From Candidatus Cloacimonetes bacterium HGW-Cloacimonetes-1 (GTDB taxonomy: Bacteria > Cloacimonadota > Cloacimonadia > Cloacimonadales > Cloacimonadaceae), in the NCBI GenBank assembly GCA_002841975.1, contig PHBQ01000015.1, positions 1 through 44,174 of the forward strand: a stretch of 44,174 bases of DNA, given 5' to 3'. This document shows positions 1 to 44,174 of the stretch, piece by piece. The notes under the pieces were generated by a model. It was not told the DNA's origin. It ran no database searches and saw only the letters and a program-made list of their open reading frames with translations. Positions within the stretch are counted from its first letter, which is position 1. Each line of letters starts with the position of its first letter. A program made the translations under genes and the position numbers.

Positions 1-1
1 A

Positions 2-103
2 CATATAGACATCAATGACCTTTACAAAAGTGTCCGACTACCCCAAGAGTACTGTTATGCTTGCTTTAACGGAGACTATCCTATCGAGGTGAATGAAAAA
101 TGA
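2..103 (+). CDS. purF: amidophosphoribosyltransferase, C-terminal end (partial)
   Basis: Only the last 33 codons are present, running in from the left edge and stopping at TGA 101-103. The reading YCYACFNGDYPIEV near the end matches the C-terminal signature of PurF (typically YC.ACFTG.YP). PurF makes 5-phosphoribosylamine from PRPP and glutamine, the first step of purine synthesis. The stop overlaps the next start (ATGA at 100-103), so it is translationally coupled to the heptose kinase gene. The identification rests on one short motif, but that motif is distinctive. Confidence 0.75.
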   Translation, partial: HIDINDLYKSVRLPQEYCYACFNGDYPIEVNEK

Positions 104-1071
104 TCTCTAATACTATCAAGTCCTTTACTCACAAAAAGATATTAGTAGTCGGCGATGTAATGCTGGATCATTATATTAAGGGGAATGTAGAAAGGATTTC
201 TCCCGAAGCTCCTGTGCCTGTAGTTGATGTTCACACAGAAGAGTACCGTTTAGGTGGTGCTGCCAATGTGGCATTGAACCTCAAATCTCTGGGAGCTGAA
301 CCTGTGTTGGTAGGGATAATCGGTGAAGATGAGAATAGAGACGTCCTATTGAGTTTGATGGAGGCCTCGAAACTTAGCACCAGAGGTTTGTTTACTGTAC
401 CAGATCGTGGAACTACTCTGAAAACCAGAATCTCTGCCGGAAACCAGCAGATTGTGAGGCTTGATTTTGAGACCAAATCGTACATCGACGCAGATCAAGA
501 GACAAGACTTATGAAATTTCTGGAAACGCACATTGAAGATTGTGACGCCATCATTATAGAAGACTATAACAAGGGGATGCTCACATCTGCCATCATATCA
601 GGCTTGGTACAAGATGCAAATAGACTGGGTAAGATCATCGCTGTTGATCCCAAATTCAAACACTTTTTCGATTATAAGAATGTTGATGTATTCAAACCGA
701 ATTTTGCCGAGATGCAGAAGAACCTGGGACTCAATTTTGAAAGTGATGAAGATTTCATGGAAGCATCCAATGGCTTAAAACATAGGATCGAAGCACGCAA
801 TTTGATCGTGACTCGTGGTAGCATGGGGATGTATATATTTTCACAGGACGGGGCATACACTCATATTCCTACTTTTGCAAAAGAAGTTTATGATGTCTCC
901 GGTGCCGGCGATACAGTTATCAGCGTTCTAACCCTGGCCTTGTCCTGCGGTCATGACATTGTCTCCGCCGCTATTATTGCCAATCATGCAGCGGGTGTAG
1001 TCTGTGGAAAACAGGGAACAGCGACATTAACTACGCAAGAACTCCTGGATGCATATAATGCTCACAGATAA
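100..1071 (+). CDS. hldE1: D-glycero-beta-D-manno-heptose-7-phosphate kinase (HldE kinase domain as a separate protein)
   Basis: A 323-residue PfkB-family sugar kinase. It phosphorylates heptose 7-phosphate at C1 on the route to ADP-heptose for the LPS inner core. Visible signatures are the N-terminal VGDVMLDHYIKGNVERISPE segment, EYRLGGAANVALNL (substrate/glycine-rich region), FKPNFAEM, and the catalytic DVSGAGD at residues 265-271. In E. coli the kinase and adenylyltransferase are one 477-residue HldE; here they are two adjacent genes overlapping by 23 bp, as in HldA/HldC-type organisms. It starts with ATG at 100 inside the purF stop. The assignment is firm from motif and neighbour. Confidence 0.93.
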   Translation: MISNTIKSFTHKKILVVGDVMLDHYIKGNVERISPEAPVPVVDVHTEEYRLGGAANVALNLKSLGAEPVLVGIIGEDENRDVLLSLMEASKLSTRGLFTVPDRGTTLKTRISAGNQQIVRLDFETKSYIDADQETRLMKFLETHIEDCDAIIIEDYNKGMLTSAIISGLVQDANRLGKIIAVDPKFKHFFDYKNVDVFKPNFAEMQKNLGLNFESDEDFMEASNGLKHRIEARNLIVTRGSMGMYIFSQDGAYTHIPTFAKEVYDVSGAGDTVISVLTLALSCGHDIVSAAIIANHAAGVVCGKQGTATLTTQELLDAYNAHR

Positions 1072-1546
1072 AATCAAGTCTTGGGACGAAATCCGTTCAA
1101 TCTCATCAGATTTAAAATCAAAATGCCAGACAATTGTGTTTACCAATGGCTGTTTTGACATCCTGCACTGTGGTCATGTGCTATACCTTGAACAGGCCAA
1201 AGCCTGCGGGGATGTCTTGGTACTGGGCTTGAATAGCGATGCTTCGGTCCAACGCCTCAAGGGCAAAGATCGTCCGATCAATAAACAAGATGACAGAGCT
1301 ATAGTGCTTGCAGGTCTTCAAGCTGTGGACTTTGTAGTGATATTCGATGAAGATACGCCTTACAACCTCATAGCTAACATCATGCCAGATGTTCTAGTGA
1401 AAGGTGGAGATTGGAGCATTGCAGATATCGTCGGCTCTGATATTGTTTTGGCTAGTGGTGGCATCGTGAAAAGCCTGGGATTTACGGACGGAAAGTCCAC
1501 CACCAACATCATTACAAATATCGTAAACAATACAAAAGGATACTAG
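1049..1546 (+). CDS. hldE2: D-beta-D-heptose 1-phosphate adenylyltransferase (HldE adenylyltransferase domain)
   Basis: A 165-residue nucleotidyltransferase of the cytidylyltransferase fold. It transfers AMP from ATP to heptose 1-phosphate, giving ADP-heptose after dephosphorylation steps elsewhere. The HxGH nucleotide-binding motif is H40-C-G-H43 within FTNGCFDILHCGH, and the later LVKGGDW matches the RfaE2 family. The start could be ATG 1049 or ATG 1058 (in frame, three codons later); both overlap the kinase gene, so translation is likely coupled. Together with the upstream gene this shows the cell makes a heptose-containing LPS or glycan. Confidence 0.92.
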   Translation: MHIMLTDKIKSWDEIRSISSDLKSKCQTIVFTNGCFDILHCGHVLYLEQAKACGDVLVLGLNSDASVQRLKGKDRPINKQDDRAIVLAGLQAVDFVVIFDEDTPYNLIANIMPDVLVKGGDWSIADIVGSDIVLASGGIVKSLGFTDGKSTTNIITNIVNNTKGY

Positions 1547-1548
1547 CC

Positions 1549-1965
1549 ATGCATGAAGAAGAACACACCATCGAAGATGTAGGGATTGTTACTGCGGTAA
1601 ACGGTTCTACTGTCAGTGTAGAGATGCAACGGGGTGGTGGATGTAAAACTTGTGCCATGCGAGGTATGTGCTTCTCCAAAAATACTCCTGCTGTTTTCAA
1701 GATAGAGACTACTATCCAGGTCGAACCCGGTGATAGTGTATTGCTGGAAGTTTCCCCCAAAGCCAGAGTTTTGTCTTCATTACTTATATTTATACTTCCA
1801 ATTGTTTTCCTGGGCATAGGATACGCAATCGGTTCAGTGTTTTTTACCGAACTCATAGCTGCTTTGATTAGTATGGCTTTCATGGGACTTGGTTTTTTTG
1901 TGATCCATTTCGTAGACAAAGCCATAGGTAAAGATTTATCGGTAACAATCAGGAGAAAATTGTGA
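1549..1965 (+). CDS. rseC: RseC/MucC-family membrane protein
   Basis: A 138-residue protein with a soluble N-terminal half holding three cysteines (C32, C35, C41 in GGGCKTCAMRGMC), followed by a valine-rich beta segment and two predicted transmembrane helices at about residues 80-102 and 105-127. This layout is that of RseC/MucC-type proteins, which affect envelope stress signalling in Proteobacteria and the SoxR-reducing system. RseC genes often lie with Rnf genes; here the rnf operon is about 10 kb away on the opposite strand, which may hint at a redox role. That link is inference. The stop overlaps the GTG of folB. Confidence 0.75.
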   Translation: MHEEEHTIEDVGIVTAVNGSTVSVEMQRGGGCKTCAMRGMCFSKNTPAVFKIETTIQVEPGDSVLLEVSPKARVLSSLLIFILPIVFLGIGYAIGSVFFTELIAALISMAFMGLGFFVIHFVDKAIGKDLSVTIRRKL

Positions 1966-2321
1966 GAATCAGTATCAATGAAATGGTCTTCTATGGCTAT
2001 CATGGTGTATATGATGAAGAGCGCAAACTGGGACAAAGATTTATCGTAACTGTCCATCTGTTTACAGACCCCGCACTGGACGCAGGGATATCCAAATTGG
2101 ATGATACTATCGACTATACCAAGGTATATGCAGACATCAAAGAAATCATGGAGACGCATCAGTTTCATTTACTGGAAAGCTGTGCCAATACAATTGCCGA
2201 TAAACTCCTCAGGGACTATCCTCTGATCGAGCGTTTGTCTGTATGTATCAAAAAACCTGCTGTGGCTATTCAGGGGAGTCTGGATGCGGTTGAAGTCGAG
2301 GTTCAGAGAAATAGGTCATGA
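1962..2321 (+). CDS. folB: dihydroneopterin aldolase
   Basis: A 119-residue FolB-family protein that converts dihydroneopterin to 6-hydroxymethyl-dihydropterin and glycolaldehyde in folate synthesis. The family signatures are FYGYHGVYDEERKLGQRF near the N-terminus (pterin-binding glutamate region), DDTIDYTKVY in the middle, and CIKKP.AAIQG-like CIKKPAVAIQGSLD near the end, with the conserved lysine. The start is GTG at 1962, overlapping the rseC stop (GTGA). The 3' end overlaps the folK start (ATGACG at 2318), so the two folate genes are coupled. Confidence 0.92.
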   Translation: MRISINEMVFYGYHGVYDEERKLGQRFIVTVHLFTDPALDAGISKLDDTIDYTKVYADIKEIMETHQFHLLESCANTIADKLLRDYPLIERLSVCIKKPAVAIQGSLDAVEVEVQRNRS

Positions 2322-2788
2322 CGTCGATACTTTGCTTAGGTTCCAATCTCAACGATCCATCACAGCAGATACAAAACGCTCTTCAATTCCTAAACCTACA
2401 ACCGGAACTCCATGTTTTGAGATACTCCGACCCACTTACTTCGGCACCCTATGGAGTGACAGAACAGGCTGATTTTGTGAATTGCTTGGTAGAAATTGAG
2501 ACAATGTTAGATCCTCTCTCACTTCTGGAAACCATCAAAGCCATTGAGTCCCAAATGGGAAGGATACCCAGCTTTCGTTGGGGACCACGCCTGATTGATA
2601 TTGATATTATTTTCATGGAAGATTCCATCGTGAATTATGATGATTTGATCGTACCTCACGTTGATTTGCAAAATAGATTTTACCTGTTGTCATTGTTAAA
2701 GGACTTCTGTCCGGATGCTGTGCATCCAGTTTTACAGAAATCCATGATGACGTTATATAATGATTATTGTACTCTGGGAGGAGTTTGA
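2318..2788 (+). CDS. folK: 6-hydroxymethyl-7,8-dihydropterin pyrophosphokinase
   Basis: A 156-residue HPPK. It transfers pyrophosphate from ATP to the FolB product, the next step in folate synthesis. The N-terminal LCLGSNLNDP, the central Y.DPLTSAPYG and the diagnostic RWGPRLIDIDIIF (HPPK signature with magnesium-binding aspartates) are all present. Length is normal for a single-domain enzyme. It starts with ATG 2318 overlapping folB, and its stop (2786-2788) touches the ATG of the following glmU-like gene. Confidence 0.94.
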   Translation: MTSILCLGSNLNDPSQQIQNALQFLNLQPELHVLRYSDPLTSAPYGVTEQADFVNCLVEIETMLDPLSLLETIKAIESQMGRIPSFRWGPRLIDIDIIFMEDSIVNYDDLIVPHVDLQNRFYLLSLLKDFCPDAVHPVLQKSMMTLYNDYCTLGGV

Positions 2789-3816
2789 TGAGACCCCTTG
2801 CTGCTATTATTCTAGCCGCCGGCAAAGGCACTAGAATGAGATCTAAAATGCCTAAAGTGACTTTTAAGATTGCTGATAAACCCATGATTCAGAGAGTCGT
2901 GGATACTGCGTTAAAGCTTGATTGTGATACAATTTGTACGGTTGTAGGATTCCAAAAGGAAACTGTAATTGCTGCTCTTGAAGACTGTGATCGCCTGAAA
3001 TTTGTCGAACAAACAGAACAGCTGGGTACCGGTCACGCTGTGATGATTACGGAAAGTACCTTTGCCAATCAAGATTTGGATATTATGATCTTGTGTGGAG
3101 ATGTGCCACTACTTACTGAAAACACTCTTCGTAAGATATATGATACCCATCTTGCAGAGAATGCCACTTGTACTGTGTTAACTGCCTTTTTAGAAGATGC
3201 CGGGAAGTATGGAAGAATCATGCGAGATGAATCAAACCGAGTCAAAGGAATCGTTGAATACAAAGATGCCAGTGAGACTCAGAGACGAATCCAGGAATTT
3301 AATACCGGGATCTACTGTTTTAACTCACTCGAGCTTTTTAGTGCTTTAAAAGAGACGAATAACACAAATAAACAGGGTGAATACTATCTGACAGATGCTT
3401 TATCAGTTCTTTACAACCAAGGGAAAGTAGTATCATCGGTTGTTTTGGATGATCTGATGGAAGTCTCTGGTGTAAACTCTCAGGAACAATTGGCAGAATT
3501 GGAAGAGTGCTTTTTAGATAGGATACGTAAACACTGGCTCAACAATGGAGTCGTAATGCACAATCCCACGAGTATCTACATCGGTGATGAAGTAATTATC
3601 AAGCAAGATGTTGAAATTGATGGCCATTGCATTATCAAGGGTAAATCCATTTTGGAAGAGGGTTCATATATCGGACCTAATTCCTTGATAATAAATTCCA
3701 AGATTGGTGAAGAAACGATTTTACAAGGATACAACGTAATCTGCAGTGCATACATCCAAGAACACCAGATCGTACCCTATAAAGAACTGATAGAAGAAGA
3801 AGATCCCTATGAATAG
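2788..3816 (+). CDS. glmU: GlmU-like UDP-N-acetylglucosamine pyrophosphorylase, C-terminally shortened
   Basis: A 342-residue protein. The start is ATG 2788 because GGGAGGA (2776-2782) is well placed; an in-frame TTG 21 bases upstream lacks that. Residues 1 to about 230 are a complete GlmU uridylyltransferase domain: LAAGKGTRM, the QLGTGHAV loop, CGDVPLL, GRI, EFNTGIYCF and GEYYLTD. The C-terminus has only about five left-handed beta-helix rungs (from about residue 258) and ends near residue 342, whereas bifunctional GlmU is about 455 residues. The acetyltransferase active-site region appears to be absent, so this protein probably does only the UTP-dependent step, with GlcN-1-P acetylation done elsewhere. 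It could alternatively be a related sugar-1-phosphate uridylyltransferase. Confidence 0.82.
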   Translation: MRPLAAIILAAGKGTRMRSKMPKVTFKIADKPMIQRVVDTALKLDCDTICTVVGFQKETVIAALEDCDRLKFVEQTEQLGTGHAVMITESTFANQDLDIMILCGDVPLLTENTLRKIYDTHLAENATCTVLTAFLEDAGKYGRIMRDESNRVKGIVEYKDASETQRRIQEFNTGIYCFNSLELFSALKETNNTNKQGEYYLTDALSVLYNQGKVVSSVVLDDLMEVSGVNSQEQLAELEECFLDRIRKHWLNNGVVMHNPTSIYIGDEVIIKQDVEIDGHCIIKGKSILEEGSYIGPNSLIINSKIGEETILQGYNVICSAYIQEHQIVPYKELIEEEDPYE

Positions 3817-4318
3817 AGAAAAGACCTATCTCTATTCACCTTGGAGACTGGATTATATCCTTTCCGAAAAGCCTGAAGACTGCATTTTGTGCAGACATAT
3901 CGATCCCAAGCTGGATAAAGATAACCTCATCGTTTTTCGCAGTACTCACTGCTATGTCATGCTCAATCGTTACCCCTATAACAACGGGCATTTGATGGTT
4001 GTACCATACCAACATACAAATCGCCTCTGCAAAATCGAGGAAGAGATTTTGTTCGACCTGATGGCAGTGCTAAAGCTTTGCGACCAGGCTCTGTACAATG
4101 TATACAAGTGTCATGGTATCAATGTTGGCTTGAACGAAGGTGCAGCAGCTGGAGCAGGAATCGGCGAGCATCTACATTTTCACCTTGTACCCAGATGGAT
4201 GGGAGACAATAGCTTTATGACCGTAGTGAGTGGAGAAAGAGTGATTCCTGAACCTTTTGAAACGGCATATAGCAAAATTTCCCAAGAGATTTCTAATCTA
4301 CTAGCAATAAAAGAGTAA
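3809..4318 (+). CDS. HIT-family hydrolase/phosphorylase (Ap4A phosphorylase-like)
   Basis: A 169-residue histidine-triad protein. The catalytic H.H.H motif is GEHLHFHLVPRW near residues 130-140. The N-terminal SPWRLDYI followed by CILCRH resembles actinobacterial-type HIT/AP4A phosphorylases with a small zinc site. NGHLMVVPYQHT is the family's first beta-strand signature. Likely substrates are dinucleoside polyphosphates or nucleoside phosphoramidates; the exact one cannot be read from sequence. It overlaps the glmU-like gene by 8 bp. Confidence 0.88.
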   Translation: MNREKTYLYSPWRLDYILSEKPEDCILCRHIDPKLDKDNLIVFRSTHCYVMLNRYPYNNGHLMVVPYQHTNRLCKIEEEILFDLMAVLKLCDQALYNVYKCHGINVGLNEGAAAGAGIGEHLHFHLVPRWMGDNSFMTVVSGERVIPEPFETAYSKISQEISNLLAIKE

Positions 4319-4322
4319 TACG

Positions 4323-4766
4323 TTGGATTTGACAACACAAGAGCCTCAAAATAATTTGACCTCGAAACGTACAAAGCTGATCATTGCAATCAGTGTGGTA
4401 ATCGTGTTGATAGTAATTATTGCTATCATCAAAGGGTTATCCTCAAAAAGTGATCATGCTCATAGAACAGAAAATGGGATGCCTGCGCTCAAGGTAGTGG
4501 TTACCAACGGCTGCGGATATGACAAATTAGCGTCCGAGTTTGCAGAAAGTTTGAATAAGAAAAACATTGAAGTCGTAGAATTGACTGATACACCAAAGCC
4601 AATATACGATAAGTCTATCATAGTAGTTCGAAAAGGTGATATGCAAGATTTGCAGAGGCTACAAACAATGACTGGCATCACGCGCTACACAGTAGCCAGA
4701 AGTGACGAGTTCCCTGCGGATTTCGAGATAATAGTCGGCAAAGACTATGAGGACTTCATCAAGTAA
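4323..4766 (+). CDS. LytR_C-domain membrane-anchored protein
   Basis: A 147-residue protein with a short cytoplasmic N-terminus, one transmembrane helix at about residues 20-39 (AISVVIVLIVIIAII), and an extracytoplasmic domain opening with LKVVVTNGCGYDKLA. That matches the LytR/cell-envelope C-terminal domain (VEVLNG.G..GLA...A..L), found free-standing in many bacteria. Role unknown; a cell-wall or envelope function is usual. The start is TTG 4323; no internal ATG would keep the membrane helix. The next gene, rsfS, lies 160 bases away. In many genomes a LytR_C protein precedes rsfS, which supports the call. Confidence 0.75.
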   Translation: MDLTTQEPQNNLTSKRTKLIIAISVVIVLIVIIAIIKGLSSKSDHAHRTENGMPALKVVVTNGCGYDKLASEFAESLNKKNIEVVELTDTPKPIYDKSIIVVRKGDMQDLQRLQTMTGITRYTVARSDEFPADFEIIVGKDYEDFIK

Positions 4767-4814
4767 TCTTTGATGTTTTGTGAGAGCGTTTTGATTATCT
4801 TGCTTCAAGAGGCT

Positions 4815-4849
4815 ATTTCAGAAATAGGGCTTCGGCTCTACTGTGAAAT
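4815..4849 (+). promoter_or_regulatory. RNA hairpin with cUUCGg tetraloop upstream of rsfS
   Basis: Positions 4825-4830 (TAGGGC) and 4835-4840 (GCTCTA) pair around a TTCG loop closed by C-G, the exceptionally stable tetraloop class. An outer 6-bp stem (ATTTCA 4815-4820 with TGAAAT 4844-4849) extends it across a small internal loop. No T-run follows, so it is not an obvious intrinsic terminator. It may be a processing, attenuation or leader structure between the lytR_C-like gene and rsfS. Confidence 0.45.
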
Positions 4850-4866
4850 TAGTGAGTTAGATCATT

Positions 4867-4886
4867 CTCAATCCTATGTGATTGAG
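4867..4886 (+). promoter_or_regulatory. inverted repeat upstream of rsfS
   Basis: A perfect 7-bp inverted repeat, CTCAATC (4867-4873) and GATTGAG (4880-4886), with a 6-base loop, 40 bases before the rsfS start. It could be an operator or a second leader hairpin. No T-run follows. Confidence 0.3.
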
Positions 4887-4926
4887 CCATGTAATAAAAC
4901 TATATTAAATAGACCGGGAGGATATC

Positions 4927-5298
4927 TTGGCTGACAATGTCAAAATAGAGGCCATCGTCGAGTGGCTTACCGAAAAGAAAGCAGACAACATCAAGTTATA
5001 CGATGTGCAAAAGCACAGTGGATATACTGATGTGATAATTGTGTGTGAAGGTTCTGCGGACATTCACAACAAAGCAATTGCAAACTATTTGATTGATAAC
5101 GCAAAAGGACATCACTTGACAGTGATCAGTAAAGAAGGGCTTGATAACGGGCACTGGATTTTGATCGATGTTGGTGATGTAATAGTACACGTATTCCTAC
5201 CCCATGTTCGCGAACATTACAAAATAGATGAGCTATTTGATCGGGTCCGTGCTGGGCAGATAGAAGAAACTGCTGGGTTGGAAGAGAGTGGAGAATGA
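4927..5298 (+). CDS. rsfS: ribosome silencing factor RsfS
   Basis: A 123-residue RsfS/Iojap protein. It binds ribosomal protein uL14 and blocks subunit joining when growth slows. Family features: KKADNIKLYDV near the N-terminus, YTDVIIVCEGSADIHNKAIA, and the C-terminal WILIDVGDVIVHVFLPHVREHYKIDELF (shown here by its parts WILIDVGD and HVFLP). The start is TTG 4927, with a strong Shine-Dalgarno sequence (GGGAGGA, 4916-4922). The 160-base gap before it, with hairpins, suggests a new transcription or processing point. It overlaps argS by 4 bp. Confidence 0.92.
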   Translation: MADNVKIEAIVEWLTEKKADNIKLYDVQKHSGYTDVIIVCEGSADIHNKAIANYLIDNAKGHHLTVISKEGLDNGHWILIDVGDVIVHVFLPHVREHYKIDELFDRVRAGQIEETAGLEESGE

Positions 5299-6947
5299 TA
5301 AAACAAATACTTCGTGATCACATATTCCAGATAGTCACGGCGTTAAATCTCAGTCACGACCGAGAGTTTATCATTGAGACTCCTACCAAAGATGAATTCG
5401 GAGATTATTCCACGAACGTGGCTTTGGTCCTGGCAAAGGAAAACAAAACTTCTCCTGTAAAGCTTGCAGATATGATATTGAAAGAACTCAAGAAGAGCAA
5501 GCATTACAAGAAAGTAGAAATTGCGGGCCCTGGCTTCATCAATTTCTTCCTCTCCCCTACTATGTACCAGAACATCTTATGGAGCATCTTTGAAGCTCAA
5601 AACGAATATGGTAAATCTACATATGGTAACGGTGAGAAAATCCTGCTGGAATTTGTAAGTGCAAATCCCACTGGTCCACTGAACATAGTTAGTGCCCGTG
5701 CAGCAGCTTTTGGAGATACGCTTTACCGTATCATGAAACATGTGGGTTTTGATCCCGCTAGAGAGTTTTACATCAATGATGCGGGAAATCAAGTAGATAT
5801 ACTGGCTGAGTCGGTTGAGCTTCGCTTACGTGAAATCCAAGGTGAGAAGATTGGAGAGTTTCCATACGAAGCATACCATGGAGAATATGTAAAGCATCTG
5901 GCTCAAAAGCTGAATTCTGTAGAAGGAGTTCGTGTGTTTATGCTCCCTGAAAAAGACAGAATGGAGCATTTAAAGGAGTTTGCACTCTCCGAGCTTTTGG
6001 AAATGCAGCGCCTGAGCTTAGAAAAATTTGGCGTTACCTTTGAAGGTTGGGTCTCCGAAAAGACACTCCGCATGGAAGGTGTCGTAGAAGAAGTTCTGAG
6101 CTACCTTGCTGAAGCAGATTGTACTTATGAAAAAGAAGATGCGATATGGTTCTGTTCCACCAAGTTTGGGGATGACAAAGACCGTGTCCTGATGAAATCA
6201 GACGGGTCAATTACGTACTTTGTTCCGGATCTGGCATATCATTTGACGAAGATTCAACGCGGTTATTCCAAGCTAATCGATATCTTTGGCCCGGATCATC
6301 ATGGATATGTTCCGCGTTTAAAGGCCGCTTTCAAAGCTCTGAATTATGATGAAAACATGCTGGAAATCATATTCTTACAGCAGGTAAACCTCTTCGAAAG
6401 CGGAGAACGCGTCAAAATGTCCAAACGTGCAGGCAAAATCGTCACAATGGATGATTTGGTCTCCGTAGTAGGCAAAGACGCAGCACGCTACTTCTTTATT
6501 GCTCGTAAGGCAAATGCACATCTGAACTTTGATCTTGAATTGGCGATGAAGAAAAACAATGAGAATCCTGTCTATTATTGCCAGTATGCCTATGCCAGAA
6601 TTTGTAGTATTCTCAAAAAAGCGAAGAAGGACAAAGTACTACCCAAAGCCTTCAAAGAAGACATGCTCGCAAAGCTGGTAAAACCGGAAGAGCTCAACAT
6701 GATGCAAAAGCTGGCAGAATTGCCGGACTTGTTGGTCGCCATTGCAGAATATCGTGAACCTCATCGTCTGACGAATTATTTAGAGGAACTCGCTGCAATG
6801 TTCCACCGGTATTATGCAAAGTATCAGATCGTAAGCGAGAAGAGTAAAGATCTCACCAAGGCAAGATTGCTCTTGATACAGATAATCAAAGAAGTGATGT
6901 TTATATGCTTTGAACTTATGGGAGTAAGTGCCCCCGAGAAGATGTGA
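5295..6947 (+). CDS. argS: arginyl-tRNA synthetase
   Basis: A 550-residue class I aminoacyl-tRNA synthetase. It charges tRNA-Arg with arginine. The N-terminal Add-1 domain spans about residues 1-90, followed by SANPTGPL (residues 122-129) directly before the position of the HIGH motif. Here that position reads N130-I-V-S133 rather than HVGH, so both histidines are missing. The KMSKS loop is present as K374-M-S-K-R378, the DALR-type anticodon domain follows, and the protein ends in the usual ELMGV..PEKM. Length is typical. It starts in an ATGA overlap with rsfS. Identity is firm; the HIGH variant is reported as a finding. Confidence 0.95.
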   Translation: MIKQILRDHIFQIVTALNLSHDREFIIETPTKDEFGDYSTNVALVLAKENKTSPVKLADMILKELKKSKHYKKVEIAGPGFINFFLSPTMYQNILWSIFEAQNEYGKSTYGNGEKILLEFVSANPTGPLNIVSARAAAFGDTLYRIMKHVGFDPAREFYINDAGNQVDILAESVELRLREIQGEKIGEFPYEAYHGEYVKHLAQKLNSVEGVRVFMLPEKDRMEHLKEFALSELLEMQRLSLEKFGVTFEGWVSEKTLRMEGVVEEVLSYLAEADCTYEKEDAIWFCSTKFGDDKDRVLMKSDGSITYFVPDLAYHLTKIQRGYSKLIDIFGPDHHGYVPRLKAAFKALNYDENMLEIIFLQQVNLFESGERVKMSKRAGKIVTMDDLVSVVGKDAARYFFIARKANAHLNFDLELAMKKNNENPVYYCQYAYARICSILKKAKKDKVLPKAFKEDMLAKLVKPEELNMMQKLAELPDLLVAIAEYREPHRLTNYLEELAAMFHRYYAKYQIVSEKSKDLTKARLLLIQIIKEVMFICFELMGVSAPEKM

Positions 6948-6961
6948 TCTAAGGGATATTA

Positions 6962-7420
6962 GTGATAACTTTTAGAGAAATGCGGATTGCTGATTTGGAA
7001 TCAGTGATCCGCATCGAATATCAGGTCTTCGAGAATCCTTGGCCTATTGAGGCTTTTACGGAAGACATCGTTCACGATGCATTCGTTCTCACTGATCATG
7101 ATGTGGTGTTTGCATATATCTTCTGTATGGTGGTATTGGATGAATGCTCCATCATGAATATTGCAGTTGCTCCAGATCATCAAAGGCGCGGATTCGGTGA
7201 AATACTATTCAAAAACATCACTTCTATCCTCGCATTACGTGAAGTCAATGTCTATTTCTTGGATGTGCGACAGTCAAATAAAGCCGCACAGAATTTATAT
7301 AACAAATTGGGATTCAGAGCCATTGCTATCCGTAAGGGTTATTATAATCATCCGGATGAAGATGCAATAGTCATGACTCTGCTTATTTCAGAAGCAGCAG
7401 GAAGTTATGAGAAACTATGA
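6962..7420 (+). CDS. rimI: ribosomal-protein-alanine N-acetyltransferase (RimI-like GNAT)
   Basis: A 152-residue GNAT acetyltransferase. RimI acetylates the N-terminal alanine of ribosomal protein bS18. The acetyl-CoA loop is IAVAPDHQRRGFGEILF (Q/RxxGxG/A type), the N-terminal IEYQVFENPWPIEAF matches the RimI substrate-side segment, and FLDVRQSNKAAQNLYNKLGF matches the C-terminal half. The start is GTG 6962 with AAGGGA upstream at about 6951-6957. It overlaps nadB by 14 bp. The exact substrate is inferred from the family. Confidence 0.88.
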   Translation: MITFREMRIADLESVIRIEYQVFENPWPIEAFTEDIVHDAFVLTDHDVVFAYIFCMVVLDECSIMNIAVAPDHQRRGFGEILFKNITSILALREVNVYFLDVRQSNKAAQNLYNKLGFRAIAIRKGYYNHPDEDAIVMTLLISEAAGSYEKL

Positions 7421-9002
7421 TTTTTTAGTCTTGGGAAGTGGTATCGCCGGTTTGGTTTACGCACTCCAGGTATCCAAGAAAGGCAAAGTTGCCATCATCA
7501 CAAAGAAAGGCCTTTTTGATTGTAACACGGATTATGCCCAAGGTGGCATAGCTGCTGTCTTGGACGAGCGAGACACATTTGAACAACATGTCCAGGATAC
7601 GTGGATTGCCGGTGCTGAACTGGGAAAACAAAGTGTGATCCGTAGCGTCATCGAAGAAGGTCCTAAGCTAATTCAATTCCTGATCGATCTTGGCACCGAT
7701 TTCACTTTAATCGATGAATCTTACGACAGCAGGCTGGAGAACTTATCCTTAACCCGAGAGGGTGGCCATACTCATCGGCGAGTAGCATATGCTGCAGATT
7801 CGACAGGCCATCAAATCATGGAAGCTCTGGTTCGGAACTGCTTAAACAACCCAAACATAGATATCTTTGAAAACCACATTGCAATAGATCTGATCACCCA
7901 GCATCACATATTGCAAGAAGACGGTTTTATTCCCGGTATTGCTTGTTGGGGTGCTTATATCATGAACAACGATACGAACTTCGTTGAGATATTCAGGGCA
8001 CGAAAAACCATGCTGGCTACGGGTGGGGCATCACAGATTTATACACATAATACCAACCCTGCGGTAGCTACCGGAGATGGTATGGCAATGGCAAGGCTTG
8101 CAGGTGCGAGATTGGCAAATATGGAGTTTGTCCAGTTTCATCCAACCGCATACTACTGTCCGGAAGGAGATACATTCTTGATTAGTGAAGCCCTTCGTGG
8201 CGAAGGTGCTATCCTTCGTTTGACAGATGGAACTGCCTTTATGGATTCTTATCACCCCCTGGGTAATCTTGCCCCCCGTGACATCGTATCCCGGGCAATC
8301 GACGCCGAGCTAAAAAAACGGGGAGAGAAATACTGCTACCTCGATGCTACAGGTGTTGATCATGAAGTGTTGAAAAAACACTTTCCCTTCATTCAAATGA
8401 AGTGCCTGGAGCACGGAATAGATTTTACAAAAGAGCCAATCCCGGTTGCTCCCGCCGCTCACTATTTTTGCGGAGGCGTACTGTCCACCATTGATGGCCA
8501 AACCGATATCAAAAACCTCTTTGCTGCCGGTGAAGTGGCTTGCACAGGACTTCATGGAGCCAATAGGTTGGCTTCAAACTCCTTATTGGAGGCTTTGGTC
8601 ATCGCCTGGCATGCTGCAAATCACACATGCAATGGAGTTAATGAAGAATTTCCAGCAATTCATAAGTGGCGACAGATGGAAGAATTTAACGAAAATGAGT
8701 GGGTTGTTATCTCTCACAATAGAGAGATTATCGGAACCATTATGCAAGGTTATGCAGGCATTCGTAGATCTCGGAGACTTCTTAAATACGCCCTTTCTCG
8801 CATTGAAAACATATACAACGAGATCAACAATTTTTACCAGCACAATTCCGTGCGCTTAGAAGTAGTCGAAACGCGAAACATGGCAGTCATTGCTGCCAGT
8901 GTAATCCGATCGGCATTAACTCGCAAAGAAAGCCGAGGCGCACATTACTTGATCGACTTTCCGGAGCGGGACAACAAATTAAATATGGATACAATATTGT
9001 AG
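7407..9002 (+). CDS. nadB: L-aspartate oxidase
   Basis: A 531-residue flavoprotein of the succinate dehydrogenase/fumarate reductase family. It oxidises L-aspartate to iminoaspartate, the first step of de novo NAD synthesis. In an anaerobe fumarate is the likely electron acceptor. Visible features: the FAD GxGxxG motif LGSGIAGLVYA at the N-terminus, DYAQGGIA, the REGGHTHRRVAYA active-site region, EFVQFHPTA, RGEGA, PAAHYFCGGV and the C-terminal NRLASNSLLE. Length is normal. A Shine-Dalgarno AGGAAG precedes ATG 7407. NadA and NadC are not in the window. Confidence 0.95.
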   Translation: MRNYDFLVLGSGIAGLVYALQVSKKGKVAIITKKGLFDCNTDYAQGGIAAVLDERDTFEQHVQDTWIAGAELGKQSVIRSVIEEGPKLIQFLIDLGTDFTLIDESYDSRLENLSLTREGGHTHRRVAYAADSTGHQIMEALVRNCLNNPNIDIFENHIAIDLITQHHILQEDGFIPGIACWGAYIMNNDTNFVEIFRARKTMLATGGASQIYTHNTNPAVATGDGMAMARLAGARLANMEFVQFHPTAYYCPEGDTFLISEALRGEGAILRLTDGTAFMDSYHPLGNLAPRDIVSRAIDAELKKRGEKYCYLDATGVDHEVLKKHFPFIQMKCLEHGIDFTKEPIPVAPAAHYFCGGVLSTIDGQTDIKNLFAAGEVACTGLHGANRLASNSLLEALVIAWHAANHTCNGVNEEFPAIHKWRQMEEFNENEWVVISHNREIIGTIMQGYAGIRRSRRLLKYALSRIENIYNEINNFYQHNSVRLEVVETRNMAVIAASVIRSALTRKESRGAHYLIDFPERDNKLNMDTIL

Positions 9003-9003
9003 T

Positions 9004-9633
9004 ATGAACAAAGGAATATTCATTACATTCGAAGGCATTGAGGGCAGTGGAAAGAGTACGCAAGTGAAACTCTTGAACCAGGTACTAAACGCAAATGGCA
9101 TCCCTACCTTGATGACACGAGAACCCGGTGGTCCCCCCATATCTGAAGCGATTAGAAATATTTTGCTGAAAATCGAGCATAGCGAGATGCTACCCGAAAC
9201 AGAATTACTGTTATACATGGCAAGTCGTTCCCAGCACACCGGTCAATGGATATTGCCGGCACTGAATCGCGGTAAAGTAGTTATTTGTGACAGATACAAT
9301 GATTCTACCATTGCCTATCAAGGCGCAGCTCGGGACATGAACCAAGCATTTATTCAATCTTTGGCAAATTTCGCTACGTTTCATACTTCTCCGGATCTCA
9401 CCTTTCTGATAGACTTAACCGTAGCAGAAGGACTGAGTCGCATCGCAGACCGGAAATTGGATCGCTTAGAGCTGGAAACAATAACATTTCATGAAAAAGT
9501 AAGGGAACAGTATTTAGCTATTGCCAAGAACAACCCTCTTCGATATATTGTACTGAATGGATCGGACAACCCTGATAACATACATCAGCAAGTCCTTTCG
9601 AAAGTGTTTTCTTTGATAGGAGTAAAGCAATGA
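9004..9633 (+). CDS. tmk: thymidylate kinase
   Basis: A 209-residue dTMP kinase that makes dTDP from dTMP. The P-loop is FEGIEGSGKSTQ near residues 8-19, followed by TREPGG, the DRYNDSTIAYQGAARD substrate segment (DR[YF]..S motif) and a LID-like region with RIADRKLDRLE. Length is typical. It starts one base after the nadB stop, and its stop overlaps the protease start by 4 bp, so it is part of the same operon. Confidence 0.95.
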   Translation: MNKGIFITFEGIEGSGKSTQVKLLNQVLNANGIPTLMTREPGGPPISEAIRNILLKIEHSEMLPETELLLYMASRSQHTGQWILPALNRGKVVICDRYNDSTIAYQGAARDMNQAFIQSLANFATFHTSPDLTFLIDLTVAEGLSRIADRKLDRLELETITFHEKVREQYLAIAKNNPLRYIVLNGSDNPDNIHQQVLSKVFSLIGVKQ

Positions 9634-11228
9634 CCGGATCAAAACAAAAAATCACCCTTGTCTCAATCCTCAGTATTTGGTTACTGGGAGGCATTCTGCT
9701 TTTCACTGCCAGCAATGCCTATGCCCAAACACAACCGAAAAAATCGGATTTGTATTCACAACTGCAGCTGTTTAATGAAGTTTTAATCAAGCTCAAACAA
9801 ACCTATGTAACGGACTTGAGCGATGAAGAGATCATCAAGGCCGCAATCGTTGGTATGCTGGGAGCTACAGACCCTCATACGAACTTTTTTACTCCGGACG
9901 ACTTTGCAGATTTTACCACCAGTACCAAAGGTGAGTTTGGTGGGTTAGGAATTCAAATCGACAAAAAGGGAGATTATATTACTGTAGTATCCCCCATTGA
10001 AGGTACTCCTGCTTACAGGCTTGGCATTGCATCCGGTGACCGTATTATCAAAGTCAATGGCGAAAGTGTGGTCGGCCTCACTACCGATGAAGCTATCAAA
10101 AAGATGAGGGGTGAAGTAGGTTCCAAAGTTATCATTACTATCGCCAGACCCGGTGTATCAAAGCCCTTAGATTTTGATATCGTACGGGCAATCATCAAGA
10201 TTCATAGTGTCCCCTATAGCTTTGTTCTGGATAATGGCGTTGGTTACATCAGGATCAGCCAGTTCAGTGAAAACACATCCACCGAACTCCGTTCAGCATT
10301 GGCAGATCTGGAAGCAAAGGGTATCACAGGATTGATAATGGATCTCAGATTCAATCCCGGTGGCTTACTCGATCAGGCAATTGATACGGTCAATGAGTTT
10401 GTGGGAGCAAATAAGCTCGTAGTAGAGACAAAAGGAAGAGTCGAGAACACAAACCGTCAATACTATACCAAATACAACACCAAAGAACGTACATACCCCA
10501 TAGTTATCCTTGTAAATGAAGCCTCTGCAAGCGCTTCCGAGATTTTTGCGGGTTCACTGCAGGATTTTGACAAGGGATTAGTGGTCGGAAGACCTACTTT
10601 CGGTAAAGGTTCCGTCCAACAGCTCTTCCCTCTATCCAACGGCAATGGCATCAAAATCACCACTTCATACTATTATATACAATCTGGCAGATGCATCCAT
10701 AAAGCCATCAATGACAAGATCCTGAAGGGCGAATCCGTTTCCGAGACAGATATCAAAACTGCGGAAAAGAAAAGCCATGAAGACATCTATTATACTGTCA
10801 ACAAACGTAAAGTCTATGGCGGTGGTGGCATCACTCCGGATCTGGCCTTTGATTCGGATTTACTTACCAGCTTCGGTGCAGAATTGCGCAGGAAAAATGT
10901 ATTCTTTGACTTCGCAGTTGATTATGCCATCAAAAACAAAGATTCTATCACAAAGACGATGACTATTGATGATAAGACTATGAAGTCATTTCTAGACTAC
11001 GCCAAAGAAAAAGAAATCAAGTTCACTCCTGCCGATGTCGACAGTGCCTCAGCTTACATCAAAAACACGATAAAAAGTGAATTGGTCGGTAAAGCCTTTG
11101 GTGAAATAGAGGCCTACAAGATATCATTGAATCAAGACAAACAGCTTACCAAAGCCATAGAATTGTTTGATAAATACAAAACTATGGATGCTATGTTTAA
11201 ATATGCCATCTCACAACAACCAAAATAG
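9630..11228 (+). CDS. ctpA: S41-family C-terminal processing protease with PDZ domain
   Basis: A 532-residue exported peptidase. A signal peptide or N-terminal anchor covers about residues 1-33 (ending ASNAYAQ). The order is an N-terminal helical segment with GMLGATDPHTNFFTP, a PDZ domain (GLGIQIDKKGDYITV through GSKVIITIARPG), then the S41 catalytic domain: FNPGGLL, the serine in EASASASEIFAGSLQD and the lysine in GRPTFGKGSVQQ. These proteases trim or degrade periplasmic and membrane proteins from the C-terminus. A C-terminal helical extension of about 130 residues follows. It starts with ATG in the tmk stop overlap. Confidence 0.93.
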   Translation: MTGSKQKITLVSILSIWLLGGILLFTASNAYAQTQPKKSDLYSQLQLFNEVLIKLKQTYVTDLSDEEIIKAAIVGMLGATDPHTNFFTPDDFADFTTSTKGEFGGLGIQIDKKGDYITVVSPIEGTPAYRLGIASGDRIIKVNGESVVGLTTDEAIKKMRGEVGSKVIITIARPGVSKPLDFDIVRAIIKIHSVPYSFVLDNGVGYIRISQFSENTSTELRSALADLEAKGITGLIMDLRFNPGGLLDQAIDTVNEFVGANKLVVETKGRVENTNRQYYTKYNTKERTYPIVILVNEASASASEIFAGSLQDFDKGLVVGRPTFGKGSVQQLFPLSNGNGIKITTSYYYIQSGRCIHKAINDKILKGESVSETDIKTAEKKSHEDIYYTVNKRKVYGGGGITPDLAFDSDLLTSFGAELRRKNVFFDFAVDYAIKNKDSITKTMTIDDKTMKSFLDYAKEKEIKFTPADVDSASAYIKNTIKSELVGKAFGEIEAYKISLNQDKQLTKAIELFDKYKTMDAMFKYAISQQPK

Positions 11229-11246
11229 TTTCTGCGAGGAGATCTA

Positions 11247-11873
11247 ATGGCCTTTAATGATGATTTACAAAAAATGCTGATATATGCTGCGGATGATGAC
11301 ACAATAAATCTCAAGTTATTGAAGACGATCCTGAACCAAAGCGACTTCTTCAATGTTCAGCTTTTCTACTCAGGCGAAGCACTTCTGACCGAAGTAGAAA
11401 ATCAGATTCCGGATTTGATCCTTCTCGATATCATGATGCCTGGCTTAAGTGGATATGATGTCTTGGATAGGCTAAAAGACAATTCAGAACTTCATCATAT
11501 ACCGGTCATCATGATTACTGCCGCACCCCTGGAAGAAGAGATGGAACCCTTGCAACGAAGTTTTGAGCTTGGTGCTATGGACTATATAGCCAAGCCGTTT
11601 TCCTCAATTGAGCTGATAATGCGCGTAAAATCCGCCCTCAGAATTGAGAAACAACGTAAAGACCTCGAACGAGCAGCTGAAAAGATACGTTCTTTAGAAA
11701 AGCTTCTACCTATATGCTCATATTGCAAAAAAGTCCGTTCGGACAATAACTATTGGGAAGAAGTAGAGGTTTATATCAGCGAGCACACAGATACCATGTT
11801 CAGCCACAGTATCTGCCCGGATTGCTACGAAGTCCATATCAAGCCTCAGTTAGATGAGTTAAGAAAGAAATAA
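11247..11873 (+). CDS. response regulator with C-terminal CxxC/CxxC domain
   Basis: A 208-residue protein. Residues about 10-130 are a receiver domain: acidic cluster D16-D18, phospho-acceptor D61 in LILLDIMMPG, T/A in MITAAP and K in AKPFSS. A short coiled linker follows (about 131-152). The last ~55 residues form a cysteine module, ICSYCKKVRSD...SICPDC, seen at the C-terminus of various bacterial sensor proteins and probably a zinc-binding or redox fold. There is no DNA-binding domain or neighbouring histidine kinase, so it is an orphan regulator. The Shine-Dalgarno is GAGGAG before ATG 11247. Its transcript ends at the hairpin array that follows. Confidence 0.85.
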   Translation: MAFNDDLQKMLIYAADDDTINLKLLKTILNQSDFFNVQLFYSGEALLTEVENQIPDLILLDIMMPGLSGYDVLDRLKDNSELHHIPVIMITAAPLEEEMEPLQRSFELGAMDYIAKPFSSIELIMRVKSALRIEKQRKDLERAAEKIRSLEKLLPICSYCKKVRSDNNYWEEVEVYISEHTDTMFSHSICPDCYEVHIKPQLDELRKK

Positions 11874-11917
11874 GCATATCGAATTATTTCACAATCTGTT
11901 GATTGTTATCAACACTA

Positions 11918-11943
11918 AAAAGGCAGCCTCTCGGCTGCCTTTT
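11918..11943 (+). terminator. intrinsic terminator after the response regulator
   Basis: A perfect 11-bp stem, AAAAGGCAGCC (11918-11928) and GGCTGCCTTTT (11933-11943), with a TCTC loop and a T-tract built into the 3' arm. It ends the long + strand housekeeping operon. Confidence 0.92.
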
Positions 11944-11969
11944 CCTATAAATCACTTATTACCATTAGC

Positions 11970-12056
11970 TTAGAACGTGTTTTCGAATTGGCTTCGATCT
12001 TGCATATTAATTAGGTTCTAACTCCCCAATCCGACTTCCCAGTCGGCGGTTTTTTT
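11970..12056 (+). ncRNA. candidate small structured RNA ending in a terminator
   Basis: Between two terminators lies a nested structure: an outer 7-bp pair TTAGAAC (11970-11976) with GTTCTAA (12015-12021), an inner hairpin TCGAA-TTGGC-TTCGA (11983-11997), then an intrinsic terminator at 12031-12056. A TATAAA at 11946-11951 could serve as a -10 box. No ORF with a ribosome site is visible. This could be a small RNA or read-through debris; expression data would decide. Confidence 0.3.
12031..12056 (+). terminator. second intrinsic terminator
   Basis: Stem CCGACT (12031-12036) and AGTCGG (12041-12046), TCCC loop, then CGG and a run of seven T (12050-12056). It lies 90 bases beyond the first terminator on the same strand. 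Confidence 0.8.
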
Positions 12057-12079
12057 GTGGTAAATCCTCAGTACCACAA
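12055..12079. repeat. 8-bp inverted repeat hairpin
   Basis: TTGTGGTA (12055-12062) pairs perfectly with TACCACAA (12072-12079) around a 9-base loop. It begins inside the T-run of the preceding terminator. No T-run follows on either strand; it is part of the hairpin array in this convergent spacer. Confidence 0.45.
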
Positions 12080-12105
12080 TATGCAACCTCCTAAGTCAAA
12101 ACCTG

Positions 12106-12135
12106 TAACCCCTTCTCTCGAAGGGGTTATTTTTT
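12106..12135. terminator. third intrinsic terminator, possibly bidirectional
   Basis: A perfect 10-bp GC-rich stem, TAACCCCTTC (12106-12115) and GAAGGGGTTA (12120-12129), with a TCTC loop and six T (12130-12135) on the + strand. It sits directly beyond the rnfB stop codon, so it probably also terminates the rnf operon from the - strand, though no long T-run follows in that direction. Confidence 0.8.
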
Positions 12136-13164
12136 CTATATCATCTCTATTGCATGCTTGGGGCATTTGCCAACACAAAGCTCGCAACCTACACATAGGG
12201 AATCGTTTACTGTGTGTAGTTGTTTCAATTCTCCGCTGATAGCTGTGACCGGACATACCTTTGCACAGATAGTACAACCAATGCAAGCCTCACTGATAAT
12301 GTGAGCTTTCTTTCGCATACCCACCAGTAAATCCTGAATTGCTTTGGTAGGGCATGCTGTGGCACATCTTCCACAATTGATACACTTACTATAATCGATG
12401 ATAGCAAGATTGTTTTCTATCATGATCGCATCCACAGGGCACTTCTTCGCGCAAATTCCACAACCAATGCAGGGATGGGCAGATCCGCAATTTGGCTTTG
12501 CTATTGCCCCCTTATCTTTGGATGAGCATTTGATATACACTACTTTGTCCACAGCCACCAAGTCTATCAACGCACGGGGACATGCTTTCACACAGGCACC
12601 ACAAGCTGTACATTTTTCCAGATCAATACAACGCATTCCATACTCATCTACAGTAATGGCGTCAAATAAACATACCGCTACACAATCGTTGTATCCCACA
12701 CACCCATAACTGCAACTATTGGGTCCGTCAGCGATGTTGACGGCAGATTTACAGGTTTCGATGCCCTGATAGGCATATTTCCAGTTTGTGCTTTGTTTAC
12801 CACCGGAAGTACAATGAATTACTGCAATTTTCCTGGTTTGCGTACTGGCTTCTTTACCCATAATTTGAGCGATAGTGGTGACGGCAGTAGTACCACCGGG
12901 TGCACACTTATTGATGTCGGCATCTGCATGCACGATAGCATCAGCATAACCGGCACAACCGGGCAAACCGCAAGCGCCACAGTTCGCTCCCGGGAGAGCG
13001 GCAATAATCTGCTCCACCCTGGGATCGATCTGAACATGAAATACTTTTGAAGCAATAGCCAAGATGATGCCAAATAGCAGACCCAGCCCGCCAATGATAA
13101 CTACAGGAGCACCGATAGTTTGCAACATTGAAATATCCATTAATATTATTGTATTCACCATCAT
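12136..13164 (-). CDS. rnfB: Rnf complex subunit B, multi-cluster ferredoxin
   Basis: A 342-residue membrane-anchored iron-sulfur protein, the probable electron entry from ferredoxin into the Rnf complex. An N-terminal transmembrane helix (about residues 15-40) is followed by the Fe4S domain with CGACGLPGC. After it come ferredoxin motifs CTACGACVKACP, CIGCGICAKKCP, CINCGRCATACP, CIGCTICAKVCP and CVGCELCVGKCP, preceded by a more divergent cysteine set (CSYGC...CVAVC). This suggests about six ferredoxin-type clusters plus the N-terminal one, as in the long RnfB of anaerobes such as Acetobacterium. It is the last gene of rnfCDGEAB. The start may be any of three early methionines. Confidence 0.93.
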   Translation of the reverse strand: MMVNTIILMDISMLQTIGAPVVIIGGLGLLFGIILAIASKVFHVQIDPRVEQIIAALPGANCGACGLPGCAGYADAIVHADADINKCAPGGTTAVTTIAQIMGKEASTQTRKIAVIHCTSGGKQSTNWKYAYQGIETCKSAVNIADGPNSCSYGCVGYNDCVAVCLFDAITVDEYGMRCIDLEKCTACGACVKACPRALIDLVAVDKVVYIKCSSKDKGAIAKPNCGSAHPCIGCGICAKKCPVDAIMIENNLAIIDYSKCINCGRCATACPTKAIQDLLVGMRKKAHIISEACIGCTICAKVCPVTAISGELKQLHTVNDSLCVGCELCVGKCPKHAIEMI

Positions 13165-13173
13165 ACCCCTCCT

Positions 13174-13782
13174 TTAAAGCTTAAAGCCCATAAAGCCATA
13201 AAAAGCTAAGGCCATGATACCGGCAAGTATCAGGGCTATGGGCATGCCTTTCATCGCCTTGGGTACATCGGAATACTCCAGACGTTCCCGGATCCCTGCC
13301 ATTGCCATCAATACAACTGTAAAACCGACACCGGAAAAGAATCCGTTCAACACAGAATCCAAGAAATTATAGGTTGTGATTCCGTCTGATCTCATTTGGG
13401 AAGTATTCAGTATAGCTACACCTAATACTGCACAATTGGTAGTGATTAGTGGCAGGTAAACCCCCAGAGATTTGTATAAAGCCGGAGAGTTTTTTTGAAT
13501 CACCATCTCGACAAATTGGACCAGAGCCGCTATTGTGAGAATGAAGCTAATCGTCTGCAGATATCCCAGTCCATAAGGTAGCAAGAGGTACTTACGGATC
13601 AAAAATGTAATAGCCGATGCCAAAGTCATCACAAAGATAACGGCCATACCCATACCAAACGCAGAATCCAACTTTTTGGAAACACCCAGATACGGACACA
13701 AGCCCAGGAAACGTGATAGTACAAAGTTCTGGATAAAGATGGCGGTCATCGCCATCACAAATATTTCACCAAGATATCCCAT
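13174..13782 (-). CDS. rnfA: Rnf complex subunit A
   Basis: A 202-residue integral membrane protein with about six transmembrane helices. RnfA and RnfE are inverted-topology homologues that form the membrane core holding a [2Fe-2S] cluster between them. The signatures NFVLSRFLGLCPYLGVSK and PLITTNCAVLGVAI, each with a conserved cysteine, are clear. It lies 3 bases from rnfE and 9 from rnfB. Confidence 0.95.
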   Translation of the reverse strand: MGYLGEIFVMAMTAIFIQNFVLSRFLGLCPYLGVSKKLDSAFGMGMAVIFVMTLASAITFLIRKYLLLPYGLGYLQTISFILTIAALVQFVEMVIQKNSPALYKSLGVYLPLITTNCAVLGVAILNTSQMRSDGITTYNFLDSVLNGFFSGVGFTVVLMAMAGIRERLEYSDVPKAMKGMPIALILAGIMALAFYGFMGFKL

Positions 13783-13784
13783 TT

Positions 13785-14375
13785 CTACTTCCTCTCTTTG
13801 AGCATATTAATTAAGGCCATCAGGAATCCCAATGTGATAAAAGCTCCCGGTGCCAATATTGCTACCAACATAGGATCATAGGTCTTGGGCATTACAGAGA
13901 TATTTAGCCATGTTCCTGCTCCCAATATTTCACGAATGGTAGCCACGATTACCAGGGACAGAGTAAATCCTGCTCCCATACCGATCGCGTCTGCCAGTGA
14001 ATTGAGTACATTATTCTTGTTGGCAAATGCCTCTGCCCTACCCAAGATGATACAATTCACCACTATGAGCGGAATAAACAAACCCAAACTCTTGTGCAGA
14101 GCCGGGACATAAGCCGCCATCACCATATCTACAATTGTAACAAATGAGGCAATAACAACGACATAGATCGGGATCCTTATTTTGACTGGAGTCACATTCT
14201 TGATCATCGAAATAATGATATTAGAACAGATCAAGACGAAGGTTGCTGCCATGCCCATGCCGATAGCATTGGTCACAGAAGTCGAAACTGCCAGAGTGGG
14301 ACACATACCCAGAACTAATACAAATATGGGATTCTCTTTGACAATCCCTTTACTTAGCTCAGAAACGAATCTCAT
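13785..14375 (-). CDS. rnfE: Rnf complex subunit E
   Basis: A 196-residue integral membrane protein, homologous to RnfA. It carries NPIFVLVLGMCPTLAVST and IPLIVVNCIILGRAEAFA, the two cysteine-bearing helices that with RnfA hold the intramembrane [2Fe-2S] cluster. Six hydrophobic segments are visible. The start overlaps the rnfG stop by 4 bp. Confidence 0.95.
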   Translation of the reverse strand: MRFVSELSKGIVKENPIFVLVLGMCPTLAVSTSVTNAIGMGMAATFVLICSNIIISMIKNVTPVKIRIPIYVVVIASFVTIVDMVMAAYVPALHKSLGLFIPLIVVNCIILGRAEAFANKNNVLNSLADAIGMGAGFTLSLVIVATIREILGAGTWLNISVMPKTYDPMLVAILAPGAFITLGFLMALINMLKERK

Positions 14376-14938
14376 TTGCCACCTCCATCATTTTGTCCCA
14401 GTTCCTTTTGCAGAACTAAGATCTGTTCGTGTACGGAATTTGCTATTGCTCTGGAAGTAATGGTGGCACCAGCCATTGCTATGATTTTACCATTATCTTT
14501 ATCGTCTTTATCCACCATCAAATTCTCAACTCCCAAGCCTTTGAACATCGCTTTAAAACTATCTTTCACGCAATTTGCTCCCAAACCCGGTGTCTCTGAT
14601 TGAGTAATAATCTTGACGTCTATCACTTTGAAGTCTTTATCCAGACCTACCATGGTCTCGACTTTACCGCTATAACCATTCTTCGATGCTACAAATGTGT
14701 ATCCGTTGACTTCTTTAGTGGTCTTGTCGAGTGCGACAAAATATTTATACGAACTATCCGCGGCCGTTTTCTCTTCAAACGTCGAATTGGGTATCAAGGC
14801 TTCTCGTGTTTCGATAGCTTCCTTTGCTTTGCGTTCGCTGATAATCGGTGTTGTTAAACCGTTCACGTAAGCCAATACCCCGGCAGCAACAGCACAGAAT
14901 ATCAGCAAAATCACACCAAGCTTGAGATAGTACATCAT
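14372..14938 (-). CDS. rnfG: Rnf complex subunit G, covalent-FMN protein
   Basis: A 188-residue protein with one N-terminal transmembrane helix (about residues 5-25) and a periplasmic FMN-binding domain. The flavinylation motif appears as A156-G-A-T159 within MAGATITSRA (usually SGATxT); FMN would be attached by ApbE, which is not in the window. SETPGLGANC is the other family signature. It overlaps rnfD by 4 bp. Confidence 0.94.
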   Translation of the reverse strand: MMYYLKLGVILLIFCAVAAGVLAYVNGLTTPIISERKAKEAIETREALIPNSTFEEKTAADSSYKYFVALDKTTKEVNGYTFVASKNGYSGKVETMVGLDKDFKVIDVKIITQSETPGLGANCVKDSFKAMFKGLGVENLMVDKDDKDNGKIIAMAGATITSRAIANSVHEQILVLQKELGQNDGGGK

Positions 14939-16035
14939 TTCTTCACCTCTCCAAAAGCCTTAGGCATGGTGAGACGATCGATCAAAGGTGTCATGACATT
15001 CATGAACAAGATCGAATATGATACACCTTCAGGATAACCTCCCACCAAGCGAATCACGATGGTCAAAACACCGCAACCAATAGCGAAGATGATGCGGCCT
15101 CGTTTGGTGATAGGACTAGTCGTATAGTCTGTCGCCATAAAGAAAGCACCTAACATTAGTCCTCCGCCAAAGATATGGAAGAAGGGTAACATCACAGAAT
15201 ATCTGGAACCGGTAATCCCACCAAACAAAAAGCTGAGGGCAAACACGGTACCAATATAGAACAAGGGTATTCTCCACTCGATGATGTTCTTATAGAGCAG
15301 ATAGGCAGCACCCAGCAGCAATGCAAATACAGATACTTCGCCGATGCAACCGCCAATATTTCCCCAAAACATAGCCTTGAGAGTTCCCATGTCGAACAAA
15401 CTATTAAATATATTACTCGCCAATGTGGCATTTTCTGTTGCCGAACCGGTGAGTGAACTGACAAATGATGTATCCCGTATCGTTTGGGCAACTTTCAAGG
15501 GAGTGGCAGAAGTAATCAGTTCGTAAGCCTTAGGAGCTATAGTCTGCAAATTTGTCCCGATCAAATCCGGATTGATCCCATTAATCGAACCGCTGCGGGT
15601 AGGAATCCAGCCGTTCGTAACCAAAGTAGGCCAGGAAGCCAGCAAGAATGCTCTACCGAGCAATGCAGGGTTGACAGGGTTGTTTCCCAAGCCACCAAAG
15701 ACTTGTTTTCCGACTACGATCGCAAAAACGGAACCGACTACAGGCAACCACCAAGGTGAGTTTGCATGAATATTAAACGACAATAGCATTCCGGTAAGAA
15801 ACGCACTACCATCAGCAACCGAGATCGGTACTTTGCGAAACTTCTGGACCGCAGCTTCGGTAACCACCGCCGTTACAGCACCCAAAAGCGTGAGCATCAG
15901 AGCTTTGATACCCCAGAAGTATGTTGCCATCACCAGTGCCGGGGTCAGAGCCAATATCACATTCCACATCACCATCGAAACATTTGTTCTATCATGCAAA
16001 TGTGGTGCGGGAGATACTAATAACTTATCATTCAT
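14935..16035 (-). CDS. rnfD: Rnf complex subunit D
   Basis: A 366-residue multi-spanning membrane protein with about nine to ten hydrophobic segments. I chose ATG 16035 (MNDKLLVSPAPH) because AAGGAG lies just upstream (about 16045-16050) and RnfD/NqrB proteins begin this way; the open frame extends 15 codons further into rnfC. The covalent FMN site is in ITSATPLKV. NPVNPALLGRAFLLASWP is a family signature. Together with RnfG it carries electrons through flavins to the NAD side. Confidence 0.94.
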   Translation of the reverse strand: MNDKLLVSPAPHLHDRTNVSMVMWNVILALTPALVMATYFWGIKALMLTLLGAVTAVVTEAAVQKFRKVPISVADGSAFLTGMLLSFNIHANSPWWLPVVGSVFAIVVGKQVFGGLGNNPVNPALLGRAFLLASWPTLVTNGWIPTRSGSINGINPDLIGTNLQTIAPKAYELITSATPLKVAQTIRDTSFVSSLTGSATENATLASNIFNSLFDMGTLKAMFWGNIGGCIGEVSVFALLLGAAYLLYKNIIEWRIPLFYIGTVFALSFLFGGITGSRYSVMLPFFHIFGGGLMLGAFFMATDYTTSPITKRGRIIFAIGCGVLTIVIRLVGGYPEGVSYSILFMNVMTPLIDRLTMPKAFGEVKK

Positions 16036-16049
16036 CAATTTCTTCTCCT

Positions 16050-17375
16050 TTACTTCTTGGCTCGTTGCAGGGCTGCCCATTTGATTTTGCCGGTATCAAT
16101 CCATTGTACCAGCCGGATCTGTGCAGGGCATACATAGGCACAGGATCCACATTTCATACAGTCAGTCATTCCGGCTTTATTTGCCATCTCCAAATCCTCT
16201 ACTTTCACGGCAGAGACGATTAAACTCGGCAAGAGATTCAAAGGACATACATCTACACACTTGGCGCATCGTAAACATGTATGTTCTTGCAATTGCTTTG
16301 CTTCTGTACGATTCATCAAAACTATTCCGGAGCTGCCCTTTGTCATTGGAGCATCCAAATTCGGGAGTGAAAAACCCATCATGGGTCCACCCGAGATGAT
16401 CTTTCCAATCTCGGTATTTACACCATCACAATTGTCCACCAATACAGAATATGGTGTACCAACCCGTGCCAGGAAATTTGCAGGTCTTTTAACAATGGAA
16501 CCGGTAACGGTAATTACGCGCTCCAATAGCGGTTTTTTGTAGCGTACGGCTTCATAGACTGCAACTGCGGTTCCCACGTTTTGGACCACAACTCCGACGG
16601 CCATAGGTAAGCCACCTTTATTGGGAACTTTGCGCTTTGTGGCGGCATAGATTAGCTGTTTTTCTGCGCCTTGGGGATATTGCATTTTGAGACCAACGAC
16701 TTCTATATTCGCTTTTGATGCAGTATGTTTTTGTAACAGTGCGATGGCATCCGGCTTATTGGATTCGATGCCGATTATTCCTTTGGAGGCTCCCACTACT
16801 TTCATCACGTTTTCCAAGCCCCGGAGAATCTCTTCAGGTCTTTCTATCATCAATCGGTAATCTGAAGTCAGGTAGGGTTCGCATTCTACACCGTTCAAAA
16901 TTACTGTATCAATTACCTTATCTTTGGGCGGAGATAGCTTCACATGGGTAGGAAATCCTGCTCCCCCCATACCGCATACTCCGGCATCTGCTATCCGCTT
17001 TTTCATCTCGTCCGGTGTCAGATCCAGATAGTTTTCATCATCTACCAGCTCGATCCATTTGTCCAATCCGTCACCTGTGATTTCGATCGCCATTTGCTTT
17101 GTTCCTACCGGATGGGCAAAGAGATCGATTTTTGTGACTTTCCCACTGATGCTGGCATGCTGTGGGATTGATACAAAACCTGAAGCTTCCGCAATCAACT
17201 GTCCTACTAGTACTTCATCCCCCACTTTCACACAAGGAGAAGATGGAGAACCGATATGTTGGGACATGGGGATTATCACCTTTTCAGGTGGAGGAAGCTT
17301 ATCAATAGCGGCGGTTTTTGAGAAATGCTTAAAATCATGAGGGTGTACACCCCCAGGAAATGTCTTCAAACTCAT
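16050..17375 (-). CDS. rnfC: Rnf complex subunit C, NADH/FMN and iron-sulfur subunit
   Basis: A 441-residue peripheral subunit related to NuoF, the likely NAD+-reducing end of the complex. The chosen start is ATG 17375 (MSLKTFPGGVHP) because GGGAG lies 7 bases upstream and RnfC proteins begin with FxGGxHP. The frame stays open a further 47 codons to TTG 17516. The glycine-rich GVCGMGGAGFPTHVKL binds nucleotide/FMN, VILNGVECEPYLTSDYRLM is conserved, and two [4Fe-4S] motifs, CLRCAKCVDVCP and CMKCGSCAYVCP, are near the C-terminus. It is the first gene of rnfCDGEAB, and the complex couples ferredoxin oxidation to Na+ or H+ export. Confidence 0.95.
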   Translation of the reverse strand: MSLKTFPGGVHPHDFKHFSKTAAIDKLPPPEKVIIPMSQHIGSPSSPCVKVGDEVLVGQLIAEASGFVSIPQHASISGKVTKIDLFAHPVGTKQMAIEITGDGLDKWIELVDDENYLDLTPDEMKKRIADAGVCGMGGAGFPTHVKLSPPKDKVIDTVILNGVECEPYLTSDYRLMIERPEEILRGLENVMKVVGASKGIIGIESNKPDAIALLQKHTASKANIEVVGLKMQYPQGAEKQLIYAATKRKVPNKGGLPMAVGVVVQNVGTAVAVYEAVRYKKPLLERVITVTGSIVKRPANFLARVGTPYSVLVDNCDGVNTEIGKIISGGPMMGFSLPNLDAPMTKGSSGIVLMNRTEAKQLQEHTCLRCAKCVDVCPLNLLPSLIVSAVKVEDLEMANKAGMTDCMKCGSCAYVCPAQIRLVQWIDTGKIKWAALQRAKK

Positions 17376-17755
17376 TAACACTCCCAGTTGGCTCAGATTT
17401 CTGTATGTGGAGCCTTTAGAATATTTTTTTGCCATAAAATGATATTGCCCATATTCGGCAAGATTTTTTTGAAATATTTCTTCTCTTGTGGCTCCGAGTG
17501 CATTCTTCATGATCAAATCCGAGGTGATTCCCTCGTGCCCCCCTCGTGCTTCGCTCGTGGGAGGAGTGAATCATAAGGGATGCATCTCACCCTTGCCAGA
17601 GTTTGTATCATGTGGATCGAGATACCGAATTCACAGCTTTATAGAGACCCAATCTTCAATTCACTTTGCAGCTGTCCGTGCAAATACCGGATCTGTCCGC
17701 TCCTATATGTTAGAGGCCAGTTAAATTGGCAGAGACAGAGAAAAGAGGAGACATT
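17376..17755. other. divergent spacer between rnfC and the 17756 gene
   Basis: 380 bases without a confident gene. It should hold the rnf promoter (- strand) and one for the 17756 gene, but I see no clear -35/-10 pair for either. Positions 17512-17660 are a repeat copy described separately. On the - strand, 17376-17516 is an open frame continuous with rnfC. Confidence 0.6.
17512..17660 (-). repeat. dispersed ~150-bp repeat, copy A
   Basis: The reverse complement of 17512-17580 matches 42683-42751 over 69 ungapped positions with 58 identities by my count, including the shared block CCACGAGCGAAGCACGAG. Weaker similarity, with one short indel, continues to about 17660 (matching back to about 42608). 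On one strand both copies read peptide fragments with the pattern IPSC..RASLVG..NHKG, but neither holds a complete gene. It is probably an intergenic repeat or a decayed element. Confidence 0.75.
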
Positions 17756-18202
17756 ATGAAAGTGAATTTTCAGTACGGTTTAGCCGGTTACACCGGCAAG
17801 GCAGATGGCTTAGTATTTTGTTACAGCAGAGCATTGGGTAGAGTTTACGCACGTCATAACACCTATCCCAGGCTCACCCCGGAAAACGACAGAGTGCGGG
17901 ATATCACATCAGCTCTATTTGCAGTAAAACCTACGGCAGCATATTGCAATGATCTGAGATTCTATCTTCACCCTTATAATGCGCTGAGGAAAAACCATGA
18001 ACGGCCAGTACGATCATGGTCGGCACTATACCTCAAACTGATGTATAATATGGCAAAGCTGGATCTGGCGATAGATCTCAGAACTATCACCCGTGAGGAA
18101 ATCTACGCACTCAATCTGCCCTGCATTAGCGTGAAAAATGCAGTAGAATCTGGACTGTTACCTGCAGTATACGATTATCAGAGGTTTGATAATCAGATTT
18201 AG
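17756..18202 (+). CDS. small protein of unknown function (Cloacimonadota-like family)
   Basis: A 148-residue protein. The start is ATG 17756, preceded by AGAGGAGA at 17743-17750; an in-frame upstream ATG at 17726 lacks such a site. It has no signal peptide, no membrane helix and no cysteine-pair motif. It opens MKVNFQYGLAGYTGKADG, is rich in Tyr/Arg/Asn, and ends with LPCISVKNAVESGLLPAV. From memory this resembles a family of small proteins with 'Y.GK.D....Y.R.LGR..AR' and a conserved LPCISVK.AVE.GLLP ending, found in multiple copies in Cloacimonadota genomes; I cannot confirm that here. Function is unknown. It is expressed alone, divergent from rnf. Confidence 0.7.
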   Translation: MKVNFQYGLAGYTGKADGLVFCYSRALGRVYARHNTYPRLTPENDRVRDITSALFAVKPTAAYCNDLRFYLHPYNALRKNHERPVRSWSALYLKLMYNMAKLDLAIDLRTITREEIYALNLPCISVKNAVESGLLPAVYDYQRFDNQI

Positions 18203-18681
18203 TTAAATTAACCTGACCCGAAACACAGACAAGAAAACGCATGGAGCTAAAGGTGTCTTTTCAAGTCATAAGCGTTAAGTTGTTTGTGAGCCGTCTTCGA
18301 CTTCAATGGCACGTTGGAACGAACAATATACCGGACTGAGACGAGTTCAACTGCCGAGTTTTAGAGTCTATTTTTGATGAATCAAATTCAGTCTCAAACC
18401 TGCATAGAAGTATGATTCCATGCGTCAACTTATTGTCGTTTGGGCATCAGTGAGAGGTTCTGAATGCAGTTCGATAATGCAAAATTAGACGATGTGTTGA
18501 GGGAATGAATATTTGCACAAATAGCTCTTGACTAAAAAACCATCAATACAATTTGTGATCAAACATTTGCATACATTTTGCAACAAATGAAATCATCGTT
18601 TTATACATAGTTGTGGAAGAGATGCGCGAATTGTGTGATATAGTTTTGGTGTGTTTTAGCCCATTAAGTAAGGAGAATTGC
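18203..18681. other. 479-base spacer with no gene
   Basis: No convincing ORF. Immediately after the 17756 gene's stop is a short palindrome (GTTAAATTAAC), but no clear terminator. A TTGACT at 18528-18533 with TACAAT at 18547-18552 could be part of a promoter for the secreted propeller gene, though the 13-base spacing is shorter than the usual 16-18. AAGGAG just before 18682 is that gene's ribosome site. Confidence 0.5.
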
Positions 18682-21402
18682 ATGAACAGGCTTTCTATAG
18701 TCATTATTTTATTGGTATTTTGGTGTGTATCATTCCCTGCACAAACAGTTTATGAATGGTCAAAAGGAGCAGGCGGGAGATATACCGACAGTGGGAAGTG
18801 CATAGCAACTGACAGCCAGGGTAATACCTTTGTGGCAGGAACTTTTGCCGGTACTATAACCTTGGGTACGACAACTCTTACATGCAATAGTACTACCTTT
18901 ACAGACATATTCATCGCAAAAATGGATTCCAATGGAAGCTTGTTGTGGGCAGTAAAAGCTGGTGGATCTTACCTTGATACAGTAAATTCCATGGCAACTG
19001 ATCGGCAAGGTGACTGTATAATTACAGGCACATTTCAGACTTCTGCGAATTTTGGTTCCACTACATTAATCTCCAGTGGTGGAGCTTTGGACGTTTTCGT
19101 GGCAAAGTTGAGTGCAACTGGCACCTGGATGTGGTCCCAAAAAACTACCGGTTCAGCCGTGATTTCAGGGTTTGGACTCGCAACAGACATCAATAGCAAT
19201 ATCTATGTATGTGGCAATTTCAAAGGCAATTCAAACTTTGGACCCTATACCATCATCAGTAACACTAGTTCTTATGACCTTTTTGTAGCAAAGATGAGTG
19301 CCGGTGGTGAATGGTTATGGGCAAAACAGACGGGTGGATCTGGGGATGATACAGCCTTTGGAATCGCAAGTGATGACTCTGGTAACTGCTATGTAACGGG
19401 TAACTTTAGAAACTCTGTCAATTTCGGCTCAACATTACTAAATGCAAGTGGTTTTGATATATTTATTGGCAAGATGGACAGCTACGGAAACTGGTTGTGG
19501 GCCAAGAAAGCCGGTGGCTCGAGTAATGATTATGGGTATTCTATCGCGATCGACCAACAGGGTTCATGTTTTGTAACAGGCTACTACAAGGGAACCGCGC
19601 AATTTGGATCGGTCACACTTCCTGCAGATGCAGGAACCAACAATGAGGTATTTGTAGCAAAACTGAGTTCCACCGGTGTATGGTCTTGGGCCAAACGAGC
19701 CGGGGGCAGTCTTTCCGATACAGGTAACGGCATAGTTGTCGACAATATCGGCAATTGTTATGTAATCGGATCATTTGCCGGAACAGCCACTTTTGAAACT
19801 AACTCTATACAAAGTAATGGAGGTAGTGATATCTTCATAGCGTACTGGGACACAAATGGGAAACTGTTGACCCTTAGTAAGATAGGTGGCAGTGGTGAAG
19901 ATGTGGGCAACGGCATAGCTATAGATCTCCAGAACAATTACCATCTTACAGGTTCGTTTTCAGGAACTATTACACTGGGATCTATTCAATTGGAAAGCAA
20001 TGGAAGCAGTGATGCTTTTGTAGCTAAAATCAACCCCTCTACCATAATCGTTCCTACAATGATCTATGCAAATACTCCCACAGCCGTCCAAAACTTTATA
20101 GTCAATTCTACACAGGCATTGACTGTTGTGCCTGCTATAAACAATTCAAATGCCATTGTTACAAGTCTGACGAATTTCTCCCGATTTACAAATTTCAGGA
20201 CAATGGGATTCAATGGTAGCGGACTTATAGATGTAAGTTTCACACTCCCAACAGGCCTTTGGTTTGGAGCTGTTTACTACCAAGGAACTTGGCACTGCTC
20301 TGTGCCGGAATATGCATACAATTCCGGATTACTGACATTTCCGGGAGTGGATTTTGGAGCCTCACAGAATGTTACATTTGTCCTTTCAGAAGGTGTTCAT
20401 CCCCTATCACCCGGTACTATTGTGGTATATCAGGATATACCCACTGAAGTCCGCAATGTAGTGATAACTTCTTCGAAGACAATTGTTACAAACCCCTCAA
20501 TAGACTTTACAAATGAGATTGTATCAAGATTACCAAACTATAGCAGTTTAGTAGATCCATTAGTATTGGGCTTTAGCGGTAGTGGAGTTTCAGATATCCA
20601 AATAGAAATGGGTCCCGGCTTGTGGTATGGAACAATTTACTACAATCATAATTGGTTTTTACCGGATCCCCCATACTTGTTAGGTTTTGGTGGAGTGTTC
20701 ACTTTTCCACAGGTGGATTTTAGTGCTAAAGGAACTATCATCATAGTTCTCTCCGACGGAGTTGATATGGGACAGACCTTACCGGTGGAGCTTTCTTCTT
20801 TCACAGCAATATCACACTTTGCCGAATTCAACACTATTGCTTGGGTTACAGAATCTGAATTGGATGTACTGGGCTTTAACGTTCTACGGAGTGAGATAGC
20901 TGACTTGAAATCCGCAATTAAACTAAATATATCTTTACTCCAGGCCGGATCAATCATCGGCGCACAATCGAGATACACTTTCAAAGACAATCAAATTGAT
21001 AACAACACTCGCTACTACTATTGGCTGGAGAGTGTTGAGATGAATGGCGTATCACATTTCACAAATCCAGTATCTATACTCGTAGAGCAGGCAACGGTCG
21101 AACCCGGAGTTCCTCAAATCCCCATTACCACAAAGCTGTTGAAGGCATATCCGAACCCCTTTAATCCACAGACCTGTATCAGTTACAGTCTTGCGGAAGC
21201 AGGTAGTGTAACTCTGGAAATTTTCAATACCAAGGGACAGTTGATACGTACGTTTGCCAAAACTCACAACAGTGGTGGTTACTTTGAGATCTCATGGGAT
21301 GGAACAGACAAATCTGGACAGCCCGTTAGCAGCGGCGTATATCTCTATCGCATGAGTTCCGGTAAATATAGTGCTTCATCTAAGGTGATGCTGGTAAAAT
21401 AG
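18682..21402 (+). CDS. secreted SBBP beta-propeller protein with C-terminal sorting domain
   Basis: A 906-residue exported protein. The start is ATG 18682 (MNRLSIVIILLVFWC), preceded by AAGGAG; the open frame extends 23 codons further without a site. The signal peptide covers about residues 1-21. About eight imperfect ~50-residue SBBP-type repeats follow (pattern AGG...D...I..D..GN.YV.G.F..T..FG...L.S.G..D.F.AK...NG.W.WA). Two ~120-residue units then repeat each other (beginning IYANTPTAVQNF and VYQDIPTEVRNV). Next comes a VELSSFTA... module usual in secreted proteins of the FCB group. It ends in a FlgD-Ig/type IX-like sorting domain: LLKAYPNPFNPQT...SGQPVSSGVYLYRM. It is probably cell-surface or secreted, with binding partner unknown. 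Confidence 0.88.
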   Translation: MNRLSIVIILLVFWCVSFPAQTVYEWSKGAGGRYTDSGKCIATDSQGNTFVAGTFAGTITLGTTTLTCNSTTFTDIFIAKMDSNGSLLWAVKAGGSYLDTVNSMATDRQGDCIITGTFQTSANFGSTTLISSGGALDVFVAKLSATGTWMWSQKTTGSAVISGFGLATDINSNIYVCGNFKGNSNFGPYTIISNTSSYDLFVAKMSAGGEWLWAKQTGGSGDDTAFGIASDDSGNCYVTGNFRNSVNFGSTLLNASGFDIFIGKMDSYGNWLWAKKAGGSSNDYGYSIAIDQQGSCFVTGYYKGTAQFGSVTLPADAGTNNEVFVAKLSSTGVWSWAKRAGGSLSDTGNGIVVDNIGNCYVIGSFAGTATFETNSIQSNGGSDIFIAYWDTNGKLLTLSKIGGSGEDVGNGIAIDLQNNYHLTGSFSGTITLGSIQLESNGSSDAFVAKINPSTIIVPTMIYANTPTAVQNFIVNSTQALTVVPAINNSNAIVTSLTNFSRFTNFRTMGFNGSGLIDVSFTLPTGLWFGAVYYQGTWHCSVPEYAYNSGLLTFPGVDFGASQNVTFVLSEGVHPLSPGTIVVYQDIPTEVRNVVITSSKTIVTNPSIDFTNEIVSRLPNYSSLVDPLVLGFSGSGVSDIQIEMGPGLWYGTIYYNHNWFLPDPPYLLGFGGVFTFPQVDFSAKGTIIIVLSDGVDMGQTLPVELSSFTAISHFAEFNTIAWVTESELDVLGFNVLRSEIADLKSAIKLNISLLQAGSIIGAQSRYTFKDNQIDNNTRYYYWLESVEMNGVSHFTNPVSILVEQATVEPGVPQIPITTKLLKAYPNPFNPQTCISYSLAEAGSVTLEIFNTKGQLIRTFAKTHNSGGYFEISWDGTDKSGQPVSSGVYLYRMSSGKYSASSKVMLVK

Positions 21403-21509
21403 ATCAAGGGTACTAAAGACCCCATAACGGCAATTGCTTTTGCTCTATCAGCGTAGGCATTTTTGGTTGTAAGACAGAGTCTTGACGAGTGCTCTGATGC
21501 AAAAGCCGG

Positions 21510-22568
21510 TTATTCCCGGTCTTTCTCCGTATCTACTTTCTGAGTAACTACAGCATAGATGCCGGTATCGTCTCTGAATGGCGTTATATGTTCCACGCTA
21601 TATAGTTTGCCGTCGGGAATAATGTATTTATCAAAGAGCATCTGTTTTTCGTCAGTGCTCAGGTCGTGCTTGTATACTCTCTGCTCACCTGGATTGTAAG
21701 AGTAGATGACTGAGCCCGAAAAGGCGATATTGAAACTACCGATATCCTCCATCCTGGTCCAAAGCATGCTTAGAAAGTCCCTATAGTAAAAGCCAATTGC
21801 CATAGAACCGGCAACATTCGGCTTAGGCAATAGGTACCTGCCGTCGGCGGTGAGAACACCTTTGCGGATGACCTCTGTGACTATTGCCCTACCACTGCCA
21901 TCCATATTCATGTTGTTCAAGTGATAATCTTCGTATCCCACTATTGTGCTAAAAAAGTATTTGGAGCGAAAGTGATCAATCCAGCAATCAATTACGACGC
22001 TATCCAAAAACTCATCACCGGTGGCAAGGCTGTGTACTATACCTGTCTGTAGGTCAAGATAAAGCGGATACCCCTGCCAAACCCAATAGTTTTCATGATT
22101 TTTACGCAGAAATGCCAGATACCTACCATCTCCACTCTGAGAGGGTGAAAAAAAAGTAACCCCCGCAGAATCTACCAGGCATTCTTCTTCAAGGCTCTGG
22201 AGGTTTTTACGCCATACTTTTCCATCTGTGCAATAGAAGATGGCATCGCCATCCCGGCTTAAACAAAAGGTGCTTCCCTCCCCGGGAATCAACAAGTTTG
22301 GTGTAGGGATTCTCGTCACTGTATTTGTAGCTTTGTAGTATACATAAAAATCTCTTGCCCGGATCAGGAGATTTCCGTCCGGCAATGCTCTCATTTCTCT
22401 AAGAGAATCAAATTGAGCGGGCATTGTAATCACACTGGAGTTTCCGTCTGCATCGATCCATAACAACTTGCCCTCCAACCTGTAATCCAAGGTTGCAGGT
22501 GTAATCTCACAGGAGCTGATTGCGATCAGGCTCAGTATTGTCAGAAATATGCAATATAGAATTTTCAC
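21510..22568 (-). CDS. lipoprotein with beta-propeller-like repeats
   Basis: A 352-residue protein with a lipoprotein signal: hydrophobic leader and lipobox IAISSC with C20 as the lipidated residue. The rest is rich in short beta-strand units (DGNLLIRARD, SRDGDAIFYCTDG, SGDGRYLAFLRKN, TADGRYLLPK), resembling TolB/WD40-like propeller blades. No catalytic motif is recognised. It overlaps the upstream gene by 4 bp (22565-22568) and shares its layout, so the two are probably paralogues made together and may form a surface pair. Function unknown. It converges with the secreted propeller gene; no clear terminator lies in the 107-base gap. Confidence 0.75.
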   Translation of the reverse strand: MKILYCIFLTILSLIAISSCEITPATLDYRLEGKLLWIDADGNSSVITMPAQFDSLREMRALPDGNLLIRARDFYVYYKATNTVTRIPTPNLLIPGEGSTFCLSRDGDAIFYCTDGKVWRKNLQSLEEECLVDSAGVTFFSPSQSGDGRYLAFLRKNHENYWVWQGYPLYLDLQTGIVHSLATGDEFLDSVVIDCWIDHFRSKYFFSTIVGYEDYHLNNMNMDGSGRAIVTEVIRKGVLTADGRYLLPKPNVAGSMAIGFYYRDFLSMLWTRMEDIGSFNIAFSGSVIYSYNPGEQRVYKHDLSTDEKQMLFDKYIIPDGKLYSVEHITPFRDDTGIYAVVTQKVDTEKDRE

Positions 22569-23596
22569 ATGATCCTCCCATAGATCTGTTCATTTCTACC
22601 CCAACCGTAGATTCTGAGCTTTCCTTCATCTGCCCTCAGGATCATTTTATATAGATAATAGTAACGGCAGTCGCCCATATATCCGGAATGGATTTCGGTC
22701 ATTTGCCCTGTGTCAAAAGCAAAGCTGCTCACTTTGAAATATGAGCCATCTACCGGCAAGAGAATCATTCTGTTGCTCTGAGGACACATCTGAAAACTCC
22801 TTACAGAATCTAATTGGACTGTTTCACCGATAAGCAGGTCGTGAACGAAAAGAGGGTAGCCGGCACCGCCGTTATCCATTGCCGTTCCTGCCACATATCT
22901 GCCATTTGCGCTAACTTGAAAGTTCCGTAGGAGGTATAAACCACTCTCCACCACCATCTGGTCTCCGGAGCCATCTCTGTTGCGAACCCTCACCTGGCCT
23001 CTCCCGATTTCCTGTACCCAACACAAATAGCTAATCTTCTGCAGATCTTCGTTGTAAAAGGCTTTATAAACACCGTAACTTGTGATTTGCTCTTCCATAA
23101 TCCCAGTCGACAAATCCACAAGGCAAAGGCTTTCAGATCTGTCGACTCGAAAACCCATCAGAAAGTTTCCGTTGTTTGATAGCTGCATTTCTTTGATAGG
23201 TGTGGGATTAATGTGAGTAATATCCCCCCCAGTGAAATTGCAGCTCCAGATACCATAAGTGTTGCTAAACCAAATTTTTTGTTGGGCAGTGGAATAACTG
23301 ATGCCATAGCCAAAACAGTCTAAACTGTCAGGAAGCAGTTGCTGAAAGAAAGTGGAATTTAAGCTGCTGCGGTAAAGCTTTGCCTTGCTGTAAAGCAGGA
23401 AATCATCATTGATCCATTCAGGATAGCCAAAGAGGGAGTTCTCCATCTGGGAGACACCATAGGTATTCACAGCGCTCAATAAATCTATCTCCATGTAGAT
23501 TGTATTATCATAAGGTACATCTTCACTGACCTGATCGCAAGCTGTGATCGTAAACACGATAACCACCGCGACCAATAGTACTACATTCCTTTTCAT
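22565..23596 (-). CDS. lipoprotein with beta-propeller-like repeats
   Basis: A 343-residue protein with a signal peptide and lipobox TITAC, also with C20. The repeated strands (LSNNGNFLMGFRVD, SANGRYVAGTAMD, NGEDLQKISYLCW-like segments) suggest a TolB/WD40-type propeller of six or seven blades. It is the first gene of a two-gene - strand operon, with AAGGAG-like sequence before ATG 23596, and overlaps its partner. It is divergent from the exopolysaccharide operon. No enzyme motif is visible; a binding or sensing role at the envelope is possible. Confidence 0.75.
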   Translation of the reverse strand: MKRNVVLLVAVVIVFTITACDQVSEDVPYDNTIYMEIDLLSAVNTYGVSQMENSLFGYPEWINDDFLLYSKAKLYRSSLNSTFFQQLLPDSLDCFGYGISYSTAQQKIWFSNTYGIWSCNFTGGDITHINPTPIKEMQLSNNGNFLMGFRVDRSESLCLVDLSTGIMEEQITSYGVYKAFYNEDLQKISYLCWVQEIGRGQVRVRNRDGSGDQMVVESGLYLLRNFQVSANGRYVAGTAMDNGGAGYPLFVHDLLIGETVQLDSVRSFQMCPQSNRMILLPVDGSYFKVSSFAFDTGQMTEIHSGYMGDCRYYYLYKMILRADEGKLRIYGWGRNEQIYGRIM

Positions 23597-23888
23597 CCCT
23601 TTCTCCTTGTTGAATACTCCGTTTGTTCATTAACACTTAATGCATATTACATTCCATAAATGCACAATTCAGGTGTAAATATAGTTTTTCATATTATCAT
23701 AATAGTATGTGAACCTGAAGGCATAAAGATGAAACTTGGTTTTGCCACAATCTGGCTGGGAGCTTGGGACTTCTATGTTTCTGAACCACTAACATAGGAG
23801 GGAAGAGTGCAAGTGATGTGATATTTCTTGACAAACTAAGAGTAGTATAGAAACATCAGACCAATAGCTATATAGAACTGAGGTTGTG
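23597..23888. promoter_or_regulatory. divergent promoter region with inverted repeats
   Basis: This spacer must drive both the lipoprotein pair (- strand) and the exopolysaccharide operon (+ strand). It contains a 7-bp inverted repeat TTCAGGT (23668-23674) / ACCTGAA (23713-23719) and, between the arms, a palindrome TATTAT-C-ATAATA (23692-23704). Toward the + strand genes are TTGACA (23828-23833) and TATAGA (23846-23851), 12 bases apart. A regulator site is plausible but unproven. Confidence 0.35.
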
Positions 23889-26258
23889 ATGAAGAAGATA
23901 TTGTATGTTGACGTGCCGTTTCAAGGCTTGCAAGGGGGAGATAAAAATCGGAGCCAATTTATTTGGGGTAACTTGTGTAAGCAATTTGATGCAGATTTGG
24001 TTTTAATACGAACCCCGGACTTCGCAACACAGCCCATTCCGGAGCATACTGGTTACGACCAGTGTATAGGTATAACGGCATCAGATAGTCTTCCCTTTAG
24101 CTCACCTGCTATTTACCATTTTTCACAATCTCAAAAACAGAAATTTCGGGAACTACTGAATAGAAAACGTTACGAAATTATCGTATTCCGCTTCCTCAGT
24201 TGCTTTAGTTTGGCCAAAATAGCCAAGGCGACCCTGCCACAATGTAAGATAGTAATAGATGTTGACATGCTGTTTTCCAGGATTGCAGAACTCTCCTGGA
24301 ATCAGAACAAAAGCTTCAAAAATCGATACTACTTCATGGAACTGGTGAAATTGCGTGCCTTTGAAGCTCTTGCCTTTCGCTACGATTTCATGTTTTATTT
24401 TACAAATAGCTTTGAGCGTGACCTGGCAATTGAACGTTATAAACTGAAGGACACCAATGCTTATCTTTTCCCCAATATGATGCCGTCCATTCCTGATGAG
24501 TTTGTGCCCCAAGTAGCAGGAGATCAAAAATACATACTGTTTTTTGGCACCTTGAATTCCGCAGCCAATCAGGATGGCTTCCTCTATTTGGCTAGCGAGA
24601 TTTACCCCAGAATAGCCAAGAAGCTTCAGGAAAAGGACATCTATATCTATGTAGTGGGCAAAAAACCTACCCCGATCTACCAGAAATATGCGGGAACCAG
24701 AATCAAGATCATTGGACCGGTGGACGATATTACCTCTGTTATAGCAAACGCTCTGTTTATAATTCTCCCTCTGCGGGTAGCATCCGGCACTAGAACGAGA
24801 ATTCTGGAAGCTGCGACATTAAAAAAAGGCGTAATTACGACAGAAATAGGTGTTGAGGGTTTAGATTTTGATACCAATGAACTTGCCATTTGCAATGATG
24901 CAAATGGTTTTGCCAAAACAGTGATTCAATGGCTGCAGTCTCCGACTCATGTTTGTGAGAAAGGGGAATTATTGTATCATAAAGCAAGCCAACTGTATTC
25001 CCAAGAGACTGTAACAAACAATTTCTTAAGCTCTATCATAGAGCCGCCAAAGGATTATAGCAAATCGTCGGAGCCTTCAAAGAAGCTAAAAATCGCCATC
25101 ATCACTAACCGCTTTTACCCGGAAGTAGGCGGTGCGGAAACCAATATCTACTATCAGGCACGGAAGCTTGCAGCAAAATATGATGTGACTGTAATATGCC
25201 CCAAACGAATAAAGAAACCCCGAGTCGAAAATCTGGAGATATTTAAAGTCATCAGAATGTGGGATATCTTTAACCTGCCTGCAAAGTATCCATATTTGAA
25301 AGCAAAGACACTGTGCGTAGAGCTATTCTTTCACCTGATCTTTAGCGACTATGATATCATCCAGTGCTATCCTGCCCTCAATTACAATAACATCATCGCC
25401 TTTATTGCGGCAAAATTGACTGATAAACCCTTCATATTGTGTTTCTTTGACTTTATCGACTATGCCGGTGTGATAAAACGAGATGGTAAGATAGATCCGG
25501 ACATTTTGAGAAGTATCCAACCTTCTTTGAATCAGAGATTTGTACTCAAGGGTATGGACTATGCTTTTGCGATAGCAGATAAAGAAATCGAGTTTTTACG
25601 TAGATTCAATCCTAATGTCGAATATTCTCCCGTGCCAATACTTATAGAGGAGTACGATATCCCCACTCAGGATCCACGCTCACAGCTTGGAATAGATGAC
25701 GATAGCTTCACATTTCTCTGTTTAGGTCGAGTTTCGAATATCAAGGGGCAAGATATAGCCCTTCAAGCTTTTGCAAAAGCTCATCGTAATATGCCTGGCG
25801 CAAAGCTGATCTTCGTAGGTCGAACCGATTATGAAACTCCCTTTTATGAGATGTTGCAGGCTTTTGTTACACAAAATTCACTCTCGGAAAAAGTACTTTT
25901 TACCGGGATGCTGGAGCGAGATCAAGTACTTGGCTGGTTACGCTATTCTGATATCCATGTAGTCCCCGTAAGGTTTATGAATTCCGGAGCTGTGGTCGTG
26001 GAAAGCTGGATCAGCGATACTCCGGTTATCCAGAGCAACGTTGTCGATCCCAATCTGGTGGTGGAAGATTACAATGGGTACCTTTTTCCCAGCGAAAATG
26101 TAGATGAGCTTGCCCGCAAAATGATCTTGGCTTTTCAAAGCAGGGATCGCTTGCCGCAATTGGCGGAAAATGGTAAAGCTCTAGTGAAGAGCAAGTACAC
26201 ATATGACTATTTGACAGATATATATACCCGAGCATACTATAAATTGTTGGAGCGTTAA
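23889..26258 (+). CDS. tandem two-domain GT4-type glycosyltransferase
   Basis: A 789-residue protein holding two complete GT-B glycosyltransferases. Domain 1 (about 1-385) begins ILYVDVPFQGLQGGDKNRS and has the donor-side segment ILFFGTLN...VVGKKP...LPLRVASGTRTRILEAA, a GT4-like arrangement. Domain 2 (about 392-789) begins IAIITNRFYPEVGGAETN and has FLCLGRVSNIKGQDIALQAF...VVPVRFMNSGAVVVESW. Single-domain GT4 proteins are about 380 residues, so this is a fusion or a bifunctional enzyme adding two sugars. I chose ATG 23889 with GAGG upstream; the adjacent GTG 23886 is an alternative. It is the first gene of the operon. Confidence 0.88.
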   Translation: MKKILYVDVPFQGLQGGDKNRSQFIWGNLCKQFDADLVLIRTPDFATQPIPEHTGYDQCIGITASDSLPFSSPAIYHFSQSQKQKFRELLNRKRYEIIVFRFLSCFSLAKIAKATLPQCKIVIDVDMLFSRIAELSWNQNKSFKNRYYFMELVKLRAFEALAFRYDFMFYFTNSFERDLAIERYKLKDTNAYLFPNMMPSIPDEFVPQVAGDQKYILFFGTLNSAANQDGFLYLASEIYPRIAKKLQEKDIYIYVVGKKPTPIYQKYAGTRIKIIGPVDDITSVIANALFIILPLRVASGTRTRILEAATLKKGVITTEIGVEGLDFDTNELAICNDANGFAKTVIQWLQSPTHVCEKGELLYHKASQLYSQETVTNNFLSSIIEPPKDYSKSSEPSKKLKIAIITNRFYPEVGGAETNIYYQARKLAAKYDVTVICPKRIKKPRVENLEIFKVIRMWDIFNLPAKYPYLKAKTLCVELFFHLIFSDYDIIQCYPALNYNNIIAFIAAKLTDKPFILCFFDFIDYAGVIKRDGKIDPDILRSIQPSLNQRFVLKGMDYAFAIADKEIEFLRRFNPNVEYSPVPILIEEYDIPTQDPRSQLGIDDDSFTFLCLGRVSNIKGQDIALQAFAKAHRNMPGAKLIFVGRTDYETPFYEMLQAFVTQNSLSEKVLFTGMLERDQVLGWLRYSDIHVVPVRFMNSGAVVVESWISDTPVIQSNVVDPNLVVEDYNGYLFPSENVDELARKMILAFQSRDRLPQLAENGKALVKSKYTYDYLTDIYTRAYYKLLER

Positions 26259-27482
26259 ATGCTTGATCTTGAACCGGTAGAATTGCCACACAAAATCCTG
26301 ATGGTAAATTCAAACAGGGGTTTTGTAGGTGGTGTTGAGCGCTTTATGGTCCAAATGGCCTCAATTTTGAGAGGACAGAACTGGGAGATTTACGGTCTGT
26401 TTGAACAAACTGCATTCCAGCATCCGGAGTTTGACAAGGCATTTGACGATTTTGAAGTTCTGGACTACCTGGAGCTTGAAGATTTGATCGAAGACTACAT
26501 CGACATGGGCATAGAATTGGTTTGTTTCCATAAAGTAACAAAATGGCAGTGGGTCAAGCAGTTACAGAGCAAATTTGTCAATGTCGTTATCGTTCATGAT
26601 CATGACTATTATTGCCTGCGCAGACACAAGTATTTTCCTTTTCGCAGGATAAACTGTTCATTGCCATTTTCGACCATATATTGTCCCATGTGTGCCGGAA
26701 TGCTCGAAAAGAGAGAGCAATCCTTCAAACTAATCGATGTCGAGCAGAAATACCTTACTCTGAAGCATATCCGTGAATGCAATATCAGCTTTGTCTTATC
26801 CGATTTTATGAAAGATAACCTGCTGATGAATAAATGGCAAACCTCCAAAATTCATAAGCTGATCCCTGCGCAAATCCCCTATAATGGATTGCAATCAAAT
26901 GAAAGATCTTCAATCCCAGTGATTCTATATGTCGGGCAATTGATAAGAGGTAAAGGCGTAGATTTGTTGTTAAAATCACTAGCCTTAATAAATACCCCTT
27001 TCAAGTGTATTATCTTGGGCAGAGGCAATGACCAAAAATATCTCGAAGGACTGGCAGATAAGCTGAACCTCAATTCCCGAGTAGAGTTTAGAGAATGGAC
27101 GAATGCTGTTTCAGCGGTTTACCAAGAGTCAGATTTGTTGGTCGTGCCATCACGCTGGCAAGAGCCATACGGCCTGATCGGGTTGGAAGCCTTTGCACAC
27201 AAATTACCTGTGATTGCCTTTGACATCGGTGGGATATCAGAATGGTTGAGCCATAATGCCAACGGAATCTTGGTTAAACCTAAAGATATCAAGCGGCTTG
27301 CAGCTGCCATAAGAGCTTTGCTTAGCGACAAATCTAGACGGCTTAAGCTGGGGAATTACGGCTTTGAAGAAGTACGTGCCGAGCATTCAGCGGAATCATT
27401 TTATCGGTCTTTTATCTCACCCTTAGCTACATATCTATCATTTATCAGCAAAGGTGAAATCACCATCAATGAACATGAGTGA
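26259..27482 (+). CDS. GT4-family glycosyltransferase
   Basis: A 407-residue GT-B enzyme starting directly after the previous stop. The acceptor domain has VNSNRGFVGGVERFMVQ and a cysteine-containing segment (HDHDYYCLRRHKYF...CSLPF...CPMC) typical of a GT4 subgroup with HDYxxxCPR and clustered cysteines. The donor domain has ILYVGQLIRGKGVDLLL, ILGRGND, VVPSRWQEPYGLIGLEAFA (E-x7-E region) and PVIAFDIGGISEWL. It probably adds one sugar to the repeat unit; donor and linkage cannot be read. Confidence 0.9.
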   Translation: MLDLEPVELPHKILMVNSNRGFVGGVERFMVQMASILRGQNWEIYGLFEQTAFQHPEFDKAFDDFEVLDYLELEDLIEDYIDMGIELVCFHKVTKWQWVKQLQSKFVNVVIVHDHDYYCLRRHKYFPFRRINCSLPFSTIYCPMCAGMLEKREQSFKLIDVEQKYLTLKHIRECNISFVLSDFMKDNLLMNKWQTSKIHKLIPAQIPYNGLQSNERSSIPVILYVGQLIRGKGVDLLLKSLALINTPFKCIILGRGNDQKYLEGLADKLNLNSRVEFREWTNAVSAVYQESDLLVVPSRWQEPYGLIGLEAFAHKLPVIAFDIGGISEWLSHNANGILVKPKDIKRLAAAIRALLSDKSRRLKLGNYGFEEVRAEHSAESFYRSFISPLATYLSFISKGEITINEHE

Positions 27483-28740
27483 CAAATATTCGGTTAAAAC
27501 CGGAAGTTTCATATCAGAACTGTTTACCAGATTTATCGATTTGATTCTTTCAATTCTGCTGACTGTATTCGTCAGCTTGCCTGTACTCATATGTTTTACT
27601 TTAAGAAAGATCCTTCTCGGAACTTCAGTTTTTACTTCAGTCGAGGTTTTGGATAGGAGAACTGAGCCCGTGAAATACCTGTTATTCAATTCTAGAAACT
27701 GGTTAGTTTCACACTCATTGCTCTTTCCAAAAGTGATTACGGGTAGACTAAAAATGGTGGGCGTGAGTTTGCATCATGTCACAGGTGAAGAATTAAATGC
27801 TCTTGATAGATTTGTTGTATCTCATACTGCAGGAATATTCAGTTTATTTTTTGTCCGAAGTGGGACCAGGATCGCATTTGTAGGGCAATCTGAGTTGGAT
27901 CTCGAGTACTTGAACTCTCGGAGCATTGGTAAGCATATCAAGATTTTAGTCAAAGCTATCCCGGCGATCCTTTTGTATAGTCCGACAGTAAATGATAGCG
28001 ATCACTTCAATTTGTTTGGTGTTACCCTACTGAACATTAGCATGAAGGATGCAGTCGAATTGATCGACTTAAAAATTACAAACAAGATCAAGACTAGTGC
28101 TTTCTTTGTTAATGCTGACTGCCTTAATAAGATTTTTGTTGACACAGAATATTATCAGATTTTAAGAGAGAGTAAGGTAATTTTTCCCGATGGCATAGGT
28201 ATAAACATCGCACTTCGCATGACTGGAGGTGCTTTGAAAGAGAATGTAAACGGAACCGATATGCTACCCTATCTCTGTGAGAAGTGTGTTGCAAAGAAAT
28301 ACCGGATTTTCCTCTTGGGGGCCGCTCCTGGTGTTGCTGAAGACATGAAGACGCATCTGGTAGGGAAATATCCGGAGTTGAATATTTGTGGTGTGCAAGA
28401 TGGTTATTTTGACTGGGAGTCAGAAAGTACCACTGTGATAGATATAATAAATAATGCTCGAGCAGACTTGCTGTTAGTGGCATTTGGTGCGCCTTTGCAG
28501 GAGAAGTTTATAAATCGTTTTATCGAGAGCTTGAATGCTCCGGTACTGATGGGTGTAGGAGGCTTGTTTGACTTTTATAGTGGCCGCATCCCACGCGCTC
28601 CTTACTGGATGCGGGAAATTGGTTGTGAGTGGGTTTTTCGTTTGATCATGGAACCCAAACGTATGTGGAAAAGATACATTATCGGGAATCCCCTATTTTT
28701 GTATCGAGTTTCTCGCTGGAAGAAATCCCAGCCGAGATAG
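27469..28740 (+). CDS. WecG/TagA/CpsF-type glycosyltransferase fused to a degenerate priming-transferase domain
   Basis: A 423-residue protein from ATG 27469 (ATG 27475 or GTG 27454 are also possible). Residues about 180-423 are a GT26 (WecG/TagA) domain: FPDGIGINIALRMTGG, NGTDMLPYL, LLGAAPGVAED, LLVAFGAPLQEKFI, GVGGLFDFYSG...RAPYWMREIGCEWVFRL. Such enzymes usually add the second sugar to a lipid-linked sugar. Residues 1-175 have an N-terminal membrane helix pair and then segments that align with the neighbouring WcaJ-like protein, GRLKMVGVSL against GDMSLVGPRP and SELDLEYLNS against QLDMQYIRS, but lack the Asp-Glu dyad. This half is probably a non-catalytic membrane platform. Overlaps the upstream gene by 14 bp. 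Confidence 0.85.
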   Translation: MNMSDKYSVKTGSFISELFTRFIDLILSILLTVFVSLPVLICFTLRKILLGTSVFTSVEVLDRRTEPVKYLLFNSRNWLVSHSLLFPKVITGRLKMVGVSLHHVTGEELNALDRFVVSHTAGIFSLFFVRSGTRIAFVGQSELDLEYLNSRSIGKHIKILVKAIPAILLYSPTVNDSDHFNLFGVTLLNISMKDAVELIDLKITNKIKTSAFFVNADCLNKIFVDTEYYQILRESKVIFPDGIGINIALRMTGGALKENVNGTDMLPYLCEKCVAKKYRIFLLGAAPGVAEDMKTHLVGKYPELNICGVQDGYFDWESESTTVIDIINNARADLLLVAFGAPLQEKFINRFIESLNAPVLMGVGGLFDFYSGRIPRAPYWMREIGCEWVFRLIMEPKRMWKRYIIGNPLFLYRVSRWKKSQPR

Positions 28741-28765
28741 ATTTTCAATGGCGGTATAAGTTGGT

Positions 28766-29497
28766 GTGCAAAAGTTGAAGCGTTCGTATAAACAAGACAA
28801 GAACAAGGAAATAGAGCGTTTAATGCTGCTTGGAAAGAAGCGCAGTAAGTTTCATATCCAATTGAAGATGTCCCTTTGGGAGTGGACTGTCGGTTTCGCT
28901 AAGTTTCTCAAATTCTTTATTGATGGTGGCATATCATTGGTGATGCTGGTTGTGCTTTCACCCATTTTTGTTATTACTGGATTGATAATATATATCACCG
29001 ATCCCGGTCCCTTGTTTTATATAGCCCCCAGAGTAGGACTGGACGGAAAAACATTTGGCTTTATCAAGTTCAGATCAATGTTCGTAAATGCCGACAAAAT
29101 GAAAGACGCTTTGATCGAAGAGAATGAGTCTGCGGATGGAGTTATCTTCAAAATGAAGAACGATCCCCGTGTCACTAAAATTGGCAGGATTATTCGAAGA
29201 TTCAGCATCGATGAATTACCGCAGTTAATCAATGTGCTCAAAGGCGACATGAGCTTAGTAGGTCCACGCCCCCCCCTCCCCCGAGAAGTACAGGAATATA
29301 CTTTGGAAGACAGAAAACGTCTCCATGTCAAGCCCGGCATCACTTGTCTTTGGCAGATCAAAGGAAGAAGTGAGATACCATTTCAACAGCAAGTTCAGCT
29401 GGATATGCAGTACATCCGAAGCCAAAATGTGTGGCAAGATCTGCTGATATTACTCAAGACAATACCCGCTGTAATTGGCGGTAAAGGCGCATATTAA
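28766..29497 (+). CDS. WcaJ/WbaP/PglC-like priming sugar-phosphate transferase
   Basis: A 243-residue bacterial sugar transferase (polyprenyl-phosphate sugar-1-phosphate transferase). It loads the first sugar on undecaprenyl phosphate and so starts repeat-unit synthesis at the cytoplasmic membrane. One hydrophobic membrane segment is at about 48-77. The catalytic Asp-Glu dyad is D149-E150 in SIDELPQL, followed by NVLKGDMSLVGPRPP and PGITCLWQIKGRSE. It is shorter than E. coli WcaJ (about 464) because it lacks the N-terminal domain, making it PglC-like in size. The start is GTG 28766, with only a weak ribosome site. Confidence 0.9.
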   Translation: MQKLKRSYKQDKNKEIERLMLLGKKRSKFHIQLKMSLWEWTVGFAKFLKFFIDGGISLVMLVVLSPIFVITGLIIYITDPGPLFYIAPRVGLDGKTFGFIKFRSMFVNADKMKDALIEENESADGVIFKMKNDPRVTKIGRIIRRFSIDELPQLINVLKGDMSLVGPRPPLPREVQEYTLEDRKRLHVKPGITCLWQIKGRSEIPFQQQVQLDMQYIRSQNVWQDLLILLKTIPAVIGGKGAY

Positions 29498-29533
29498 TTC
29501 TTAGATAGTTAAATAAATCCCAGGAGTAGAATA

Positions 29534-29875
29534 ATGGAACTGAACTTTGTAAATCAAAACAACATTGGTGTCCTGCATATAGTTGGACGTTTGGACGCAT
29601 ATAATTCATCAGAATTGAAGAGTTACTTCGATCAAATCTCATTAGAAACCACAAATCATGTTTTTGAAATGGGTGGATGTGAATTTATCGATAGTACAGG
29701 GCTGGGCACCATTGTAGCATGTTTGAAGGCAGCTTCTCAAAATGGTGGAGACATACGGCTGGCTAATCTTCAGGATAAACCACGTATGGTTTTTGACATC
29801 ACCAGAGCCTATAAAATATTCCATATATTTGATGATATTGACGCTGCATTAATGAGTTTCGATTCAGATTTTTGA
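29534..29875 (+). CDS. STAS-domain anti-sigma-factor antagonist
   Basis: A 113-residue single STAS domain. The phospho-accepting serine lies in CEFIDSTGLG, the hallmark of SpoIIAA/RsbV-type proteins, which switch partners according to phosphorylation. It has its own good ribosome site (AGGAG before ATG 29534). No anti-sigma kinase or phosphatase is beside it. Its place inside the polysaccharide operon suggests control of synthesis or export through an unlinked partner-switch system. Confidence 0.9.
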   Translation: MELNFVNQNNIGVLHIVGRLDAYNSSELKSYFDQISLETTNHVFEMGGCEFIDSTGLGTIVACLKAASQNGGDIRLANLQDKPRMVFDITRAYKIFHIFDDIDAALMSFDSDF

Positions 29876-29912
29876 TAATGCAGTACCCACTTTTTGCACT
29901 GACGAGGTTTGA

Positions 29913-31304
29913 ATGCGCTGTTTGATCTATGCCAAGAGTATCGACTCCACATGGGTTAAAGATTGCTTTCCGGAGGTTGACAGATATCTCTTGAAACTGG
30001 TCAACAAGCCATTATTGGAGTACTATTTAGACTTTGCGGCAATACTCAAAATCTCGAGTATTCGAATAGTCTCGGATACTTCAATCAAGGAGATTGAAAA
30101 CCATTTTAAAGATGGTGCAAAATGGGGGTTAGATATATCATACTCTCTTGCTAGACCTGAAGATAGCTTAAAAAGTGTCTACCTCAAAAACATGTCTTTT
30201 TGTCGAGAAGAAGACTTGATAATCTTGGATGGCTTCTTTTTCATCGACTATGATCACAACAATCTCATCTCCTACTTTGAGGAGTCAAAGATAATCTCTT
30301 GCAATGATATCAATAGACACTTAATCTACCTCTCTAAAGATACGCCTTTCAATGAGATTCCTCAACTCATTTGCTACTATGACCAGTCTATTTCTGTACG
30401 TGAGATTTCTTCCGTCCTAGACTACTACAAGTTGTCGATGGAGATTTTAACAAGGAAAAACAAGTCCTACGTTTTACCTGGGTATTCTAACGAAGAAGAC
30501 GCTTTTTACGGGGTAAATTTCATATTTCCCCATACTTCACAAGTGACAAAACCGCTTATGATTGGAAACAATGTAAGATTTAGAAACAATACGAGTGTAG
30601 GACCTGCTGCGATTATCGGTAACAATGTTATCATAGATGCAAATACAACCATTACCGAGAGTATTGTTTATGAGGATACCTACGTCAGCAGCGATTTGGA
30701 ATTAAGTGGAAAAATCATTTATAAGAATCGTTTAATCTCCGGATTGACAGGTGATTCCATATTGTTGACAGACAATATCCTAGTGTCTCAAATTGAGATG
30801 GGAATTATGACATCCTTTTTTAACAGGTTTGTGCAATGGATGATATCGTTGTTCTTGGTTATGGTGTTATTGCTTCCCTGGTTGATCTTGTACTTACCAT
30901 ATCGGCTGTTGAAAGGTAAGCCGGTCAGTGATTTCATCATCAACAAAAATTTGGCAATAAAATCCTATCTAGATCCTGAGAAAATGAAGAAATCTTCTTG
31001 GGGCAGATTCTTGCTCCACTTACAGCTGGACAAGTTTGGGCTTTTGTTGCTTGTATTAAGTGCTCGTATACTATTAGTGGGAAATCAAGTCTTCCGAAAT
31101 AATACACGGAATAGGAAGCTTATCAACGATCTACCTGTATACACACCAGGAGTTTATTCACTCTTTGAGAGTGTAGATGCAGAACACGGTAATGTCGAGA
31201 TCTTTTATGAACTGGAGTACATCAATAACTGCTCTACGATATACAACTTAAATATCTTAATGCGCGTAATATGGAAGAGGTTCTGCCATGGATACAAAAA
31301 ATAA
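29913..31304 (+). CDS. sugar-nucleotidyltransferase-like/beta-helix protein fused to a degenerate sugar-transferase domain
   Basis: A 463-residue protein of unusual layout. Residues 1 to about 200 look like a divergent NTP-transferase (sugar-1-phosphate nucleotidyltransferase) fold: LVNKPLLEYYLDFAA echoes the usual 'KP.L..IL' segment, but the N-terminal G-x-G-T-R loop is not evident. About 213-260 are hexapeptide beta-helix rungs (MIGNNVRFRNNTSVG, IIGNNVIIDANTTI). From about 300, two membrane segments and a sugar-transferase-like part follow. There QLDKFGLLLLVL...LLVG (371-390) aligns without gaps to SIDELPQLINVL...LVG of the WcaJ-like protein, with D373-K374 where the catalytic D-E should be, and TPGVYSLFE aligns with PGITCLWQ. 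Both ends may be non-catalytic. Confidence 0.7.
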   Translation: MRCLIYAKSIDSTWVKDCFPEVDRYLLKLVNKPLLEYYLDFAAILKISSIRIVSDTSIKEIENHFKDGAKWGLDISYSLARPEDSLKSVYLKNMSFCREEDLIILDGFFFIDYDHNNLISYFEESKIISCNDINRHLIYLSKDTPFNEIPQLICYYDQSISVREISSVLDYYKLSMEILTRKNKSYVLPGYSNEEDAFYGVNFIFPHTSQVTKPLMIGNNVRFRNNTSVGPAAIIGNNVIIDANTTITESIVYEDTYVSSDLELSGKIIYKNRLISGLTGDSILLTDNILVSQIEMGIMTSFFNRFVQWMISLFLVMVLLLPWLILYLPYRLLKGKPVSDFIINKNLAIKSYLDPEKMKKSSWGRFLLHLQLDKFGLLLLVLSARILLVGNQVFRNNTRNRKLINDLPVYTPGVYSLFESVDAEHGNVEIFYELEYINNCSTIYNLNILMRVIWKRFCHGYKK

Positions 31305-31923
31305 CGTTCGGTTGATCCTGATTGGCGGTGGTACTTGCTCTGGGAAGACAACAATAGCCAAGGCTATTGGGCGAAGATTGAGTGATTTGAAGACTGTGAT
31401 TATCTCACACGACAACTACTATAAGGACCTGAGCTACATGGATCCCGAAGAGGCAAATTTAGTTAACTTTGATCACCCGGATGCCATCGATACCGAATAT
31501 CTCCTGAAGGACCTCAAAGAGATGTTACATGGAAGCGCTGTAAACGTTCCTGATTACGACTTTATTAGTCATTCGCGGTCAGAGGGAAACCTCTGCATCG
31601 CATTTGCTGATGTTATCATTCTTGAGGGAATATTTGCTTTGTATTATCCTGAATTGATAGAGCTGGCCGATCTCAAGATATTTGTCGATACGGATGCGGA
31701 CTTGAGATTGACCAGAAGAATTGTACGAGATATCAAAGAAAGAGGATTCAATATAGAATCGGTACTTGACCAGTACATGGAAACTGTGAAACCTTCACAT
31801 ATCGCTTTTATTGAACCTACGAAAAAGAATGCGGATCTTATAATTCCCGGTGAGAAAGAATTTGATAATGTTCTGTATATGCTGAACGGCTTCTTACTGT
31901 ACGAACTGGTTAGGAAAAAATAG
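31288..31923 (+). CDS. uridine-kinase-like P-loop kinase
   Basis: A 211-residue protein of the uridine kinase/phosphoribulokinase family. The Walker A is GGGTCSGKTT (about residues 13-22), followed by ISHDNYYKDL (substrate Asp/Tyr region), NFDHPDAID, VNVPDYDF, IILEGIFAL and DLRLTRRIVRDIKERG. It overlaps the previous gene by 17 bp and the next by 1 bp. A housekeeping Udk would not be expected inside a polysaccharide operon, so it may phosphorylate a sugar, polyol or nucleoside used as a building block. That is inference. Confidence 0.85.
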   Translation: MDTKNNVRLILIGGGTCSGKTTIAKAIGRRLSDLKTVIISHDNYYKDLSYMDPEEANLVNFDHPDAIDTEYLLKDLKEMLHGSAVNVPDYDFISHSRSEGNLCIAFADVIILEGIFALYYPELIELADLKIFVDTDADLRLTRRIVRDIKERGFNIESVLDQYMETVKPSHIAFIEPTKKNADLIIPGEKEFDNVLYMLNGFLLYELVRKK

Positions 31924-33062
31924 TGTCAAAATACTCTCTGTATGGATCTGAGCTTATTGACTCTAAAATTGATCACATCCTGTGTGTCGTTCGGCAAGAG
32001 TTCCTCAAAGTTTTCCCGATCGAGGAACTGAAAGCACTCGTCTTGGGGGGTGGTTATGGTCGCGGAGAAGGCGGCGTCAGATTTGAGGGAGATGATGAAT
32101 TCCCATACAACGATTTAGACTTTTTTGTGATCTCCCGGGATATTCCCCTTTACAAAAAACTCAAGTACCAAAAAGCACTTGCAGAATTGCATTATAAATT
32201 GACTGATCAACTTGGAATCGACATTGATTTTTCTCCCATTCAATCACTTCGAGCCCTGCCCCAAGCACCATTTTGGTTGGTTTGGTATGAGCTGAGATAC
32301 GGACACCGGATTGTAATAGGCAATACCCATATTCTGAACTATTTGCCGAGATGGGAAGACGATAGTGTTCCTCTTATTGAGGCAGTTAAATTACTGCTAA
32401 ATCGGGGTGTAGGGCTTTGGAAAGCTAAACAAGTAATTTCGGAAGACACCGGCACAGGAGATCTGGATTTCGTAATGCGAAACATCCACAAAGCCATCCA
32501 GGCTATCGGAGATAGCATATTGATCTCACGTCATCAATATCATTGGTCAAATATAAAGAGAATGGAACGAGCCCAGACCACGTTTAAGGAGCTTCCTTTT
32601 CTTCATAATGAGTTTACAGCCCAGTATATCAATTCCATGGAGTTTAAGCTTCAGCCGCAGTACTCTGATCTGTCTGCCGGAGAGATGCTAACAATAATTG
32701 AAAACTTAATACCTACTTTCATTGATGCATATTACTACATATGGGCTTGCATGGTAAGCCGGAATTCGATCGGTCCAGAAAACTATTACCGTGAAATTCA
32801 AGCATACTTTACAAACAATCTTCTCGAGAAGGATGTGCTGAAGAACTTGGTTTTGAATATCAAAGAATTCAAATTTAGTGCCTATTCACATGAATTGTAT
32901 TGCCAATATCCCCGCTACAGATTAATTTGTACATTCCCATGGTTTTTATGGAACGAAGAGTTAGTTCACACGGATATAGATAAGTGTCTATCGCTTTCAT
33001 ATGGTAGTACTCAAGATTTGAGGTATAATCGCTTTATCGAGCTGTGGGAAAAGTATAATTAG
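31923..33062 (+). CDS. pol-beta-type nucleotidyltransferase of unknown substrate
   Basis: A 379-residue protein. Near residues 40-70, LGGGYGRGEGG and, after a short insert, NDLDFFV fit the nucleotidyltransferase-fold pattern hG[G/S]...DhD. A second acidic patch, GIDIDFSPI (about 98-106), supplies a third carboxylate. The remaining ~270 residues are helical and not recognised. The start is GTG 31923, overlapping the kinase stop by one base, so the two are closely coupled. Possible roles are nucleotidyl transfer to a phosphorylated small molecule or to a protein; the substrate is unknown. Confidence 0.7.
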   Translation: MSKYSLYGSELIDSKIDHILCVVRQEFLKVFPIEELKALVLGGGYGRGEGGVRFEGDDEFPYNDLDFFVISRDIPLYKKLKYQKALAELHYKLTDQLGIDIDFSPIQSLRALPQAPFWLVWYELRYGHRIVIGNTHILNYLPRWEDDSVPLIEAVKLLLNRGVGLWKAKQVISEDTGTGDLDFVMRNIHKAIQAIGDSILISRHQYHWSNIKRMERAQTTFKELPFLHNEFTAQYINSMEFKLQPQYSDLSAGEMLTIIENLIPTFIDAYYYIWACMVSRNSIGPENYYREIQAYFTNNLLEKDVLKNLVLNIKEFKFSAYSHELYCQYPRYRLICTFPWFLWNEELVHTDIDKCLSLSYGSTQDLRYNRFIELWEKYN

Positions 33063-34208
33063 GTGAGTATGAAGAAATTGGCCATGTATGTTTTTATTGA
33101 CGCATTGGGTTGGGAGATATTCGAGAAGTATGGTTTCTTGCAATCGATCGCCCCACATAGTCGTAAATTGGAGACCACTTTTGGGTTTTCTTCGGCTGCA
33201 GATCCGTCGATTTTAACAGGCAGATATCCAGATGAACATACTCATTGGTCAAGTTTCATATACGACCCCAAATATTCCCCCTTCAAGGCTTTGCGCTATT
33301 TTGCGTTTTTACCGCCTCAAATATTCGACAGGTGGAGAGTTCGGCACAACCTGAGTAAAGTAATCAAACGAGCTTATAAATATACAGGTTATTTTCAGCT
33401 TTACAGTGTTCCTTTCAAATTCCTTCCATACTTTGATTACCTCGAGAAGCGAGATTACTTTGTTCCCAACGGGATATTGAAAACTGACACAATCTTTGAC
33501 TGGTGCGTAAAATCACAGATTCCACATTATTGCTCAAACTGGCGTCATACTGAAGAGCAGATCCTGATTGAAAACAAAAAAGCAATCAGTGAAGCCCAGG
33601 CAAAACTGATATATGTATATTTGCCAAAGCTAGACGCCGTGATGCACGAACACGGTCCATTTTCCACTCAGACCGAGGAAAAGCTTCACTGGTTGGAGCA
33701 GCAGATAACCTCATTGTTCGATTATGCGAACAGGATATACGATGACGTGAGTTTGTATGTAATCTCAGATCATGGGATGGCTCCCGTCACAGGTACCTAT
33801 GATTTAATGAAAGAAATCAATCAAATGGGATATGAGTACGGGAAAGATTATGCCGCATTTTATGACTCTACAATGGCAAGATTTTGGTTCTTTAACGATG
33901 ATGCCAAAGCGAAGATCATGAGTCATTTGAAAACATTAGCCTGTGGCAGTATTATCCCGGAACAAGAGCTCATGGAAATGCACGTTTGGTTCCCACACAA
34001 CAAGTTTGGAGACGTCTATTTCCTGATGAATGAAGGACTATTGATAAACCCTAGTTTCATGGGTAAAAAACCGGTAAGTGGTATGCATGGCTATCATCCC
34101 AAAGCCGCTCATTCCTATTCGATAATGCTATCGAATCGGCAAATTCCGGAATCTATTTCTTCTATAACAGATATTAGAAAAACTATGGAGTATGAACTTG
34201 CTAAATGA
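33063..34208 (+). CDS. alkaline-phosphatase-superfamily phosphodiesterase/phosphotransferase
   Basis: A 381-residue protein resembling type I phosphodiesterase/nucleotide pyrophosphatases. Metal-site and nucleophile segments are visible: FIDALGW (Asp), SSAADPSILTGRYPDEHTH (Ser/Thr nucleophile region), KLDAVMHEHGP (Asp and His), VISDHGM (Asp-His) and SGMHGYHP (His). No signal peptide or membrane helix is obvious, so it seems cytoplasmic. It begins immediately after the nucleotidyltransferase gene (GTG 33063; ATG 33069 possible). It may hydrolyse a nucleotide-linked intermediate made by its two upstream neighbours, or transfer a phospho-group to the glycan. Confidence 0.82.
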   Translation: MSMKKLAMYVFIDALGWEIFEKYGFLQSIAPHSRKLETTFGFSSAADPSILTGRYPDEHTHWSSFIYDPKYSPFKALRYFAFLPPQIFDRWRVRHNLSKVIKRAYKYTGYFQLYSVPFKFLPYFDYLEKRDYFVPNGILKTDTIFDWCVKSQIPHYCSNWRHTEEQILIENKKAISEAQAKLIYVYLPKLDAVMHEHGPFSTQTEEKLHWLEQQITSLFDYANRIYDDVSLYVISDHGMAPVTGTYDLMKEINQMGYEYGKDYAAFYDSTMARFWFFNDDAKAKIMSHLKTLACGSIIPEQELMEMHVWFPHNKFGDVYFLMNEGLLINPSFMGKKPVSGMHGYHPKAAHSYSIMLSNRQIPESISSITDIRKTMEYELAK

Positions 34209-36201
34209 ACCGAGATCATTAGACACCTCCGAAAGTACTGAGAATTCAGGGCTGAAGCTTGATCGACAAATACTGAGTATTGTTTATAAAAAACGTTTGA
34301 AGTACATAGTCGCTTTTACTCTGATATCGATGATTATTGCCGGAGTATGGGCAAAAGTACGTATTACACCAACATGGAAAGCGAACTGTTTTGTGATTCG
34401 AGCGCCAAAAAACATGTCCACTCCTGCCAATATGCCGTATTTGTATCAGACATTTGATTTGAACACGGTACTTGAGACTGTTCGCACGCGAGATGTTTTA
34501 GTCGACGTTATCAATAAACTCCGGTTACGATTGACTCCTGAAGACTTGTTCAAGGCCATCGAAGTACAAAGGGGAAACCGGTCTAATGTCCTAAAATTCT
34601 CAGTTGTATGGAACGACAGAGAGCTTGCAGCTCAGATCGCTAATGTGACCGCCGAATCATTTATCAACAACAACACAAAGCTCCAGAATTCTGCCACATT
34701 GAGCATCTACAATTACTATCTGCAACAGCAAAAAGATCGAATCAAGTTAATGCATGACCTCGAGCAACAATATGAGCAGTTTAGAGGTCAATACGGGATA
34801 ATATCTATACCCAATGAAAGCCAAACCAAGTTTGATCAGCTTAAAGCTATCGAACTAAAGATGATAGATAATAGCCTGCGTATTACCGAAATGGATACCA
34901 AAGTAACAGAGTTAGACAAGCAGATTGCATCCACACCTACAGAAGTCATCAGGAGTTGGACTTTTACAGAAACCGATGAGAAAAAGCTGATTCAGCTTCG
35001 GAAAGAGCTTGAGATTTTAAAAACCAAATATACCGACGACAATCCCAAAGTTCAGAAAGTCAAAAAAGAAATTCAAGATATTACTGCCAATTCTCAAAAA
35101 CAAACGGATCGCAAAGTTCCGGAATCTATCACTTGGGGACCCAGTGGCCTGATCGAAACTTATACTATCGACAAGACAAGGTACGAGACAGAGAAAAAAG
35201 CTAATCTTGAGATGAATCAAGAATATCAAATCAAAGTTAACAACATTCGCTCAGAGCTTGAGAATCTAACTCAAATTCAAAAAGAATTCGTGGAATTGGA
35301 TCGTCAAATTCAACTAAATCGTGATATTCTGAGAATCATTGAAGGCAGACTGTCTGAGGCAAAAATGGCCATGCAATCGAACGTGAGTGACTATGAGATT
35401 ATTGAGCCTGCAAAAACACCAAATTATCCAGAGGGAACAAAGAGGAAAATTCTAGTCGTAGCGGTTGGGATTATTGTCTTTTTCATGGGTAGTATCTTGG
35501 TGATCGGTAACGAAATATTAGATTTTTCTATTAAGTCAGACATGGATTTCAAAGATATCATCATGATCCCCATGATTGGTCAGTTGCCAGATGAAGATCA
35601 GTTTGACAAAAACGTATTCTTCCGAAATCTTCAGATTTTAGTCAATAACATAGTTCGCCTCTGCGGAGGAAAGAAAAAGCCCGTCATCTGCTTTGGCAGT
35701 GATATTCCTGAGACCGGAAAATCGTTCTTAGTGAACGATATCATGAAAATGCTGATTGGGAAAAAACAGAGAATTCTATACATCGATTCAATACATGCCC
35801 TCACTCCTGAAACTTCAGAGTATGCATTAAATGATTGGCTCTACAACGAAGATGCTCAGTATAAATTTGACACCACCGATCAGTATCTGCACCGCGGCTA
35901 TTTTTTGGCTGATGATTCTATTTTTACGTCGATACTTGATACTTCCAAGGTGACAAGTTTGTTTGAATCCCTAACTGATTATGATTATGTGTTCTGGGAA
36001 CTGTTTGATTGTCATTACAATGTCCAGCTATTTTCAAACATTGCATCCGCATCTGATATGCTAGTTTTGGTAGGCAGGTTTAAGAGAAGCAGTAGACATA
36101 TATTTGCCAACATAGTCCAGTTTATCAATGTCAGAAAGTTCAAAAACATCTACGGAGTATTAAATTATGTTCATAAAGACTATTTCCAAGAGAAGTACTA
36201 G
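34192..36201 (+). CDS. Wzz-type polysaccharide co-polymerase with degenerate tyrosine-kinase domain
   Basis: A 669-residue inner-membrane protein. Transmembrane helix 1 is at about 36-54, a periplasmic coiled-coil region spans about 150-405, and helix 2 is at about 418-440. This is the Wzz/GumC layout that sets chain length and contacts the exporter. The cytoplasmic C-terminal domain follows the BY-kinase plan but is altered. Walker A is G502-S-D-I-P-E-T-G-K510-S, Walker A' is reduced to LYIDSIHAL, and Walker B reads YDYVFWELFD where YDYVIIDTPP is usual. Only two or three tyrosines are at the C-terminus. It may bind nucleotide without kinase activity. It overlaps the previous gene by 17 bp. 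Confidence 0.86.
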   Translation: MNLLNEPRSLDTSESTENSGLKLDRQILSIVYKKRLKYIVAFTLISMIIAGVWAKVRITPTWKANCFVIRAPKNMSTPANMPYLYQTFDLNTVLETVRTRDVLVDVINKLRLRLTPEDLFKAIEVQRGNRSNVLKFSVVWNDRELAAQIANVTAESFINNNTKLQNSATLSIYNYYLQQQKDRIKLMHDLEQQYEQFRGQYGIISIPNESQTKFDQLKAIELKMIDNSLRITEMDTKVTELDKQIASTPTEVIRSWTFTETDEKKLIQLRKELEILKTKYTDDNPKVQKVKKEIQDITANSQKQTDRKVPESITWGPSGLIETYTIDKTRYETEKKANLEMNQEYQIKVNNIRSELENLTQIQKEFVELDRQIQLNRDILRIIEGRLSEAKMAMQSNVSDYEIIEPAKTPNYPEGTKRKILVVAVGIIVFFMGSILVIGNEILDFSIKSDMDFKDIIMIPMIGQLPDEDQFDKNVFFRNLQILVNNIVRLCGGKKKPVICFGSDIPETGKSFLVNDIMKMLIGKKQRILYIDSIHALTPETSEYALNDWLYNEDAQYKFDTTDQYLHRGYFLADDSIFTSILDTSKVTSLFESLTDYDYVFWELFDCHYNVQLFSNIASASDMLVLVGRFKRSSRHIFANIVQFINVRKFKNIYGVLNYVHKDYFQEKY

Positions 36202-36205
36202 TATC

Positions 36206-37261
36206 ATGCAAGCTCCTTTTAGAATACTCCTTGCATTGCTACTGATGCTATTGCTGATAAGCTGTTCTTCCAATAGACCTAAGCATTTCGTGGAAGCAAA
36301 TTCCGACGCTTTACCGGAATATCTTGAGGAAACATATCTTGCTACTCAGACTACTCAAGAGACCGTCGAAGAGCTGAAACGCTTAAATGAAATTGATTTG
36401 CCAACCTATAGACTGGGACCCGGTGACAAAATGAAAATCTACGTTTACGATGAGCCAGAGCTCGATACAGACGTAGTCATAGTAAAGCAAGACGGCACAA
36501 TATCTTTTCGTTTAGTGGGTGAAATTGATGTGACTGGATTGACCATTCCACAGGCAACAAAAGTAATAGAAGATAAACTTAAAGCCTATTTAGTCTATCC
36601 CAAGGTATCAATAATCCCGTTTGAGGCAAGAAGCTCGACTATTACGCTTTTGGGCAAAGTCACATACCCGGGAGTCCTGGAAATCAAAGGAAGAATGAGA
36701 ATTCTTGATGCTTTGGCTAGCGCTGGTGGATTAGCTCTGGGTTACTTTCAATCTAACTCTGTAGAATTAGCCGACTTAGAAAGAACTTTCATGATCCGGG
36801 ACGGCAAAATGCTCCCTATAGACTTTGTCGAATTGGTTCAGAAAGGGAACATCCTCTACAATATTCCTCTCATGGACAAAGACTACATATACTTGCCATC
36901 TGCCATCAATAGAGAGATCTATGTTATTGGAGAGGTCAATGCTCAAGGGCATTTTTTCTACCAGGAAAATATGACACTGCTACAAAGTATTTCATTCGCT
37001 CAAGGAACAAAGACGACAGCCCAATCGACCGTTTACGTTATTCGTGGAAACCTGAGCCATCCTCGTTTGTTTAAAATCAATACCAGAGATATTATGAAAG
37101 CCAAGGTACAAGATTTTCCGCTCAAACCCAACGATATCATTTATATTCCCAAGCACCCTATCGCAAAGTGGAACGATGTAGTAAATATGGCTCTCCCCAG
37201 CCTTCAGGCAGTCCAATCGGCATGGTTTTTAAATGATCTGATTCAAAACAACGGTAAATGA
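36206..37261 (+). CDS. Wza-like polysaccharide export outer-membrane lipoprotein
   Basis: A 351-residue lipoprotein. I chose ATG 36206 (MQAPFRILL) because it begins the leader directly; an in-frame ATG at 36167 would add 13 charged residues and overlap the co-polymerase. The lipobox is LLISC, with C20 of the chosen protein. The polysaccharide-export (Poly_export) domain is YRLGPGDKMKIYVYDEPEL...VKQDGTISFRLVGEIDVTGLT, followed by SLBB units (ITLLGKVTYPGVLEIKG; IYVIGEVNAQGHFFY). It forms the outer-membrane channel working with the Wzz-like protein upstream. Confidence 0.92.
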   Translation: MQAPFRILLALLLMLLLISCSSNRPKHFVEANSDALPEYLEETYLATQTTQETVEELKRLNEIDLPTYRLGPGDKMKIYVYDEPELDTDVVIVKQDGTISFRLVGEIDVTGLTIPQATKVIEDKLKAYLVYPKVSIIPFEARSSTITLLGKVTYPGVLEIKGRMRILDALASAGGLALGYFQSNSVELADLERTFMIRDGKMLPIDFVELVQKGNILYNIPLMDKDYIYLPSAINREIYVIGEVNAQGHFFYQENMTLLQSISFAQGTKTTAQSTVYVIRGNLSHPRLFKINTRDIMKAKVQDFPLKPNDIIYIPKHPIAKWNDVVNMALPSLQAVQSAWFLNDLIQNNGK

Positions 37262-37794
37262 TGATCCAGACTATCCTCCTACTTGAACAAGATTTAGTAA
37301 AGTTCTTAGATCGAGATAATCTAAATCTTAAAGATAGCCTTCAGCTCCTGAACCCCAGATTTTTACCGGTCTTTATTTTTAGAATCTCCAATGCTTTTTA
37401 CAGACACAATTTGGGATTCATTGCTAAACTGTTAGCTTTGAAAAACCAGATTATTTTTGGGTGTGATATAGCCCGTGGCGCTAGGATATCCGGTGGTTTG
37501 TACCTCCCTCATCCCAATGGTATTGTGATTGGTGAACATGTTCGTATTGGTAGAAATTGTATTATTCACCAGGGAGTAACCTTAGGCGCTAGAGGTGAAG
37601 ATCATGAATTTGCAAATCCCACGGTTGGACATGAGGTTGAAATCGGTACCGGAGCTAAGATACTTGGTTTTGTCAGGATAGGAGATTACGCCAGAGTTGG
37701 AGCTAATGCAGTAGTTTTGCATGATGTACCGGATTATGGCATTGCTGTGGGTATACCGGCAAAAACTATCGGTTTGCGCCCCAATATCACTTAA
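37258..37794 (+). CDS. serine O-acetyltransferase-like hexapeptide acetyltransferase
   Basis: A 178-residue left-handed beta-helix acetyltransferase. The rungs include RISGGLYLPHPNGIVIGEHVRIGRN (in parts), IIHQGVTLG, VEIGTGAKILG and VRIGDYARVGANAVVLHDVP. The Asp (CDIARGARI) and His (LPHPNGIVIG) matching the CysE catalytic pair are kept. It is much shorter than E. coli CysE (273), missing most of the N-terminal helical domain. In this operon an O-acetylation of the glycan or a sugar intermediate is more likely than cysteine synthesis. It overlaps the wza-like gene by 4 bp. Confidence 0.85.
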   Translation: MMIQTILLLEQDLVKFLDRDNLNLKDSLQLLNPRFLPVFIFRISNAFYRHNLGFIAKLLALKNQIIFGCDIARGARISGGLYLPHPNGIVIGEHVRIGRNCIIHQGVTLGARGEDHEFANPTVGHEVEIGTGAKILGFVRIGDYARVGANAVVLHDVPDYGIAVGIPAKTIGLRPNIT

Positions 37795-37801
37795 TTAGTA
37801 A

Positions 37802-39196
37802 ATGACAGAGACTCTCTCCGCTGCAAAATACATCGTTTTTTTTGTTACCTTATTGGTGGGGGTCCCTCTAGGTTTTACTCTATCGCTAAAATTCCCAAGA
37901 GTCGAAAAAGTGATTTTTTTCCTGATGATCTTTTTTACAGTGAAGATGGAAGATATCAATTTTGTATCAAGGGAAACCTTTCGGTTAACTTCCAAGGGAT
38001 TTGAAATTGGTTTGGTCGACATTGCTACCTTCATCATCTTTTTATTGGTACTCAATCGCAAAAAACGTTTCCCCCTTCAGGCACCACCAGGCACCTATAT
38101 TTACCTCACCTATTTGCTATTCAGTGGCATTTCTATAATAAATGCTGCTGTCCCTCTGTTTTCCATGTTTGAAGTTTGGAAAATGCTCCGCATGTATATG
38201 TACTTCTTTGTAGTTTTCAACTACGTTAATGATTTCGAGCAATTTCATGACTTCATGAAAGGCTGTGCGGCAATTATAATCTACATTTTCTATGAAGTAA
38301 TGAAACAAAAATACATCCTGGGTAAATTTCAAGCATCAGGACCTTTCCCCCATCAAAATTCACTTGTCATGTACACGATTATATTGGGATCAATAGTGTT
38401 TGCGTTTTTGATGAACAAGAAGGATCTCAAGCCACTGTATTTCTTTATTTGGTTAATGATTTTTGCGATGTCAGCTGTTATTGTAATATCCGCTTTATCG
38501 AGAGCTGGCTTAGTGCTCTTTGCTATAGCAGTTTTGATCGTTCTGACTGTGTCGTTTTTTGCCGGCATTACAGAAAAGAAAGTGTGGATTGCAGTTATTT
38601 TACTAATCTGCTCCATGGCAATGATGGCAAAGGCCTGGAATTCTATTCAAGAGCGCTTTAGGACAGCCCCGGAGGAATCTGCTACTACCAGAGTAGATCT
38701 GGCTATAGCAGCTCTGAAAATGGTTAAGGACGAGCCCTTAGGCATAGGTTTGAATAATTTTGGTATAAAGATAAACCCACCTTGGCAGTATAGCAGTCAC
38801 ATTGAAATGCATGATGCTGAGGATGAAGATGAGAAAAACGGACTTGTAGAGACTATTTACCTGATGATCGCTGCCGAATGTGGCTGGCATACCATGGTCA
38901 TCTATTTTCTTTTTATTTTTTACTTTTATTTCCTCAATCTCAAGAACTTCTTTCGTTACAAAGGTTCAGACTACCAGTACTTTACTATTGCCATGGTGGG
39001 CGGACTATTGGCAATATACGTTGAATCCGGTTTAGAATGGGTTTTAAAGCAAACAAATAACTATTATCAGTTAATGCTCATGTTCGCACTAATAGCTGTC
39101 ATGAGCAAGCTAGGAAATAGATATTCTCTTGCTAAGATCAGTTTGCCTGCAAATTTAACGCTTAAACAGCGACTACATACCATAAACGGACTGTAA
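37802..39196 (+). CDS. O-antigen polymerase/ligase-like membrane protein
   Basis: A 464-residue protein with about ten to eleven predicted transmembrane helices and one large periplasmic loop (about residues 285-355). The Wzy/WaaL family segments are SGPFPHQNSLVMY (G.F.H.N..A) and, after the loop, the preceding EPLGIGLNNFG (G.G...F). It most likely polymerises repeat units or ligates chains; the two activities cannot be told apart by eye. The start ATG 37802 lies seven bases after the acetyltransferase stop. Confidence 0.83.
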   Translation: MTETLSAAKYIVFFVTLLVGVPLGFTLSLKFPRVEKVIFFLMIFFTVKMEDINFVSRETFRLTSKGFEIGLVDIATFIIFLLVLNRKKRFPLQAPPGTYIYLTYLLFSGISIINAAVPLFSMFEVWKMLRMYMYFFVVFNYVNDFEQFHDFMKGCAAIIIYIFYEVMKQKYILGKFQASGPFPHQNSLVMYTIILGSIVFAFLMNKKDLKPLYFFIWLMIFAMSAVIVISALSRAGLVLFAIAVLIVLTVSFFAGITEKKVWIAVILLICSMAMMAKAWNSIQERFRTAPEESATTRVDLAIAALKMVKDEPLGIGLNNFGIKINPPWQYSSHIEMHDAEDEDEKNGLVETIYLMIAAECGWHTMVIYFLFIFYFYFLNLKNFFRYKGSDYQYFTIAMVGGLLAIYVESGLEWVLKQTNNYYQLMLMFALIAVMSKLGNRYSLAKISLPANLTLKQRLHTINGL

Positions 39197-39197
39197 T

Positions 39198-39602
39198 ATG
39201 AATGAGAATAAGACAGATAGAAAATCAATCGGAAACAAAGGCATTACCGAGAGCCTAAGTCATGAACAGCGTAAAGAGCTGATTGGTCTTATGAAGCGGA
39301 TGCTTCCTCCGGTTCCATCAAAGGGGATCATCGATATTCGATTCGCCTTTTGGTTTTTTCAAAACTGGTACATCGTCCTTATATTTGGAAAGGATACCAG
39401 AAAGCAGTTTAAAGCCCTTGATAAAGGAGACATGGATAGGAGCTTAACCACAGTTGCAAAAATATTCACATATCTCTTTATGCTTGTATCCTTGCTGATT
39501 GTGTTTTTGATATTGCTTTACTTCCTCAAATCAGCTGTCGGTATTGATTTGTTTCCGGATACTCACTTCCCGGATATGTTAAGAAAACTCTTTAGGAAAT
39601 GA
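39198..39602 (+). CDS. small membrane protein of unknown function
   Basis: A 134-residue protein. It has a charged N-terminus (about 1-45), an aromatic stretch FAFWFFQNWYIVLIFG (about 50-65) that may insert in the membrane, and one clear transmembrane helix at about 90-112. KLFRK ends it. No family is recognised. It is tightly spaced (1 base) between the polymerase and the GT8-like gene, so it is part of the polysaccharide operon and may help assemble the membrane complex. Confidence 0.7.
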   Translation: MNENKTDRKSIGNKGITESLSHEQRKELIGLMKRMLPPVPSKGIIDIRFAFWFFQNWYIVLIFGKDTRKQFKALDKGDMDRSLTTVAKIFTYLFMLVSLLIVFLILLYFLKSAVGIDLFPDTHFPDMLRKLFRK

Positions 39603-39603
39603 T

Positions 39604-40563
39604 ATGAGTGATTGCGATAATGTCACTATTGTAACAGCATGCGATCACCGATACGTGTGGGGAGCCATGCTCCTGGGATTGTCTCTTCGTTATTCCCAAA
39701 CTAAATGTCGGTTTCATGTCTTAGGATATGATTTGACTGCAGAGGACATCAAGTGTTTAGAGAGTATCGCCGATACCAAAGTGTTTCCGCTGGATCTATC
39801 TACTACCAGAAGCATGTGCACTCAAAAGCCGTTAGCAATAAACACAGCTACTACAGATCGAATTGTCTGGATGGATTCTGATTGTATTGTAACCGGTAAT
39901 GTCGACAAGTACTTGATCGCCAGTGAAGGTAAGATGCAAATCCGCTTTAGAGGGAAAACAGAGAACGCAAGTGTGTATCGAAACATCTACCATAAAAGTG
40001 ACAAATATGGTGCTATTCCCCAAAGTGTTCTGAAGATTTGGCAACATGATGTGGCAGATTTAACTGAACCTAAAATCTCATCAGTATGCCAGACAAATTG
40101 CTTTGTTATCACAAAGGAGCATATTCCTTTCATCCAATTGTGGCATCGCCAAATGAATCAAGTGCTGCCATCTGATGCTTCTGGAGTGTATCTTTCAGAT
40201 AATTTGGGCTATTCTATGACAGACGAATCCGTGATTAATTCTCTCTTTGCCTACTCATCTATTGCTCCACAGACTACAGAATATCTAATGGACCAGGATC
40301 CAAACGCTTACTGTGCGCATTTTGGGTTGCAACCCAAACCATGGAAACATTGGACTCAACAGTCATTTGTCTATTATGAGTACGTTCAGGCATTACTAAG
40401 CTGGGCAAATACTCACGACATCGTCCTCCCCACTTTGCCGACATCATTTCTCCGGGTAAACCGCAGCTATGAATTACTTCGCTCTCAGTGTGTTTACTAC
40501 TATCGGGCTTTTCGCCACACTGCATCAAATATCTGCCGGCTCATTTTGAGGTTTTGGAGATAA
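39604..40563 (+). CDS. GT8-like glycosyltransferase
   Basis: A 319-residue protein with a GT-A fold plan. It has TIVTACDHRYVWGAMLLGLSLR at the N-terminus (in parts TIVTACD and LGLSLR) and a DxD metal motif in IVWMDSDCIVTG (about residue 96-98). An acceptor-side segment TNCFVITKEH and an SMTDESVIN stretch follow. This suggests a GT8-like or related retaining sugar transferase using a nucleotide sugar. The C-terminal ~40 residues are basic and aromatic, perhaps membrane-associating. Sugar unknown. Confidence 0.78.
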   Translation: MSDCDNVTIVTACDHRYVWGAMLLGLSLRYSQTKCRFHVLGYDLTAEDIKCLESIADTKVFPLDLSTTRSMCTQKPLAINTATTDRIVWMDSDCIVTGNVDKYLIASEGKMQIRFRGKTENASVYRNIYHKSDKYGAIPQSVLKIWQHDVADLTEPKISSVCQTNCFVITKEHIPFIQLWHRQMNQVLPSDASGVYLSDNLGYSMTDESVINSLFAYSSIAPQTTEYLMDQDPNAYCAHFGLQPKPWKHWTQQSFVYYEYVQALLSWANTHDIVLPTLPTSFLRVNRSYELLRSQCVYYYRAFRHTASNICRLILRFWR

Positions 40564-40564
40564 A

Positions 40565-41746
40565 GTGAAAATTCTATTTATCTCGAATTACTATCCTCCA
40601 CATTTTGAAGGCGGATACGAGATTTCGGTAATGGAAACAGCTAAGTACCTCAGTGAGCATGGACACGAGATTTACATTCTAACCGGTATCAAGGGCGTAG
40701 AAAACAATCCTGATACTCAGATCAGTTTAAAGCCAGACACACCATACAGAATCTTCAAATACATTGATTATAGGCATGGTGGATATCTCGACAAGCACCA
40801 AGTTGAGAAATTCAATTACAAGATTGTACAAACAGCCCTAATGCAGTTGCAACCCGATATTGTGTACCTTGGCAACATGAAGGCAATATCAATTGCTCCT
40901 GTAATTGCAGTTCAAAATAAAAATGTAAAACATGTCTTTGACTTGGGAGATTTGTGGCCAAATACATACATAAACCAGTCATACTCAAATCGGATTAATC
41001 GTTACCTGAAGAGGCTTTTACCATTTACAATCGGGGGAAAGATAGATCTGAATCCTGTGATTGTCCTATCCTCGTGGATGAAGCAGGAAGTGACCGAACG
41101 CTTTGGATCCAAAGATGTTCATATAGTTCCACGGGGTATTAGTATTCCCCCGGATACTCCCAAAGAGCTATCAAAACCACTGAAATACGTGTTTTTGGGA
41201 AGGATTGAGCCAATGAAGGGTCTTGATATCTGTATCAGGGCATTCATCGAGATCACTCGTGATTATCCGGAATTTGAATTCACTTTTGATGTTATTGGAG
41301 AAGAAGATCTCCCATATGCAGATCTTTGTCGAAAATTAATTGAAACTAATGGTCTTTCTAACCGAATCAGTTTTAAAGGCAAAACAAATAATGCCCTTGT
41401 TGCCCTTCAAGACTACGATGTGATGCTAATGCCGACCTTGGCTCGGGAAGCCTTTGGAAGGGTGATTATAGAAGCCATGGCATGTAAATGCATCGTCGCA
41501 GCTTCCGATGCCTACGGTCCCTCAGAAATTATTACTGATGGCGTAGATGGGTTTCTGTTTACTCCCGGTTCAGTTTCTGCTTTGGTACAAGTTATCCATA
41601 TCTTGAACTCCTTGTCTGCTATAGAGATCGCACAGATTAGAACAAATGCTCGTAATACAGTTTGTTCCAAGTATGAAATATCTCTTGTCAAAGAAAGGAT
41701 CGAAGATATACTGGTAAATATAGTGTTTAATCATTCAAATAGATAA
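40565..41746 (+). CDS. GT4-family glycosyltransferase
   Basis: A 393-residue GT-B enzyme. The start is GTG 40565 (MKILFISNYYPPHFEGGYE, typical glycine-rich acceptor loop). The donor domain shows YVFLGRIEPMKGLDICIRAF, FDVIGEEDL, ISFKGKTNN, MLMPTLAREAFGRVIIEAMA (E-x7-E) and GVDGFLFTPGS. It adds a sugar to the repeat unit; donor unknown. It is one base after the GT8-like gene's stop. Confidence 0.93.
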   Translation: MKILFISNYYPPHFEGGYEISVMETAKYLSEHGHEIYILTGIKGVENNPDTQISLKPDTPYRIFKYIDYRHGGYLDKHQVEKFNYKIVQTALMQLQPDIVYLGNMKAISIAPVIAVQNKNVKHVFDLGDLWPNTYINQSYSNRINRYLKRLLPFTIGGKIDLNPVIVLSSWMKQEVTERFGSKDVHIVPRGISIPPDTPKELSKPLKYVFLGRIEPMKGLDICIRAFIEITRDYPEFEFTFDVIGEEDLPYADLCRKLIETNGLSNRISFKGKTNNALVALQDYDVMLMPTLAREAFGRVIIEAMACKCIVAASDAYGPSEIITDGVDGFLFTPGSVSALVQVIHILNSLSAIEIAQIRTNARNTVCSKYEISLVKERIEDILVNIVFNHSNR

Positions 41747-41761
41747 ATGTGAGGTTGTCAT

Positions 41762-42556
41762 ATGCTACACTTTGATAAAAGACATATTCTGTTACTGACT
41801 GTCTGTATTGCACTATTCTTAAGTGCGTGTTCTTCAAATCGGCAGAGAGATACTCAGGAAGAGCGGGGAATGTTTTCGCAAAAAATCCATATTCGTTCTT
41901 TGCCCACAAAAGCGAAGATCTTCATCAATGAACGGGAGATCGGCGAGACACCTCTCACCTATAAACTCACTCACGAAGAAAGAAGAATGTTCAATATCAA
42001 GGCCGTCCCCATCTATCCCAATCAGTACACTCAGAATATTTTCCTGATGGTACCACCCATACCCAAAACTATGACGATTTATATGAACCATTATCCCGAA
42101 GATTATAATAGCAACAAAGACAAAAACTTCTCACCCCCAGAAAAACCCAAACCGGAAATCATTGTCGAAACTGAAATCGATACGGTGTATATCGAAAGCC
42201 ATACTAAAGAGGTGGTAGCACTCACCTTACCAATTATTTATTTCGACACAGCCAAAAGCGATATTAACGTATCCGAAGAGTCTAAACTGCAGGAAATCGC
42301 AGACATCATGAAACAAAATCAGAATTTGGCTTTGGAGATTTACGGCTTTGCAGATAAACGTGCTTCTGAAAAATACAATCTAACCCTAACTCTGAACAGA
42401 GCTAATTCCGTGAGAGATTACTTACTGAAAAATGGTGTAGCCGCATCACGAATGGCAACTTTTGGCCATGGCAGGATTTCCAAAATAGATTCCGAAGGTG
42501 TAGAAATGGATCTTTCACAAAGCCGGACTGTTATTTTTATGCTACGCAAACAATAG
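41762..42556 (+). CDS. PEGA-OmpA family outer-membrane lipoprotein
   Basis: A 264-residue lipoprotein. The leader ends in the lipobox FLSAC (C23). A PEGA-type domain follows, with IHIRSLPTKAKIFINEREIGETPLTYKL (shown in parts: SLPTKAKIFIN, GETPLTYKL). A proline/glutamate-rich linker leads to an OmpA C-terminal domain: IIYFDTAKSDI, YGFADKRASEKYNLTLTLNRA and RDYLLKNGV. The peptidoglycan-contacting Asp (GFAD) and Arg (LNRA) are present. It may anchor the export machinery to peptidoglycan. It is the last gene of the operon, followed by a terminator. Confidence 0.88.
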   Translation: MLHFDKRHILLLTVCIALFLSACSSNRQRDTQEERGMFSQKIHIRSLPTKAKIFINEREIGETPLTYKLTHEERRMFNIKAVPIYPNQYTQNIFLMVPPIPKTMTIYMNHYPEDYNSNKDKNFSPPEKPKPEIIVETEIDTVYIESHTKEVVALTLPIIYFDTAKSDINVSEESKLQEIADIMKQNQNLALEIYGFADKRASEKYNLTLTLNRANSVRDYLLKNGVAASRMATFGHGRISKIDSEGVEMDLSQSRTVIFMLRKQ

Positions 42557-42575
42557 GTTTTTACTACAATCAAGT

Positions 42576-42604
42576 AAAAGCCCATCTGATGATGGGCTTT
42601 TTTT
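42576..42604 (+). terminator. intrinsic terminator of the exopolysaccharide operon
   Basis: Stem AAAAGCCCATC (42576-42586) and GATGGGCTTTT (42591-42601), TGAT loop, with the T-tract running on to 42604. It lies 20 bases after the OmpA-like gene's stop. Confidence 0.92.
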
Positions 42605-42607
42605 GCA

Positions 42608-42751
42608 TTCGACGATTGAGACCGTTTGGAGCGATCCCTGCCGTATGTGAGTTGTTTCAAGCTCTGGTATCGACGTGGTACTTCCCTTGTGATTCTGAGA
42701 TCCCACGAGCGAAGCACGAGCGAAGCACGAGGGGATCACCTCGGAATTGAT
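42608..42751 (+). repeat. dispersed ~150-bp repeat, copy B
   Basis: The partner of copy A at 17512-17660, in opposite orientation. The best-kept part, 42683-42751, is 58/69 identical without gaps. An 11-bp unit, CGAAGCACGAG, is doubled in tandem near 42710-42731, while copy A has the corresponding second unit altered. No transposase is present. Confidence 0.75.
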
Positions 42752-42763
42752 GTGCTGCGGTTG

Positions 42764-42899
42764 TATCGTCCCGATGGTTGCTATCTGAAATATCGTCCCG
42801 ATGGGGACTCAACCTGTATTGTTTAAATACCTATTGCTCTATCTAAAATGGCGTCCCTACGGGACTCACATATGCCTTTAATACTTGTTATCTATCTAA
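42764..42899 (+). repeat. diverged tandem repeats with GTCCC/GGGAC palindromes
   Basis: Unit starts are TATCGTCCCGATGG at 42764 and again at 42791, and a third, more diverged unit with GCGTCCCTACGGGACTC at about 42851. The second and third units also share the downstream pattern TTTAATAC/TTAAATAC and end in CTATCTAA, with a period of about 55-58 bases; the first is an abbreviated 27-base unit. The core GTCCCTACGGGAC is a near-perfect palindrome, REP-like. Confidence 0.6.
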
Positions 42900-43049
42900 T
42901 ATGATGTTCTGCAGACGAGTAAGAAAGTTCCGTATGAACGATATTTCAGATAGAACCGATGGTCACAGAGAAAATCCTGAGTTCCTTAGGTACGATATTT
43001 TAGATGGTATCCCTGTTACATCTACACAGAGAGCATTCCGGGCAAAAAT

Positions 43050-43078
43050 AAAAAAAGAGCCAACCCGGAGGTTGGCTC
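43050..43078 (-). terminator. intrinsic terminator of the 5'-nucleotidase gene
   Basis: A perfect 9-bp stem, GAGCCAACC (43057-43065) and GGTTGGCTC (43070-43078), with a 4-base loop. Reading the - strand, it is followed by a T-run (the A-run at 43050-43056), and it lies 21 bases after the nucleotidase stop codon. Confidence 0.92.
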
Positions 43079-43099
43079 AATGTCATGTATCAAGATGGT

Positions 43100-44164
43100 T
43101 TATTGCATGGCTTTGATCATTTCTGAAGTAGGTTCAGAATTGTCATTACGTTCCCATCTGTTGTCGATTTTTGTACGAATCGGGCTTTTATTTTTGAAGT
43201 AATGGACGATCGCATCACGAAGATTTGCCTGGTGATAGATTACGTCTTCTTCGGGGACTTGGGTCAGCAATGTTAATCCTGCATTACCCTGCATCAAAAA
43301 GTCAGTAGTTGTTACTTTGTAGATCTTCTTGGGATCCCATAGTTTGCCACCAATGCGTAAATCCGTTACACGGTCAAAGTTCTTACGCTTCTTGGTATAA
43401 ACCACATTCACTCCGGATACAATCAAGCCAGCACGTGTATCGGCCACACGAGTTTCAATAATCCGTTTCAAGAATTCACCGGAGCAATTGAAGCTGATGA
43501 CCATATTATCAAAAGGCATCACGTCGAATACGTTACGATAGGTCACAGGACCTTGCTTGATATCAGAGCGGATTCCACCCAGGTTGATAAAGGCAAAGTC
43601 TGAGCCTGTAAAGTTGCGCATTGCATCTACAACCGTATTGCCCATCAAACTCTGAGCATCTACATTGACGCGAGATAAATACACTGCGGTATTACCGATA
43701 ACTTCATCCATACCCTTTTCGGCAATAGCTACTTGAGCGGCTATTTTGGGGCCTATTACGGCGTCCGGAATGAACTGATCTTCAAAGAGTGTAACCAATA
43801 CTCCTTCACGGATAGCAGGTTTTTCAATGCCACTGATGGTTTTTGTTTGGGGATCAATTGTCAAAGTCATCCATCCTAATCCACTGCCATAAGCATAGCC
43901 TTGAACTACGATTGTATGTGTCACAGGATCAATCCATGGCTCACCGAAGCCTTTGTGCATATGCCCACCAATGATAAGGTCGATTCCCTCAATTTCACGT
44001 GCCAATTCCTGGGTATCATATCCCCAGTTACTGGTTCTCTGTTCAAATTTGGGATTACCCTGGTCATCATAGCGGCTTTTATAACCGGCGATCGGGTCAT
44101 AAGGAAGACCTGCATGGGCCAATACTATCACGAGATCTACTTTCTCTTGTTCACGCAGTATCTT
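43100..44164 (-). CDS. 5'-nucleotidase/UshA-family protein, N-terminus beyond the window
   Basis: About 355 codons of a larger gene that enters from the right edge; reading continues through 44132-44164 as KYVKILREQEKVDLVIVLAHAG (in parts). The metallophosphoesterase half shows VLAHAGLP and LIIGGHMHKGFGEP with the metal-binding histidines. The 5'-nucleotidase C-terminal domain follows: NTVVDAMRN, FINLGGIRSDI, VFDVMPFDN, and TTDFLMQGNAGLT with a substrate-binding Asp/Phe region. Such enzymes hydrolyse nucleotides or related phosphates in the periplasm. Signal peptide and N-terminal metal residues are outside the window. Confidence 0.93.
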   Translation of the reverse strand, partial: KILREQEKVDLVIVLAHAGLPYDPIAGYKSRYDDQGNPKFEQRTSNWGYDTQELAREIEGIDLIIGGHMHKGFGEPWIDPVTHTIVVQGYAYGSGLGWMTLTIDPQTKTISGIEKPAIREGVLVTLFEDQFIPDAVIGPKIAAQVAIAEKGMDEVIGNTAVYLSRVNVDAQSLMGNTVVDAMRNFTGSDFAFINLGGIRSDIKQGPVTYRNVFDVMPFDNMVISFNCSGEFLKRIIETRVADTRAGLIVSGVNVVYTKKRKNFDRVTDLRIGGKLWDPKKIYKVTTTDFLMQGNAGLTLLTQVPEEDVIYHQANLRDAIVHYFKNKSPIRTKIDNRWERNDNSEPTSEMIKAMQ

Positions 44165-44174
44165 TACATACTTT

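Follow-up and report, generated by a model that had tools for sequence, protein, structure and literature searches.

Priming transferase domains without the catalytic dyad flank an intact priming transferase in Candidatus Cloacimonetes bacterium HGW-Cloacimonetes-1

The locus and its intact priming transferase

The window analysed here is a stretch of 44,174 nucleotides (contig PHBQ01000015.1), and all the features given below with coordinates are on its forward strand. The gene at 28766–29497 encodes an intact short monotopic PGT of 243 residues (Bac_transf, PF02397, 215 bits; TIGR03025, 280 bits; WbaP, 1e-47). It consists of a WbaP/EpsZ-type catalytic domain, and is without the four-helix bundle and the DUF of the large PGTs, in which the DUF supports dimerisation (PMC12802240). 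The catalytic dyad, Asp149-Glu150 (29210–29215), is invariant in 27/27 sequences, comprising this protein and its relatives. The first-pass annotation had described an intact PGT here with this dyad and the motifs SLVGPRP and QLDMQYI, and its coordinates and motifs are correct. Set against the monotopic PGTs (PF02397; PglC, WbaP, WcaJ, EpsZ), this is an ordinary member of the active type.

The gene at 27469–28740 encodes a WecG/TagA-family glycosyltransferase of 423 residues, composed of an N-terminal domain (domain A, residues 3–174; 27475–27990) and the WecG/TagA catalytic domain (residues 178–422; 28000–28734). The family membership of the latter is indicated both by profile (PF03808, E 3.9e-60) and by fold (TagA, TM 0.95). 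On the other side of the PGT gene is a gene for a 463-residue protein, here called the 29913 protein (29913–31304). This has an RmlA/GMPP-like nucleotidyltransferase half (residues 1 to about 180; 29913–30452), a left-handed β-helix (hexapeptide) segment (residues 200–290; 30510–30782), and a C-terminal domain (domain B, residues 290–462; 30780–31298).

Adjoining the 29913 gene, and lying between it and the PGT gene in most genomes, is a gene that the earlier annotation omitted (29534–29875). It encodes a single-domain STAS protein of the anti-sigma-factor-antagonist type (PF01740, 1.7e-18), which matches the fold profile and has the DS(T/S)GLG phosphoswitch motif, invariant in 23/23 sequences. 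The end of the 29913 gene is overlapped by a uridine kinase gene (31288–31923; TIGR00235, 3.6e-68, above cut-off), an overlap seen in some relatives only. Wzz and GT4 genes belong to the same surface-sugar operon as PGT, STAS and 29913. At another location, the genome encodes a REC-PP2C-HATPase protein, a type that acts as a controller of STAS proteins. Scans for promoters, terminators and ribosome sites gave nothing above chance.

Domains A and B: members of the PGT family lacking the active site

Domains A and B were proposed in the first-pass annotation to be degenerate PGT domains, and profile searches place both of them among the bacterial sugar transferases (monotopic PGTs). Bac_transf is found by Pfam at residues 93–173 of the WecG-like protein (numbered in the 428-residue GTG-start reading frame; 28.3 bits, E 1.5e-6) and at residues 359–455 of the 29913 protein (27.1 bits, E 3.5e-6). 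Both matches exceed the curated cut-off of 27 bits, the second only just. Comparison of family profiles gives stronger matches: 9.3e-12 for the WecG N-terminus against PGT, 3.6e-11 for the 29913 C-terminus against PGT, and, across 155 columns, 3e-14 for A against B. As controls, four pairs of unrelated domains gave probabilities of about 1% or less. When searched against all PDB sequences, the 29913 family profile matched WbaP (best E 4e-7), and residues 303–460 matched PglC 7–183 (E 1.8e-6), which covers nearly the whole domain, membrane helix included. The structure model of the WecG-like protein matches PglC weakly (E about 0.1). Model confidence is moderate across the pseudo-PGT parts, each predicted to have one long helix, for which the models fit a reentrant and a spanning arrangement equally.

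The active site is missing from both domains. The 29913 protein has Asp373-Lys374 (31029–31034) in place of Asp-Glu and the WecG-like protein has no equivalent, as the earlier annotation had claimed, and none of the relatives that were found retains the dyad. The Glu position is occupied by Lys, Leu or Ile in 22/22 members of the 29913 family (K19 L2 I1), while both Asp and Glu are absent from 13/13 members of the WecG fusion family, so that the dyad is present in 0/22 and 0/13 sequences respectively compared with every intact PGT. The PRP motif has gone, together with either 29–32 or 39–41 residues between KFRSM and the dyad, which amounts to about 30 active-site residues in domain B and roughly 40 in domain A. 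Judging from these lost residues, both pseudo-domains are probably catalytically dead throughout their families.

Domain A retains the membrane helix, two strands and the C-terminal half. In both domains the hydrophobic membrane helix is kept, and the LVG glycine, the Pro-Gly and the D/E..Y tail are found in nearly all copies; the helix proline is kept in 20/22 members of the 29913 family and 8/13 of the WecG fusion family. The pseudo-domains resemble the monotopic PGTs in their fold family, in a hydrophobic and probably membrane-embedded helix, and in the LVG, Pro-Gly and tail landmarks, but differ in that all relatives lack the dyad, PRP and 29–41 active-site residues.

A rival explanation is that the pseudo-PGT domains are plain anchors that tether WecG and the β-helix protein to the inner membrane, with no PGT contact or regulation. 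The hydrophobic helix is indeed their most evident retained feature, and some WecG relatives replace the pseudo-domain by a GT4 fusion or go without. However, a bare helix would suffice for anchoring, yet LVG, PG and D/E..Y are conserved, and the 29913 protein is restricted to genomes that have a short PGT. We consider simple anchoring to be somewhat unlikely.

In a phylogenetic tree, the 29913 domains cluster together, separate from every PGT, with the WecG domains in between, although the branches are long and the placement is unsure. A recent duplication of the neighbouring PGT is thus unsupported, within the uncertainty of that placement.

Conservation of the fusions and of gene order

A search for the same fusions in other genomes, as the first-pass annotation had suggested, found conserved relatives of both. 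Intact 29913 orthologues are present in 25/125 genomes of the phylum, and all 25 also have a short PGT. The genes for PGT, STAS and 29913 are adjacent and co-directional in 22/25; the STAS-29913 pair lies at a distance from the PGT in G082 and on a different contig in G087 and G089. The position of 29913 in the operon is conserved across at least four families. Outside the phylum, the only match from one contig scan was weak, of the nucleotidyltransferase type, and came from an Oscillospiraceae MAG, and a plasmid search found no 29913 relatives on plasmids.

All matched 29913 orthologues have open frames with zero internal stops. The 20 full-length copies have 36 invariant columns at 32–53% identity, and every one keeps the same domain architecture. 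Functionless, decaying gene duplicates are a highly implausible explanation: the long tree branches would fit it, but we reject pseudogene decay on the evidence of the open frames, invariant residues and conserved gene order. Such conservation of the dead copies in many related species suggests that they are not decayed leftovers but probably dock proteins at the membrane or regulate the first step.

The two fusions differ in how consistently they occur: that of WecG is facultative, in that several relatives have WecG without its pseudo-domain, either as a stand-alone protein or as a GT4-WecG fusion. The earlier annotation holds in describing PGT copies that lack the active site and are fused to a second-step transferase or a nucleotide-sugar-type domain, and these are conserved as functional genes. 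Its proposal that they dock on the same lipid substrate or act as regulatory subunits is a hypothesis.

Its "nucleotide-sugar-like domain", the head of the 29913 protein, combines a seemingly dead nucleotidyltransferase with a left-handed β-helix. The helix segment matches PF25084 at 1.1e-7, which is under the cut-off of that profile, and PF00132 at 1.1e-6. The best 50 fold-search matches listed for the whole 29913 model are nearly all nucleotidyltransferases, because this half dominates, and the head scores 20.0 bits against PF00483, under the Pfam cut-off of 21.2. The hallmarks of sugar-1-phosphate nucleotidyltransferases, namely the GGxGTR loop, the catalytic Lys and the metal-binding Asp, were sought in the head and are absent; the Lys column is P18 R1 A1 and the Asp column G19 D1. 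By its lost residues this half appears to be dead too and, with the PGT half also dead, the 29913 protein would be a double pseudoenzyme.

It could instead be an enzyme with a changed reaction, using the β-helix for acyl transfer or other residues for an altered nucleotidyl or phosphosugar transfer. W14, D84, K92-N93 and NKP..E are invariant in the head, and β-helix proteins are often acyltransferases. Against this, the catalytic residues of both halves have gone, and the β-helix segment is only about 90 residues long. We regard a changed reaction as improbable.

A possible role at the priming step

We lean slightly towards the reading that the pseudo-PGT modules dock partner proteins at the membrane priming enzyme, and that the double pseudoenzyme and STAS together make up a module for regulation or scaffolding. 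The operon would then encode a complex that primes the synthesis of a lipid-linked (Wzy-type) polysaccharide, in which the intact PGT would be the only one of the trio able to transfer sugar phosphate to undecaprenyl phosphate. The pseudo-domains would no longer bind substrate or catalyse the reaction but, with their membrane helix and the C-terminal portion of their fold retained, they would position their partner at the priming PGT or at the lipid that it produces. For the WecG-like protein this would bring the second-step transferase beside the first-step product; in the 29913 protein it would anchor the inactive head, which with the adjacent STAS protein may act on the priming step. The homology, the loss of active-site residues in all relatives, the conservation and the gene order are observed, while inactivity, physical contact with the PGT, regulation, and any ligand of the head are what we infer.

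This docking reading is favoured by the PGT homology, the uniform active-site loss, the invariant columns, the retained landmarks, the constant presence of a short PGT and the adjacency of the trio, as well as by the lack of a bundle or DUF in the intact PGT, the REC-PP2C-HATPase protein and the precedents below. It is weakened by the separated pairs in G082, G087 and G089, by WecG proteins that lack the pseudo-domain, by the moderate model confidence and weak PglC match, and by the fact that a shared operon is weak evidence for contact.

Fusions of monotopic PGTs are already known, and a dead-PGT fusion beside a live PGT is a variant of these. As described in PMC10942596 (citing O'Toole et al. 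2021b), bifunctional PGTs (Bi-PGTs) have functional domains fused N- or C-terminally to a catalytic PGT. The likeness is the fusion of a PGT domain to another glycan enzyme; here, however, the fused PGT is dead by sequence and the live PGT has a gene of its own. A limited literature search did not find a dead priming transferase domain retained as a separate module. GMPPA, as described in PMC11228364, is a non-catalytic nucleotidyltransferase paralogue with a β-helix, which binds nucleotide sugar and regulates GMPPB; the 29913 head resembles it, but has a pseudo-PGT fused to it and a PGT rather than a pyrophosphorylase as its neighbour. In myxobacteria, the small signalling partner EpsW is proposed to control or activate the priming PGT EpsZ by direct contact (PMC12802240). 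In that system the controlling protein is a response regulator and its target is one of the large PGTs, whereas here STAS and a pseudoenzyme accompany a PGT without bundle or DUF. Understanding of how the first, lipid-consuming step of bacterial polysaccharide synthesis is regulated is just beginning.

A more specific version, which we consider rather unlikely, is a control device in which a phosphorylatable STAS acts via the double pseudoenzyme, whose head would sense nucleotide sugar while its dead PGT pairs with the live one. Priming would then answer to signalling and sugar supply alike. SypA of Vibrio fischeri is similarly a single-domain STAS protein with a conserved phospho-serine in a polysaccharide locus, which it controls via an unknown target, in a role below transcription (PMC10120452, PMC4517449). 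Unlike in SypA/SypE, the STAS gene here lies between PGT and pseudo-PGT genes, and the operon yielded no kinase gene. With its neighbouring genes for STAS, a live PGT and a pseudo-PGT, this cassette is a concrete, testable candidate both for regulation of the priming step and for what STAS proteins act on in polysaccharide loci.

The STAS protein may also have another partner, because in G046 and G047 a close relative is found beside uridine kinase and a double glycosyltransferase (double GT4), without PGT or 29913. This counts against the docking reading and raises the distinctly unlikely alternative that STAS and 29913 serve another step, for which export, chain length and the double GT4 are candidates; the presence of the Wzz and GT4 genes in the shared operon is in favour of this. 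Against it stand the prevailing PGT-STAS-29913 order and the very nature of the pseudo-PGT domain, which suggests a link to the priming enzyme or to its lipid.

Relationship of the flanking domains to the priming transferase

The first-pass annotation had placed an intact monotopic phosphoglycosyl transferase (PGT; 28766–29497) between two degenerate copies, one at the N-terminus of a WecG-like protein (27469–28740) and one at the C-terminus of the protein encoded at 29913–31304 (the 29913 protein). The three genes were found at these positions, and a search of both flanking segments against the sugar transferase family bore out the assignment. With a curated Pfam cut-off of 27 bits, Bac_transf (PF02397) matches the middle protein with 215 bits, the WecG-like protein with 28.3 bits in its N-terminal part and the 29913 protein with 27.1 bits in its C-terminal part. 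A whole-genome search finds the same three genes and one more, on contig 6 (L068:7852-9450), which encodes 532 residues and keeps the dyad (IDELPQ); similarly matching genes of that length occur widely in the phylum.

Comparison of family profiles, rather than single sequences, argues firmly that both pseudo-domains are related to PGT. The hhalign E-values, which refer to single comparisons, are 3.6e-11 for the 29913 C-terminus against PGT, 9.3e-12 for the WecG N-terminus against PGT, and 3e-14 over 155 columns for one pseudo-domain against the other; four control domain pairs gave probabilities of about 1% or less. Database-wide figures are those from Pfam and from the PDB, where the 29913 family profile matches WbaP (4e-7) and residues 7–183 of PglC (1.8e-6), and the WecG-family profile matches WbaP weakly (2.6e-4). 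In a tree the PGTs and the 29913 domains each form a group of their own; the WecG domains fall between them, and the branches of both pseudo groups are long.

The two AlphaFold2 models, made separately, agree on how the pseudo-domain is laid out (a long helix, then two strands, then several helices), with pLDDT mostly about 55–88. In a Foldseek comparison the WecG-like model fits TagA/TarA over its WecG part with a TM of 0.95, and it matches PglC weakly (E about 0.1).

Loss of the active sites

The dyad was said to be missing from both flanking domains, and this holds across the families. We aligned 27 intact PGTs with 22 C-termini of the 29913 family and 13 N-termini of WecG; among the PGTs, Asp149-Glu150 is invariant. 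The 29913 family has the Asp in 18/22 and the Glu in 0/22 (19 Lys, 2 Leu, 1 Ile), while the WecG domains have neither residue. The spacing from M105 to E150 is 44–45 residues in PGTs, 13–16 in the 29913 copies and 4–6 in the WecG copies. Both pseudo groups lack the RPP of GPRPP, the first Pro being replaced by Asn or another residue. They retain the Gly of LVG in all copies, Pro-Gly ahead of the tail in nearly all, the D/E..Y tail, and a hydrophobic helix whose central Pro is present in 20/22 (29913) and 8/13 (WecG). The WecG fusion of genome G055 has LIDSLPTLPNILKGD at the PGT position of SIDELPQLINVLKGD, and appears to be an already dead yet recognisable intermediate.

The N-terminus of the 29913 protein resembles RmlA/GMPP nucleotidyltransferases, and tlr0611 is the best match both by profile in the PDB (9.2e-22) and by fold. 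Alignment to RmlA, using the residues that we take to be catalytic, shows that the GGxGTR loop is missing, that the catalytic Lys column is Pro/Arg/Ala in 20/20, and that the metal Asp column is Gly in 19/20; the KPLLEY and GDGxxWG landmarks are still present. These losses argue that this half is dead, and the 29913 protein, as judged from its sequence, is a single chain of dead nucleotidyltransferase, short left-handed β-helix and dead PGT.

Several Bac_transf fragments broken by internal stops lie near an intact gene on contig 6 of genome G119, which is what real decay would look like.

Distribution and fusion variants

The fusions recur in other genomes. Clear 29913 orthologues occur in 25 of 125 genomes of the phylum, in four families (the window's genome counted); full-length ones are 32–53% identical to the window copy, and the matched stretches have no internal stops. 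Each of the 25 genomes also encodes a short PGT like that of the window, and in 22 the PGT, STAS and 29913 genes are adjacent, usually downstream of WecG and upstream of a Wzz-like gene. The STAS-29913 pair lies away from the PGT in G082, and on a separate contig from it in G087 and G089.

The pseudo-PGT-WecG architecture is likewise found outside the window. G043 and probably G055 have GT4-pseudo-PGT-WecG, G037, G044 and G014 have GT4-WecG without the pseudo-domain, and G073, G075, G091, G067 and G007 have a stand-alone WecG. The pseudo-domain is therefore an optional module on WecG; it is present in every full-length 29913 protein. Three pseudo-PGT-WecG proteins of 599–600 residues (L056:5011-6810, L057:5124-6926, L059:4066-5865) have a C-terminal extension, which in L056 and L059 gives a second, weak WecG match.

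A putative priming complex and its neighbours

Monotopic PGTs transfer a phosphosugar to undecaprenyl phosphate via an Asp-Glu dyad, the small ones acting as monomers and the large ones as dimers that a DUF holds together (PMC10942596, PMC12802240). The window PGT has a catalytic domain of the large type, without helix bundle or DUF. The pseudo-PGT domains could assume the role of partner contacts, or could just serve for recruitment to a shared site on the membrane. In myxobacteria the PGT EpsZ is stimulated by a single-domain response regulator, for which dimer promotion is the proposed route (PMC12802240), and in Vibrio fischeri a polysaccharide locus is controlled by the STAS protein SypA, whose target is unknown (PMC10120452). 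The window STAS protein (29534–29875) has a phosphorylatable Ser that is invariant (23/23), and a REC-PP2C-HATPase protein, with the architecture of STAS-controlling kinase/phosphatases, is encoded elsewhere in the genome, unlinked to the window (contig 49, L079:1030-2652). The dead nucleotidyltransferase and β-helix of the 29913 protein recall GMPPA, a regulator of its active paralogue that binds GDP-mannose (PMC11228364). We therefore favour, with roughly even confidence, a putative priming complex that has an arm for regulation or scaffolding. A narrower version, putative nucleotide-sugar sensing combined with STAS control, seems unlikely. A literature search, mostly outside subscription journals, found no description of such pseudo-PGT domains, so that "not described" is provisional.

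Genomes G046 and G047 have STAS and uridine kinase genes without PGT, and the STAS protein therefore need not act on PGT alone. A 790-residue protein with two GT4 glycosyltransferase halves (23886–26258), found in the clusters of many relatives, stays with this pair in both genomes, which lack PGT and the 29913 protein. The window has a true uridine kinase gene (31288–31923), which overlaps the end of the 29913 gene and is found in some relatives only (L036, L043, L047, L054, L055); the PGT reaction releases UMP as its by-product. The protein encoded at 31923–33062, which matches NTP_transf_2 below threshold (E 0.0026), is in the clusters of most relatives, and a type I phosphodiesterase/nucleotide pyrophosphatase-family gene (33063–34208) is an operon member conserved in several.

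Follow-up and report, generated by a model that had tools for sequence, protein, structure and literature searches.

The window, the whole stretch of 44,174 nucleotides analysed here, carries three consecutive genes on its forward strand within a polysaccharide operon. The first, UDK (31288..31923, 211 aa), belongs to the uridine/cytidine kinase family. The second, NTASE (31923..33062, 379 aa, GTG start), is predicted to have a nucleotidyltransferase (NTase) fold with an AadA-like helical second domain, and the third, PDE (33063..34208, 381 aa), to be an ENPP-like member of the alkaline phosphatase superfamily, a phosphodiesterase without a leader peptide. An earlier note on this DNA had described the genes as joined by a one-base overlap or by no gap at all, and inspection of the open reading frames and of the junctions at 31923 and 33062/33063 agrees: the last base of the UDK stop codon TAG (31921-31923) is also the first of the NTASE start GTG at 31923, and the NTASE stop codon TAG (33060-33062) lies directly before the PDE GTG at 33063. 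Since most PDE homologues start at the ATG found as the third codon of the PDE reading frame, the true start of PDE is, judging by these sequences, likelier to be 33069 than 33063. At the outer borders, UDK overlaps the gene upstream by 17 bases and PDE overlaps the Wzc-like gene downstream, also by 17 bases. The arrangement is more than chance, because orthologues recur in the same slot of the operon in related genomes.

The genes around the trio, all on the same strand, are those of a polysaccharide locus. Upstream lie a glycosyltransferase of the WecG/TagA/CpsF family (27454..28740; PF03808, 3.9e-60), a member of the Bac_transf family of priming phosphoglycosyl transferases (28766..29497; PF02397, 6.4e-64), a single STAS-domain protein (29534..29875; PF01740, 1.7e-18), which occupies the same slot in relatives, and a 463-aa protein that travels with the locus (29913..31304), with a sugar-nucleotidyltransferase-like N-terminus, LbH repeats and a Bac_transf-like C-terminus. 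Downstream are a Wzc-like chain-length/kinase protein (34192..36201), whose GNVR/Wzz and TIGR03007 matches are both under the curated cut-offs, a Wza-like polysaccharide export protein (36167..37261; PF02563, SLBB) and a Wzy_C protein of the O-antigen ligase/polymerase family (37802..39196; PF04932).

UDK had been described as a uridine-kinase-like P-loop protein, and it scores over the equivalog cut-off of TIGR00235 (229.3 bits; cut-off 220.3), as expected of a member of the Udk/UCK group. A phmmer search matches it to uridine-cytidine kinases of Thermus and human (E 1e-51 to 1e-40). The P-loop and the nucleoside-site residues D42, Y45, F61, D62, Y90, H95, R144, R147, R152 and Q162 are invariant in 16 aligned sequences; a His stands at the position of Tyr93 of the Thermus kinase 3asy, as it does in human UCK2. 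By family score and invariant residues UDK is thus predicted to be a canonical pyrimidine nucleoside kinase, and on the same evidence, together with the likeness to the Thermus and human enzymes, a non-nucleoside kinase was rejected. UDK clusters with Udks from the window's family, whereas the Udks of other families stand apart; it differs from the usual Udk/UCK by its location beside NTASE.

The identification of NTASE rests on motifs and predicted fold. The GGYGRGEGG motif by which it had been recognised (residues 43-51, 32049..32075, the putative hGG nucleotide-binding turn) occurs once in the genome. The protein scores just under the cut-off of PF01909 (18.6 bits; cut-off 21) and has no match in NCBIfam. 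It displays the three motifs of the NTase fold, hG[GS], [DE]h[DE]h and h[DE]h, as defined in the excerpts of PMC6965139, in LGGG 41-44, D64-L-D66-F and I101-D102-F103. The acids D64 and D66 (32112..32120) are predicted to bind metal, and D102 (32226..32228) is a third acid and candidate catalytic base. In 51 aligned sequences D64 is conserved in 49, while an acid is found in all 51 both at position 66 and at position 102, D and E switching together at these two positions. Residue 64 is N in eight Cloacimonadota NTASE sequences, which belong to one subclade. The family invariants are GGYGR-EGG, N63, N160-R161 and K190. An AlphaFold2 model of NTASE (pLDDT 94.1, pTM 0.92) retrieves ANTs as best Foldseek matches (E 1.6e-3), and VIA aligns it to AAD(9) 6xxq with Z 13.1 and rmsd 3.5 over 213 residues. 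NTASE is therefore, by motifs and modelled fold, a member of the NTase-fold superfamily. The three catalytic carboxylates, whose absence the earlier note had named as a refutation, are all there in a model of pLDDT 94, and acidic residues largely persist at their positions. That the window's NTASE might be inactive was considered and set aside, as the predicted catalytic acids are all present. An apparent glycosyltransferase-NTASE fusion in locus L251 was also discarded, its N-terminal extension being, by eye, an out-of-frame read-through.

The closest match of the model is to AadA-type adenylyltransferases. NTASE shares with AadA/ANT(3'')(9) and AAD(9) the two-domain fold, in which the helical second domain packs on the NTase domain (VIA Z 12.5-13.1 over 213-229 residues in the best seven rows, rmsd 3.5-4.6), and three acids in matching motifs. 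AadA uses three such acids, with Glu-87 as its base, according to the excerpts of PMC6065190 and PMC4631478. Identity, in contrast, is only 9-11% in the best seven VIA rows, and kinship is not detectable by profile: a profile of 51 NTASE sequences matched no PDB chain up to E 1, and the single sequence matched only a terpene synthase (E 0.011), which we took as chance. Unlike AadA, NTASE has invariants of its own, lies in glycan loci and has a phosphodiesterase partner.

PDE had been assigned to the alkaline phosphatase superfamily, and both its match to PF01663 (59.7 bits; cut-off 23) and its AlphaFold2 model (pLDDT 88.2) concur. By VIA the model aligns best to ENPP6 5ege (Z 28.9, rmsd 3.0, 317 residues), tied with other ENPPs; ENPP6 and the Xanthomonas NPP span Z 27.6-28.9, with about 15% identity. 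The residues D13, D191, H195, D236, H237, H342 and S43 (or S44), which we take to be the metal ligands and the Ser nucleophile of the NPP sites by motif and not by superposed coordinates, are found in 25/25 aligned sequences. PDE is thus an NPP/ENPP-like phosphodiesterase whose predicted two-metal ligands and Ser nucleophile are intact. NPP/ENPP enzymes are usually secreted or membrane-anchored; PDE differs in having no signal peptide, for which there is no room because a metal ligand already stands at residue 13 (by eye), so that PDE is presumably cytosolic. It also differs in being tied to an NTase partner. The alignments comprise 51 NTASE sequences picked from 77 and 25 PDE sequences picked from 28, after exclusion of overlong reading frames and some near-duplicates.

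To what extent the three families co-occur was determined by counting them in genomes, with E limits of 1e-10 (NTASE) and 1e-30 (PDE); a scan of the genome contigs with a single protein gave no match. The counts come from related genomes, which are not independent samples, and the Fisher values calculated from them take no account of kinship and do not measure the probability of a function. Among 240 Verrucomicrobiota genomes NTASE and PDE are found in 61 each and together in 59; in the PDE-only genomes G301 and G304 the PDE matches are partial. Bac_transf, a common exopolysaccharide marker, is found in 221/240, versus 59/240 for the pair. The two genes lie less than 400 bases apart on the same strand in 21/59 genomes, with NTASE first in 21/21. 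Among 124 Cloacimonadota genomes, NTASE is found in 23, PDE in 24 and both in 21, and in the window's family every one of the 10 genomes with NTASE has the two genes side by side. Each genome was counted once, including G042, where only the C-terminal part of NTASE is present, at the end of a contig, G051, where NTASE is in two pieces, and G067, where PDE is a fragment at a contig end, counted as present. Across 30 genomes chosen from 80 NTASE loci, PDE is encoded in 26; the retrieved locus stretch lacks it in 25/30, and in 21 of these 25 it lies elsewhere in the genome. It is well supported, then, that NTASE and PDE are a near-obligate pair recurring in distantly related bacteria. Both are also found in the cultured species Rubritalea marina DSM 17716 and Haloferula luteola, which makes the pair directly testable.

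The 463-aa gene, present in 25/124 Cloacimonadota genomes, accompanies NTASE there just as well as PDE does (22/23), so that co-occurrence in this phylum is locus-wide.

The kinase is associated with NTASE more weakly. It lies directly 5' of NTASE in 8/80 NTASE loci and anywhere in the locus in 15/80 (away from NTASE in L068, L070, L088 and L107), being absent from most. Udk is rare in Verrucomicrobiota (22/240 genomes), where it is enriched with NTASE (15/61 NTASE genomes versus 7/179 others); in 7 of these 15 genomes the two genes are on different contigs and in one they are about 3 Mb apart. UDK is thus an optional third part beside the NTASE-PDE core. That the three families form a fixed block did not hold: we rejected an indivisible UDK-NTASE-PDE system, as UDK is missing from most loci and, among the 23 Cloacimonadota genomes with NTASE, the adjacent trio is found only in the window and G009. 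We also discarded a defence system, since PADLOC returned no match for NTASE or PDE and only weak P-loop matches for UDK.

NTASE and PDE probably work together on a sugar polymer. As the likeliest reading, we tentatively propose that they form the near-obligate core of a cytosolic glycan-tailoring module in which UDK is an optional helper, a reading consistent with the conserved catalytic acids, the ENPP-like PDE and the recurrence of the pair in glycan loci. We infer the chemistry as follows. In a two-metal reaction of the AadA type, NTASE would use an NTP (plausibly UTP or CTP) as donor and nucleotidylate a glycan building block at a hydroxyl or a phosphate. The Ser nucleophile of PDE would then attack the phosphodiester so made, with either hydrolysis that leaves the phosphate on the glycan precursor or transfer of the phospho-group to a second acceptor. 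If the leaving group were a nucleoside, UDK might re-phosphorylate it, which would explain why a nucleoside kinase, and not a nucleotide kinase, recurs beside NTASE. ENPP-type enzymes acting on nucleotides release NMP, and if PDE does so the recycling step fails. The complete cycle, a new and kinase-free route of glycan phosphorylation in which the NTase adds a nucleotide, PDE removes the nucleoside or exchanges it for another group, so that a phospho-substituent stays behind, and the operon's kinase recycles the nucleoside, is a speculative extension, and we consider it unlikely. The absence of UDK from most NTASE loci, the PDE genes unlinked to NTASE in several genomes and the N64 subclade of Cloacimonadota do not sit easily with the module.

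We doubt, but give some weight to, a writer/eraser explanation, in which NTASE turns the making of the polymer off or on by nucleotidylating a protein or lipid-linked intermediate, and PDE reverses this modification. A maker and a breaker of phosphodiesters found nearly always together would suit a reversible switch, NTASE loci contain regulators (STAS, SpoIIE-type phosphatase, response regulators), and the combination of an NTase domain with a helical bundle recalls nucleotidylating enzymes of the GlnE and HEPN-MNT types as well as AadA. Yet no target protein is evident, the direct neighbours are mostly glycosyltransferases and locus core genes, and the small-molecule modifiers of the AadA type reach Z 13, versus Z 8.4-8.6 for the glutamine synthetase adenylyltransferase rows.

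It is rather improbable that the genes are merely co-carried by a large polysaccharide locus and have no pathway in common, in which case UDK would do no more than supply the UDP-sugar pool. In Cloacimonadota the entire locus is indeed passed on as a block, and genomes of the window's family usually have a closely similar Udk elsewhere. In Verrucomicrobiota, however, NTASE and PDE stay together despite very different loci; several pairs lie beside two glycosyltransferase genes, GT2- and GT4-like, in stretches without any Wza-, Wzy- or Wzc-like gene.

Improbable too is an FKRP/LicD-like reaction, in which NTASE would take the phosphate of a polyol or of choline from a CDP-linked donor and hand it to the glycan, with PDE in an editing or recycling role. 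The glycan setting is compatible, and FKRP, which shares the NTase fold and both the [DE]h[DE]h and the h[DE]h motif, transfers ribitol phosphate (excerpts of PMC6965139). The LicABC/LicD and FKRP pathways resemble the proposed module in modifying a glycan by kinase, nucleotidyl and phosphodiester steps, with an NTase fold in FKRP/LicD. Against this, the Pfam LicD model (PF04991) matches 0/51 NTASE members at E 0.1, the locus has an ENPP-like partner instead, and the scanned operon proteins include no recognisable choline/polyol kinase and no recognisable enzyme for making CDP-polyol or CDP-choline. The VIA rows cover only chains ranked by Foldseek, and the absence of LicD/FKRP from them is uninformative.

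The classical activation route of the earlier note, in which a small molecule is first phosphorylated by the kinase, then converted by NTASE to a nucleoside-diphosphate derivative, from which PDE passes the phospho-linked group on to the glycan, is the least probable: ENPP6 handles choline phosphodiesters and alkaline phosphatase superfamily enzymes can act as phosphotransferases, but the first step has no dedicated enzyme, because the kinase is a canonical Udk that most NTASE loci lack and is for that reason unlikely to start the activation of a polyol-like group. Neither of the two outcomes that the earlier note had named as refuting its idea was found, and the idea is partly supported: a glycan-modifying role fits the neighbours of the pair, but the assignment of steps is not supported. 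The results weigh neither for nor against the quality-control cycle that the note had suggested as an alternative.

The near-obligate pairing, the intact active-site residues and an NTase without a curated family suggest that bacteria make surface glycans with a step that has so far escaped study; the pair is encoded in roughly one in four of the sampled Verrucomicrobiota and one in six of the Cloacimonadota. Should the two enzymes work one after the other on a glycan precursor, they would provide a way to phosphate-bearing polymers that differs from those of the Lic and teichoic-acid pathways; should they be writer and eraser, they would be a new control point for polymer production. In the limited literature collection that we searched, no publication on the pair or its locus turned up. 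The syp locus of Vibrio fischeri is not known to contain counterparts of NTASE, PDE or UDK. It does resemble the present locus in having a single STAS protein, SypA, within a polysaccharide locus (excerpts of PMC4517449).

In the window, the earlier note had described three ORFs with their overlaps and motifs, all of which were borne out when the sequence was checked. We assign them as a uridine/cytidine kinase family protein (UDK, 31288-31923, + strand), an NTase-fold protein with an AadA-like helical second domain (NTASE, 31923-33062, +) and an ENPP-like phosphodiesterase of the alkaline phosphatase superfamily (PDE, 33063-34208, +, probably starting at 33069). As shown by Pfam and NCBIfam scans, they lie within an extended series of polysaccharide genes on the + strand, in a genome of 2.78 Mb. 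On the 5' side of UDK lie two GT4-type proteins, a WecG-family protein, Bac_transf, a STAS protein and a 463-aa LbH protein; 3' of PDE follow Wzc-, Wza-, EpsC- and Wzy-like genes, two conserved ORFs, another GT4 and a PEGA-OmpA protein.

We searched 124 Cloacimonadota genomes and found NTASE in 23, a PDE orthologue (E below 1e-10) in 24 and both in 21. PDE is directly 3' of NTASE in all ten NTASE-bearing genomes of the window's family, and outside this family it is found elsewhere in the locus or in the genome. UDK occupies the slot 5' of NTASE only in the window and in genomes G009, G050 and G051. The 463-aa gene is present in 25/124 genomes, including 22 of the 23 with NTASE, and the unit of inheritance in this phylum is therefore the whole locus. 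A GT4-type protein sits in the usual NTASE slot, beside PDE or Wzc, at L194:3844-4947, L195:11514-12554 and L042:17703-18773, and probably also at L196.

Scanning bacterial genomes with the NTASE alignment yielded 335 encoding stretches, the best 80 of which, from Cloacimonadota, Verrucomicrobiota and Lentisphaeria, Hydrogenedentota, Pirellulaceae, Delongbacteria and Gammaproteobacteria, made up our locus set. Among these best 80, a PDE homologue (>50 bits) lies within 34 stretches and UDK within 15, directly 5' of NTASE in eight (L054, L056, L061, L065, L067, L077, L083, L105) and one ORF away in two (L063, L064). PDE is encoded in 26 of 30 selected genomes behind these loci, and every one of the 26 hits has E 1.2e-93 or lower. 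Among 240 Verrucomicrobiota genomes sampled, 61 carry NTASE, 61 carry PDE and 59 carry both; 21 of the 59 pairs are adjacent (<400 bases) with NTASE leading, 19 are separated by no more than 25 kb, 5 by more, and the remaining 14 are split between contigs. Since Bac_transf is found in 221 of the same 240 genomes, the pairing is not a mere sign of polysaccharide gene presence. Udk is found in only 22 of them (15/61 with NTASE versus 7/179 without). Of 18 selected genomes, 13 have Udk at the NTASE locus and no further copy above ~80 bits; the other five, lacking it there, have none genome-wide above ~22 bits. The adjacent pairs at L246, L247 and L248 neighbour a GT4-like and a GT2-like glycosyltransferase (called from sequence inspection and BLAST, not Pfam) and a response-regulator-like protein, and no Wza-, Wzy- or Wzc-like gene was recognised in these 19-20 kb stretches, which ties the pair to glycan assembly and not to export.

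NTASE belongs to an effectively uncurated family, as its Pfam match is sub-threshold, PF01909 is listed for just 7 of 51 aligned relatives even at E 0.1, and NCBIfam gives no match. Its predicted structure is confident (pLDDT 94.1, pTM 0.92), and Foldseek ranks aminoglycoside nucleotidyltransferases at the top, weakly (E 1.6e-3). VIA gave Z 13.1 to AAD(9) and 12.5-13.0 to AadA and ANT-3,9 (213-229 residues, 9-11% identity); by the tool's own warning, a Z under ~13 may signify only that helical bundles are often arranged alike, and for this reason the kinship rests on fold plus motifs. D64 is retained in 49/51 aligned sequences. Positions 66 and 102 carry D in 26 sequences and E in the other 25, co-switching in every sequence, a paired substitution that suggests a working two-metal site; the switch also tracks a lineage split. 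Asn is found at residue 64 in one Cloacimonadota subclade (8/21 sequences) and in the Pirellulaceae sequence L107, and such members may act differently. In the subclade L042-L049, where Asn replaces the first catalytic Asp, the remaining two acids are retained.

PDE matches PF01663 well above cut-off, and its predicted structure (pLDDT 88.2) has ENPP6 and other ENPPs tied at Z 27.6-28.9. The metal ligands and Ser pair are invariant in 25/25 aligned sequences. Because its first metal ligand is residue 13, no signal peptide fits, for which reason we infer that PDE is a cytosolic enzyme. UDK exceeds the NCBIfam uridine kinase equivalog cut-off and is the sole Udk over cut-off in its genome. No variation is seen across 16 aligned sequences from NTASE loci in the residues that we take to form the P-loop and nucleoside site. 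Where the Thermus kinase 3asy has Tyr93, a residue that governs uridine acceptance, UDK has His, as does human UCK2.

The earlier note's interpretation, in which the three products may make and attach a phospho-linked decoration or form a quality-control cycle for an activated precursor, finds partial support. The NTASE-PDE pair stands as a robust result, and the chemistry proposed here is hypothetical. We favour a scheme in which NTASE would transfer a nucleotidyl group and PDE would then cleave or transfer the phosphodiester, because the phosphodiesterase is the constant partner and the nucleoside kinase an occasional one; which step precedes the other, which nucleotide is used and what accepts it are each inferred. 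FKRP demonstrates that an enzyme of this fold can transfer polyol phosphate from CDP-ribitol instead (PMC6965139).

Several other genes deserve mention. The lone STAS protein (29534-29875), flanked by the Bac_transf and 463-aa genes, is reminiscent of SypA, which lies within the syp locus of Vibrio. In Rubritalea, an LbH protein carries a fused STAS domain, and after it come a SpoIIE/HATPase protein and a response regulator (L069:1916-3451 and 3470-5571), an arrangement that suggests phosphorylation-controlled polymer synthesis. The 463-aa protein (29913-31304) combines a sugar-nucleotidyltransferase-like N-terminus, in which the usual glycine-rich GxGTR loop is missing as judged by eye, with LbH repeats and a Bac_transf-like C-terminus, and is possibly a non-catalytic or repurposed enzyme. 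The two locus-conserved ORFs (39198-39602 and 39604-40563) have no Pfam family over cut-off. Finally, a 929-aa protein (18613-21402) carries beta-propeller repeats and a type IX secretion tail, and a protein with a 5'-nucleotidase C-terminal domain (43100-44131) is encoded on the opposite strand immediately past the operon.
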